Below are positions 1 to 64,000 of a stretch of DNA of 64,000 nt, piece after piece. Numbering within the stretch: position 1 is the stretch's first letter; every line of letters begins with the position of its first letter. Source of the DNA: Macrotis lagotis (lineage: Eukaryota; Chordata; Mammalia; Peramelemorphia; Peramelidae). The position numbers and the translations under genes are program-made. Where the stretch lies: NCBI RefSeq assembly GCF_037893015.1, contig NC_133663.1:142297297-142361296 (forward strand). Direction: 5' to 3'. Below the pieces are notes generated by a model that saw only the letters and a program-made list of their open reading frames with translations, was not told the origin of the DNA and ran no database searches.

Positions 1-31
1 TTCTGGCTTTTAACTTATTTTATTATTTTAG

Positions 32-187
32 TTTTTTAGTTTTTTAGATTTTTTCAAGGCAATGGGGTTAAATGGCTTGCTCAAAGCCACATGGCTAGGT
101 AATTATTAAGTGTCTGAGGCCGGATTTGAACTCAAGTACTTCTGACTCCAAGGCCAGTGCTCTATCCACTATGCCACCTACCTGCCC
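32..187 (-). mobile_element. tRNA-derived SINE (WSINE1-like), minus strand
   Basis: Read on the minus strand this is the standard marsupial tRNA-derived SINE: a body with a box-A/box-B like tRNA half (GGTGGCATAGTGGATAGAGC, then a GAGTTCAAATCC-type box), the TTAATAATTACCTAGC segment, CTTGGGCAAG-type end and an A-rich tail (seen as T-rich at 32-55). No clear target-site repeats were found. It abuts an L1 5' half on the same strand, so it may have truncated that element. Confidence 0.88.
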
Positions 188-1071
188 AAGCTGTTATTTC
201 CTTAATTATATTATTTGTTGTTGTTCTTCCTTCACTAAACTGCTGACTTGGCTTTCATAATATTCCTATATCACTTTCATGTGTCTCCCCAATTTTTTTT
301 TATCAACTTCCCCCTAACTTCCTTGTCAAAATCTTTTTTAAACTCTCTCATGACCTGAAACCAATTCATATATTTCTTGGAGGCTTTGGATGTAAAATCT
401 TTGACTTCATATCTTCCTTATGACTGTAGAAACTGCCTATGATTAGATTTTTTCTTCTTTTGTTTTCTCATTTCTATGACTTGATTTTAACTCTTTGTTA
501 ACATGGAGCTCTACTTCCAGACTGAAGGGTACACTGTCCCAAGTTTTTGAGTTTTGTGCAGCTGTATTCAGAGATACTTCTAGGGATCTAAAAGTTTTCA
601 GGTCTTATGATCCAAGGAGAGGTTTGTATCATTCTCCTGACTTACGCTCTGGTCTGTAGTTGACCACAAGCACTTGTTTTTGCCCTGGAACTGTGACAAG
701 TGTCCCTGCTTATTTTGTACAGCAATCTCTGTTGTGCTTCTGCTCCTTTTCCTGGGACTGGGAATGAAGACAGAAAATCTGTCTGAGTATATGAAAAGCA
801 ACAGAGTATATTTTTAAAATTATTTATTTTCATCCCATATGTATATGCATATTTCAAAGTTACAAAATATCCCTCCACCATCCCTTCACTCCCCCATCCC
901 CTCAGAAAAAAACAGTGAGGTTAGCATTTTTCATACATATTTTGTTAAACATGTTCACAAATTAGTCATTTTTGCATAAAGAATTAGGATAAAGGGAAAG
1001 AGATACACAGGAGATAATTTTTATTAAGTGTTCATCAGATTTGGAAGGGTTGTTTTGTGTTTGTGTGCATT

Positions 1072-1123
<52 letters not shown>

Positions 1124-1691
1124 GTTTTGTTTTTATTCCTCAGGTTGAGCATGAAAAGGAACAGTCTTCCCTCAAAGATAGCAAAGAGAGTCTTGTAATC
1201 TCCTTCCTACTTCATTACCATCCGCAGGCTGAGAATTCTAGAAGCAGCAGCTGCAGTTGATTCAATTACTACTGAAACCTGCTCCTGATTGACTAGGATC
1301 CTTTCTCCACTGCTGAGATCTACATTTGTACTGTGCTCTACTCTCACTCTGGGATGACTAACTTTTCCTCTTGACCTTCTAATTTGTACTTGACAATATC
1401 TGGTATGAGAGATCTGAAAAATGCCCCAAATGGCTCTGTCCCAGACACTCCACTTCCTGTTATTGGATTATTGGGGTTGGTCCAAGCTAGTGCAGTCCAC
1501 CCTGCACTGCATGCCTCTCACCCTGTGCAACATGATCTTCCATGTTATCTTGGGCTGGAAAATTATTTCACTCCATCCTTTCGTGAGTTCTGCCAATCTA
1601 GAAATTGTTTAAAGGTATTTGCAGTGGTTTGGGAGAGACCTCCAGTGAATCTGTTTCTTTATTCCATCATCTTGGCTCTGCCTCCCATAAT
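188..1691 (-). mobile_element. L1 LINE, ORF1 remnant and 5'UTR, interrupted
   Basis: On the minus strand the right end (about 1691) begins GGCAGAGCCAAGATGATGG, which resembles the start of mammalian L1 5'UTRs around a YY1-type AAGATGG site. It runs through a moderately GC-rich 5'UTR into sequence resembling the coiled-coil part of marsupial L1 ORF1 (188-800). There is no ORF2 before the SINE at 187. A separate L1 3' end is inserted at 805-1150. No long open frame survives. The open stretch at 1384-1821 on the plus strand is antisense to this 5'UTR. Confidence 0.65.
805..1150 (-). mobile_element. L1 3'UTR fragment nested in an older L1, with TSDs
   Basis: A minus-strand L1 3'UTR fragment: pyrimidine-rich CCCTCCACCATCCC block, conserved 'AGGTTAGCATTTT' block and a (TG)n tract at about 1075-1121. 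The same 3'UTR family recurs at 3061, 11940 and 40530. It is flanked by ATGAAAAGCAACAG (791-804) and ATGAAAAGGAACAG (1151-1164), 13 of 14 matching, which reads as an aged target-site duplication. Confidence 0.7.
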
Positions 1692-2519
1692 ATTTTTAAA
1701 AAGTATATTTTCTATTTTTACTTTTTATAAAATACTTTTCAAAGGTAGAAAAGTTCAAGTATGCTTTCTTAGCAGAAGAATTTCCAAAATGCCCTATTAC
1801 AATTTAGATTTAACATTTTGATATCAAACACCAGATTTCAATAACTTCAATATTTAAAAAATTGATTTAATTATTTTCACTATCATTTTCATAAAGATAT
1901 GTGGCTTGCCATTTTACTTTTCTCAGTAAAATCAGACACATTGTATACTGCTAGTCACATACTGAAAGCTCACGTAATATCTTTAATTACAATAATCATA
2001 TAAAAGTTATATCTGACCTAATTTTGAAACAAACTTTAGCATTTGACAATAAGTCAGATTATATAATTATTGAATTTTGTTTTTGTTATTTTTGGCAAAA
2101 TTTTTTCTCAGATAATTGACAGCTTAAATTAGATTTCCTAACAGCATTATAATATCATTCTACATTTTGCCTTCCGTATTACCATGCTTGAATTATGAGT
2201 TATCTTAAAAACTGATAGAAAAAGGTGAGCAAACAAATATGCTAAACATTTATGAGAATATATAGGTAGAAAAACAATAAGGAGTTAGAATTAAAAGGGA
2301 ATTAGATATCTCTATCTCCTTTTAGTTAACTGATAGGCAGATATTTAAATACACAAGGCAGCCTGACTTTATATCTAAATAACATAAGGAATATTTTACA
2401 ATATACGATTAACTTGGAAACTCTATTATTATAAAGGAGCAAGCTATGTGTCACTGCTCCAGAGCAATTCCATTTAAAGTTAACTCTTAGAGGCATAGTA
2501 AATGCTATTCAATTAGGAA
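1692..2519. other. AT-rich stretch with no recognised feature
   Basis: I recognise no gene, repeat family or RNA here. It is AT-rich with no long open frame and may be unique background or very old repeat. Confidence 0.5.
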
Positions 2520-3060
2520 TAAGTTTCCAACTTACATCCAGAAAGAGACCCCAGAATAAAACCTCCAAGGACTATAATAATCAAATTCCAGAATTTTCAA
2601 ATAAAGGAAGAAATACTACAAGAAGGCAATAATAAACAATTTAAATACAAATGAAGAACAATTGCAATTACATAGGACTTAATAACTTCAACATTAGAAG
2701 ATTTGAGGCCTGGAATATGGTATTTTTTTGGGAGGGGCAAAAGAACTTTGGTTACAATCAAGAATTCACTAACATTAAAAATCCAAATATTCTGTAAGGG
2801 GAAAGGATGGATTTCCAGAGAAATAGAGAACTTCCAAAATTACTGATAACAAGATCAGAACTGAACAGAAAATGTGATCTCCCAACACAAGACTCAAGAG
2901 ATGCATGGAAAGGTAACTGGAAAGGGGAATAAACCCAATGCTAGTTAAGAACATTACATTGCACACACCCCTACAACAGAAGATAACATCTGTAATCCTT
3001 GAGAATTATATTTCTCTTAGGATATTTAAAGGGTTGAATACAGTTGAAGGAAGTATATTT

Positions 3061-4020
3061 AGAGGATATGGATATGATTTTAAAAATGCATTTATTCATT
3101 TATTTTCATTGATAAGTATATGCATATTTCCAAGTTACAAAATTTCCCTCCACCCTCCCTTCCTACCCTCCTCCCCTCAGCAGGGAATAGACAGGTTAGC
3201 ATTTTACCTACATATTTTGCTAAAAATATTTACAAATTAGTAATTTTGGACATGAGAAATTAGGATTAAGGAAAAGAGATACATAAGAGATAATTTTTAT
3301 AAAGTGTTCATCAGATTTGGAAGGGTTTTGTGTGCATGTGTGTGTGTGTGTGTGTGTGTGTGTTCTGTTTTGTTTTTATTTCTCTGGTTGGGGATAATAT
3401 AGTCCATAACCAGTAAAATACAATTGTCCTAGCTCTCTAGATTGTTGAGAGGAGTTATTTCCATCAAGGTTGTTCATCTCATAATGTTGTTGATGTGTAT
3501 AGCATTCTCTTGGCACTACTCCTTTCATTCAGAATCAGATCCCATAAGTCATTCCATGCTTTGCTAGAGTCCAACCATTTATGGTTTCTTAGAAAACAAT
3601 AATATTCCATAGTATTCATAACTTTTTTAGCCATTTCCCAATTGTTGAGCATCCCTTCAATTTCCAATTCTTTGCCAGTTCAAAAAGAGCTGCTATGAAT
3701 ATTTTAGAACATTTAGGACTTTTCCAATGTTTTACAATTTCTTCTGCATATATTCCTAGAAATGGAATTGCTGGGTCACAGGGTGTGAACACTTTTATTG
3801 ATCTTTGTGCATAGTTCCATATTCCCCTCCAGAAAGGTTGGATCTATTCACAACTTCAACAGCAATGCAACAATGTCTTAATCCTCCCACAATCTCTCCA
3901 ACACTCATCAATTCCCCTTTTTTTCTTATCTGGGCTAATCTCATAGGTGTGAGATTATGCTCATTGTTGATTTAATTTGCATTTTTCTAATCAACAATGA
4001 TGTGGAGCATTTTAATAATA
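3061..4020 (-). mobile_element. L1 3' end (3'UTR and ORF2 C-terminus), minus strand, nested
   Basis: Contains the L1 3'UTR block (3090-3370, with a (TG)n tract at about 3340-3362) followed on the minus strand by the ORF2 C-terminus. The frame at 3479-3667 reads MEIEGMLNNWEMAKKVMNTM and continues YYCFLRNHKWLDSSKAWND, the conserved L1 ORF2 tail. It is 5' truncated, as most L1 insertions are, and sits inside the inter-ORF region of the plus-strand L1 around it. Confidence 0.82.
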
Positions 4021-4069
4021 TATAATAATAATAATATATATAGCTTTAATTTCTTCATTTGAGATATGA

Positions 4070-4440
4070 TTGCTACTTGTCCTTCATTATCAAAGATGGC
4101 CAAAATGACAGCATTCCGTTTTTGATAAATTGGATTGTTTTCAGCTGTGACTGATCAGACCAATATAAGCTCAGAATGCTCTGTCACAGGTCGGGCACAA
4201 ATAGTTCAAGGTGAACACTTCGGTTATTTATTCTAAATTTAGGTATCACACGTTTCCTTTCAGCTCCTTTAATTTTACCTTGCTCCTGGGAGCTCAACAC
4301 TTTCTCTGATGAGGGCACCCTATGCCAGCACCTATGCCATGCCTTACAATCAAATCTAAAGTTCTTAAGAGAAAACTTCAGGATGTCCTAGTACTTAGAG
4401 GCTCTATACATAATTAAATCACAAATGACCTTAATGTGCT
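4070..4440 (-). mobile_element. RTE-like LINE 3' end with zinc-finger-like tail
   Basis: On the minus strand one frame gives TCDRAF*AYIGLISHS, close to the C(x)2C...F(R)ARIGLISH-(S)RTH tail found at the C-terminus of many RTE-type LINE polymerases. Just upstream on the same strand is an LKVSLKNF-like stretch, also typical of that tail. The sequence ends with a TCCTTCATTATCAAAGATGG block that I associate with marsupial RTE 3' ends. Family assignment is from memory of the protein tail, not from a search. It lies between an L1 3' end and an L1 inter-ORF segment. Confidence 0.5.
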
Positions 4441-6332
4441 AGATTCCTTAGTTAAAGAGGATTATAGTCAGAGGGTGACAGAATGGAAGAGTATATTTAA
4501 AATGGACATATAGAGATTAGGAAGAAATTCTCCTTAATCTATACTTTATTTAGAGAAAATTTTAGTAACATTGTTGGCATGCTAAAGGAACAGAGGGAAA
4601 GAGTGTGCCTGATGCTTTGGTTGAGGGGGATTGTAGGATTAAGTTTGAAGTACTATAGAAAAGGAGGAAGAAAAAGTGCTTAAAGAGAATAGGCATGATA
4701 ACATCATGAAGAGATTTACTTTGCTTGACACTTTGGTTATAATTAGAGGGAGTGGTTTTGAGGAGCAGTATGAATGTTTCAGGAAATGATATAACTTTGC
4801 TTGATATTTTGGTTCATTAGAGTTATGTATCCATGGAGGGGGTAAGGTATAAAGTGATTCTAAATGATGTAATTTATGACTCTTGACAAGGGTATTTCTA
4901 AAGAGACAGAAGAGGAGGAGAGTACTTAGTGACTGAGGAAATACTACTTATCTGTCAATCAAGCTTATCAATTGATTGATATTCAATTGATTATCAGTTG
5001 ATCAATCAATCAACCTTTGAGCATAGTTAATTTATCAGAGCAAATAAAAGGAATATATTTTGACACATAGGTTTTAAGTATAAGAAAGGGTTAAAACAAT
5101 TAAAACATAAAAAAGGACTACACTGGGAGAAGGTTAGATATTAATGTATAAATAACAACAGGTAAAATCACTCAAAGACCTTTTATAGTGGAGGGAAAGG
5201 AGAGAGTGTGTGGACACTAAGTAAATCTACTCAATAAATTTGACTGAGAGAGGGAATAACATGCAATCCCAATTGGATTTAAAAATCTATGCAACCCTAC
5301 AGGGAAGTTCAGGGAGAGGAAGAGAAAGAAAGGGGGGTAAAGGGCTGATATAAGGGAAGAGGAAGGCAAAATAGAGTTAAAGTTAAAACTTAAGACAAAA
5401 GTAAAACGGGAAAGGGAGTAATAAAAAAACAAAGGAATAAAAGAAAAGACAAAAGTATGAATGGGGAAAGATAGCATTTAGAAGCAGATAGCAGAATGTA
5501 TTAAAAACCACATTCCTAAAATATGCTGCTTACAAGAAACACATTAAAAGCAGATAAAAATAAATATACTGAGGAAAGCTGGAACCAAATATATTTTGCT
5601 TCAGTGGAAGAAAATAAAAAACAACCGAGGGTAGTGATCCTTATCTTAGACAAAACTAAAGCAAAACTATATCTCATTGAAAAGGATAAGGAAGGAAACT
5701 ACATCTTCTTAATAGGTACCACAGACAATGAAGATATATCATTATTAGTAATGTATGCACCAAGTGCATCCAAATTTTTGGAGCTGAAGCTGAACCAATT
5801 TCAGAGAGACAAAGACAGCAAAATTTTATTAATAGTGGACTTCAACATTCCTCTCTTAGAATTAGTTAAATCTAACCACAAAATTGACAAGAAGGAAGAT
5901 AAGAAGGTAAATAACATCTTAGAAAATTTAGATATGAAAGACTTCTGGAAAAAAACAAAGTTGGAATAACAAAGCATATACATTTTATTCTGAAATACTT
6001 AGCAACTAAACCAAAGATGACCTGGTATCAATTAATAAAAACCTTACAATCAAATGGAGAAAGGCAAAAATAATAAATGCATGCTTTTTCAGATAATGAC
6101 ACTGTAAAATTACATGTAATAAAGGACAAAAAAGGATAATTCAGTAATTAATTGGAAACAAAATAAATTGATTTTAGAAAACGAGTGGAACAACAACAAA
6201 TTAGCAATAATCAACCACTTAATCCAAGAAAATGATAATAATGAGATATCATATCAAAATTTATGGGATGCAGAGAAAGCAATTTTAGGAGAAAGTGTAT
6301 ATCACTAAATGCTTTTATATATGTATCTGTGT

Positions 6333-6418
6333 ATATATATATAATATATAATATATAATATACAATATATAATATATAATGATATATAATATATATTAAT
6401 ACTATATAATATATATAT
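6333..6418. repeat. AT simple-repeat cluster inside L1 ORF2
   Basis: Imperfect TATA/ATAATATA microsatellite that interrupts the decayed plus-strand L1 ORF2. Confidence 0.8.
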
Positions 6419-9400
6419 AATAGAGAAAGAAGAGATTAATAAATCGGGTATCAACCAAAAAAATGTAGACAAAGAACAAATTATATATACTCTTTTAAAT
6501 ACCAATTTAGAAATTCTGAAAATCACAGGAGAAATTAATAAAATTGAAATCAATACAGCTATTAATCTAATAAATAAAACTAATAGTTTTTTTTGAAAAA
6601 CAAACAAAATAGGTAAACATTTGACTAATCTGCCTTGAAAAATAAGAGGAATACCAAATTACCTGGATCAAAAATGAAAGGGAGTGAACTCAACAATGAG
6701 AAAGAAATAAAAGTGATAATTTGTGTCTATTTTGCCTAACTGTCTATCAATAAATTTGACAACTTGAGTGAAATATATGAAGGTACAAAAATACAAATGA
6801 TCAGATTAACAGAAGAGGAAATTAAATACTTAATTAAACCCATTTCAGAAAAAAAAAATTGAAGAAACCATCAATAACCTCCCTACAGAAAAGTCTACAG
6901 GTCCAGATAGATTTACCCATGAATTCTACCAAACATTTATAGAATGATTCTTCATCAACTCTTTTTAAATAATAAGAGAAGAAGAAATTCAGCCAAATTC
7001 CTGTTATGGCACTAATATTGTGCTGATAGCTAAACCAGGAAGAGTCAAAAATACAAAGAAAATTATAGAGAAATCTTCCAAATGAACTTTGATTCTAAAA
7101 TCTTAAATAACATTTTATAAAAGAGATTACAAAATTTTAAAAGGATAATACACCATGATCAGAATTTTTACTGGGAGGCAGATGGTTCAATATTTGGAAA
7201 ACACTTAAGTTAGTTGAATATATCAACAACAAAGACAACAGAAATCATATGATTATCTCAGCAGATACAGAAAAGCCTTTGAGATATTTCAGCATCCATT
7301 CCTATTAAAGCATTGGAGAATATAGGAATAAATGAAGTTTTCCTTAAAAATAATAAGCAATATCTATCTAAAACAAACAACAACTTTAATATGTTATTGT
7401 TATAAACTAGACTGTTTCCAATAAGATCAGGGTGATACTGGAATGCCCATTGTCACCATTACTATTCAATATATTTTTGGAAATGCTTACTTCAGCAAAA
7501 GAGAAGAAAAATAAATTGAAGGAATTAAAATTGGCAATGAGGAAGCAAAACTTTACAGATTATATGATAGGATATTTAGAGAAACCTAGAAAATAATCTA
7601 AACACTACTTCAAGCAATTAACAAATTCAGCAAAGTATCAGAATATAAAATAAGCACATATTATTTCTATATATCAGCAACAAAGCCCAAGAGCAAGTGA
7701 TAGGAAGAAGAATTCCATTTAAAGAAACCACAGACAACAGAAAATACTTAGGATTATTTCTCATAAAAGAAACCCAGAAACTTTATGAACAACTGCTAAA
7801 TACTTTTAACACAAATAAAGTAAAACCTGAACATTTGAAAAAAATACATAAGTTGCTCACGGTTAGGCCAAGCTAATATAATAAAAAATTGACAATTCTA
7901 CCCAAATTATTTTTACTTATTTAGTGCCATGTCAATCAAACTACAAAATACCTGTTTTACTGAGCTACCAAAAATAGTAGCCAATTCATCTGGAACAACA
8001 AAAGGTGAAGAATATCAAGACAATTGATGATACAATTTAAAGGAAGATGACCTAATTTTAACTATTCTATAAAGTGATAGTCATTTGGCACTAATTAAGA
8101 AATAGAGTAATCGTCCAGTGGATTAAAGCTAGTAGAAAATGATTAGTAGAAAATGATAGTAGTAAATGATCAATCAATTGTTTGACAAATCCAAGTACAT
8201 TAGTTTCTGGGAGAAGAATTCACTATTCATGAAAAACTATTGGAAAAACTGGAAAAGAGTAAGGCAAAAACTATCACTCATATCTTGCACCATTTACCAA
8301 AACAAGGGCAAAATGGATACAGAATTTTGACATAAATATGATGCCTAAATTTTGATTTATCTTTGAAAAATTAACACATCAAGAAATCCTCTCTCTGATG
8401 GATCTATGGAAAGGGATGAAATTAATGACCAAATAACAAAATAGAATACATTATAAATTTTTAATATGAATAACTTTGTCTGCATTCAAATGTTTTTGTA
8501 CTAACACACCCCATGATGACATGATTAGAAGGAAATAGAAAGCTGAGAAACAATATTCACAGCAAGAGTTTCTGATAAAGGGTTCCTTTCTATAACATAT
8601 AGTCAACTGAATCAAAATTTTAAGGTCAGAAGTTATTCCCTAATTGAAAAAAATGGTCAAAGGACACCAACACATATATTTCAAAAGAAGAAATTAAAGT
8701 AAACAATTGTATGAAAAAATTCTTCAAATTATTATTGATTAAAAATGTACATTAAAGCAATTATGAAGAGCCATCTCTTATCTATCAAATTGGCATAAAA
8801 GGAAAACAATCAATGATGGAGAGGTTGTGGGCAATAATGCACTCTTGATGAAGTTGTGAATTACTTCAACCATTCTGGAGAGCAATATGGGGAACAATGT
8901 TCAATAGTTAATGAAACTGATTATACCTTTGTCCTAGCAATCCGAATGCTATGACTATATCCAAAAGAATCACAAAAATGGAAAAAAAATCTTGCATGTT
9001 CCAAAATATATGTAGCAGATCTTTTTTTGTACTGGCAAAAAAATGGAAATTGAGGAGATACAAAATAATTTATGGCATATGGATGTTATGAAATACCATT
9101 ATTCCATAAGAAATCATGAATGGTTCAACTCTAGAGATGCATGGAAAGAATTAAGGGAATTGATGCTGTGAAGGTTGCAGAACCAAGACAACATTGTACA
9201 CATTAACAACATTTTGAGTTAATCTACTATGATAGATGTAGCTCCTCTCAGTAGTTCAGAGAGTTAAGACAGACCTGGGAGACCTGTTATAAGGCAACAC
9301 CATTCACATCCAGATGAAAAAAAAAAAAAACAAAAGAAATACAAAAAACACAGTATCTTAATGAATATTATGTTCACTTCTAAAAATGTTCTGTTATGTT

Positions 9401-9640
9401 TTTTCTTTCTATCCCCTGATTTTCATTCTTTTCCCTTAATTCTAATTCCTTATACAGAAAATGACTAATATATAAACATGTTAAAAAAAATGTATAGCCC
9501 AATGTTCACTAGACTCTTAGCCACTGATGGAAAGATGGGGAGCATGTAAAGATGTAAGTGAATGGATGCTGAAAAACTTCCATATTTCATAATTGAAAAA
9601 TAAAATAAAATAAATTTAAAATGTTAAACTAAAGCTTACA

Positions 9641-10544
9641 AAAGATGAATGTTGTAAATTATCTTTTCATATAATTAAAAAAACAAAATAATATTTAAAA
9701 AAAGATTCCTTCATACTAAAATTTATACATTCCAAAATTGGAATTGGAAGAAAAAAATTAAGCAATTCATCAATGAATAGCGACTCCTTTACATTTTCTG
9801 TCATCTCTTTTCTTTCCTAGTAAACTGATTTTAAAATTTCTATTCATTTTAATCTTTTCAAAAAAAGGAATTTTAAAATAAGGCATAATCCATATATGAG
9901 ACAATAAAAATTATGTAATTTAGCCCTTCTACTTAATGGGAGATGCAATAATATTCATGAAGCATTAATAATGGGTTTCCTGTTAATAGGGACTTTTTTC
10001 CTGCCTCTTTATTTTTTTAGCCAATATTTCATTTATTTTATTTACTATAATTCTGTGATATAAGAGTACTTTCATTTGACATGAGAGAATCTAATGGAGT
10101 TTTTTTGAGAAGAGAAGGAGGAAGGAAGAAAGATGATGAAAAAGAGGAAGAAGAGAAGGAAGAGGAGAACGAAGAAATAGAGAAAATGAAGAAGGAAAAT
10201 GAGGAGGAAGAAAGAAGATGATAAGTGTAAATGAAACATTTAGAAGGAACAAAAGAGCAGGAAATTGAGAATTGGGTATAGATTAACAGTAGATTTTGTA
10301 TTTCTTTCTTGAATTTAATATACATTTTCTTTAAAAACAATATTAACATAAATTCGAATTTTTACTCAAGATTTTTCTGTTGTTCCCTTTAACCTGAAAT
10401 GTTTTTTTCATTTCTGATTTTTCCAAGTTCTTGGTTTAAAAAAAAAGAAATACCCCTGTTAATATATTTAAGGTAATTATGAACAGCAATTTCCTCTGTA
10501 ATGACTTAATACAATAGAAATTGGTTTCTTAAGCTTTCAATTTA
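9641..10544. other. AT-rich stretch with a polypurine tract, no gene seen
   Basis: No gene or known repeat recognised apart from the purine-rich tract at about 10106-10218. The open frame on the minus strand at 10038-10349 is the poly-Ser/Phe translation of that tract and is not credible as a gene. Confidence 0.5.
10106..10218. repeat. Polypurine (GA-rich) tract
   Basis: About 110 bp almost entirely A and G on the plus strand (GAAGAGGA-type irregular repeats) with few interruptions. It is strand-asymmetric and not a simple perfect microsatellite. Confidence 0.75.
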
Positions 10545-11976
10545 TGGGGGAAGGTCGACAGGAGGCTCTTAGCAATAGCATAGATCAGCAACCTTGATTT
10601 CACAACCTTGGTTCATGAGATGAGGGTAACAGCAGTGAATTGTGAGGTTTACAGTAACAGAACAGAAAGCAAATTATGCACTCTGAAACCCTGGCACAAG
10701 TGTGATTAGACTGAGCCACTCCAGAGTAGTGAGAAAGCCACCAGCACCTGAAGGCCCAGTATGGAAAATCAGTGAGCAGACCCCCAACCCCCAGAACAAA
10801 AATATTAGAACAGTGGCCCCTTGCCCCCAAAATAGAGTTCTTCTTTAAAAAATGAGCAAAGGAAAACAAAAAAAAGGACCTTGACCATGGACAGCTACTA
10901 TGGAGTCAAGGAAGATCAAAACCCACCCAGAAAAAAGGAAAGACTCAGCAAAAAGGTTATATATATATATAGACCCACAAATGGGAATATGCATTGGTCT
11001 CAAGTACAAAAACCCATCTTGGAATATCTCAAAATAAGATTTTAAGAGTCATGAAAGAGAGGTAATAGAAACATTGGGGGGAAATGAGAGTTAAACTGGA
11101 GAATTATGAAAATTGGAAAAGAAAAAAAGGCTAAACACATGACAGAACAAAACAAGTGCTTAAAATTAAAATTGGCCAAATGGAAAGACATACAGAAGAA
11201 AATTAATTGAAAATTAAAATTGGGCAAGAGGAAACTAATGATTCCATGAGACATCAAGAATAAATTAAAAAATTAATAGAGTGAAAAAAGATGAGAAAAT
11301 ATGGAAAATACTTCATTAAAAAAGCAAACAATTAACCTACAAAATAGTTCCTGAAACTCATGATAAAAAAAGGTAGTAGAAAGTTGGTAAACAATTTTTA
11401 TAGCCAGTATTTCTGATAAAGGTCTCATTTTTAAAATATATTAAGAACTGGGTTAAATGAATAAGCATACAAATCAGTCCCTAACTTTTGAATGATCAAA
11501 GGATGTAAACAGGAAGATTTTGTACAAAGAAATTAAACCTTTTTTATAGAAATATAAAAATTGTTCTAAATTATAATTGACTAGAGAAATATAAATTAAA
11601 ACAATTCTGACACATCGTCTTATACTTATCAGTTTGACCAATATGGCAGTGGGTGATGTTGGAGTTTTCACTCCAAACTACTGATGGAGTTGTGAACTGA
11701 TTAACCATTTTGGAGGAAAAAATTGTAGCTATGCCTAAAGGGCAATCCAGCAGTACCATTACTACATCTGTATTACAAAAAAGAAAAAAAAAAGAAAAAA
11801 GAAAAAGGAAAAGGACTCACATGAACCATAATATTTATTGCAGTTCTTTTTGTTATGGAAAAGAATTAGGAATTGATGGGATGCTGATCAATTGGGGAAT
11901 AACTGAACAAGTAAGTGATTGTAATGCGATACTCGTTCTTTTATTTTCATTTTTAATTTATTTTCATATATATATG

Positions 11977-12026
<50 letters not shown>

Positions 12027-14135
12027 GTTTCAGAATTTCCTTCCAACCTCCCTTTCCACTGCTCTTTCTTTAGCAGTGAACAGTCAGGTTAGCACTGTAC
12101 AGACATATTTTGATAAACATGTGTAGAGATAAACTATTTTTGGAATGAGTAAATAGGATTAAGGGAAAGAGATACATAAGAGATTTTTTTATAAAGTGTT
12201 CATCAGATTCTGAAGAGCTGTTGTTGTTGTTGTTGTGTGTTGTTTTCTCTTTTGTTTTGTTTTTCTTCCTCTGGATGGGGAAAATATAGTCCACAGCCAG
12301 TCAAATAGAATTATCCTAGCTCTCTGGACTGCCAAGATGAGCTACTTCCCTCAAATTGTTCATCTCATAATGTTGTTGCTGATATGTACATTGCTCTCTT
12401 GGTTCCATTCCCTTCCCTCAGCATCAGATCCCTTAAGTCATTCCATGCTTCTCTAGAGTCCACCCTTTTATGGTTTCTTATAGAATAAAAGTATTCCATA
12501 GTATCCATGTACCATAACTTTTTTAGTAATTCCCCCATTGATGGGGAACTCCTCAATTTCCAATTCATTGTCACTACAAAAATGGCTGCTATGAATATTT
12601 GCAACATCTTCTGGATATAAACTTAGACTTGGAATTGCTAGATCATAGAGTATGAATAGTTTTATTGCTCTTTTACCAAATTTCCTTATTGCTCTCCAGA
12701 AAGGTTGGATCTGTTTACACCTCCAGCAGCAAAGCATTAATGTTCTAGTTTTCCCACAACCATTTTCCCTTTTTCTCATCTTGACCAATCTGATAGGTGC
12801 AAGATGATACATCATTGTCATTTTAATTTGAATTTATTTAACCAGTGATGATTTGGAACATTTTTGTATGATTTTATATATATATAGCTTTTATTTCTGC
12901 CTTTGAAAACTGTCTGTTCACATCCTTTGACCATTTATCAATTGGGGAATGACTTATTAATTTTATAAAATTCTCCATATATTTTAGAAATGAGACCTTT
13001 ATCAGAACTCCTAGTTGTGAAGATTATTTCCTAGCTTTCTTCTTTCCTTCTAATTTTGGGAGCATTGATTTTATTTGTACAATTTATTTTTTACATTTAC
13101 TAAAATAAAAATAATTCATTTTGCAGTTTATAATGTGCTCTAATTCTTGACTGCTCATAAATTTTTCCTCTTTCTATAGATATGATAGAGTATTTCTTGG
13201 TTTATTAATTTGTCTATGGTATCACTCTTTATGTCTAAATCTAGTTTCCATTTTGAGCTTATTTTGGTATAAGTCCTCTTTTCCCAACCATTTTTCTCAA
13301 ATAGTTAGATCTTCTCCCAGAAACTGATGTCTTTGGGTTTGTCAAATAGAAGATTGCTGTAGTGATTTACTGCTACTTCTTTTGAACCTATCCTAATCCA
13401 TTGATCCATCACTCTATTTCTTAACCAGTACCAGGCAGTGTTGATGGCTGCCACTTTACAGTATAATTTTAGATCTTGTAGAACTAGGCCACCTTCCTTT
13501 ACATTTTTTCCATCAGTTCCCTTCTATTCTTGCCCTTTTGTTGTTCCAGAAGAATTTTGTTACTATTTTTTTCTATTCCATAACATATTTGGTGGTTAGA
13601 ATACTTGTTCTAAAGGAAATTATGAGCAGGTAAACTTCAGAAAAAACCTGGAAAGACTTACATGAATGAAGTGAGTAGAACCAAAAGAACACTGTACACG
13701 GTAATAACAACATTGTATGATGATCAATAGATTTAGCTCTTATCAGTAGTGGAATGATCCAAGGCAATTTTGAAAGATTTGAGATGGAAAAAAAATTAAC
13801 TTTATGCAGATAAGGAACTTAGAGTCTGTCTGCAGAATGAAGTACATTATTTTCAATTTTTGAATTTTTTTTCTGTTTTTTTTTTCACTTTTGGCCTGAT
13901 TCTTCTTTCACAACATAACGAAAGTTGAAATATATTTAACATGATTGCACATCTATAACCTTAATCATATTGCTTGATGTCTTGAAGAGGAGGGAGGGAA
14001 TGAATTGAGGAAGTGGATATTGCTAAAGTGGATATTGAAAGCTTTCTCTTCTTTCCTTCTCTCTCTCTCTCTCTCTCTCTCGTTATGTTTACATACATAT
14101 TGTAACTGGAAATAATAAACTAGTATTACTTAAAA
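10545..14135 (+). mobile_element. Plus-strand L1, 5'UTR to 3'UTR, split by a nested L1
   Basis: 10545-10870 is a moderately GC-rich L1 5'UTR, and 10870-11340 looks like ORF1 5' sequence. 11350-11928 is the ORF2 C-terminal region (WGITEQV near 11900), so much of ORF1/ORF2 is deleted. The element resumes at 13602 with the ORF2 tail (KTWKDLHE-like at about 13640) and a 3'UTR running to an AATAAA/A-rich end near 14135, with a (TC)n tract at 14058-14082. The two halves join in register across the nested element once one copy of the target repeat is removed. All frames are broken. Confidence 0.75.
11940..13600 (-). mobile_element. 5'-truncated L1, minus strand, nested with TSDs
   Basis: From the left: (TA)n (about 11967-12023), the L1 3'UTR block, then on the minus strand the ORF2 C-terminus. 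One frame (12365-12607) reads SSPSMGELLKKLWYMDTMEY then SIRNHKRVDSREAWNDLRDL; a second frame (12468-12821) reads [17 protein letters not shown]2 middle sequence continues to about 13600. Flanking repeats ATACTCGTTCT (11929-11939) and ATACTTGTTCT (13601-13611), 10 of 11 matching, support a target-primed insertion into the plus-strand L1. Confidence 0.85.
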
Positions 14136-14935
14136 AAAGAAAAATTATTATTTAAGATTAAAGATGAAATCTTCCTAATATAAGAGAAATATTACATGAG
14201 TTCAAATAATCATTTTTGATTTAATATGGTTTTTGTTTGAACCTATAAAATTAAGTGTCATTAATGTTCAGTAAATGATTGAAAATATAACTTTATTAAT
14301 TACCCTACTTAATTTGAAAATCATAGTAGCTCATCTACATATTTTCATTTTTATAAATCATAGCTTGATGTAGTAGAACATTCTTAACAGTCAATTTGAA
14401 TAAACCTTTTAGTAGAATTCCATAATAAAAAAATGGTTAGATGTACTTAGGATGTGCTAAATTCTTTAGTTTCCAAGACAATTCTACAAGCTGAACTATA
14501 GTGATTGATTAAATATATTGCTCAAATACATTGAAAACCATAAGGAATATCTAAGATGTCTTACTAACATTTTTATATATGCAAAAACAATTTTATTCAG
14601 AATACTTTATAAAATTAGACAAATAAATAGAAATTCAATTTCTCAGGTGGCCTGAAGTTCTAAGGATAAAGCTGACCAGTAAGACAATATGTAGTACCAC
14701 CTACCTGATCCCCCACTTTCAAATTACAATAGTAGTGCATAATGAAATGAAATAAAATTTTAGATAAAACAAACATATTCTTGGAGAAGGAAAAAAAATA
14801 CACACTTAAAGAAATAAGAGAAGATTTTGCCCATTAAAATAAAATTGATCTAAATCTCTTTTGTAAATGCTTTTATCTTAGTGATGTTGCTTCTAACACT
14901 GAGATGGATCAATAAGTGGAACACAAATATTACTT
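14136..14935. other. AT-rich unique-looking sequence
   Basis: No gene, RNA or repeat family recognised. Confidence 0.5.
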
Positions 14936-15115
14936 ACTTTATTCCATAAGTAATTATTAAGCACTTATATTAAAAAGAGACTGCATAGCTCAAAAAGAAT
15001 GATGACATAGCACTATCTACCAGAGAGTTTACAATCTAGAAAATAGATAAGACATATTAAGAAATCCCTAAATATGAAACTAGAAGCATTTACTAAGAGG
15101 TATGAAGGAGGGAGA
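14936..15115 (+). mobile_element. Possible L3/CR1-type LINE relic
   Basis: Contains TTATTAAGCACTTATATTAA, then CAGAGAGTTTACAATCTAGA and AGACATATTAAGAAAT in the order seen in L3/CR1 3' ends (TTAAGCACCTACTATG..., GAGCTTACAATCTA...). Strongly decayed. Confidence 0.45.
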
Positions 15116-15117
15116 CA

Positions 15118-15280
15118 ATCTGGCACAGAAAGAAAAAAAACTATTACTTTGGAATCACAAGATCCAAGTTTATATGCAAGACATTCCTCTTATTAATTAT
15201 GTGATCCAGAGAAATAGCTTAATTTGGGGGGGCCTCAGTTTACTTACCTATAATAAAAGAGCCTTATAGAAAATGACTTT
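15118..15280 (+). mobile_element. MIR/MON-type SINE relic
   Basis: Shows the MIR core order: a TTTGGAATCACAAGATCCAA block, TTAATTATGTGATCC, then GGCCTCAGTTTACTTACCTA and a short TAATAAAA end. Divergence is high, as expected for this old family. Confidence 0.65.
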
Positions 15281-15984
15281 TATTGTTCTTTTCACCTTAA
15301 AATGTATCTCATCTGAAGAGGTGAATATCATGACTTTTGAATGGGAGTCCAGGAAAAACTGATTCTGGAGAAGGATCTTTATGATTGATTAAAACAGCCA
15401 TGGGAAAAACATTTATATGATGAGAAAAAAGACATAGAGACAACAAATTATAAAGTTCATTTGGTGGATAGCATATAATTTAATGAGGCTAGAATATCGA
15501 TTTTTTATTGAAGGCATAAATAAACCCATGATTTCTGTATACTTTCATTGACTTAAAAATAACTATTAATTTAATCAATAGTAAAAATAAATTTATTCAA
15601 CATTAGGCAAAGTGCTTGTGTAATCAATTGTTTACCCATTTATACTGTTTCATAACTTTTTTCAATGTGATCACTTAATCTAAAAGAGCAGATTCAAAAC
15701 TCGTCATTTTTTCACTTTCTGTGAAAATGATTGCATTTCTGTGAAAGTATATGTATATTGCATATATATGTATATACATATATATATGTACACCTTATCT
15801 TTTTATACACTACACATATAGGTGTATATACAGCTATATAAATATAGATTTCTCTAGAAAGAGATCTATAGTTATGAAAATCTATCTATAGACATCTATA
15901 TCTAGATGGTCATTTTCCAAAGAGAACTTATTCAAAGTCCACTAGTAATGTCATTGCCTTACCTACAAATTGAAAATTTTGTAC
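15281..15984. other. AT-rich unique-looking sequence with TATATG repeats
   Basis: No gene seen. A TATATG/ATATAC microsatellite-like cluster lies at about 15745-15795, and short ATCTATAG repeats follow to about 15905. Confidence 0.5.
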
Positions 15985-15997
15985 CAGATAAACTCTT

Positions 15998-16156
15998 TAA
16001 ACTTTTTTATTTTTTATTTTTTGCAAGGCAAATGGGGTTAAGTGACTTGCCCAAGACCACAAACTAGGTAATTATTAAGTGTCTGAGATCGGATTTGAAC
16101 CCAGGTACTCCTGACTCCAGGGCCAGTGCTTTATCCACTATGCTATAGCCATCCCT
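15998..16156 (-). mobile_element. tRNA-derived SINE, minus strand, with 13-bp TSDs
   Basis: Full-length SINE of the marsupial tRNA type on the minus strand. It is flanked by perfect repeats CAGATAAACTCTT at 15985-15997 and 16157-16169, so its ends are exact. Its tail (T-rich on the plus strand) lies at 15998-16022. Confidence 0.95.
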
Positions 16157-16169
16157 CAGATAAACTCTT

Positions 16170-16480
16170 AAGTCTTTCTTAACACTATCATTTCCTCTTC
16201 TTCTTTATAGTTGTCATAGATGACAGTTTTTGTGGGTACTTTATTGATCAGTTTATTCCACAGTCATTTTATATGAATACACCCATACCCTTTGCATATT
16301 ATTTTTACTTTTTTTTTCCATTTAAGTCATTTCTGGTAATATGTTGCAACTATTTTATTCTCATAATCTGTGACTATTGCCCACTATTTCCCTTTCAGGC
16401 ACCTGTAATTCTAAGTTCATGGTGTTCCATGATTGACAGACATATGACATACCTAGAGAATTTGTCTATTGCTTTTGTCT
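16170..16480. other. Unique-looking sequence flanking the DIO2 retrocopy
   Basis: No gene or repeat recognised. It ends at the target site of the DIO2 retrocopy (TTTTGTCT/AAAAAG, an L1-endonuclease-like site). Confidence 0.45.
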
Positions 16481-16684
16481 AAAAAGTATTTCCTGTTGCT
16501 GCACAAGTCACAGCCTTGGAAGAAGAGCTTTTTCTGGAAGAACCTGTCCAACCCCTAGGTAAAGCAAATTCAGTTCCTCAGACTTGGGGCTATTCATTCC
16601 TTCAGAAAAGGTAGAAGAATTCTGAGCAACTTCTTGACTAGGAAACCAGAGAAGTCAAGCAAAGTAACTGAGGAGGTGGAGAAG

Positions 16685-17488
16685 ATGGGTTAACTAAACA
16701 TAGACCTGTTGATTACACAGAAAATCCTGTCATTTTTTTTCCAACTACCTTTTCCTGGTTCTTGGTAACTCAGGCATCCTCCTGAAGCATGTAGTGCTAC
16801 TGGTGAGCTGGTCCAAGTCCATTCATGGCGAGTAGTGGCAAATACTGACCTCAGAAAGACTACACTGTGGCTGAAAAAACTTTCTCTTGAATGCTCTCAA
16901 AAAGGTGAAATTGGCTGGAGGCACCCGCAATTCCAGTGTCATCTACATTACCAGTGCTGAAGTTGGGAACAGTCATCAAAACAATTGCAAATGGAAGAGC
17001 ATCGATGGGGGTTATGGATCTGAGTGCTATCTCCTGGATTTTGCCAGTCCTGAGACTCCACTAGTTGTCAACTTTGGTTGAGCCACTTGACCACCATTTA
17101 TAAGCAATCTATCAGCCTTTAGCAAGCTGGTGGAAGAGTTTTCAACAGTGACTGACTTCTTGTTGGTCTACATTGAGGAAGCTCATCCATCAGAAAGTTG
17201 TCCATGCCTGGTAACTCCTCTGTGTTTTTCTAGGTGAAGAAACACTGGAACCAGGAAGACCATTGTGCAGTAGTCCATCAGTTCCTGGAGGAATTCTACT
17301 TGCCACCCCAATTCCAGATGATGACTGACTGCATGGATAGCAATGTCAACATAAACTATGAGGTATCCTTTGAGTGTGTGTGTGTATTGTGCAGAAACAA
17401 AAATGCTTACTTAGGAGGGAAGGGTCCCTTTTTCTATAACATTCAGAAAGTACGACTTTGGCTATAGAAGAACTTCAGCAAGAGATGA
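16685..17488 (+). pseudogene. DIO2: DIO2 processed pseudogene (type 2 iodothyronine deiodinase)
   Basis: DIO2 is an ER-membrane selenoenzyme that converts T4 to T3. The copy starts at ATG 16685 (MG*LNIDLLIT versus MGILSVDLLIT). It passes through GILLKHVVLL, TSERLHCG*KNFLLNALKKVKL, LLDFASPETPLVVNFG and LVEEFSTVTDFLLVYIEEAH, then VKKHWNQEDHCA, AYLGGKGPFFYN and ends KNFSKR-stop at 17488, the usual DIO2 C-terminus. The coding intron expected about 75 codons in is absent (CG*KNF reads through), so this is a retrocopy. The selenocysteine TGA is kept at 17088-17090 (ATUPP), but the preceding Ser is now TGA (17079-17081). Other lesions are TAA at codon 3, TAG at 16833, TGA replacing Trp at 16872, a frameshift near 17205, Glu to TAG at 17231 and TAG at 17465, plus an indel near the first membrane segment. 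At about 268 codons it is near full length. It cannot encode an enzyme. Confidence 0.95.
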
Positions 17489-18149
17489 AACCCAGGTTAA
17501 CTGAAGAATTGAGTTTCATAGTAGCCTATTAAAATAACAAAAAAGGTGGGGGGATGGAGAAAGAAGGATGTATTGGATCCCCAATTTCAACTGGATCTCC
17601 GTAAACCTCTAAGAAGTGTAAAACCAACCCTCATAAACCATCACGTGACTTACAAAATAATATTGACTAACCAGCAATCCCTTGTTGCCTTTCCACTTTT
17701 GAAAAAAGTGCCTAAGAGGAGTAGGAAGAATCTATTTCAAAGTGTTTCCATCCTAGCTTGAGATGGAATTAAAACAATTGGTGCTTGCCTTCGGAAAAAA
17801 TGAGAAAATAAAACCCATGCTAGAGAAATGCTAGGGTGGGAAAAAGACTCTTTTAGAATAGGAACTATTATCTTAACTTTATATACCACGGATGCAGAAG
17901 ACTGTTGGTAAATCCTTAGGTATTTCTTTATAGTGAAACTGGGGGAGATGGGCAGGGAGGGAAAAGAGGGATAGTTCACATGATTGTTGTCCTTGTTTTT
18001 AGAATAATGGTGTCTTCTCTGGATCTCTGTCTCTCTCAGTATTCTCTGTAAAATGATGACTGAAACATCCCATAATTCTCAGGATATTTAGGGTAGTTAT
18101 TGACTAACTTCTTTCAATGTGAAGGATTGGGTTACTCTGGTCAAGAGGT

Positions 18150-18305
18150 GCAGTAGTTGTAGGAACTATACTGGACATGGAGTTTTATTTCTATCATTGA
18201 CTAGTTGTGGGGTCTTAGGCTAATCAATCAATGTTGCTGGTCCTCAAATTTGCTCATCTGTATACTGAGGGCATTGGATTAGATGATCTTCAAGTCCTTT
18301 TAAAA
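18150..18305 (+). mobile_element. MIR/MON-type SINE relic inside the DIO2 3'UTR copy
   Basis: Shows GACTAGTTGTGGGGTCTTAG, CAAATTTGCTCATCTGTATA and GATTAGATGATCTTCAAGTC, the order of the MIR/MON tail. Because MIRs are older than this retrocopy appears to be, the relic was probably already part of the parental mRNA. Confidence 0.6.
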
Positions 18306-21300
18306 TTTAAAACCATAAAATTATCTGATAATAACAGATAGGGAAAAAAGGCTCAAAGAGCAGGAGAATGGAAAACAAATTTTTATTCAATAATGAGAGA
18401 GAGAGAGAGATAGAGATGAGCAGAGGTTTTGCAATTTTTTATATAAAGTAATATAATTGTCTGTAGTTTGTGTATTTGAAGTGGGGGATTAAATGAACCA
18501 TGATACCTGACTAAGTATGAACTAATGCCATAGGTTGCAACAGTGCCAAGCATTGAAATGGATACATACCTTCCCTCATTCCTTGGCATGGAATATCTGT
18601 TGTTCTCCATAATGATGTTCTATATGTTAAGCTGAAAATAGTTTACTCATATTTCATGAATGTTCTCAGCTGCCTTATGGGGAATGATTCTCTGGTTGCT
18701 CAACTATTTATAAAGTCTTATTGTCCCTCAGAAGTAAGTGTGATGCAAAGACACAAATAGAGTTTCCTTTGATACATAAGCATCAAGTCAACAAGCATTT
18801 GTGAAGTGCCAGAGAAGGTAAGAGACAGCTAATTTGGGATGAACACCATCCGAATATATCAACTTTTTATACTGAAATCCACACTGACAGTCATTGGGCT
18901 TTGTTATTACAAAATTTTCACCTTTACACAAAATTCAAAATTGGATCTGTCTTGGGCCTCTTTCACCCAAGGAGGTATATTTTATTGAAGTCTGTAAAAG
19001 TACCCAAATATGTTTCTTAACTATAGGGTAGTCTTCTACACTATCCTATTATGTACTGTGGATGGATTTTTATAAAATTGCAAGGTTACATAAAACATCT
19101 TGAGAAGAGAATAAGCAGTTTTTCTCAGAGGTCAGACTTTAGAGATTACTTAAAAGCTAGGTAATAAAATGTGAAATAATTCTTTTCTTGTTATTTTGAA
19201 AAATTTAGATATCAGTATGAGTGTTTATGGACTTAACTCTTAGTTTTTAGTAATTTTAAGGAAAACTGAACTAGAAACAACAGCACTAAGCTCAGGTGAT
19301 GACATCTGAAAATAAGAATAGGAATGGATTGCAAAGATAAACTCATCATCCCATTTAGAAAAGTCAGAAACTCAAACTATAATTGAATATCACAAAACAG
19401 TTTCAAAATTGGGGGAAAAATAAATTCTGAAGTACAACTCAAATTTATTTCTCTACTAATTCACCTAAGCTTGTCACCTTTTTTGATGTTTTATCCTATT
19501 AACCAAATAGGTAGATAGAATTGCAAGAGTATAGTTATTTAATGAAATGGAAGTAAACAAAATAGTTTTAAATTGATATCAAATATTTACATGATACTGA
19601 ATTTTTCTCACTTGGACTTTTTTGCATTAAAAAATCATTGGTTCATTTGCCCAGTTACTTTGTTTTTCAGAATGGGATTATGATGTATATGGTGCCCTTA
19701 TCACTGACACTGTAAGAGTGATGTTTTCCTTGGAAGTGTCTACTTGTTTTGTTTTTTCTTCTCCCATGTACAGAACTGGTATAGTAAGTCAAAGAAGGTG
19801 GGTGGAGGGAAGATGAGATTCGAAGAAAGTGATGCTCACTGTCCAGAAAATGGAGTGGAAATAAAATACTTCTCTATTCTAATTTTGTTACAAGTATGTA
19901 GAAGGAAGTCTGGAATATCATAGGTTAGTCTTCTTGCAAAGGAGGAGGCAGTAGAGAAACAGAGCATTGGATATTAGTAAATGAAAGGTCAGTTGTCAGG
20001 GGGAAAATTATTTTTAATGGGGAGGTACATCTACAAAGAACACATTCTCCAAGGAAGAGCATGGAAACATTACCATGACACAAGGGCAAAGAAATGTAGT
20101 TACATATAACCCAATTGATACCTCTTAACAAGCATGACCTGAGAGGTTGCTTATGTCTCTGTTTACAGAATATACTTCTGAGTCTTGCCAGAATTTATTT
20201 TCACACATCATAATAATTGTCTGGGAGATGAAACATCATCTTTTTGCTGCTAATCTTTCATATATGTATGTCCATATACATGGATATGTACTACTATACT
20301 ACAACAACTGTAATTTAGCATCCATTCTCTCGCCTTTATCATTTTACTTTGACAGACTATATCTATATGGGTCTCTCAGTTTAAATATGTTAACTGGATT
20401 AGCTTGTATATTATTGAAATAGTTTTCTAGCTACTTATGACTTTATTAGAATCTATGGATCAATATTTTATATCAATTTTCAAAGGTTTATGTCATAGAA
20501 CTCTTTAAAATTTTTTAAATTACTTAGAAGAATGACCAGAACTTTCTTGAATAGACATGAATAGAATGTCCATAAAATATTACCTGACATATTTAATACA
20601 ATATTAAAATAGTTCCTAAACTCACAAGAGGGAAAAAGATTAGTAATAGTCATCCATCTTTGCATATTTGAAGTGATAGTAATTTAACTTTACATCACTA
20701 GTTTTCACCTATTTGGAATTCTTCACATTTGCCTGATTTTGTGCATCACTGCTTTTTAAACATTTTAATCATCTGGTAAAGCAAATTGTTACTCTAACTA
20801 ATCATTTTCCCAGTTAATGTAGAAAATACCCTTAAGCCCCTCACTCTGTCCCTTCTGAATTCTTGCTCCCAGTCTGGGTTCCTAGATGGAAGTGATCAAA
20901 TACACTGAGTGATTTACTATATGTAACTTATAGGTGCCAGAGGGATGGAGATAAAGATGATCTCTTTCATTTTGTAAAACTTCTTGGTTTTACTTAGGTG
21001 CCTTCTGTACCCTAACTTCTACGGATCATGGATATGGAGACCTCTGGGATGATAGAAGAAATGAGAGAAACTTACCTCCTATGAACCTAAGAAAGGTTGC
21101 CATCTCTAGAGCTGAGACCAGTCTGATCTCTGATTCATCAATCTAAAAAATAGAGTTCAGTGAGAATTTCATTTTTATTTGTGAAGGCAGTCTCAACAGG
21201 TGAGAGACTGTTGGGAAAAAAAAATCAACATTTATACACTTCCTTAATATCTAACTCTGTCATTTTCTCAATAGTAGTAGTTGCAAGTAAAACTCTTAAA

Positions 21301-21990
21301 TTGCAAAGCAAAGTCCCAGCTGAAATAATTGGTTTTGGTTATGCCTTACCTCCTGTCTTAAACCTAAGGAAAATCCAAGTCATTTTACTCACATTTCATA
21401 GTCCCACTGTTTCCATATGTTTCCCACTTTGAGGTGGGAGTTCCCTCAAAATGACAGAATAGCTCTACAGGTGAAGGATATTGGAGAAAGGAGAGGGAGG
21501 ATTTGTATGGTCAAGATTCTAGGTCCTAGCTCAGTAGAAGTAGGAAAAAAAACATCTTTCTCATATTACTCCTCAAAGCAGTACTGCTAAGGACAGAATG
21601 GGTTAACAGTCGTTGGTTTTCTGGCATCCTGATTCTCAGTGGTTATCAGAAGCAAGGTTTCTGAGCAGAGAGATGCTGTTCTTTTATTTTTTTAATGACA
21701 GTTAATAGAAAGCAAATTATTAACAATGCATCAATTAAGTCTCTTAAATAAAATAAATCTGATTCTGGATGGTAGAGTTTCAGGAAGTTTATTATTTAGT
21801 GATTAGATGATGTAATCACTCTTTGACTCCACTAATCATAGCAATGATTTTTTTTTTTAAATGTGAATGAATAGAGCACAAATTAATGGGAAAAACCTGT
21901 AGAGAGAAGTTTCCCAAGTCTTGGGCAAGCTATATCACTGAATGACATCGTTTCAATGTGATTGGTGGTGGTGGTTTGGAGCAGCATTGA

Positions 21991-21993
<3 letters not shown>

Positions 21994-22051
<58 letters not shown>

Positions 22052-22080
22052 TATACATATATATGTATATATATATATAT
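21994..22080. repeat. (AT)n microsatellite
   Basis: About 50 bp of perfect AT dinucleotides followed by an imperfect ATGTACATAT part. It lies in the 3'UTR portion of the DIO2 retrocopy. Confidence 0.95.
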
Positions 22081-22240
22081 TCAGTAATACATAACCAAAG
22101 CAGTGAAAGGCATTTTGTAGGTGTGTAAGGAATATTGACCAGAGTTGTTCAGTAGTGTATCATGTTACCACAGTCCTCATAATCACTAACCCAAGGCGTT
22201 GGGCATCTAAAGAGGGAGACCAAGTTGTGGAAGGGCTACC

Positions 22241-22310
22241 AGTGTGCAAATGGTGATTCCTAACAAGAGTCATGCACTCTGTTAAAAGTTGGATGTGGTC
22301 ACAGTGGCTT
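22241..22310 (+). other. Probable SECIS remnant of the DIO2 retrocopy
   Basis: The block AAATGGTGATTCC, then AACAAGAGTCATGCACTCTG and TTGGATGTGGTCACAGTGG resembles what I remember of the human DIO2 SECIS (ATGA core, GAAAGAGTCATCGACTC loop region, GGTTGGATGTAGTCACA). It also sits where DIO2 SECIS elements sit, close to the poly(A) site. The ATGA quartet reads ATGGTGA here, so it is probably decayed. This rests on recalled sequence. Confidence 0.55.
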
Positions 22311-22546
22311 GCCTTTGCCTTATATGCCTTTCAGCCTCCATAGCACAGAGATTAATTTGGTGGGTGATATGAGGACTTGCTAAACATATTGAGGACACAA
22401 GTGTATGTGTGTCCACGTGCATGTTTGTATGTATGTGTATCTGCTTATCCATGGTGGAAAGAATTGTTTTGAAAAATGTCAGCAAGAAATGATTTACACT
22501 ATCGGTGCTAAATAGAATGTGTGCTTTAAAAATTTCCTTGTATGAT

Positions 22547-22573
22547 AATAAACCCTAAAGAAAGAAAAAAAAA
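22547..22573 (+). terminator. Poly(A) signal and A-tail of the DIO2 retrocopy
   Basis: AATAAA at 22547-22552, then CCCTAAAGAAAG and an A-run that merges into the right target-site repeat. It marks the 3' end of the copied mRNA. Confidence 0.85.
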
Positions 22574-22583
22574 GTATTTCCTG

Positions 22584-23740
22584 AACTTTCAAGGATAAAA
22601 TCAAAGATATCATTTAGAAATTATGCAATTTATAACATGTTCCCCAAATTTAAAATCATATTAAAGTGGAGAAAAAATGACATAATATTGAAGGCAAAAC
22701 AAACGTCTCCTTGGGCAAGAATAAATGAAGTGCAATTGTATATTTGTTAAAATTTGTAAATGAAATACAATTGAAAATATGGAAAATAGAGATTCTCCAA
22801 TCACTTAGATTTGATTCTAAGTAAATTTCTAGGTTAATCTCTTTTTTGAATAGGTGAATATATCTGAATGGCTCTCATTGAGAAGGTCTTATATGATAAA
22901 AGTAACATCATATTCTAGCAATGCTACCTTGTAAAGACTTTAGAGTAAGAGGGAGATCCTTTTTGAAGAGTACAGGAATATGTAAATAAAATTTTCTGGC
23001 AATTCTATCAAATACATAGGTGGATAAAATGTACATTTATGGATAGAGACCCCTCACTAGTGAAAACATTGATATATCCAATATTAAAATATTTATATAG
23101 ACATTTTATAAACAAGTATGGATATAGATGCATACACATAATAATATCAAAAATATACTCTTCTATAATGTTGCAATTAATTCTTAAATGAAGGTTTTTC
23201 ATCATTTTTCTTTTCTTTAATTCAATTGAGTTGCAAAGTATATGCTAAATTATATAAATATAAATTATTTTTGTAACATAATTCAAATTCCAAAATTCAG
23301 TTCCATAAGTAATAAAATTTGCCTTTTGAAAGCTCAACAAAAATATTTATTTTATTGACTTAACATTTTTTCTCCTTATCTGTCTAAAATCCAAATTGCA
23401 AACATCTTAATGGACTGCTAGAAGCATTCTTTTCAACATAATTCATAATACATATGAATTATTTGGGGGAAATATCAATTTTAATGAACTTTCTATTTAC
23501 AATAATAGCAAAAATAGTATAGCAACATTATGACAAAACAGAATTAAATTTATCCAAATAAATGAATATTTGCTTTTAAAAGTTGGAAAAGCTCTATAAT
23601 ATCAACAAATCCTTGAACTTTTAGTGTTTCTTAAAATTAACTGCTACTTTTTTGTAGGATAATATAAAGATAATATTAGTAAGCAAAAGTTGATGGCTAG
23701 CTTTCAATGGAATTTAATTAGATTATTCCTTTAGGGATGG
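22584..23740. other. AT-rich unique-looking sequence
   Basis: No gene, RNA or repeat family recognised; open frames are short and low complexity. Confidence 0.5.
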
Positions 23741-23744
23741 TTTG

Positions 23745-24032
23745 CCCTTAGAGTGTGGACTTGGAGATAGGAAGAATTATCTTCAAAACAATTATCTTCT
23801 TTAACAATAAAGAGATCTATGCTTAAATCGTGCTTCTGTTAATTAATTAATGTGAGTTCTTGAAAAGAGACAACTTTCAGGTTTTCTCATCAATGGAATG
23901 AATGGTATCAGTAATAGTATTAGGATATTTCTCCTAGTGTTCCTATGAAATTCAAAGAAAATATTTTATAAACACAGTTTGCAATCTTTGAATAGAAATA
24001 GCTATTGCTATTATTATTATTATTATTATCTT
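23745..24032 (+). mobile_element. MIR/MON-type SINE, near full length
   Basis: Begins GTGTGGACTTGGAGATAGGA, then a CTTAAATCGTGCTTCTG block, the TTCTCATCAATGGAATGAAT block and a tail with TTTGCAATCTTTGAATAG ending in ATTATTATT. This is the order of MIR elements from tRNA-like head to 3' end. Confidence 0.75.
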
Positions 24033-25575
24033 TAAATAGTAATATAAATTAATAGAGCTAGCTATTTCCTTTCAAAGTGTAGTTTATTGCCTTTATTTTT
24101 TACTGTAAAGTACAGAGGTAAAAATATCTGATTGTAATAAAACATTAGAAGTAAAGAGCATATCTTGAAATCAGAGCAATGCAAGTCTTGGATATAGAAA
24201 ACACTAAAATATTTGTTTAAAAAACATATTAATTACATAAGTTATATATAAATATATTATAGAGAATTAATTCTGTTATTTTTTTCAAATTTAAGTGACC
24301 TATGAAATATTGAAATAAGAAGAAATTGACTTGGTTGAAAACTAGTTAGTCATTCTTCCAGCGTTACATTTAATTTTATCTCCTCTCATTGAACTGAATT
24401 CTATTAAATTTCCCCTGGCAGCTTAATTCAAAAGAAGAGGAAATGATGTTTTTATGGACCCTAAAAGGGTTTATAGATGATGCTGTCATTTGTCTGTAAA
24501 ATTTATGTAGGTTATATCTTTAGAGACTGAAGGATATGGAAAGTGAATTCAAGATTTATTGTTGCATTATGTTAATTGTGAATGCATAGTGTGTCATGGC
24601 AAATATACCACTTAGAGGAGCTCTAACCTAGCAAAAGGATAAATAACTTTAAAAAAAAGGAAGCTGCAGCAGTCATTCTTTTATTCACCCCTTTTTCTTT
24701 TAACAAGGTTTAGCCAACTATATTTTTTTCAATTACAACTTTCTTTGCCTCTCAGAATATGTTGTCTGAAGATTATATAAATCAAATTCAATGTAAATTA
24801 CAGTAAAATGCCAGCTCTATTCAAGAGTCAGATATGCCAGCTAAGTGGTGTAGCATTCTGCATTAGCAGAGAATTACATTGCAATGGGCTGAAGATTTTA
24901 CTTCAAAGAAATTGTACTTAATGAAAGTGACCACAAATTTAAGTGGTCTGTATTCATTGACTTCAAGAATACATGAAAGGAAATGGCCATTAATTTGTAA
25001 AAAAAGACAAGAATAGAGCAAATCTTGAGTAATATATATGCATAATTGCTTTTACTCAAACAAATAGATATTTTTCTTTATGAAGCTAGGTGACCAATAT
25101 ATTTGGTTTTCCTTTCTATTGTTGCACATGAAGTTATTTTAAGTAGATTTGATTTTTTCAATGTGAATTGTGTTGTATATAAAAATGGTTTTCACATATT
25201 GATCAGTATTACATTTTAAAATTACATATTTAGAAATTATACATTATTCTAATACTGAAAATGGTCATTCTCTTATTAGTATTTGAGTTATTTCCAATAC
25301 TTTAGCATTTAAAATTATATCCATTGATGTATATACAAATATGCCTATGAAAATGCAATTGATCTTTGATAAATGCATCTTTTCCCTTCCTAATTTTTTG
25401 CATATTATTTTAAAATATGAAATTATAAATCAAAATTAATTCTTTATTTAGGTATTTACAAACTAAACAGATTATACCTCATTATAAAATTTTAATTTGT
25501 TAACACATATAGAAGAGTGATATTTCGATCAGATCTAAAATTAATGAGAACAAATAAGGTTATTCTGAGAGTTGG
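24033..25575. other. Unique sequence, more complex in 24350-25000
   Basis: No gene seen. The part at about 24350-25000 has fewer homopolymers and more balanced composition than its surroundings (blocks such as CCAGCTAAGTGGTGTAGCAT and GAGAATTACATTGCAATGGG), so it is a candidate conserved noncoding stretch; not testable here. Confidence 0.4.
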
Positions 25576-25760
25576 AATAGAGAGAAAATTGTATTTGAAT
25601 TTTGTGTCTGACCCTTACTTGAAAATTACTGCATCTCTTTGAGCCCCTTTTCTTTTCTGTAATACTGGGATGAAAATAACATTTAGTAATTTGTATTCTT
25701 GTGAGGATCAAATGAATTATTACTATTAAATGCTTTACATGCATACAAGTGCTAAAAAAT
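25576..25760 (+). mobile_element. MIR/MON-type SINE relic
   Basis: Contains GTGTCTGACCCTTACTTG, TGTAATACTGGGATGAAAAT, TTGTGAGGATCAAATGAATT and AAATGCTTTACATGCATACA, matching the order of the MIR 3' half. Confidence 0.75.
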
Positions 25761-25779
25761 AAAATAAATCTATAGAGCA

Positions 25780-26477
25780 AAGACAGAGAGAAGCCAGGAT
25801 TTCCCTAAATATCTCCTTGACCTCTCAAAAACATAACTCAAGTCTCTAAACTGATTCTGAAGCATCAAACACAAAAAAGAACAAAGTGGAACATTTTTCG
25901 GCGAAGTTTGTCATGGGTCAAGGTGACATATAACCAGTAGCAGAGAGCAGAGAGCAGGGCATGGAACTGAAACCAATGTGGGTGGGGTGCAGAGCGAGCA
26001 TCTGGGAGTTTTCAATCCCAGCAGAGATCCCTGGGTTTCCAACTCAGAAGCCGAAAGGGCTAATGTCAGCTGGAAGGACTTGAACACAAGTATTCCATAT
26101 CTTATGTTCAGCCACCATGACTCCTGAATTGTCCAGCACAGTAAAAAAAAAGTCAGTCATATTGTCAACATGAAGGGCCCCAACCCAGTGAGCAAGTTGC
26201 TGACATTCTCATTGTAAAAGATGTGTGAGCAGTCTTCTCTCACGGCACAAGAAGCTTGAGGACAAAACATAAAATGAGCAAAATAATCAGAGAAAAGCTG
26301 GAACAATAGAAAGTTACCTTGGAGATAAGGGGAAAAAAATCACAAGACCATCTCAGAAGAGGATGAGAGAAGAAATACAGTATGTGAAGTCAGAGAAGAG
26401 TAGGGATTGATCTCCAGCCCCAAAATAATTTCTTACAAGAGTCCAGAAAGAATTTTAAAATTCAAATAGAAAAAATT
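25780..26477 (+). mobile_element. L1/HAL1-like 5'UTR and start of ORF1, plus strand
   Basis: 25780-26273 is a GC-richer L1 5'UTR. ORF1 starts at ATG 26274 and, with small breaks, reads like MSK-NQRKAGTIESYLGDKGKK, the counterpart of MSKQRNKRKIIEKYFANEPKK in the ORF1 at 28.8 kb. It stops after about 70 codons where a SINE follows, so most of the element is missing. Confidence 0.65.
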
Positions 26478-26636
26478 GGGGTGGGGTACAGCTAGGTGGC
26501 ACAGTGGATAAAGCACTGGCGTTGGAGTTACGAGGACCTGAATTTAAATCTGGCTTCAGGCATGAAATAATTGTCTAGCTGTTTGAACTTGGGCAAGTCT
26601 CTTAACTCCATTGCCTTTGATAAATAAAAAATAATT
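26478..26636 (+). mobile_element. tRNA-derived SINE, plus strand
   Basis: Starts GGTGGGGTACAGCTAGGTGG, continues CACAGTGGATAAAGCACTGG, TGGGCAAGTCTCTTAACTCC and an A-rich tail. It is more diverged than the other copies (TTGGAGTTACGAGGACCTG). It sits between two L1 5' ends. Confidence 0.88.
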
Positions 26637-26666
26637 TTAAAAATTTTGAGAAAAGAAATACAAGAA

Positions 26667-26905
26667 GAGACTTCTAGGGTGGAAGCACTATGGTACCAAG
26701 AAGGTAGCAAGCATGCTCCAGGAGCTTTTCCATACACTATATTTTGAAGCTTTTTTTTTCCCTTAATACCGATTAAGAATAATGAAAACAAGTGTTCAAC
26801 TATAAATATTGTGGATGATCTTCAATGAAGGTTTGTCTCTTTTGGGGAAAAGTGGAAATAAAGCCCAGTTAGGCAGGAGAGCACAAAAGTCAGCAGTTGA
26901 CTTCT
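26667..26905 (+). mobile_element. L1 5'UTR start, plus strand (left part of split L1)
   Basis: GAGACTTCTAGGGTGGAAGC at 26667 resembles the conserved L1 start (AGACTTCTAAGATGGC type). It is followed by GCAAGCATGCTCCAGGAGCT, also typical of this 5'UTR family. It ends at the insertion site of the ORF1-only L1 (target repeat 26892-26905) and resumes at 29442. Confidence 0.6.
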
Positions 26906-27094
26906 TTTTTTCTTTAAATTTATTTTTTATTCTCATTTTGTAAAAATGTTTTTTTACATTAATAAAATATTCTTGTTTACAAGTAAACAAAATACCCCTC
27001 ACCCCATGAATATAGATAGACTTGCTTGGGTGAAAAAAGTAAAGGGGAGAGAAAAAAAATTAAAATTAAAAAAATAATAGTAATAATTGTAGGT

Positions 27095-27230
27095 ATGGCC
27101 AAGTGGTGCAATGGATGAAGCAGCAGCCCTGGAGCCATGAGCACCCAAGACTTCCCTCAGCCCAAAATCCACCTGGTCCTATAGTCCTGGGCAGGACTTC
27201 CAATCACAGGCACTTGCAAGAAGTAAAAAA
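27095..27230 (+). mobile_element. Decayed tRNA-SINE-like segment
   Basis: GGCCAAGTGGTGCAATGGAT, GCAGCCCTGGAGCCATGAGC and TAGTCCTGGGCAGGACTTCC follow the order of the local SINE family but with many changes. It may be a decayed insertion, or part of the 3'UTR of the element that contains it. Confidence 0.4.
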
Positions 27231-27703
27231 GAAAATGCGTTATATCTGACCACTCTCCCCCCATGGTCCATCCTCTCCTCCTTTATTCACATTCCCACCC
27301 CTTCCCCCTGCTCCCCCTCCTTCTTACTCCAGATGCCTATACCCCATTGAGTATATTTACTGTTTCCTCTCCTAGCCATCTCTGATGAGAGCAAAGTTCT
27401 CTCATTCCCCCTTGCCTCCCCCTTCCATATCATTGCAATAGCTCATTGTAATAAAAAAAAAATCTTATTATGTGAAATATCTTGGACTATTGCCCCTCTC
27501 CTTTTTCGTTCTCCCATTCCATTTCCCTTTGTTTCTATTGACTCCATTTTTACACCATATTTTATCTTCGAATTCAGCTTTCTCCCGTGCTTCAACTATA
27601 AAAGCTCCCTCTACCTGCTCTATTAACTGAGAAGGTTCATATGAGTATTATCAGTGTCATTTATCTATGCAGGAATACATGCAGTTCATCCTCATTAAGT
27701 CCC

Positions 27704-28818
27704 TCATATTTCCCCCCTCTCCTCCAATCTCCATGCTTCACCTGAGTCCTGTATCTGAAGATCAAACCTTCTCTTCAGCTCTGGCCATTCCAAAAGGAAC
27801 ATTTGAAATTCCCCTAGTAGATTGAAAGTCCATCTTTTTCCCTGGAAGAGGACATTCAGCCTTGCTGGGTAGTTCATTCTTGGCTGCATTCTAAGCTCTT
27901 TTGCCTTCCGGTATATTGTACTCCAAGCCCTATGAGCTTCCAATGTAGTTGCTGCTAAGTCCTGCGTGATTCTGACTGCAGCTCCACAATATTTGAACTG
28001 TGTCCTTCTGGCTGCTTGTAATATTTTCTCTTTGACTTGGGAGTTCTGGAACTTGGCTATAATATTCCTAGGGGTTGGTTTTTTCGGATCTCTTTCTCGG
28101 GGGGAACGATGGATTCTCTCCATTTCTATTTTGCCCTCTGCTTCTAGAATATCAGGGCAATTTTCCTGTAGTAATTCTTTGGAAATGATGTCAAGGCTCT
28201 TTTCCTGAACATGATTTTCAGGTATTCCAATAATTTTTAAATTATCTTTCCTAAGTCTGTTTTCCATATCAGTTGTTTTTTAATGAGATATTTCACATTT
28301 CCTTCCAATTTTTCATTCTTTTTTGGTTTTGAAGTATTGATTCCTGATTTCTGGTAAATTCATCAATCTCCCTGAATTCTGTTCTTTGTCTGAAGAATTT
28401 GTTCTCCTCAGAGAGTTTTCTTATCTCTTTTTCCATCTGGCCAATTTTGCTTTTTAAAGCATTCTTCTCCTCAATAACTTTTTGAACTGTTTTATCCATT
28501 TGACCTAAGCTGGTTTTTAGTATGCTATTTTCTTCAGCATTTTTTTGGATTTCCTTGACTAAGCTGCTGACTTCATTTTCATGTTTTTCCTGCATCTCTC
28601 TCCTTTCTTTTCCCAGTTTTTTTCCAACTCCTTCATTTGATTTTCAAAGTCTCTTTTTTGAGCTCTGTCATAGCCTGAGCCCAATTTCTGTTTTTCTTGG
28701 AGTCTTCAGATGCAGGAGCTTGTGCTTCCTCATCTTCAGACTGAGTATTTTGATCCTTCTTGGGTTCATTTGCAAAATATTTCTCAATAATCTTCCTCTT
28801 ATTTCTCTGCTTGCTCAT
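27704..28818 (-). CDS. L1 ORF1p-like gene of the ORF1-only element (broken)
   Basis: L1 ORF1 proteins are RNA-binding chaperones that form trimers and package element RNA. Start MSKQRNKRKIIEKYFANEPK at 28818. A charged coiled-coil follows (28595-28293: KTSLGQMDKTVQKVIEEKNA and so on). An RRM-like domain begins at 28267 (LRKDNLKIIGIPENHVQEKS, with ERIHRSPRERDPKKPTPRNI), then a C-terminal domain with VRITQDLAATTLEAHRAW and FQGKRWTFNLLGEFQMFLLE up to the stop at 27704. The three parts lie in different frames, so at least two frameshifts break it (near 28620 and 28290); no domain is missing. About 370 codons is usual for mammalian ORF1p. Confidence 0.85.
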
Positions 28819-29441
28819 TTACCCAGCCTGGGCCTGGTTTTGGGGTGCTTCTTGAGCTTTTGGGACACTGCCACAAGAATCTCAGTGTGTGAGGCTCTGT
28901 CCTCCCTCCTGATCTGTGAATGACCATAAGCACCCCCTTCTGCCACGGGGCAAGGTGGGGGGGCCCTGTTGTTCTATTGGGGGTGGCCCTAGACTGTGAT
29001 CAGGATCTTAATGTGGTCAGAGCCCCAGAGTCCTGTTCCAGGGGCAGAGGACAGAGCTAGACAGTCTCTCTTCACTACCATCCCTCAGCTCAATGGGCTT
29101 ATGCCCTGGGGGCTCCTGCTTACAGGCTCCACCTGCTTGTGTTTCCAGGTCTGGACTACTGAAAGACCAAGCTGCTGGCTGTGTGCCCCGAGGGCTGGGC
29201 TCCATGTGCTCACTCTGGCAGAGGTCCCCCTGCTGTTCTCCCACTTTGTGCCCGGTGTTCCCAGGGGTGCAGCTCAGGAGACTCCGCCGCTGCTGTGAGC
29301 AAGAGGCTGAGTTCTTTCGCTCTGGCGGGCCACCCCTCCGTCCCAGAGTAGAAGAACTGCATCACTGGGTTTAGTTAGAGTCCTTAGCTTATGAGTTTTA
29401 TCAGAGAGCTCCTATGACTGGATCCCTTCTTGTCACCATCT
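28819..29441 (-). promoter_or_regulatory. GC-rich 5'UTR of the ORF1-only L1
   Basis: The most GC- and CpG-rich part of the window. It lies just upstream of ORF1 on the minus strand and ends exactly at the target-site repeat, so it is the element's 5'UTR, which in L1s carries the internal promoter. The far end reads AGATGGTGACAAGAAGGGAT. Promoter activity is inferred from family knowledge only. The part at 29104-29441 is repeated at 53793-54128. Confidence 0.7.
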
Positions 29442-30686
29442 AGCAGTTGACTTCTCACTACAATGCAGTCCAGGTCCCTGAAGCATATGTACTGTCAGTT
29501 AGATAGCAGACCAATAAGGAGGGTCCTACCTACAGAAAGAGCCTGAACCCTGAGGACACACGGGTAACAGAGAGGACTAGGTTGCAAGAATCCTTTCCAT
29601 GCTAGGCTGCATGGACAACATTTTGGCAAAAACAAAATGCTAGAGGTCAGACCCCAGTCCCAGAATGAAAATTTTGGACCTAAACTCCCTCCATCCCAGA
29701 GGCAGACTTCAAGAATCAAAATGAATTTATAAGAAACCATACAAAAATGAGCACTAAACACAGAAAATTCTATTCAGTTAGAGAAGATAAAAATGAGATC
29801 TTAGTAGAAAAAAGCAATGACAAAGTACCTATAGGGGAAGTCTCAAGGGAGTTTATGAATTAGACTCAAATTCAAAACATCATAGAAAAGCTTAAAAACA
29901 TTTTTAAAACCAAAGAAATGAGGAAGAAGAAAAAATCGAAAACAAATGGGAGCCAAGGAGGAAAATTTTTTTTAAAAATGACCAAATAAATCAACTCCTT
30001 TAACAGTAAGAAACAGCAAACTGGAAAAAGAATGTAACTAACTCATCAAAAAATAAAATTGATCAACTGGAAAGAGAATGTAACTCAACATAAATTAAAA
30101 TCAGCCAACTGGAAAAGAAACAACAAATGTCAACTGAAGAAAATAGAACCCCAAAACTTATAATTGAACAAATAATAGCTAATGAATCTGTGAGGCACCA
30201 AGATTCCATGAAACAAAATGAAAAGCTTAAAAAATTGAAGAAAACAAAAAAATACCTTTTAAGAAAAATAAATGCTGTGGAAAATAGATCCAAGAGAGCT
30301 AATTTATGAATTAGTGGTATTTCTGGAGACCTCAAACAACAAAAGTGTCTGGAAAAGATCTTTCAGAAAATTACCATAGAAAACTTTCCTAAGGTACTAG
30401 ATCAAAGAAGACAAATTGTCCTTGAAAGAATATACAGAAAACCTCAAGAAAGAGATCCAAGGATAAAAACTCCAAGGACTATCATAGTTGAATTCTCACA
30501 TAACATAAAATACTGCAAGCAACCAAAAAAAAAGCAATTTAAGCCACAATCAGGATTATAGAAGAATTATCAGTACAACATTAAAAGAATAGAGTACATG
30601 GAATATGATATTTCTGAGGGCAAATGACTTTATATTACAACCAGCAATTTACTGTTCTGAAAAATTCATCAATTCTGTCAATGAAA
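29442..30686 (+). mobile_element. L1 5'UTR and ORF1, plus strand (right part of split L1)
   Basis: Continues the L1 that starts at 26667. 29457-29760 is 5'UTR, and ORF1 covers about 29760-30640. The open part at 30127-30309 (MSTEENRTPKLIIEQIIANE, then a Lys-rich coiled-coil) is followed in another frame by ISGISGDLKQQKCLEKIFQK and QERDPRIKTPRTIIVEFSHN, the RRM-like domain of L1 ORF1p. It is older and more broken than the nested ORF1-only element. Confidence 0.75.
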
Positions 30687-31560
30687 AGGATGGATTTTCT
30701 TTTTTTCTTCTTATAAATATTTTATTTGTTCTCCAATTTTAAACAATAGTACTTTATACTTGTCATTTTTATAAGTTTTCAATTTTACAATTTGTTCTCC
30801 ACCCTCTCTTCCTTCTCCTCCCCCCCACAGGTGGCAATCCGATAATCTTTGCATTGTTTCTATGCTATGTATTGATCAAAATTGAATGTTTTGAGAGGGG
30901 AAAAACATTTCCTTGAATAAGAAATAAAATATTAGAGTTAGCAAAGTTATGTAGTATATAAGAAAACTTTTTTTAAATTGAAGATAATAATCTATGGTCA
31001 TTGTTTAACTTCCACAGTTTCTCTGCATACACATGATATTCTCCATCACAAAAATCCTAAAATTGTCCAAAATTATTGAACTAATGGAATGAGCAGCTCC
31101 ATTAAGGTTGATCATCACCCCATGTTTCTGTTAGGGTGTATAGTGAGTGTTCTTCTGGTTCTGCTCATCTCACTCAGTATCAATTCATGCAAGATTATAC
31201 AAACTTCTCTGAAATTTCATCCCTCCTTGTTTCTACTAGAACCATAGTGTTCCATTACATACATGTACCACAGTTAATCCAGGCATTCCCCAAATGAGAA
31301 GCATCCCCTTGATTTCCACTTCTTTGCCACCACAGTGCTACTATGAATATTTTTGTACAAGTGTTAGTTTTACCCTTTTTCATGATCTCTTCAGGGTTTA
31401 AAACCCAGCAGTGGTAATGCTGGATCAAAGGGTATGCACATTGTTATTGCCCTTTGTGCACAATTCCAAATTGCTCTCCAGAAAGGTTGGATCATTTCAT
31501 AGCACTACCAACAATGCATTATTGCCCCTGATTTCTCTGGAGTGTCTGTGACCACAGCTA
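30687..31560 (-). mobile_element. 5'-truncated L1 3' end, minus strand, nested
   Basis: T-rich start (A-tail of the minus element), pyrimidine-rich 3'UTR block with TCCTCCCCCCCACAGGTGGC, then the ORF2 C-terminal coding region on the minus strand (31090-31510), whose plus-strand signature is GCTCTCCAGAAAGGTTGGAT. It interrupts the inter-ORF region of the plus-strand L1. Exact target repeats not resolved. Confidence 0.8.
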
Positions 31561-32779
31561 TAATACTAAAATTCTCTTAAAAATATGGATTAATGTAAAC
31601 TCAATCCTAATCTATTTATATCCAGTCTTTTTAAATATGCTCCCATTCTCTGTCCCTATTGTAATACAACCCCCTATAACTAAGTGTTAAAGGGAGAAAA
31701 TGTACCTTATTCTTTGGTTGAAGAGAGTTTTAGTGCTATGGTTGGAGTACTATAGAGAAGGAAGCAGTGAGTGTACTTAGAGCCACTGCACATGAAATTA
31801 TCTTGAAATATTGTGGTTTACTTGAAACTTTTACTATAATTAGATGGAGTGTGCTTGGGATGGGGGAATTTAAATGGTTCATGAAGTGATTTGGCTTTGT
31901 AGGATGCTTTAGTACATGAGGATTGGGTGTCTTTGGAGGGTACTTGAAAAGGGGGAAGATATAAAGTGATTATCATTTGAGTGATTCATGAATTTTGAGA
32001 AGTGTATTTCTAATGAGTGAGAGGAGATGAGAGTACTGAGACAATGCTGTTTATCAATTATTCAGTCTTTGAGAATAGAACTTCCAACTGCACAGATATA
32101 AAGAGTATATTTTGACAAAAGGGTTTTAAGTACAAGACAAGGTTAACATAATAAAAAAACATAAAATCAATAGCTATACTAGAAGAAAACCAGGCATTAC
32201 TCAATGCATAACAACAGGTAAAGAGGCACAAAAAACTATTATAGTATGGGGGAAAAGGGAGGTGTGAATGTTGACTAAAGCTGCTCAATAGATTTCCCAG
32301 TGATTCAATAATATACAGTCTGAAGTGGGTTTTAATAAATGGGAAAAGGAGTAAAATGTCGGTGAGGAGGAATAAGAGCAAAGAATGACAAAAGTATAAA
32401 TGGGAAAAGATAGCCTGGAGAGAAATGCAGTATTAGTAATCTTAATTGTAAATGTGAATTGGATGAACTCTCCCATAAAATGGAAGCATATAACAGAATG
32501 GATTACAAACCAAAATACTACAATATGTTGTTTAGAAGAAACACATTGGAAACAGAGATACATATGGAGTAAAGGTAAAGGCTGGAGAAAAATATGTCAT
32601 GTTTGAGCAGAAGTAAAAAATATCAGAGTTAGTGATTCTGATCTCAGACAAAGCAAAAGCAAAAAATAGAATTCATTAAAAGTGATAAGGAAGGAAACTA
32701 CAATCTCTTAAAGACATCATGGGCAATGAAGTTATAACATTATTAAACATAGTACACCAAGTGGGATAGCATCCAGATT

Positions 32780-32930
32780 TTTTTTTAGGTTTTTGCAAGG
32801 CAAATGGTGTTAAGTGGCTTGCCCAAGGCCACACAGCTAGATAATTATTAAGTGTCTGAGACCGGATTTGAACCCAGGTACTCCTGACTCCAAGGCTGGT
32901 GCTTTATGCACTACGCCACCTAGCCACCCC
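32780..32930 (-). mobile_element. tRNA-derived SINE, minus strand, in L1 ORF2
   Basis: Full-length SINE on the minus strand. It is flanked by AGCATCCAGATT (32768-32779) and AGCATCCAAATT (32931-32942), 11 of 12 matching, so the insertion into the L1 endonuclease region is well defined. Confidence 0.93.
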
Positions 32931-35571
32931 AGCATCCAAATTCTTAAGGGAGAAGGTGAATTAATTACAATGAGACAAAACTTTCTTAATGGGAGACCTA
33001 AACATCCTTCTCTCAAAATTAAATAAATCTATCAACAAAATCATCAAGAAAGAAGTTAAGAGGGTGAATAAAATTTTAGGTAACTTAGACATGATAGAAC
33101 TCTAGGAAAAAAATTGAAAGGGAATGGAAAAGAATATATCTTTACCTTTGGAGTACATGGTACATGGTTAAACATTTCCTAGGGCATTGAAACATTAAAA
33201 TCAAATGCAGAAAGGCAGTAATAATAACTACATACTTTTCACATCATGATGCAATAAAGAGTACATGGAAAAAAGTACCATGAAATGATAACCCAAAAAG
33301 TAATTGGAAATTAAATAATTTTATTTTAAAGAATTAATGAATCAAGCAGAACATCATAGAAATGATCAATCATTTCATCCAAAAATTATAACAATGAGAC
33401 ATCATACCAATAAAGGGGAAATTTTATATTTCTAAATGCTTATATGAATAAAAAAGAGAAAGAGGAAATAAATGAATTGAATATGCAATTTAAAAAACTA
33501 GAAGAAATTAAAAACTCCTATTAAATACCAAATTAATCATTCTAAAAATCAAAGAAGAGTTTAATAAAATTGAATTCAAGAAAACCATTAATATAATAAA
33601 TAAATTTAGGAGCTATTTTTGTGAAAAAAATAATAAAATAAACTTTTAGTTAATCTGATTTTTAAAAACAGAAAGAGGAATGCCAAATTGATCAAAAATA
33701 TAAAGGGTTAATCCACCAGTAGTGGGAAGGAAATTAAAAAGATAATTCTGCTCATCCGTATGCCAATAAATTTGACAACTTGAATGAAATGAATAAATAA
33801 TTACAAAACTACTCAGATTAACAGAACAGGATTTAAAATACTTAATTTCCTATGAAAATATGTCCAATTTCAGATGGATTTACCTGGGAATTCTACCAAG
33901 CTTTTAAGGAACATAATTTCAATTCTTATGAAATGCAGAAAATCAGAAATATAAAATGCATTATTTTCAGATCACGATATAATAAAAATCAAATAACGTA
34001 ATAAGAAAACAGAGACTAAACCAATTGAAAACTAATTAAATATAATAACTTAATTATAAGGAATGAATGGAGGAAACAACAAATCATTGAAATAGTTAAT
34101 AATTTGATCCAAGACAATGACAATACTGAGATAACATACCAAAATTTATGGGATATAGCCAAAACAGCTATTAAGGGAAATTTTATACTTCTTAATTTAT
34201 ACATGAATAAAATAGAGACTGAGATCAAGGAATTGTGAACTAAAAAGCACAAGGTAAAAATCCTAAATTAAATGCCAAATTATAAATTCTGAAAATCAAA
34301 GAAAAGATTAATAAAACTGAAAGCAAGAAAATTTTGAACTAGTAAATAAAACTAACAAAATTTTCCTAATAAAAATGGTAACAATTAACTTTTTAAAAGT
34401 AGGAAGATTTTAAATAAACCCACATAAATCATTACTGTTTCTATATATTGTCAACAAAACATAGGAGAAAGAGGTAGAAAAAGAAATTCCATTTAAAGTA
34501 ATCTTAGATAACATAAAATTCTTTGGAGTCTGCCTACCAAATCAAGTTGAGAAGCTAAATGAAATCAATTGCAAAAAATTTTCCCTCAAATGAAATCAGT
34601 CCTCAATAATTTTTCAATGAGATAGTTTTATGAAAAAAGCCAATGAAAACATCAAAAATGTTTTAAAAGATCTAAGAAAACAAAATCACAAATGAAAAGC
34701 ATGAATTCACCACAAATGAGGAAGAAATTGAAATAATAATCAGATATTTTGCCCAAATATATGATAATAAATCTGACAACCTAAGTTAAATAGATATTCA
34801 TAAAATATAAATTGTCTAGATTAAGAGAAGAAATTTAACACTTAAACAACCTTATATCAGAAAACGAACTTGACCAAACCATCAATGAACACCTCAAGAA
34901 AAAAAATTATGGGTCAGTGAATTTTATCAAATGTTTAAAGAACAATTAATTCCAGTTCTATATAAACTTCTTTAAAAAAGTAGATGAAGAAGTTTTGCCA
35001 AATTCTTTCTATGACAACAGTAATTGACCTGATGCCTAAACCAGGAAGAACCAAGACAGAGAAAGAAAATCATTTACCAATTTTTCTAATGAATATCAAT
35101 GCAAAATTTTAACTACCATACTAACAGAGTATAGAACATTATCACTAAAATAATACATAATAATCAGGTATGATTTATACCAAGAATACAGAATTTGTTC
35201 AATATTAGTTAAACTCTCAACATAATTGACCAGATCAATAATGAAACTAACAGCAATCAAATGATTATTTCAATATATACTAAAAATCTTTTTGAGAAAA
35301 TACAACACCCATTTCTATTAAAACACTAGGGAGGATAGGAATAAATGGAATTTTCTTTAAAATTATAGGAAGTATCTATCTAAAACCATTAGCAAGAATT
35401 ATTTTCAATTTGCATTAAGAGAGAAGAATTCTCAGTAAGTTCAGTGATGAAACAAGATGAAACAATACCATCACTAATGTAAAATAGCATATTAGAAATG
35501 CTAACTTAAACCAGAAGAAAAGAAAAAGAAATTGAGAAAGTTAGAAAAGGCAATTAAGAAACTAATTTCTC

Positions 35572-35729
35572 TAGGGGTTGCTAGGTGGCTCAGTGGATAG
35601 AGTACCAGCCCTGGAGTCAGGAGTACCTGAGTTCAAATCTGGACTCAGACTCTTAATAATTACCTAACTGTGTGCCTTTGGGCAAGTCACTTAATCATAT
35701 TTGTCTTGCAAAAAAACTAAAAAAAACCC
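35572..35729 (+). mobile_element. tRNA-derived SINE, plus strand
   Basis: GGGTTGCTAGGTGGCTCAGT at the head, AGTACCTGAGTTCAAATCTG and an A-tail. Flanking CTAATTTCTC (35562-35571) and CTAAATTCTC (35730-35739) are probable target repeats. Confidence 0.92.
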
Positions 35730-35765
35730 CTAAATTCTCACATTTTGCCAATAATATGGCTATAC

Positions 35766-35792
35766 ATATAATATATATATATATATATATAT
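35766..35792. repeat. (TA)n microsatellite
   Basis: TA dinucleotide tract. It is 2 bp longer here than in copy 2 (60452-60476), one of the few length differences between the duplicated units. Confidence 0.9.
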
Positions 35793-35909
35793 TAAATTTA
35801 TGTAGAGATATATGTATATCTCTATATTCATATACATGATTTTACAAAATCAAGAAAATTGAAACAATTAACTTTTTAAAAGTAGCAAGATTTAAAATAA
35901 ATCTACTTA

Positions 35910-36062
35910 GGGGCAGCAACGTGGTTCAATGGATAGAGCACTGGCCCTGGATTTAGGAGGACCTGAGTTCAAATGTGGTCTCAGACACATAATAATTGCC
36001 TAACCATGTGACCCTGGGAAAGTCACTTAACCCCACTGACTTGCAAAAAAAATGCCACAAAA
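35910..36062 (+). mobile_element. tRNA-derived SINE, plus strand
   Basis: GGGGCAGCAACGTGGTTCAA at the head and GTCACTTAACCCCACTGACT near the end, then an A-rich tail. It splits an L1 ORF2 segment; AATAAATC occurs at both edges and may be the target repeat. Confidence 0.9.
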
Positions 36063-36862
36063 ATAAATAAATCCACATAAATCATCACTGTTCCTATATA
36101 TTATCAACAAAGCATAGCAGCAAGAGGTATAAAAAGAAATTCCATTTAAAGTAAATTTAGACAATACAAAATACTGGAGAGTCTACCTGTGAAGACAAAC
36201 TCAGAAACTATATGAAATCAAGTACAAAATATTTTTCAATCAAATGAAAGCACATCTCAATGATTATACAATTCTCAATTGCTCATGGATAATAAAATTA
36301 CAGTTCCCCCTAAATTAATATAATTGTTCACTGTCATACTCATCAAACTACCAAAAATACGTTATAGAGCTAGAACAAAACAGTAATGAAATGGAGGAAC
36401 AAAAGGTCAAATATACCAAGGGAATTGAAAAGGAAAAAAATGCAAAGGAATGTGGTCTAGCCATACCAGATCTAAAAATTATATTTTAAAGCAGCAATCA
36501 TGAAAAGTGTTTGCTATTGCATAAGAAACAGATTGGTGTATCAGAGGAATAGAAAAGAAACAGTCGCAAATGAATATAGTAATTTAATGCTTGATAAACC
36601 CAAAGATTCAATTTTAAGAACTCAATCTTTTAAAAAACTTCTTGAAAAATTAGAAAATAATATAGCAGAAATTAGGCATAGACCAACATCTCATACCCCA
36701 TACCAAGATAAGGTGGAAATGGGAAAAGGAGTTTGCCATAGAGAGTGATTACCTATGCTAGTTAGGAGAAAAAAGAATTTACTCTCCATCAGGTCCATGG
36801 AAAGGGGAGACGTTTATGACCAACCATGAGAGAAAACATTATAAAATGGAAAATGGATAATT

Positions 36863-37773
36863 TTTTGGGAAGATTTTATTTATTTTGAGTTTTAAAATTT
36901 TCCTCCTAATCTTCCTTCCCACCCACCCCCCAGAAAGGCAGTCTGTTAATCTTTACATTGTTTCCATGGTATACATTAAGGAAGAAAATTAAAAGATAGT
37001 AAAATCATATAATAAGATGATTTTTAAATCAAAGGTAATAGTCTTTGGTCTTTGTTCAAACTACACAATTCTTTCTCTGTATAGATGTATTCTCCATTGC
37101 AGATACCCGAAAATTCTTCATGATTGTTGCACTGATGGAATGAGCATTAAGGTTGATCATCACCCCCCATGTTGCTGTTAGGGTGTACAGGGTTCTTCTG
37201 GTTCTGCTCATCTTTCTCAGCATCACTTCATGCAAATCCTTCCAGGTTCCCCTCAATTCCCATCCCTCCTGGTTTCTAATAGCACAATAGTGTTCCATCA
37301 CACATATATACCACAGTTTGTTAAGCCTTTCCTCAGTGGAAGGACATTCACTTAATTTCCAATTTTTTTGCCACCACCAACAGGGCTGCCATGAAAATTC
37401 TGGTACAAGTGATGTTTTTACCCTTTTTCATAATCTCTTCAGGACATAGACCCAGTATCGGTATTGCTGGATCAAAGGTTATGCACATTTTTGTTGCCCT
37501 TTGAGCATAATTCCAAATTGCTCGCCAGAAAGGTTGGATGAGTTCATAGCTCCTCCAACAATGTATTAATGTCCCAGATTTCTCATGTTCCTTCCAACAT
37601 TGATCATTGTCCCTTCTGATCATGTTGGTCTGCCTGGGACGTTTGAGCTCATACCTCAGCGATGCTTTAAATTGCATTTCTCTAATAAGTAATGATTTAG
37701 AGCAATTTTTCATATGACAATGGATCGCTTTGATTTCCTCATCTGTAAATTGCCTTTGAATATCCTTTGACAA
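36863..37773 (-). mobile_element. 5'-truncated L1 3' end, minus strand, with TSDs
   Basis: 3'UTR (36863-37055) then ORF2 C-terminus on the minus strand. One frame (37348-37773) reads [20 protein letters not shown] and [20 protein letters not shown]; another (37056-37301) reads MMEHYCAIRNQEGWELRGTW. One frameshift separates them. Flanks AAATGGATAATT (36851-36862) and AAATGGGTAATT (37774-37785) match 11 of 12 and restore the surrounding plus-strand ORF2 (FYYIKLK-like). Confidence 0.87.
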
Positions 37774-37785
37774 AAATGGGTAATT

Positions 37786-39190
37786 CTAATTACATTAAAT
37801 TGAAATTGTTTTGCACAAATAAAATCAGTATAACCAAGACTAAAAGGAATGCAATAATTTGTGAAACAGTTTTTACTGGTACTGTTTCTGATAAAGGGCT
37901 CATTCCTAAAATATATGGAGAACAGTAAAATTTATAAGAATATGTAATTTTTCAAGTGATATATGATCAACGGATATGAACATGTAGTTCTCAGAGGAAG
38001 AAATTAAAAGTACCTATAGTATTGTGAAAAGAAGCTCTAAGTCATTATTGCCTAGAGAAAGGAATATTAAAACAAGGTTGAAGAACCATCTTACACTTAT
38101 TGGATTGGCCAATATGACAAAAAAAAGAAATATGATAAATATGGGAGCAGACAAGGTAAAACTGAGACACTAGTGCATCCTTGGTGGACTTGTGAATTGA
38201 TTCAGGCTTTCTGCAGAGCATAAAAGGGTAATAAAACTGTAAATAATCTTTGATCCAGCAATATTACTAATATGTCTGTGTCCCAAAGAGATCAAAAGAC
38301 AGAGAACATATTTATAACACTTCTTTTTGCAGTGACAAAGAATTGAAAATTGCCGGGATGTTTATCAATTTGAGAATGACTGAACAAGTTGTTCAATGTA
38401 GCAAGATTTAAAAATAAACTCACATAAGTCATCAGCATTTCTGTATATTTTCAACAAACCATAGCAGCAAGAAGTAGAAAAAAAATTTCATTTAAACTAT
38501 TTGTAGGGAACATAAAATAATTGGGTGTCTACCTACCAAGCCAAACTCAGAAACTATATGAAATCAATTAAATTAAAAATTCAGAATAGAACTCTTTGGT
38601 ACACATTGAGACAAACTGAGAAGAATGAGGCAATCGTAGTTCATCATCATTCAGTGTTGCTATTAGTGTGTACATTGTTCTGGTTCTGACCATTCAGCAT
38701 CATTACATGCAAGTCTTTCTCGGTTTTTCTGCTGTCCAGGTGTTCATGATTTCTTACTGAACAATGGTACTATTGACTTGTTCTTCTCAGCAGTACAACA
38801 TCAAAGACAATTTTAAAAGATTTAAAAGATTTGGATTGGAAAATACCATCCACATCCAAATAAAGTACTAAGAAGTCTCAATGTGTACCAAAGCATTCTA
38901 TTCTCAATTTTTAAAATTTCTTTTATGTTTTTAGGTCTTTTCCTCCCAATTTTTCTTTTTGATTTGATTCTTCTTTCATAATGTGATTAATATAGAAATA
39001 TGTTATATCTATATAATTTATGTTATACTATATAGTTATATAATTATACATGTATAATTTACATTATATTACTCTGTTTAGTGGAGAGGGGATAGAAGGG
39101 AGGGAGGGAGAAAGATGTGGAACTTAAAAATTTTTTCCAAAAAATGAATGTTGAAAATTATATATACTTTTAGTTGGAAAAATAAATATA
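37786..39190 (+). mobile_element. L1 ORF2 C-terminus and 3'UTR, plus strand, rearranged
   Basis: 37786-38395 is the ORF2 C-terminal region (near 38330: VTKN-LKIAGMFINLR-like). 38398-38600 jumps back to a late RT segment seen also at 34392 and 35862. About 38640-38770 is a short minus-strand L1 ORF2 tail, and 38771-39190 is the 3'UTR with AATAAA-rich end. The order is not that of a single intact L1. Confidence 0.65.
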
Positions 39191-39191
39191 A

Positions 39192-39362
39192 GGGGGGGGG
39201 GGGGCTAGGTGGCGCAGTGGATAGAGCACCAGCCTTGGAATCAGGAGTACCTGGATTCAAATCCGACCTCAGACACTTAATAATGACCTAGCCGTGTGGC
39301 CTTGGGCAAGCCACTTAACCCAATTGCCTTGAAAAATCTAAAAAAAAAAAAGAAAAAAGAAA
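39192..39362 (+). mobile_element. tRNA-derived SINE, plus strand
   Basis: A G-run (13 G) leads into GGCTAGGTGGCGCAGTGGAT, with AGTACCTGGATTCAAATCCG and CTTGGGCAAGCCACTTAACC, and an A-rich tail. It is close to the apparent family consensus, so relatively young. The second copy begins at 63877 with one G fewer. Confidence 0.94.
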
Positions 39363-40529
39363 AAGAAATATATGGAATAACTTCATAAATAAACCCAACT
39401 TATTATTATTATTATTAAATTATTTTCCTCAGAATATAGTTATATACTTAAATTCATTAGACTGTCTGATATGATCATTTAATCTTCCTTGAATACTGAA
39501 TGGTAAAATAATCATAATGTTTCTGATTATGTATGCAAATATTTCCAAGAACTTTTATTGGAAATTGTATAAATGTATGTGTCATAGGAAGTTACAGTGA
39601 GGCATTGACAACTGTCTATTAAACACAAGAGTATGTAGAGTATCCTGCATATATCCCATTGAAAATATCAGTGGATATGTTATATTAAGGCAACAGACCA
39701 AATATAATACATTCATAATATTTTTAATTTTTTTCATTTATTAAGATGGATTCTAGACCAGCAGCACAAAAGGTACATAGGAAGAAAAAAAAGGAAGAGT
39801 AGATATTTTTCAAAATGAAATACAGAATAAGAAAAGAAAGAAATCCTATCACTACCTTTCTTTTATAAGTATATTGAAAATATGGCACTAGACATGTATG
39901 TGAATTTTTTTGGCATTTTGCTTGAGAGAATGTTCAGTTATCTCATTAGGAAGTTACTCAATTGGAATTATCAACCAAAGTACCTGTATATCCCAGGCCA
40001 TTTTCCCAAGAATTTCAAAGGAGAAATTTTCTCTCTATTAGACATCATGCATAGGTCCCTTTTTAGAATTTTTGCCTCTTTGTGGTTTCCAGGGACATAG
40101 AGAATAAGGTGAGATAGAGAGGGCATATATTGTGTTCACCATTATTTTGCTTGTTTTGTTTTCAATAGCTTCTCCTGTTAGGTAGAAACTGCTTGCCTCT
40201 CTAGTAAATAATCCTATAGTTCTAAGGATTGATCATGAACATACTGGACTTTTTATGCTTGCATTCACACTGATTTGGAGTATGTTTTTCCTATAATGAA
40301 TAAAAGTAAACTATCATAATCTCCACTTTAGATTTTTTCTTTAATTTTTAAAATCAAATTCAAAGTTCAGTTATGCAGAAAAGACCCAAATACAGTTATA
40401 TAGTACTACTCCAAGACCACTAAGTTACATTAACATTCATTAATTCATAATTTAAAGGAAATTTTAAATGATAATTGTCATGGATTCCATTGCTCTTCAT
40501 TAGTTTTTTCAATTGACCTTTTATATTTC
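39363..40529. other. AT-rich unique-looking sequence
   Basis: No gene, RNA or repeat family recognised. An open frame at 39882-40100 has no recognisable features. Confidence 0.5.
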
Positions 40530-43500
40530 CAATTATATATTATGAAATTTTTTTCTATATTCATCAACGTGCAAGTACACATTTTAACATTATATAATTT
40601 CTTCCAGTCTCCCTTCCTACCCCTCTCCCCTCAGTGGCAAACAGTCAAGTCAATACTGAATATAGACATTTATATTTATGTATTAGTCATTTTGGGTATG
40701 AGGAATTAGAATTAACAGAAAGGAAAGAAGACCATGAGAAAGGAAAGAAATACATAAAAGAAATTTTTAAAAAGTGAATGTAGTATTCATTCAGATTTTG
40801 AAGGTTTTTATTTAGTTATTGTGTTTTCTTTTTTCTTGCTCTGGATGGGGATAGCATTGTCCATAGCAGGTCAAATAGGGTTGTCCTAGCTCTCTTAACT
40901 GCTGAGAGGAATCGCATTCAACAAGGTTGATAAACTCACTATGTTGTTGTTAATGTGACAATTTTCACTTGGATCTTTTCCCTTAGCTCAGCATCTGATC
41001 CTGTAATTCAATCCATACTTCTCTGGAGTATGAGCATTTATGGTTTCTTAAAAAACAATAGTATTTCATAATATTCATGCACTATGACTTGGCATGTACT
41101 ACAGAGAAAAATCCCCATTCAGTTTTCTCCGTATGTGTATAATATCTAAGTTTTCTAAGATTTTATTCACCTTTTTAGCTGTCTTCTTTTTATTTTGTGT
41201 TAGATTATTCTAGTTCTAAGAGAGGGAATTTGGGGTTCCCCATTATTAAAATTTTCTTCTCTGTGTTTCCTTGTAATTCACTCAGCTTCTCCTCTATGAA
41301 TTTGGATGCTATACCACTAGGTGCAAATATGTTTTAGCTTCATTATCTATTGGTCCTTTAAAGAAGAGGCAGTTTCCCCTCTTATTCCTTTTAATAACAT
41401 CAGTTTTTGCTTTTGTTTTTTTTCTGAGATCAGGATCACTACTCCTGATTTTATTTTCTTCAGTTGAAGCATAATATTTTTTGCTCCATTGATTTACCTT
41501 TACCTTGTGTGAATCTCTCTTCTTCTAATGTATTTCTTGCAAATAACACATTATAGAATTCTGGTTTTTAATCCATTCTGCTATCTACTTCCATTTTATG
41601 GGAGACTTCATACCATTCACATTTAGAGTTAAGATTACTAATTCTGTATTTCCTTCCATATTATCTTGCCCTATTGTAAACTTTCCCTTTCCTCTACTCT
41701 TATTCTTCCTCACCAAATTTTGACTCCCTTTCCCCTTTTACTTGTCTTTTAAAATTTAACTTTCAGTTTATTTTAACTTATACATTTCATTTTCCTTTTA
41801 TCAATCTCTTCTTTTTTTCTTTCCTTCCCACACCTCCCTGTAGAGAACGATAGATTTTTAAACTCAAGCTGTAAAATATCTTATTCATTCTCTGGGACAA
41901 ATCTATTGAATAGAATTTACTCAGTATTCACACTCTCCCTTCTTTCTCTGTACTAGATTTTTGTGTCTCTTTACTTCGTATTATTTATGGATAGAAGTAC
42001 TATCAGTCAGTACTATCAATTAAGTACCATCAATCAAAACTAGATTAATTGCTTGCTTGATTATTTGATAATTTCAAAGTTCTATCAAAGTAAAACACAG
42101 ACTGTTTTTTCCCATAAACAGCATTTCCTCAAAATCACTAAGAACTTTCTTTTCTTCTGTCTCATTAGAAATAAACTTGTCATGCATCACAAATTACATC
42201 AAATTATAAACATTTTATACCTTACCCCCTGTTCAAGTACCTTCCAAGGTCATACAATGCTCATGAGCCAAATCATCCAAAGCCAAATCTTTTCATAAAG
42301 CAGTTGTACCTTTCCCCAACCAGGTTCTCATGCTGTCCCTAAACACTTCTGTTTTAACAAACTATAGAGTCTCAAAGTGCTCTAAGTTGTGGGATACTCA
42401 AAGTTCTCTTGAGAATTTTACAATTTATTTTAAGATATGGGGCATACTGTCTCATCAGAGAAAGTGCTAAGGTTTGTGAGCAAAGTAGACTTAAAGTAGG
42501 TCAAAGGAAAATGAGACACATAAGTGTAACGTAAACATCCCTGCTTCTCATCTGGGCTTTTGTCTCAAAAATAGTGATGTCACTTCAGTCTTCTTCAGTG
42601 GAAAGACAAGAACAACCAGACCCATATACTCTAAATCCAATCTCTTAAATTATATTCAATCCTTTAACTATACAAGGAGAAATAAAGTTATTAAGAATTA
42701 CAAGTATTATGCCTTCCCTTAAAGTGTTGTTTACATTTTGATTATCTTGACTAATATTTCTTTTATTTTGTTTATTTCCTTCCCTTTTTCATTTACCTTT
42801 TTATGAACCTCTTGAATTGTGTACTTGGCAATTGAATTCTCTGTTCAGTTCTGGTCTTTATTTCAGGAAATTTGGGAAGTGTTCTATTTTGTTGAACATC
42901 TTTTACCTGGCAGAATATGATGAATTTTTCAGGGCAGTAAATTCTTTGTTGTAATCCAAGGTCCTTTGCTCTCTGATAAATGCCATACCAAAGATCCCCC
43001 AGTCCTCCAATGTTGAATCTGATTAGTCCTGCATAAGTCTAATTGTGTTTCTTTTGTATTCAAAGTGCTCCTTTTTTGTTACAAGAAATATTTACTCTAT
43101 TTGAGAATGCAGGAATTTGACTCCAATATCTCTTGGAGTTTTTATGTGGTGATCTCTTTCTGGATGTGTTCTGTGCTCTCTTTCACTGGCTATTTTGTCT
43201 TCTTGCTCTAGCAGATTTGGACCATTTTCCCTGATAATTTCCTGCAAGATGCTTTCCAGGTTTGTTTTTTGAACTAGGCTTTCTGGTTGTCTGATCATTT
43301 GTAAATTATCTCTCCTCAATCGATTTTCCAGGTACTTTGTTTTTCCTAAAAGGTACTTTATGTTTTCCTCAATTTTTTTAGCCTTTTTACTTTATTTGAT
43401 GGAATCTTGTAGACCCATAGATTCATTGGTTTCTATTTGTCCACTTCTAATTTTTAGGGTTTTATTTTCTTGAATTAGCTTTTGTAATTTCCTTTTCCAG

Positions 43501-44395
43501 TTGGTTTTGAAGAGTTACATTTTTTTACTTTCACTTATCACTTTTACTTTTTACTTATTACTTTTAAGGCAGTTGATTACTTTGATAAATTTTTCATAAT
43601 TTTATTAAAAGACTCTCATCTTTTTCCTATTTTTTCTTCATCCTCTCTTCTTTCCTTAAATGCTTTTTAAGCTCTTCTATGAGATCTTGGATTTGAGTTC
43701 AATTCATAGATAGACTCTTTTGAAACTAACCTTCTGGGTATTTTTTCAGTTTTCTTCTTCTGAGGTGGTATTATTAACATCTTTTTCAGCATAGTTACTT
43801 TCTATAGTGAGTGCTCGTTTAGCTTTTTTGCTCATCTTGAAATGTCTGAGCTCTACTCTTGGGGTATAAGGAGTATAGACCCATTCCTTTTATTCTGGGA
43901 CTGGGATCTAATCCCTGACTTTTTGTTGGCCAAGATGCAGTTCAGGCATTGCCTTTGCAGTGGTTTCTTTCTTTCTTTCTTTATATCCAGGTTCATCTGA
44001 ATCTAGTCCTCTCTTTTGCTCTAGTGTTCCCAGGACTCAGACTTTGTTCAGGTTTTGGACCCTTCCTGTTGGATTACTATCTAGCTGCTGTGTTATATAC
44101 ACTGTTGTCAAGCTGTTAGAACCTGGACTACTCTGTGGCTAAAAGTCTCCTGAGCTCTTTCCCATTCTTCTCTCTAACTGGTCTTTACTTCTCCTTTTTC
44201 TCCAAAAGCGACAGGAAGATACTCCAGATGCGTAGCATTGGAAATTTCATTGAATTTTGTTTTTTTCGTTAGTGGGATCTGCAGTTTTACAATCTGTGAA
44301 GAGGCTTCATTTTAGGTTTAAGTAGAGAAAAATTTTGGGAGCATACTAGTTTCATAATGCCATTTTAACTCTACCTTGGAAGTCTCCATTAATTC
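40530..44395 (-). mobile_element. L1, minus strand, 3'UTR to 5' end, RT region deleted
   Basis: 40530-40860 is 3'UTR and 40860-41091 the ORF2 C-terminus. At 41092 the sequence jumps to the endonuclease region (41095-41700), so the RT domain is missing. 41700-42720 is inter-ORF sequence with an RTE-like insertion. ORF1 lies at about 42720-43830; the frame at 43092-43319 reads MRRDNLQMIRQPESLVQKTN and REHRTHPERDHHIKTPRDIG, an RRM-like domain. 43830-44395 is 5'UTR whose end reads GGAAGTCTCCAAGGTAGAGT, like the L1 start consensus. All frames broken. Confidence 0.75.
42350..42640 (+). mobile_element. RTE-like LINE fragment, plus strand
   Basis: Plus-strand reading gives LQFILRYGAYCLIRESAKV- and EQSRLKVGQRKMRHI-like text, with TTTTGTCTCAAAAATAGTGA and GTCACTTCAGTCTTCTTCAG, which I associate with the tail of RTE-type LINEs in marsupials. 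It interrupts the inter-ORF part of a minus-strand L1. Assignment is by memory only. Confidence 0.4.
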
Positions 44396-45001
44396 TTTTA
44401 AATAATTTGTACCCAATAGTAATTCTAAATTGTAAAATATGGATTCTTCATCAATATTTAATATCACATTAATTTAATTATTGATAAATACAATAATTTA
44501 TATACACATAATAATTTGCTGAAAAATATATTCCTACCAATGTGAATTAAGGGTCAGTGTCCAGATTTTGCATAGAAATACAATCTTCAAATTGTAAACC
44601 AGTACTAAACTGGAAAAACTTTTTTTCCTTATAAAGAAAACAGTATTAATAAAAAATCATGAATACCATGATCAATAGAAGCATATTGCTTATAACTGGA
44701 ATTTCACACTTTAAAAAATGTTTTCATTAGGCGAATACATCAGGAAATAGAGTTGACACAGTCCTCCTACATCCAACAAAGTATTTTAAAAGTCTGAAAT
44801 TCAACTCCTATAGAGATAAAAAAAGTAGACAAGAACATGTTACAGCTCAGAGATTAAGGAATTGGAATAAGGATCAGACTCAAAAATTAGAAAACAATGG
44901 TTCAATGATGATTAATATAAAATGAGAAAGAGAAGGAATGTTCAAGAAGTACAATGAAGTTTAATTGCCATAGATCATGATAACTAGTGATGATGAGAGA
45001 C

Positions 45002-45004
<3 letters not shown>
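44396..45004. other. AT-rich unique-looking sequence
   Basis: No gene or repeat family recognised. Confidence 0.5.

Positions 45005-45055
<51 letters not shown>
45005..45055. repeat. (GA)n microsatellite
   Basis: About 25 perfect GA units. Confidence 0.97.
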
Positions 45056-45061
<6 letters not shown>

Positions 45062-45425
45062 AAAGAAGTAGAGTTGTGAGTTGAATCCAAAAAAATGAAA
45101 CTGAGGAGAGAAAATTTCCAAGAATAACAGATGATAATTCCACCGTATTCTAATTAGGTCAGACAACATGTAGAACATATTTTTCAATTCAGGATTAACG
45201 TAGGAAAAACACTGTCTAGCTAGAAAACTCTCATGCCTTATGTTGAAAGAGGTGAGAATGTTTGATTCCTAAGAAGTGAAAATCTCAGTGATATGTGATT
45301 GATGTCCTCAAGTATTGGATGCAATTTTTTTGGGAAGAGCATTTAGCTTTGTTCTAAATAGTGCCAGATTATAGACTTAGGAGGAGTGTTAAGTTTCAAG
45401 TTTTCTTTAAAGAAATGCTTCTGGG
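45056..45425. other. Unique-looking sequence
   Basis: No gene or repeat family recognised. Confidence 0.45.
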
Positions 45426-45602
45426 TATTTAGATGTATTTAATTGAACAAAAACATTTATGAAGACATTTCATTGTGCCAATTATGCTATGTGACAATGA
45501 TCTAAAAAGTTCTATATCTCACAAAACAACCCATCCTTTCAAGGAGCTCACAGTCTGATGAGTGAGACACCAAACAAACTAAGGTAGAAAAACAAGCTAT
45601 AT

Positions 45603-45758
45603 CGGGGTGGCTAGGTGGTGTAGTGGATAAAGCACTGGCCTTGGAGTCAGGGGCACCTGGGTTCAAATCTGGTCTTAGACACTTAATAATTACCTGGCTG
45701 TGTGGCCTTGGGAAAGCCACTTAGGCCCATTTGCCTTGCAAAAACCTAAAAGAAAAGC
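45603..45758 (+). mobile_element. tRNA-derived SINE, plus strand, with TSDs
   Basis: GGGGTGGCTAGGTGGTGTAG head, CACCTGGGTTCAAATCTGGT box and an A-rich tail. AAAACAAGCTATAT (45589-45602) and AAAACAAGATGTAT (45759-45772) flank it, 12 of 14 matching. Confidence 0.93.
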
Positions 45759-45778
45759 AAAACAAGATGTATGAAAGT

Positions 45779-45794
45779 ATGTGTGTGTGTGTGG

Positions 45795-45831
<37 letters not shown>
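45779..45831. repeat. (TG)n microsatellite
   Basis: TG dinucleotide tract with one GG interruption, just right of the SINE target repeat. Confidence 0.95.
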
Positions 45832-45832
<1 letters not shown>

Positions 45833-46411
45833 AGAGAAAGGTACAGAGACAGAGCGACAGTTAGTAGAAAACAACAGAAAGGATAACATAAGTAAAATGA
45901 ATTGGAAAAGGATCTCTGTAGAATATGATGTTTGTTGCTTATGAATTGTAGGAAACCAGTGAATACAGGAGATGGAGATGTGGAGGAAATATATTCCAGG
46001 TATTACGAAAAGAAATAATAAAATATCTGAGATGAGAAAGGGAATTTTGGTTCATAGAACATCAAGGAAGTCATTGTCACTAGATCAAACAGTGTATAAA
46101 AGGAATAAGATTTAAGAAGGCTAGAAAGTAGAAGATTAGAGTTAGGCTTTGAAAAGATTTAAACATTTTTACTAAGCATGCCAGAAGTGAGTACTGCAAA
46201 TGATAATGATTTGGTGACTACTGTTATCAAAATAACTCATGACAGCTAAAAATGTTTGGAGGGATTATTTTATAGAGAATGCTTTAGGACAGGGGCATGG
46301 CACCCTTTTTCTGTCAAGAACTATTTGTATATTTATAGTATCATTCGTGGGTTCTATTTGATGAATCATTTAATTGATTCACCCCTAAAAATCTCCTAGA
46401 TTTACTGATTT

Positions 46412-46564
46412 GTTTTTTTTTATTTTTTGCAAGGCAATTCGGTTAAGTGGCTTGCCCAAGGCCACACCACTAGGTAAGTATTAAGTGTCTGAGGTCAAAT
46501 TTGGACTCAGGTACTCCTGACTCCAGGGTTGGTGCTCTATCTACTGTGCCACCTAGTTGCCCCC
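46412..46564 (-). mobile_element. tRNA-derived SINE, minus strand
   Basis: Minus-strand copy with T-rich left edge, AAGTGGCTTGCCCAAGGCCA, AAGTATTAAGTGTCTGAGGT and CTGTGCCACCTAGTTGCCCC at the right edge (the head on the minus strand). Target repeats are not clear. Confidence 0.92.
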
Positions 46565-46944
46565 GAATTATTGAATTTCAGAACAAGGCAGTTGCCTAGG
46601 CAATATCAGACCAATACAGTCTCTGGCCCAGAGATTCCCAGACCCTGCTTTAAGCAAAAGCTCAAAAATTACAATTGATATAAGTATATAAATTTATTGA
46701 CTATATTAATCATTGCTATAGAAAATATCTATATTAATTGACCAAATAAACCTTGTAATCAAATCTTTGTCATGAATATCATTTATTTATCTTAAGGAAG
46801 TGTTTTGCCTGTTTCAAGGAGAATGTATTTGGGAAAGAAAAAAGACAGAAAAGGATTAAATATATAGAAAATTAGGGAAAAGTTTCTCAAAAATATGAGT
46901 GAAAGTTTAAAATGAAGCGAAAAACAAATTATAAAATCAATTAG

Positions 46945-47091
46945 GGTGGCTAGGTGGCACAGTGGATAAAGCACAAGCCCTGGAGTCAGAAGTACCTGGG
47001 TTCAAATACGGTCTCAGACACTTAATAATTACCTAGCTGTGTGGCCTTGGGCAAGCCACTTAAACACATTTGCCTTGAAAAACCTAAAGAA
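46945..47091 (+). mobile_element. tRNA-derived SINE, plus strand, with perfect 12-bp TSDs
   Basis: GGTGGCTAGGTGGCACAGTG head, AGTACCTGGGTTCAAATACG box, CTAGCTGTGTGGCCTTGGGC and A-rich tail. Perfect repeats AAAATCAATTAG at 46933-46944 and 47092-47103. Confidence 0.96.
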
Positions 47092-47103
47092 AAAATCAAT
47101 TAG

Positions 47104-48980
47104 CCAGAAATTAGTATAGGTGAATAATAAAAGATGAAGAAGACTGAAATAAATGATACAGAAACATTATTTGGTTACATTCTTGGCAAGGAGAATATCT
47201 TTTATGACAAAAATTTATCTAATTGAATCAATTCATATGTTAATATGTCTTAAATATGATGATTTAATAACTGGTCTAAATATTTTCCTATCTTTAAGTA
47301 ATATATGAATGCAAATACACATTTAAATGAATATAAACTTACATATAGACAAATATACATATAGATGTATTGATAGACACTCACATACATTAATATGATT
47401 TATGAATTAATATTCTATAAAAAGAGAATAGAAAAATAGGAATAAAAATTGAGGATTAAGATCATACTTCCTGCTCGACTGTGATACATATTCATCAATG
47501 CAAAAACTGTAAATGAATTTCCCTCATTGGAACTGAGGGAACAAGACAGAGAATTTTTCATTAGGTATTTTTTTTTGTTTGTTAAGGCAAATTCTCGGGC
47601 AAATATTTTCATCATGGATATTTTCTCTTTTTTTGTTTCTTTTTTATTTCCTTCTCCTTGTTTTCTTCCTTTCCTTCCTTCAATGGTGACATATATATTT
47701 TTTTCTATTTTGGTTCCATTCTTTTTAGAATTGAGTGCATGAATTAAACAAATACATGCTTGGAAAGGAAACGTTAGCTGAATATGTAGTAAATAAGAGA
47801 AATGCAAGTAAAGAATATAATGAGTTTTAAAGGAAGAAAAATTAAATATTGCATGCATTCAAGAAGGTATACGTTCCTAATTAAAGAGGAAGAAAAAATA
47901 AAAATGGCAAGGAATAAATAAATTGATTATCTTCAGTAAAAAAAGAATTTCCTAGAACATGGAGTTGACATTAAGAAGAGAATAAGAGTGTAGCGAGGAA
48001 ATTTTATATCTTACTTTTAGAGATACTATTACTTTTTTTTCTCTGATAGTCAACTTTTTGTAAACTTTTCAAGGAGATGGAAATATATTTTCTTTGTTGT
48101 GAAAAAAACCACTGGTCAAAAATGAAGTGGACAAAGGCTAGTACACTTTATTCTTCATTAAATCTCTTCTAATTTAGTAAGAGATCACTTTTCTATCAGC
48201 ATAAATGGATCCTTTTCTCTTCAGGGGCACACAAATAGCACCTGCCAAACTATGTTAATGTATCCTGAAAATGGTTTGCTCTACCATTATATGAGTCACA
48301 GACTGTGTCACTCTAATATAATGACAGAAAATGAAAATGAAACAAAAATGCTTACTTAACCTGCAATGGTAATTAAAAAGTACATTTTCCTCTCAAACTA
48401 ATACATCAATTGGCATGGAACTCTAAGGAGTATGAAGTATAGTTATGCAGAGACTAAATAATCCTTAATTTATCAAACTTTTTTTTTATTTTACACAAAA
48501 TTCTATCACTCAAATCAGTAAAGAACTAAAATTAGGCAATCTTTCTTTAGTATTCATGAATCTAACAATACGGATCAGGATCAACAGAAAGTTGTTGGAT
48601 ATGCCATCTGTCAGACTGCTTGACTTGTCTATTGTCCAGGAGTACTTCATAAACAAAAACAGTGCTTTTGTTTCTGTAGCATATTTAGGAAAAATCCAAC
48701 TTTCTTTCCACATTGTAAGTTTCTTTATGACATTGGCATAATGCAGAATCATAAATTCTAGAAGTAAACCATGAAATTTTTTTCACATCCCCTACACTTA
48801 GCATAATCATGTGTCCCGTTTGGAATGAATAAAATAAGGATTGAAATTACTTCGAATTTCAGGTCATTTAAACAGGTTAATGACAGTGACCACTGAATCT
48901 TGGCTAGTATGTATGCTTTGTTCAGAGATGTTAACCTCTATTACATCACACTAAACCTAAAAGGCAGCAATAGAAAAAAA
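47104..48980. other. Unique-looking sequence, no gene seen
   Basis: AT-rich, without recognised genes or repeats. The part at about 48120-48330 is of higher complexity (CAGGGGCACACAAATAGCAC, TGCTCTACCATTATATGAGT). The 147-residue open frame on the minus strand (47415-47858) is low complexity and Lys/Phe-rich, and is not credible as a gene. Confidence 0.45.
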
Positions 48981-48984
48981 TGTT

Positions 48985-49163
48985 GAATTTGAAATCAGAA
49001 ATCATTTTTGAACTCTCTTTCATTTATTATTAATGAGCAGATCTTTACACTAATATTCAACATCCATGGACTTCATTTTCCTTATCTCAAAATGAAGAAA
49101 TTGGTCTTTTTCCTTCAGGATCTTCCCAGTTTCATATTATAACCTCATGATCTATGATACAAT
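48985..49163 (+). mobile_element. MIR/MON-type SINE relic
   Basis: CCATGGACTTCATTTTCCTT, ATCTCAAAATGAAGAAATTG, then GATCTTCCCAGTTTCATATT and CTCATGATCTATGATAC. This is the order of the MON/MIR tail (cctcatctgtaaaatg... ccttccagctctaaatctatgat). Confidence 0.6.
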
Positions 49164-50430
49164 TTTTGATTTAATTCAATTTCACTTACAGTATTATAAA
49201 ATGTTTTGTATCCAAAAAAGTAATAGATATCAAAAGTAAATGGTCAGCAAACTCTCAAATTTGTTTCATCTCTGTGATTTTCTCTGAACTTGTCTTATAA
49301 TGGTGATCTTCAAGATTTCAGCGAGTTTTTTGAATATCCTGGATATTTTGAAAATACTTAGTCACAGTGATATAAAGGTCTTTCAAAACATCTAATCTAT
49401 CATGTGGATAATTTGAAAATATTGCCACATGTTATTCATTTTTTTCTCATGCTGCATATATATGAATTTGTCAATCAACATGCCTATATTGAATACCTAT
49501 TTAAAATGGCTTTCACTAAATACTGTATGATAAAATAAAAATACATGGTACCCTTCTTCAGAAACCTTTTTATCTTTTAGAGGAAGCAGAAAGTTGCCAC
49601 ATTTTAATACCACGTTATTCAAAGATATACAGATTAAAAAAAAACATATCAAATTACTTAAATAAATCTTTATTACTAATGCTATATCCTATGGAGAAAA
49701 TAGTGAATTTTCATGAATAGTGAAAACATAATCCGGTATTAGGTGATGCTCTATACAATGGAAACAAATAATGACCCACAAACTAATCAGGAAAATGGTT
49801 CTTGGTCTCTATAAGCTCAGGATAGAGACACACCTCCATACCCACATAAAAATCCTCAAAAAATAGATTTTCTAATGAATTTCTTGTGTGAGCACATAAT
49901 ACAAAAGAATGTTGTCTTAATCAGTTCAAAATAATCAAACTGTGTTACTGTAAGATTTGAAAATGGGATTGCATATTTTTTCTTTAAAAAAAAAGAAAGA
50001 AAAAGAAGGAAACATAGGGATTTAAAGAGGTGCCACTCAATTGGATATACCAAAATCATAAGAGTATTTGACAAAGATAAGGGGTAAATTATTCCTCTAA
50101 TACAAGAGGACCTCCACAGGTCCTTAAATTTCTTTCAAAAAAATACACGATTTTTATTAAAAACGGGTAGTCTTTATTCACTTTGAAAAGAAAATATAAA
50201 TTCCTTCAAGCCAATGTGAGTTTAACAAAAAAATGTCAAACTTCATTTTTATTTCTGATAATTATCATGGGATCATATTTTCAGGGTTCAAAAAGTTCTA
50301 AAAAGTGATTAAGTACAATTACCTCAACATAAACATGATCAAATGGAAAAAGGAAGAGCATAAGTGACTTTCCAAATGCAAAATAAAAAATTCCAGGTGC
50401 AAGATTCAAACCCCAAAATCAAAACAAATG
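49164..50430. other. AT-rich sequence, possible old L3 scrap
   Basis: Mostly unrecognised. About 49480-49600 has CCTATATTGAATACCTATTT, ATACATGGTACCCTTCTTCA and GAAACCTTTTTATCTTTTAG in an order reminiscent of an L3/CR1 end, but too decayed to call firmly. Confidence 0.35.
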
Positions 50431-50811
50431 TAAATTTGTTTCATGTCCTTTACTTCTGCTGAAATTATTCATTATTTCAATTATGATTTTACTTTACCAT
50501 CTAGAGTTCTCTAACAAAACAGGACATCATCTGCTAAAAGGCTTTTTTTGTTATTTTTGCCTATTCTATCTATTATTCTTTCAATTTTATCTCCATCTTT
50601 GATTTCCAGGGGTTTTGCTATCATCTTTAATTAGATTTTTAAATTTTTATTTGTTGCTAATAGTTCTCTTAAACTTATATTCTTCAGATTTTACCTTACT
50701 TCCACTTGTATATGAAAAATAATCCCTATGGAAATATTTGATAGCATCCCAAACAATTGTGATGCATTGAAACATTGGCTTCATTATATTTATTTTTTTA
50801 TTTTTTTATTT
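50431..50811. other. Unclassified repeat-like sequence next to the L1
   Basis: T-rich, with CTTTTTTTGTTATTTTTGCC, TGATTTCCAGGGGTTTTGCT and ATAGCATCCCAAACAATTGT. It reads like part of an interspersed element I cannot name. Confidence 0.3.
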
Positions 50812-53792
50812 TTAATAAAGATATTATTTGAGTTTTACAATTTTGCCCCAATCTTGCTTCACTTCCCCCCACCCCCACCCCACAGATAGCACTCCATCAG
50901 TCTTTACTTTGTTTCCATGTTGTACCTTGATCCAAATTGGGTGTGATGAGAGAGAAATCATATCTTAAAGAGAACAGAATTCTCAGAGGTAACAAGATCA
51001 GACAATAAGATATCTGTTTTTTTTTCCAAATTAAAGGGAATAGTCCTTGTACTTTGTACAAACTCCACAGCTACTTTTCTGGATACAGATGGTACTCTCC
51101 TTTGCAGACAGCCAAAATTGTCCCCAATTGTTCCACTGATGGAATGAGCAAGTCCTTCAAGCTTGAACATCACTCCCATGTTGCTGTTAAGTGTACAGTG
51201 TTGTTCTGGTTCTGCTCATCTCATTCAGCATCAGTTCATGCCACTCCCTCCAGGTTTCCCTGGAATCCCATCTGTCCTGGTTTCTAATAGAACAATAGTG
51301 TTCCATGACATACATATACCACACTTTGCTAAGCCATTCCCCAAGTGAAGGACATTTACTGGATTTCCAATTCTTTGCCACCACAAACAGGGCTGCTATA
51401 AATATTTCTGTACAAGTAATGTTTTTACCCTTTTTCCTCATCTCTTCAGGGTATAGACCCAGTAGTGGCATTGCTGGGTCAAAGGGTATGCATATTTTTG
51501 TTGCCCTTTGGGCATAGTGCCAAATAGCTCTCCAGAAGGGTTGGATGAGTTCACAGCTCCACCAACAGTGTAATAGTGTCCCAGATTTCCCACATCCCTT
51601 CCAACAATGATCATTATCCTTCCTGGTCATACTGGCCAATCTGAGAGGTGTGAGGTGGTACCTCAAAGAAGCTTTAATTTGCATTTCTCTAATAATTAAT
51701 GATTTAGAGCATTTTTTCATTTGGCTTTGGATTGCTTTGATCTCCTCATCAGTAAATTGCCTTTGCATATGCTTTGACCATTTGTCAATTGGGGAATTGC
51801 TTTTTGTTTTAAAAATATGACTCAGTTCTCTGTATATTTTAGAAATGAATCCTTTGTCAGAATCATTAGTTGTAAAGATTGTTTCCCAATTTACTACTTT
51901 GCTTTTGATCTTGATTACATTGGTTTTATCTGTGCAAAAGCTTTTTAATTTAATATAATAGAACTCATCTAATTGGTTTTTAGTGATGTTCTCCAACTCT
52001 TCCTTAGTCATAAACTGTTCCCCTTTCCATAGATCTGACAGGTAGACTAGTCCTTGATCTTCTAATTTGCTTATAGTATTGATTTTTATGTCTATGTCCT
52101 GTAAGGATTTGCATCTTATCGTGGTAAAGGGTGTGAGGTGTTGGTCTAATCTAAGCTTCTTCCATACTAACTTCCAATTATCCCAGCAGTTTTTATCAAA
52201 GAGGGAGTTTTTATCCCAATTGCAGGACTCTTTGGGTTTAACAAACAGCAGATTACTATAATCCTCTCCTGGTTTTACACCTAGTCTATTCCACTGGTAC
52301 ACCACCCTATTTCTTAGCCAATACCAAACAGTTTTGATGACTGATGTTTTATAATATAATTTTAGATCGGGTAGTGCTAAGCCACCTTCATTTGCATTTT
52401 TTTCCATTAAGCTCCTGGCAATTCTTGACTTTTTATTTATCCATATGAATTTACTTACATTTTTTTCTAACTCATTAAAGTAACTTTTTGGAATTTTTCT
52501 TGGTAGGGCATTAAACAGATAGTTTAGTTTTGGTAAAATTGTCATTTTTTATTATATTAGCTCTCCCTATCCATGAGCAGTTGATATTTGCCCAGTTATT
52601 TAAATCTGATTTAATTTGTGTGAGAAGTATTTTATAATTGTTTTCAAAAAGATTGTGAGTCTGTCTTGGCAAATAAACTCCCAAATATTTTCCACTGTCT
52701 AAGGTTACTGTGAATGGGATTTCTCTTTCTAGCTCTTCCTGCTGTTTCTTGTTAGACATATATAGAAAAGCTGAGCTTTTATGAGGGTTTATTTTATAAC
52801 CTGCAACTTTGCTAAAATTGCTCATTGTTTCCAGTAGTATTTTAGATGATTTCTTGGAATTCTCTAGGTAGACCATCACGTCATCTGCAAAGAGTGAGAG
52901 TTTTGGCTCTTCCTTCCCATTTCTAATACCTTCAATTACCTTTTCTTCTCTAATTACTGATGCTAACATTTGTAACACAATATTGAATAGTAATGGTGAT
53001 AATGGGCATCCTTGTTTCACCCCTGATCTTATTGGGTGTGCCTCTAGCCTCTCCCCATTGATTATAATGCTTGTTGATGGTTTCAGATAGATACTGCTAA
53101 TTATTTTAAGGAACAGTCCATTTATTCCTATACTCTCTAGTGTTTTTAATACGAATGGATGCTGTATTTTGTCAAAAGCTTTTTCAGCATCTATTGATAT
53201 GATCATATGATTTCTAATAAGTTTGTTGTTGAAATAATTGAGTATACTAACAGTTTTCCTAATATCGAACCATTCCTGCCTTCCTGGAATAAATCCTACT
53301 TGATCATAATGTATTATCCTAGTGATGACTTGTTGTAGTCGCTTTGATAAGATTTTATTTAGGATTTTTGCATCTATATTCATCAAGGAAATAGTTCTAT
53401 AATTTTCTTTCTCTGTTTTAACTCTTCCTGGTTTAGGTAACAGTACCATATTGGTTTCACAGAAAGAGTTAGGCAGAGTTCCATCTTTCCCTATTTTTCC
53501 AAAGAGTTTATATAGGATTGGAACTGATTGTTCCTTAAATGTTTGGTAGAATTCACTTGTGAACCCAACAGGCCTTGGAGATTTTTTTTAGGGAGTTCAA
53601 TGATGGCTTGTAGGATTTCTTTTTCTGAGATAGGATTGTTTAGGTATTTAGTATCTTCTTCATTTAACCTGGGCAAATTACTTTTGTAAATATTCATCCA
53701 TTTCACTTAGATTATCAAATTTATTGGCATAGAGTTGGGCAAAATAATTTTGAATTATTACTTTAATTTCCTCCTCATTGGTGGTGAGTTCA
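50812..53792 (-). mobile_element. Youngest-looking L1 in the window, minus strand, cut at its 5' side
   Basis: An A-rich tail (T-rich, 50788-50815) and a 3'UTR (to 51186) with CCCCCCACCCCCACCCCACA, then ORF2 from the linker to the C-terminus (51187-53792). The 5' side ends abruptly at 53792/53793, where the duplication junction joins it to another L1's 5'UTR, so endonuclease domain, ORF1 and its own 5'UTR are absent here. Confidence 0.93.
51187..53792 (-). CDS. L1 ORF2p-like polyprotein remnant (reverse transcriptase)
   Basis: L1 ORF2p nicks DNA and reverse transcribes element RNA. From the 5' side: [20 protein letters not shown]-like linker and EMDEY near 53700, and [20 protein letters not shown] (53491-53706). 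RT follows in 53449-52511: [55 protein letters not shown] and the catalytic [11 protein letters not shown]. The C-terminal part is 52545-51187, with [20 protein letters not shown], the Cys-containing [20 protein letters not shown] and [20 protein letters not shown]. Frameshifts near 53590 and 52530 break it. The endonuclease domain is missing because of the junction at 53792. Confidence 0.93.
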
Positions 53793-54128
53793 CCCTGGGG
53801 GCTCCCTTACAGGCTCCACCTGCTTGTGTTTCCAGGTCTGGACTACTGAAAGACCAAGCTGCTGGCTGTGTGCCCCGAGGGCTGGGCTCCATGTGCTCAC
53901 TCTGGCAGAGGTCCCCCCGCTGTTCTCCCACTTTGTGCCCGGTGTTCCCAGGGGTGCAGCTCAGGAGACTCCGCCGCTGCTGTGAGCAAGAGGCTGAGTT
54001 CTTTCGCTCTGGCGGGCCACCCCTCCGTCCCAGAGTAGAAGAACTGCATCACTGGGTTTAGTTAGAGTCCTTAGCTTATGAGTTTTATCAGAGAGCTCCT
54101 ACGACTGGATCCCTTCTTGTCACCATCT
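53793..54128 (-). mobile_element. Copy 2: part of the ORF1-only L1 5'UTR
   Basis: Equals 29104-29441. Only the outer 336 bp of the 5'UTR are present; ORF1 and the rest lie outside the duplicated unit. It is followed by the right target repeat AGCAGTTGACTTCT at 54129-54142 with no left partner here. Confidence 0.9.
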
Positions 54129-55373
54129 AGCAGTTGACTTCTCACTACAATGCAGTCCAGGTCCCTGAAGCATATGTACTGTCAGTTAGATAGCAGACCA
54201 ATAAGGAGGGTCCTACCTACAGAAAGAGCCTGAACCCTGAGGACACACGGGTAACAGAGAGGACTAGGTTGCAAGAATCCTTTCCATGCTAGGCTGCATG
54301 GACAACATTTTGGCAAAAACAAAATGCTAGAGGTCAGACCCCAGTCCCAGAATGAAAATTTTGGACCTAAACTCCCTCCATCCCAGAGGCAGACTTCAAG
54401 AATCAAAATGAATTTATAAGAAACCATACAAAAATGAGCACTAAACACAGAAAATTCTATTCAGTTAGAGAAGATAAAAATGAGATCTTAGTAGAAAAAA
54501 GCAATGACAAAGTACCTATAGGGGAAGTCTCAAGGGAGTTTATGAATTAGACTCAAATTCAAAACATCATAGAAAAGCTTAAAAACATTTTTAAAACCAA
54601 AGAAATGAGGAAGAAGAAAAAATCGAAAACAAATGGGAGCCAAGGAGGAAAATTTTTTTTAAAAATGACCAAATAAATCAACTCCTTTAACAGTAAGAAA
54701 CAGCAAACTGGAAAAAGAATGTAACTAACTCATCAAAAAATAAAATTGATCAACTGGAAAGAGAATGTAACTCAACATAAATTAAAATCAGCCAACTGGA
54801 AAAGAAACAACAAATGTCAACTGAAGAAAATAGAACCCCAAAACTTATAATTGAACAAATAATAGCTAATGAATCTGTGAGGCACCAAGATTCCATGAAA
54901 CAAAATGAAAAGCTTAAAAAATTGAAGAAAACAAAAAAATACCTTTTAAGAAAAATAAATGCTGTGGAAAATAGATCCAAGAGAGCTAATTTATGAATTA
55001 GTGGTATTTCTGGAGACCTCAAACAACAAAAGTGTCTGGAAAAGATCTTTCAGAAAATTACCATAGAAAACTTTCCTAAGGTACTAGATCAAAGAAGACA
55101 AATTGTCCTTGAAAGAATATACAGAAAACCTCAAGAAAGAGATCCAAGGATAAAAACTCCAAGGACTATCATAGTTGAATTCTCACATAACATAAAATAC
55201 TGCAAGCAACCAAAAAAAAAGCAATTTAAGCCACAATCAGGATTATAGAAGAATTATCAGTACAACATTAAAAGAATAGAGTACATGGAATATGATATTT
55301 CTGAGGGCAAATGACTTTATATTACAACCAGCAATTTACTGTTCTGAAAAATTCATCAATTCTGTCAATGAAA
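54129..55373 (+). mobile_element. Copy 2: L1 5'UTR and ORF1 remnant
   Basis: Equals 29442-30686; same open segment (MSTEENRTPKLIIEQIIANE) at 54814-54996. Confidence 0.85.
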
Positions 55374-56247
55374 AGGATGGATTTTCTTTTTTTCTTCTTA
55401 TAAATATTTTATTTGTTCTCCAATTTTAAACAATAGTACTTTATACTTGTCATTTTTATAAGTTTTCAATTTTACAATTTGTTCTCCACCCTCTCTTCCT
55501 TCTCCTCCCCCCCACAGGTGGCAATCCGATAATCTTTGCATTGTTTCTATGCTATGTATTGATCAAAATTGAATGTTTTGAGAGGGGAAAAACATTTCCT
55601 TGAATAAGAAATAAAATATTAGAGTTAGCAAAGTTATGTAGTATATAAGAAAACTTTTTTTAAATTGAAGATAATAATCTATGGTCATTGTTTAACTTCC
55701 ACAGTTTCTCTGCATACACATGATATTCTCCATCACAAAAATCCTAAAATTGTCCAAAATTATTGAACTAATGGAATGAGCAGCTCCATTAAGGTTGATC
55801 ATCACCCCATGTTTCTGTTAGGGTGTATAGTGAGTGTTCTTCTGGTTCTGCTCATCTCACTCAGTATCAATTCATGCAAGATTATACAAACTTCTCTGAA
55901 ATTTCATCCCTCCTTGTTTCTACTAGAACCATAGTGTTCCATTACATACATGTACCACAGTTAATCCAGGCATTCCCCAAATGAGAAGCATCCCCTTGAT
56001 TTCCACTTCTTTGCCACCACAGTGCTACTATGAATATTTTTGTACAAGTGTTAGTTTTACCCTTTTTCATGATCTCTTCAGGGTTTAAAACCCAGCAGTG
56101 GTAATGCTGGATCAAAGGGTATGCACATTGTTATTGCCCTTTGTGCACAATTCCAAATTGCTCTCCAGAAAGGTTGGATCATTTCATAGCACTACCAACA
56201 ATGCATTATTGCCCCTGATTTCTCTGGAGTGTCTGTGACCACAGCTA
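55374..56247 (-). mobile_element. Copy 2: nested 5'-truncated L1 3' end
   Basis: Equals 30687-31560. Confidence 0.85.
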
Positions 56248-57466
56248 TAATACTAAAATTCTCTTAAAAATATGGATTAATGTAAACTCAATCCTAATCT
56301 ATTTATATCCAGTCTTTTTAAATATGCTCCCATTCTCTGTCCCTATTGTAATACAACCCCCTATAACTAAGTGTTAAAGGGAGAAAATGTACCTTATTAT
56401 TTGGTTGAAGAGAGTTTTAGTGCTATGGTTGGAGTACTATAGAGAAGGAAGCAGTGAGTGTACTTAGAGCCACTGCACATGAAATTATCTTGAAATATTG
56501 TGGTTTACTTGAAACTTTTACTATAATTAGATGGAGTGTGCTTGGGATGGGGGAATTTAAATGGTTCATGAAGTGATTTGGCTTTGTAGGATGCTTTAGT
56601 ACATGAGGATTGGGTGTCTTTGGAGGGTACTTGAAAAGGGGGAAGATATAAAGTGATTATCATTTGAGTGATTCATGAATTTTGAGAAGTGTATTTCTAA
56701 TGAGTGAGAGGAGATGAGAGTACTGAGACAATGCTGTTTATCAATTATTCAGTCTTTGAGAATAGAACTTCCAACTGCACAGATATAAAGAGTATATTTT
56801 GACAAAAGGGTTTTAAGTACAAGACAAGGTTAACATAATAAAAAACATAAAATCAATAGCTATACTAGAAGAAAACCAGGCATTACTCAATGCATAACAA
56901 CAGGTAAAGAGGCACAAAAAAACTATTATAGTATGGGGGAAAAGGGAGGTGTGAATGTTGACTAAAGCTGCTCAATAGATTTCCCAGTGATTCAATAATA
57001 TACAGTCTGAAGTGGGTTTTAATAAATGGGAAAAGGAGTAAAATGTCGGTGAGGAGGAATAAGAGCAAAGAATGACAAAAGTATAAATGGGAAAAGATAG
57101 CCTGGAGAGAAATGCAGTATTAGTAATCTTAATTGTAAATGTGAATTGGATGAACTCTCCCATAAAATGGAAGCATATAACAGAATGGATTACAAACCAA
57201 AATACTACAATATGTTGTTTAGAAGAAACACATTGGAAACAGAGATACATATGGAGTAAAGGTAAAGGCTGGAGAAAAATATGTCATGTTTGAGCAGAAG
57301 TAAAAAATATCAGAGTTAGTGATTCTGATCTCAGACAAAGCAAAAGCAAAAAATAGAATTCATTAAAAGTGATAAGGAAGGAAACTACAATCTCTTAAAG
57401 ACATCATGGGCAATGAAGTTATAACATTATTAAACATAGTACACCAAGTGGGATAGCATCCAGATT

Positions 57467-57617
57467 TTTTTTTAGGTTTTTGCAAGGCAAATGGTGTTAA
57501 GTGGCTTGCCCAAGGCCACACAGCTAGATAATTATTAAGTGTCTGAGACCGGATTTGAACCCAGGTACTCCTGACTCCAAGGCTGGTGCTTTATGCACTA
57601 CGCCACCTAGCCACCCC
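57467..57617 (-). mobile_element. Copy 2: tRNA-derived SINE
   Basis: Equals 32780-32930 with its target repeats. Confidence 0.92.
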
Positions 57618-60258
57618 AGCATCCAAATTCTTAAGGGAGAAGGTGAATTAATTACAATGAGACAAAACTTTCTTAATGGGAGACCTAAACATCCTTCTCT
57701 CAAAATTAAATAAATCTATCAACAAAATCATCAAGAAAGAAGTTAAGAGGGTGAATAAAATTTTAGGTAACTTAGACATGATAGAACTCTAGGAAAAAAA
57801 TTGAAAGGGAATGGAAAAGAATATATCTTTACCTTTGGAGTACATGGTACATGGTTAAACATTTCCTAGGGCATTGAAACATTAAAATCAAATGCAGAAA
57901 GGCAGTAATAATAACTACATACTTTTCACATCATGATGCAATAAAGAGTACATGGAAAAAAGTACCATGAAATGATAACCCAAAAAGTAATTGGAAATTA
58001 AATAATTTTATTTTAAAGAATTAATGAATCAAGCAGAACATCATAGAAATGATCAATCATTTCATCCAAAAATTATAACAATGAGACGTCATACCAATAA
58101 AGGGGAAATTTTATATTTCTAAATGCTTATATGAATAAAAAAGAGAAAGAGGAAATAAATGAATTGAATATGCAATTTAAAAAACTAGAAGAAATTAAAA
58201 ACTCCTATTAAATACCAAATTAATCATTCTAAAAATCAAAGAAGAGTTTAATAAAATTGAATTCAAGAAAACCATTAATATAATAAATAAATTTAGGAGC
58301 TATTTTTGTGAAAAAAATAATAAAATAAACTTTTAGTTAATCTGATTTTTAAAAACAGAAAGAGGAATGCCAAATTGATCAAAAATATAAAGGGTTAATC
58401 CACCAGTAGTGGGAAGGAAATTAAAAAGATAATTCTGCTCATCCGTATGCCAATAAATTTGACAACTTGAATGAAATGAATAAATAATTACAAAACTACT
58501 CAGATTAACAGAACAGGATTTAAAATACTTAATTTCCTATGAAAATATGTCCAATTTCAGATGGATTTACCTGGGAATTCTACCAAGCTTTTAAGGAACA
58601 TAATTTCAATTCTTATGAAATGCAGAAAATCAGAAATATAAAATGCATTATTTTCAGATCACGATATAATAAAAATCAAATAACGTAATAAGAAAACAGA
58701 GACTAAACCAATTGAAAACTAATTAAATATAATAACTTAATTATAAGGAATGAATGGAGGAAACAACAAATCATTGAAATAGTTAATAATTTGATCCAAG
58801 ACAATGACAATACTGAGATAACATACCAAAATTTATGGGATATAGCCAAAACAGCTATTAAGGGAAATTTTATACTTCTTAATTTATACATGAATAAAAT
58901 AGAGACTGAGATCAAGGAATTGTGAACTAAAAAGCACAAGGTAAAAATCCTAAATTAAATGCCAAATTATAAATTCTGAAAATCAAAGAAAAGATTAATA
59001 AAACTGAAAGCAAGAAAATTTTGAACTAGTAAATAAAACTAACAAAATTTTCCTAATAAAAATGGTAACAATTAACTTTTTAAAAGTAGGAAGATTTTAA
59101 ATAAACCCACATAAATCATTACTGTTTCTATATATTGTCAACAAAACATAGGAGAAAGAGGTAGAAAAAGAAATTCCATTTAAAGTAATCTTAGATAACA
59201 TAAAATTCTTTGGAGTCTGCCTACCAAATCAAGTTGAGAAGCTAAATGAAATCAATTGCAAAAAATTTTCCCTCAAATGAAATCAGTCCTCAATAATTTT
59301 TCAATGAGATAGTTTTATGAAAAAAGCCAATGAAAACATCAAAAATGTTTTAAAAGATCTAAGAAAACAAAATCACAAATGAAAAGCATGAATTCACCAC
59401 AAATGAGGAAGAAATTGAAATAATAATCAGATATTTTGCCCAAATATATGATAATAAATCTGACAACCTAAGTTAAATAGATATTCATAAAATATAAATT
59501 GTCTAGATTAAGAGAAGAAATTTAACACTTAAACAACCTTATATCAGAAAAGGAACTTGAACAAACCATCAATGAACGCCTCAAGAAAAAAAATTATGGG
59601 TCAGTGAATTTTATCAAATGTTTAAAGAACAATTAATTCCAGTTCTATATAAACTTCTTTAAAAAAGTAGATGAAGAAGTTTTGCCAAATTCTTTCTATG
59701 ACAACAGTAATTGACCTGATGCCTAAACCAGGAAGAACCAAGACAGAGAAAGAAAATCATTTACCAATTTTTCTAATGAATATCAATGCAAAATTTTAAC
59801 TACCATACTAACAGAGTATAGAACATTATCACTAAAATAATACATAATAATCAGGTATGATTTATACCAAGAATACAGAATTTGTTCAATATTAGTTAAA
59901 CTCTCAACATAATTGACCAGATCAATAATGAAACTAACAGCAATCAAATGATTATTTCAATATATACTAAAAATCTTTTTGAGAAAATACAACACCCATT
60001 TCTATTAAAACACTAGGGAGGATAGGAATAAATGGAATTTTCTTTAAAATTATAGGAAGTATCTATCTAAAACCATTAGCAAGAATTATTTTCAATTTGC
60101 ATTAAGAGAGAAGAATTCTCAGTAAGTTCAGTGATGAAACAAGATGAAACAATACCATCACTAATGTAAAATAGCATATTAGAAATGCTAACTTAAACCA
60201 GAAGAAAAGAAAAAGAAATTGAGAAAGTTAGAAAAGGCAATTAAGAAACTAATTTCTC

Positions 60259-60416
60259 TAGGGGTTGCTAGGTGGCTCAGTGGATAGAGTACCAGCCCTG
60301 GAGTCAGGAGTACCTGAGTTCAAATCTGGACTCAGACTCTTAATAATTACCTAACTGTGTGCCTTTGGGCAAGTCACTTAATCATATTTGTCTTGCAAAA
60401 AAACTAAAAAAAACCC
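60259..60416 (+). mobile_element. Copy 2: tRNA-derived SINE
   Basis: Equals 35572-35729. Confidence 0.91.
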
Positions 60417-60594
60417 CTAAATTCTCACATTTTGCCAATAATATGGCTATACATATAATATATATATATATATATATTAAATTTATGTAGAGATATATGT
60501 ATATCTCTATATTCATATACATGATTTTACAAAATCAAGAAAATTGAAACAATTAACTTTTTAAAAGTAGCAAGATTTAAAATAAATCTACTTA

Positions 60595-60747
60595 GGGGCA
60601 GCAACATGGTTCAATGGATAGAGCACTGGCCCTGGATTTAGGAGGACCTGAGTTCAAATGTGGTCTCAGACACATAATAATTGCCTAACCATGTGACCCT
60701 GGGAAAGTCACTTAACCCCACTGACTTGCAAAAAAAATGCCACAAAA
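60595..60747 (+). mobile_element. Copy 2: tRNA-derived SINE
   Basis: Equals 35910-36062, with CAACATGG in place of CAACGTGG. Confidence 0.9.
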
Positions 60748-61547
60748 ATAAATAAATCCACATAAATCATCACTGTTCCTATATATTATCAACAAAGCAT
60801 AGCAGCAAGAGGTATAAAAAGAAATTCCATTTAAAGTAAATTTAGACAATACAAAATACTGGAGAGTCTACCTGTGAAGACAAACTCAGAAACTATATGA
60901 AATCAAGTACAAAATATTTTTCAATCAAATGAAAGCACATCTCAATGATTATACAATTCTCAATTGCTCATGGATAATAAAATTACAGTTCCCCCTAAAT
61001 TAATATAATTGTTCACTGTCATACTCATCAAACTACCAAAAATATGTTATAGAGCTAGAACAAAACAGTAATGAAATGGAGGAACAAAAGGTCAAATATA
61101 CCAAGGGAATTGAAAAGGAAAAAAATGCAAAGGAATGTGGTCTAGCCATACCAGATCTAAAAATTATATTTTAAAGCAGCAATCATGAAAAGTGTTTGCT
61201 ATTGCATAAGAAGCAGATTGGTGTATCAGAGGAATAGAAAAGAAACAGTCGCAAATGAATATAGTAATTTAATGCTTGATAAACCCAAAGATTCAATTTT
61301 AAGAACTCAATCTTTTAAAAAACTTCTTGAAAAATTAGAAAATAATATAGCAGAAATTAGGCATAGACCAACATCTCATACCCCATACCAAGATAAGGTG
61401 GAAATGGGAAAAGGAGTTTGCCATAGAGAGTGATTACCTATGCTAGTTAGGAGAAAAAAGAATTTACTCTCTATCAGGTCCATGGAAAGGGGAGACGTTT
61501 ATGACCAACCATGAGAGAAAACATTATAAAATGGAAAATGGATAATT

Positions 61548-62458
61548 TTTTGGGAAGATTTTATTTATTTTGAGTTTTAAAATTTTCCTCCTAATCTTCC
61601 TTCCCACCCACCCCCCAGAAAGGCAGTCTGTTAATCTTTACATTGTTTCCATGGTATACATTAAGGAAGAAAATTAAAAGATAGTAAAATCATATAATAA
61701 GATGATTTTTAAATCAAAGGTAATAGTCTTTGGTCTTTGTTCAAACTACACAATTCTTTCTCTGTATAGATGTATTCTCCATTGCAGATACCCGAAAATT
61801 CTTCATGATTGTTGCACTGATGGAATGAGCATTAAGGTTGATCATCACCCCCCATGTTGCTGTTAGGGTGTACAGGGTTCTTCTGGTTCTGCTCATCTTT
61901 CTCAGCATCACTTCATGCAAATCCTTCCAGGTTCCCCTCAATTCCCATCCCTCCTGGTTTCTAATAGCACAATAGTGTTCCATCACACATATATACCACA
62001 GTTTGTTAAGCCTTTCCTCAGTGGAAGGACATTCACTTAATTTCCAATTTTTTTGCCACCACCAACAGGGCTGCCATGAAAATTCTGGTACAATTGATGT
62101 TTTTACCCTTTTTCATAATCTCTTCAGGACATAGACCCAGTATCGGTATTGCTGGATCAAAGGTTATGCACATTTTTGTTGCCCTTTGAGCATAATTCCA
62201 AATTGCTCGCCAGAAAGGTTGGATGAGTTCATAGCTCCTCCAACAATGTATTAATGTCCCAGATTTCTCATGTTCCTTCCAACATTGATCATTGTCCCTT
62301 CTGATCATGTTGGTCTGCCTGGGACGTTTGAGCTCATACCTCAGCGATGCTTTAAATTGCATTTCTCTAATAAGTAATGATTTAGAGCAATTTTTCATAT
62401 GACAATGGATCGCTTTGATTTCCTCATCTGTAAATTGCCTTTGAATATCCTTTGACAA
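61548..62458 (-). mobile_element. Copy 2: 5'-truncated L1 3' end with TSDs
   Basis: Equals 36863-37773. The ORF2 tail frames at 61741-61986 and 62033-62458 differ from copy 1 by one residue (KNINCTRI versus KNITCTRI). Confidence 0.87.
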
Positions 62459-62470
62459 AAATGGGTAATT

Positions 62471-63876
62471 CTAATTACATTAAATTGAAATTGTTTTGCA
62501 CAAATAAAATCAGTATAACTAAGACTAAAAGGAATGCAATAATTTGTGAAACAGTTTTTACTGGTACTGTTTCTGATAAAGGGCTCATTCCTAAAATATA
62601 TGGAGAACAGTAAAATTTATAAGAATATGTAATTTTTCAAGTGATATATGATCAACGGATATGAACATGTAGTTCTCAGAGGAAGAAATTAAAAGTACCT
62701 ATAGTATTGTGAAAAGAAGCTCTAAGTCATTATTGCCTAGAGAAAGGAATATTAAAACAAGGTTGAAGAACCATCTTACACTTATTGGATTGGCCAATAT
62801 GACAAAAAAAAGAAATATGATAAATATGGGAGCAGACAAGGTAAAACTGAGACACTAGTGCATCCTTGGTGGACTTGTGAATTGATTCAGGCTTTCTGCA
62901 GAGCATAAAAGGGTAATAAAACTGTAAATAATCTTTGATCCAGCAATATTACTAATATGTCTGTGTCCCAAAGAGATCAAAAGACAGAGAACATATTTAT
63001 AACACTTCTTTTTGCAGTGACAAAGAATTGAAAATTGCCGGGATGTTTATCAATTTGAGAATGACTGAACAAGTTGTTCAATGTAGCAAGATTTAAAAAT
63101 AAACTCACATAAGTCATCAGCATTTCTGTATATTTTCAACAAACCATAGCAGCAAGAAGTAGAAAAAAAATTTCATTTAAACTATTTGTAGGGAACATAA
63201 AATAATTGGGTGTCTACCTACCAAGCCAAACTCAGAAACTATATGAAATCAATTAAATTAAAAATTCAGAATAGAACTCTTTGGTACACATTGAGACAAA
63301 CTGAGAAGAATGAGGCAATCGTAGTTCATCATCATTCAGTGTTGCTATTAGTGTGTACATTGTTCTGGTTCTGACCATTCAGCATCATTACATGCAAGTC
63401 TTTCTCGGTTTTTCTGCTGTCCAGGTGTTCATGATTTCTTACTGAACAATGGTACTATTGACTTGTTCTTCTCAGCAGTACAACATCAAAGACAATTTTA
63501 AAAGATTTAAAAGATTTGGATTGGAAAATACCATCCACATCCAAATAAAGTACTAAGAAGTCTCAATGTGTACCAAAGCATTCTATTCTCAATTTTTAAA
63601 ATTTCTTTTATGTTTTTAGGTCTTTTCCTCCCAATTTTTCTTTTTGATTTGATTCTTCTTTCATAATGTGATTAATATAGAAATATGTTATATCTATATA
63701 ATTTATGTTATACTATATAGTTATATAATTATACATGTATAATTTACATTATATTACTCTGTTTAGTGGAGAGGGGATAGAAGGGAGGGAGGGAGAAAGA
63801 TGTGGAACTTAAAAATTTTTTCCAAAAAATGAATGTTGAAAATTATATATACTTTTAGTTGGAAAAATAAATATAA
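62471..63876 (+). mobile_element. Copy 2: L1 ORF2 C-terminus and 3'UTR
   Basis: Equals 37786-39190. Confidence 0.7.
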
Positions 63877-64000
63877 GGGGGGGGGGGGCTAGGTGGCGCA
63901 GTGGATAGAGCACCAGCCTTGGAATCAGGAGTACCTGGATTCAAATCCGACCTCAGACACTTAATAATGACCTAGCCGTGTGGCCTTGGGCAAGCCACTT
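63877..64000 (+). mobile_element. Copy 2: tRNA-derived SINE, cut by the window end
   Basis: Equals 39192-39316 with a G-run of 12 instead of 13; the 3' end and tail lie beyond the window. Confidence 0.93.

Follow-up and report, generated by a model that had tools for sequence, protein, structure and literature searches.

An unusually complete DIO2 processed pseudogene in Macrotis lagotis, with a 5' part apparently copied from a non-canonical first exon

The window analysed here is a stretch of 64,000 nucleotides from Macrotis lagotis (GCF_037893015.1, NC_133663.1, positions 142,297,297 to 142,361,296). At 16496–22564 it carries an unusually complete processed pseudogene (retrocopy) of DIO2, the gene of a thyroid-hormone enzyme. 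The retrocopy is confirmed by the comparisons below and is probably of the LINE-1 type; its features are collected in Table 1. L1 ORF1-type domains at 27704–28267 and a reverse transcriptase domain at 52511–53449 in the same window demonstrate that LINE-1 is present in this genome.

Table 1. Features of the DIO2 retrocopy (positions in the window; slashes mark the nick or splice point)
Feature	Position	Strand	Remarks
5' target-site duplication AAAAAGTATTTCCTG	16481..16495	+	nick context TCT/AAAAAG
Retrocopied exon 1, non-coding	16496..16640	+	parent contig C4, local 16989–17133, donor A/GTAAGT; 9/144 aligned positions differ
Retrocopied exon 2: final 44 nt of 5'UTR, ATG (16685–16687), first coding part	16641..16904	+	from alignment to parent
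Dead DIO2 coding sequence	16685..17500	+	6 premature stops, 2 frameshifting deletions; two separate Pfam PF00837 fragments
Retrocopied exon 3: rest of coding part and 3'UTR	16905..22564	+	3'UTR 17501–22564, 5064 nt; parent 3'UTR 5323 nt
AT microsatellite in copied 3'UTR	21993..22080	+	78 positions without parent counterpart (most of the element)
SECIS element remnant	22240..22307	+	parent core ATGA changed to ATGG in copy; no SECIS model match reported
AATAAA polyadenylation signal	22547..22552	+	common to copy and parent
Residual poly(A), 4 A ahead of A-rich repeat	22565..22568	+	could be templated
3' target-site duplication AAAAAGTATTTCCTG	22569..22583	+	exact repeat

The live parent gene lies on another contig (C4) of the same genome and showed 87% identity to a 600-bp query. 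BLAST comparison of the window with this gene yielded five pieces spanning 16497–22568, with identities of 93% in exon 1, 83% in exon 2 and 84–86% in the three pieces of exon 3. An end-to-end alignment through all three exons revealed differences at 690 of 5908 aligned positions (K2P 0.128); at its very first position (16496) the copy has T where the parent has A. Both parent introns (2811 and 9741 bp) are missing, with exact joins at the GT-AG boundaries, and the alignment to the parent locus contained no intron sequence; outside the exons, the BLAST matches were dispersed or simple repeats only. The copy shows the spliced structure of the message directly and is about 6.07 kb long, including the non-coding first exon. 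These results uphold the sequence-only reading, which had proposed a retrocopy of a DIO2 mRNA of about 6 kb, very long 3'UTR included, between 15-bp direct repeats: the 3'UTR (about 5.1 kb) aligns to its end, differing at 556 of 4904 aligned positions, and reaches the AATAAA and 3' end shared with the parent. Its description as full-length, from 5'UTR to poly(A), stands for a stretch that begins in a 5'UTR exon and ends at the polyadenylation site; the 5' part is not the canonical leader, and little poly(A) is left.

Target-site duplications in LINE-1-mediated retroposition measure about 7–20 bp, and the LINE-1 endonuclease cleaves at TT/AAAA. The duplication found here is 15 bp long, within that range, and exact at both ends just beyond the DIO2 homology; for 15 bases to be identical in one fixed register, the chance probability is about 1e-9 under equal base frequencies. 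The nick at the 5' junction, CT/AAAA, a single site in AT-rich DNA, has one mismatch to the endonuclease site. The poly(A) trace is no more than a run of nine A (22565–22573), of which five belong to the repeat; at the corresponding position the parent itself carries four A. When the joined flanks were searched in the same genome for an empty target site, the best-scoring candidates were the two flanks themselves.

The coding part of the copy is dead and evolves without coding constraint. Premature stops occur at parent codons 3, 51, 64, 133, 184 and 262, and the two deletions (2 and 1 bp) shift the frame; both Sec codons are still TGA (17088–17090 and 17486–17488). Neither an intact reading frame nor purifying selection on the protein was found. 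Differences from the parent are spread alike over first (43/272), second (37/271) and third (41/273) codon positions (first and second versus third, Fisher p 0.92). Of 198 protein columns polarised against D2 of PDB 9h48, 8 were skipped; in the remaining 190, 45 residues were changed in the copy only and 1 in the parent only, with all three different at 5. As to CpG decay, 24 of 38 parent CpG sites read TG or CA in the copy, and 7 of 17 copy CpG sites do so in the parent. Divergence is 11.3% in the 3'UTR versus 13.7–15.8% in the coding part, a difference that we would attribute to a more slowly evolving parental 3'UTR together with base composition.

A further DIO2 copy, 5'-truncated and 286 bp long, was found on contig C8 and is apparently younger. 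The two copies are independent, and their 3' ends coincide at one position behind the AATAAA of the parent. The copy in the window shows that the ancestral DIO2 mRNA already had the very long 3'UTR and used its distal end. Across 284 sites compared at the 3' end, after exclusion of 23 gapped columns, unique changes numbered 34 in the copy described here, 12 in the C8 copy and 4 in the parent. With p 0.08 for 12 versus 4, this comparison of few sites suggests that the parent's 3'UTR may evolve more slowly than its dead copies.

The SECIS model matched the parent at 28.6 bits (E 0.002), below its curated 35, and no match was reported for the copy; Rfam at the gathering score returned nothing in the window, and with E up to 5 over 14001–25000 it gave no SECIS row. 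Folding z-scores were −1.05 for the parental element and −0.80 for the copy, so that folding alone does not separate the two. The Musashi core motif GTAGT occurs 7 times in the copy versus 4 in the parent; as it is not rarer in the copy, these counts are uninformative on decay.

The exon from which the 5' part was copied is clear. By sequence comparison it is distinct from the canonical DIO2 leader, and the TATA-box start known from human would lie about 2.3 kb downstream of it. On C4 the copied 5' end corresponds to position 241769989, and the exon is joined to position 241772945. Since this acceptor lies 44 nt ahead of the ATG, the canonical leader of about 680 nt with 6 upstream ATGs is skipped. 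The human start was located with seven DIO2 promoter primers taken from excerpts of PMC4646574, three of which map in order to local positions 19051, 19251 and 19312 of the parent, surrounding its TATA box, one of them barely above background (17/21 versus at most 16/21 elsewhere). They place the start near local 19310, inside an intron missing from the copy; the other four primers were not above background, and for one of these a stretch of N probably covers the expected location.

The 5' end of the copied exon is a putative start only, since no TATA-like hexamer was found at −34 to −26 in the parent; such a site occurs by chance at 10% of positions, so that its absence says little. TGTAAA was considered as a TATA-like element of this exon and rejected, as counting puts it at about −35. 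In the parent, no splice acceptor AG lies directly before the position matching the copied 5' end, and this end is therefore not an internal exon boundary. A query made up of exon 1 and the exon 2 leader returned only copy and parent among the matches listed (three rows). The 502 bp ending at the exon 1 start matched itself and, weakly (73–80%), at least six other places through a stretch about 370–480 bp upstream; among the best-scoring matches listed, whose counts are lower bounds, there was no sign of a transposon-derived promoter. Exon 1 diverges at 9/144 positions versus 527/4846 in the non-CpG 3'UTR (Fisher p 0.10), and we therefore do not claim constraint on the parental exon.

A copy truncated within exon 1, or one lacking further upstream exons, would represent an incomplete mRNA, a reading that we consider almost as probable as its opposite. 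The missing TATA-like site agrees with it, weakly given the chance rate above, and the strongly truncated C8 copy demonstrates that truncation does occur for this mRNA. Against it stand the missing acceptor AG and the copying of 6.07 kb with both joins and the whole 3'UTR, both of which would nevertheless be compatible with truncation inside exon 1.

Two further explanations concern the nature of the copy itself. That part of it still works, as a retrogene or a transcribed sponge RNA, is very improbable. Nothing speaks positively for it; the 3'UTR is long, mostly kept and less divergent than the coding part, which leaves a slight probability of an RNA role as far as sequence goes. The stops and frameshifts, the like divergence at all codon positions, the unreported SECIS match and the 34 copy-unique versus 4 parent-unique changes at the 3' end argue against it. 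Less credible still is a duplicated genomic segment with later intron loss, or an assembly artefact. An unrelated 24.7-kb tandem duplication in the window could itself be such an artefact, but the DIO2 copy has lost both introns exactly at the splice sites, shares only repeats with the parent locus beyond the exons, combines a target-site repeat with a 3' end at the polyadenylation site, and has diverged by about 12% from a parent on a different contig.

We therefore favour, with a probability of about 0.95, the reading that a spliced DIO2 mRNA beginning in an upstream non-canonical exon was inserted by LINE-1 at an A-rich target and then decayed neutrally. Under this reading, DIO2 would have been transcribed from that exon in the ancestor's germ line; the mRNA would have been fully spliced, with exon 1 joined to the acceptor 44 nt before the ATG and the two coding exons joined to each other, and would have received its poly(A) tail at a site still present in the parent gene. 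LINE-1 machinery would then have reverse-transcribed and inserted it, duplicating 15 bp, and the copy would since have decayed without coding constraint.

Mammalian substitution rates are 1.5–3e-9 per year. For a copy branch of 0.08–0.10 substitutions per site, they give an age of 27–64 My; allowing for a parent that either changed at the neutral rate or stayed unchanged widens this to 18–85 My. The devil rate used in excerpts of the bilby paper (1.17e-9 per generation, generation time 2 years; PMC11239497) would by our own arithmetic imply more than 130 My, which we do not believe. Absolute dating is weak here, and we offer an order of magnitude only: the insertion probably dates back tens of millions of years.

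As a retrocopy, the DIO2 copy is otherwise ordinary: like LINE-1-mediated processed pseudogenes of mammals, it is intron-less, carries a target-site repeat, ends at the polyadenylation site, decays without constraint and lies on a contig other than its parent's. Its length of about 6.07 kb with a non-coding first exon sets it apart from many mammalian retrocopies, which are often 5'-truncated (PMC13251070, in part). Literature searches gave no description of a DIO2 retrocopy or pseudogene among the 20 of 218 and 5 of 3138 papers listed, which is no proof of absence; one of these mentions DIO2 and 'retropseudogene' once each, and in two 'DIO2p' occurs, probably as the notation of a protein variant. 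The portions of the literature on the DIO2 leader that were consulted contained no description of the upstream exon.

The copy preserves one ancestral DIO2 mRNA almost completely as DNA and appears to document a message starting at a first exon other than the textbook one. Excerpts of PMC11301063 describe the canonical mammalian DIO2 mRNA as having short ORFs in its leader and a very long 3'UTR; the copied mRNA resembles it in its coding sequence, its SECIS near the 3' end and its 3'UTR of about 5 kb, and differs in lacking the canonical leader with its upstream ATGs. As far as sequence comparison goes, the copy would show that cells able to pass on a retroposed insertion produced a DIO2 transcript whose alternative leader contained few upstream ATGs. 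Marsupial DIO2 may have, or may once have had, a second promoter, active in the germ line and situated about 2.3 kb upstream of the TATA promoter that responds to cAMP. The 189-nt leader of its mRNA, almost free of upstream ATGs and joined close to the start codon, would allow this mRNA to evade the short-ORF control of canonical-mRNA translation; we advance this tentatively, judging it somewhat less likely than the contrary. Retrocopies of MIR302CHG have likewise exposed exons and splice sites missing from the annotation of their parental gene, along with possible alternative starts (PMC7692494, in part). The DIO2 copy serves in the same way as a fossil record of a parental isoform and, unlike those retrocopies, stems from a protein-coding selenoprotein mRNA, its isoform being read from sequence alone.

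Alignment of the window copy with the 40 kb around its match on contig C4 of the same genome, where the live DIO2 gene lies, yielded five collinear BLAST pieces covering local 16989-17137, 19945-20212 and 29950-35875. These define three parental exons, matched in order with exact joins; the two introns between them (2811 and 9741 bp) have left no sequence in the copy. The parent ORF is intact: it holds two in-frame TGA codons and encodes a 272-residue D2. With the mRNA start and end taken from the limits of the copy, the spliced parent measures 6331 nt (3'UTR 5323 nt) and the copy 6069 nt; in their alignment the parent has 26 gaps totalling 161 positions, of which 78 form a single gap opposite an AT microsatellite, and the copy has 41 totalling 423, with 132 and 95 for the two largest. 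The 3'UTR also aligns, with 556/4904 positions differing, less than in the coding part. The 15-bp direct repeat is exact and adjoins DIO2 homology at both ends; joined flanks used as query identified no empty paralogue of the target in this genome. The main observation and interpretation of the sequence-only reading, a DIO2 retrocopy between direct repeats, hold: the copy is of a known kind, a LINE-1-type retrocopy, notable in that it is long and keeps an alternative first exon.

Locations of the features discussed (local x denotes C4:241753000+x)
Feature	Location	Details
Window copy	window 16496-22564	
Parent exon 1	local 16989-17133	donor GTAAGT
Parent exon 2	local 19945-20210	acceptor AAAAG, donor GTAAGT
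Parent exon 3	local 29952-35871	acceptor ATATCAG
Second DIO2 copy	L017 (C8 stretch) about 1501-1786; C8:167306153-167306427	286 bp of 3'UTR end, 5'-truncated
Run of N	L003 (C4 stretch, own numbering) 9189-9252	just upstream of DIO2 TATA box
SINE-like repeat	window 16002-16139	left of copy
Match to DIO2 locus	window 27331-28740; local 7857-9265	72%
L1 ORF1-type protein fragment	window 27704-28267, strand -	Transposase_22 RBD-like and dsRBD-like domains
Inverted match	27169-29055; 80725-82623	81%
Tandem duplication	window 29104-53792 and 53793-64000, on to 78484 in L027/L028 (sequence continuing past window)	head-to-tail, about 24.7 kb, 99.65% identity
Reverse transcriptase ORF with overlapping ORF	window 51187-53449, strand -	LINE-1-like reverse transcriptase 312 aa, RVT_1 E 3e-44; overlapping ORF 452 aa

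Searches covered the 3.66-Gb genome (607 contigs). A 600-bp query from the copy found two places, the copy itself and C4 at 87%. The Pfam deiodinase profile PF00837 gave eight matches at four places: one on C1 (with one internal TGA), three on C2, two on C4 and two on C6, the latter being the copy. From their exon patterns we take the C1 locus to be DIO3 and the C2 locus DIO1; the C4 locus is read as DIO2. A mid-3'UTR query returned 29 rows, long for the parent and the window copy and short for the other 27, all inside its GA-rich positions 101-247; one of these was the window copy again.

The reading frame of the copy is disrupted by six premature stops and two frameshifts, and the three codon positions differ from the parent to a similar degree (43/272, 37/271 and 41/273 for positions 1, 2 and 3). 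With the D2 chain of PDB 9h48 as reference, 45 of 190 usable residues carried a change unique to the copy, and a single residue one unique to the parent. The SECIS model matched the parent with 28.6 bits (E 0.002), short of its curated cut-off of 35, and with the search threshold unchanged no match was reported in the copy; RNA folding alone did not tell the two apart. General mammalian rates place the age of the copy at 27-64 My, or 18-85 My under looser assumptions, as an order of magnitude.

The copy had been described as starting in the 5'UTR. It does begin in a 5'UTR exon, exon 1, but this lies 2.3 kb upstream of the human start position, and the canonical leader is missing save its last 44 nt. 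The human DIO2 promoter, its CRE and transcription start have been analysed (PMC4646574). Of seven human promoter primers taken from that paper, three had places on the parent, in the expected order, at local 19051-19332 (19/22, 21/24 and 17/21; best scores elsewhere 14, 15 and 16, respectively), adjoining TATATAAAAGG at local 19282; the other four had no place on the parent above background. On this mapping, human +1 would correspond to near local 19310. Computed from 19312, the leader to the ATG (local 19989) is about 680 nt long and contains six upstream ATGs. The 189-nt short leader, exon 1 plus the last 44 nt, has one upstream ATG in its parental form, followed directly by a stop, and none in the copy. 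Translation is reported to be regulated by short ORFs of the DIO2 leader (PMC11301063).

The upstream exon may not be new: one human study assigns DIO2 codon 92 to 'exon 3' (PMC4126657), a numbering that implies that human DIO2, too, has a non-coding exon upstream, and the accessible parts of the DIO2 literature searched contained no description of its use. Among the best candidates of the genome search, exon 1 was unique except for the parent, and the DNA preceding it nearly so. The parent sequence has no TATA-like element at the expected distance before exon 1, so the copy's 5' end may be incomplete. The run of N on C4 falls where the cAMP-responsive element is expected.

The copy was also said to reach the poly(A). 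It ends at the same 3' position as the C8 copy, which continues with seven A, and this shared end supports a true cleavage site; only nine A are left in the window copy, however, five within the repeat and four possibly templated. The C8 copy is flanked by its own 11-bp repeat, AGTGAGTTATA, and is independent of the window copy. Of the changes unique to one sequence across 284 sites of the shared 3' end, the window copy carries 34, the C8 copy 12 and the parent 4. On 34 versus 12 changes (p 0.002) the window copy looks older, its 34 also including parent changes that predate formation of the C8 copy.

The SINE-like repeat left of the copy has further matches in the DIO2 locus and at other places in the window; it resembles the common marsupial tRNA-derived SINE. 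The tandem duplication, free of N in the window and in L027/L028, is either a recent duplication or a false assembly duplication. Just before its junction, the reverse transcriptase ORF overlaps a 452-aa ORF in which Pfam recognised no family.
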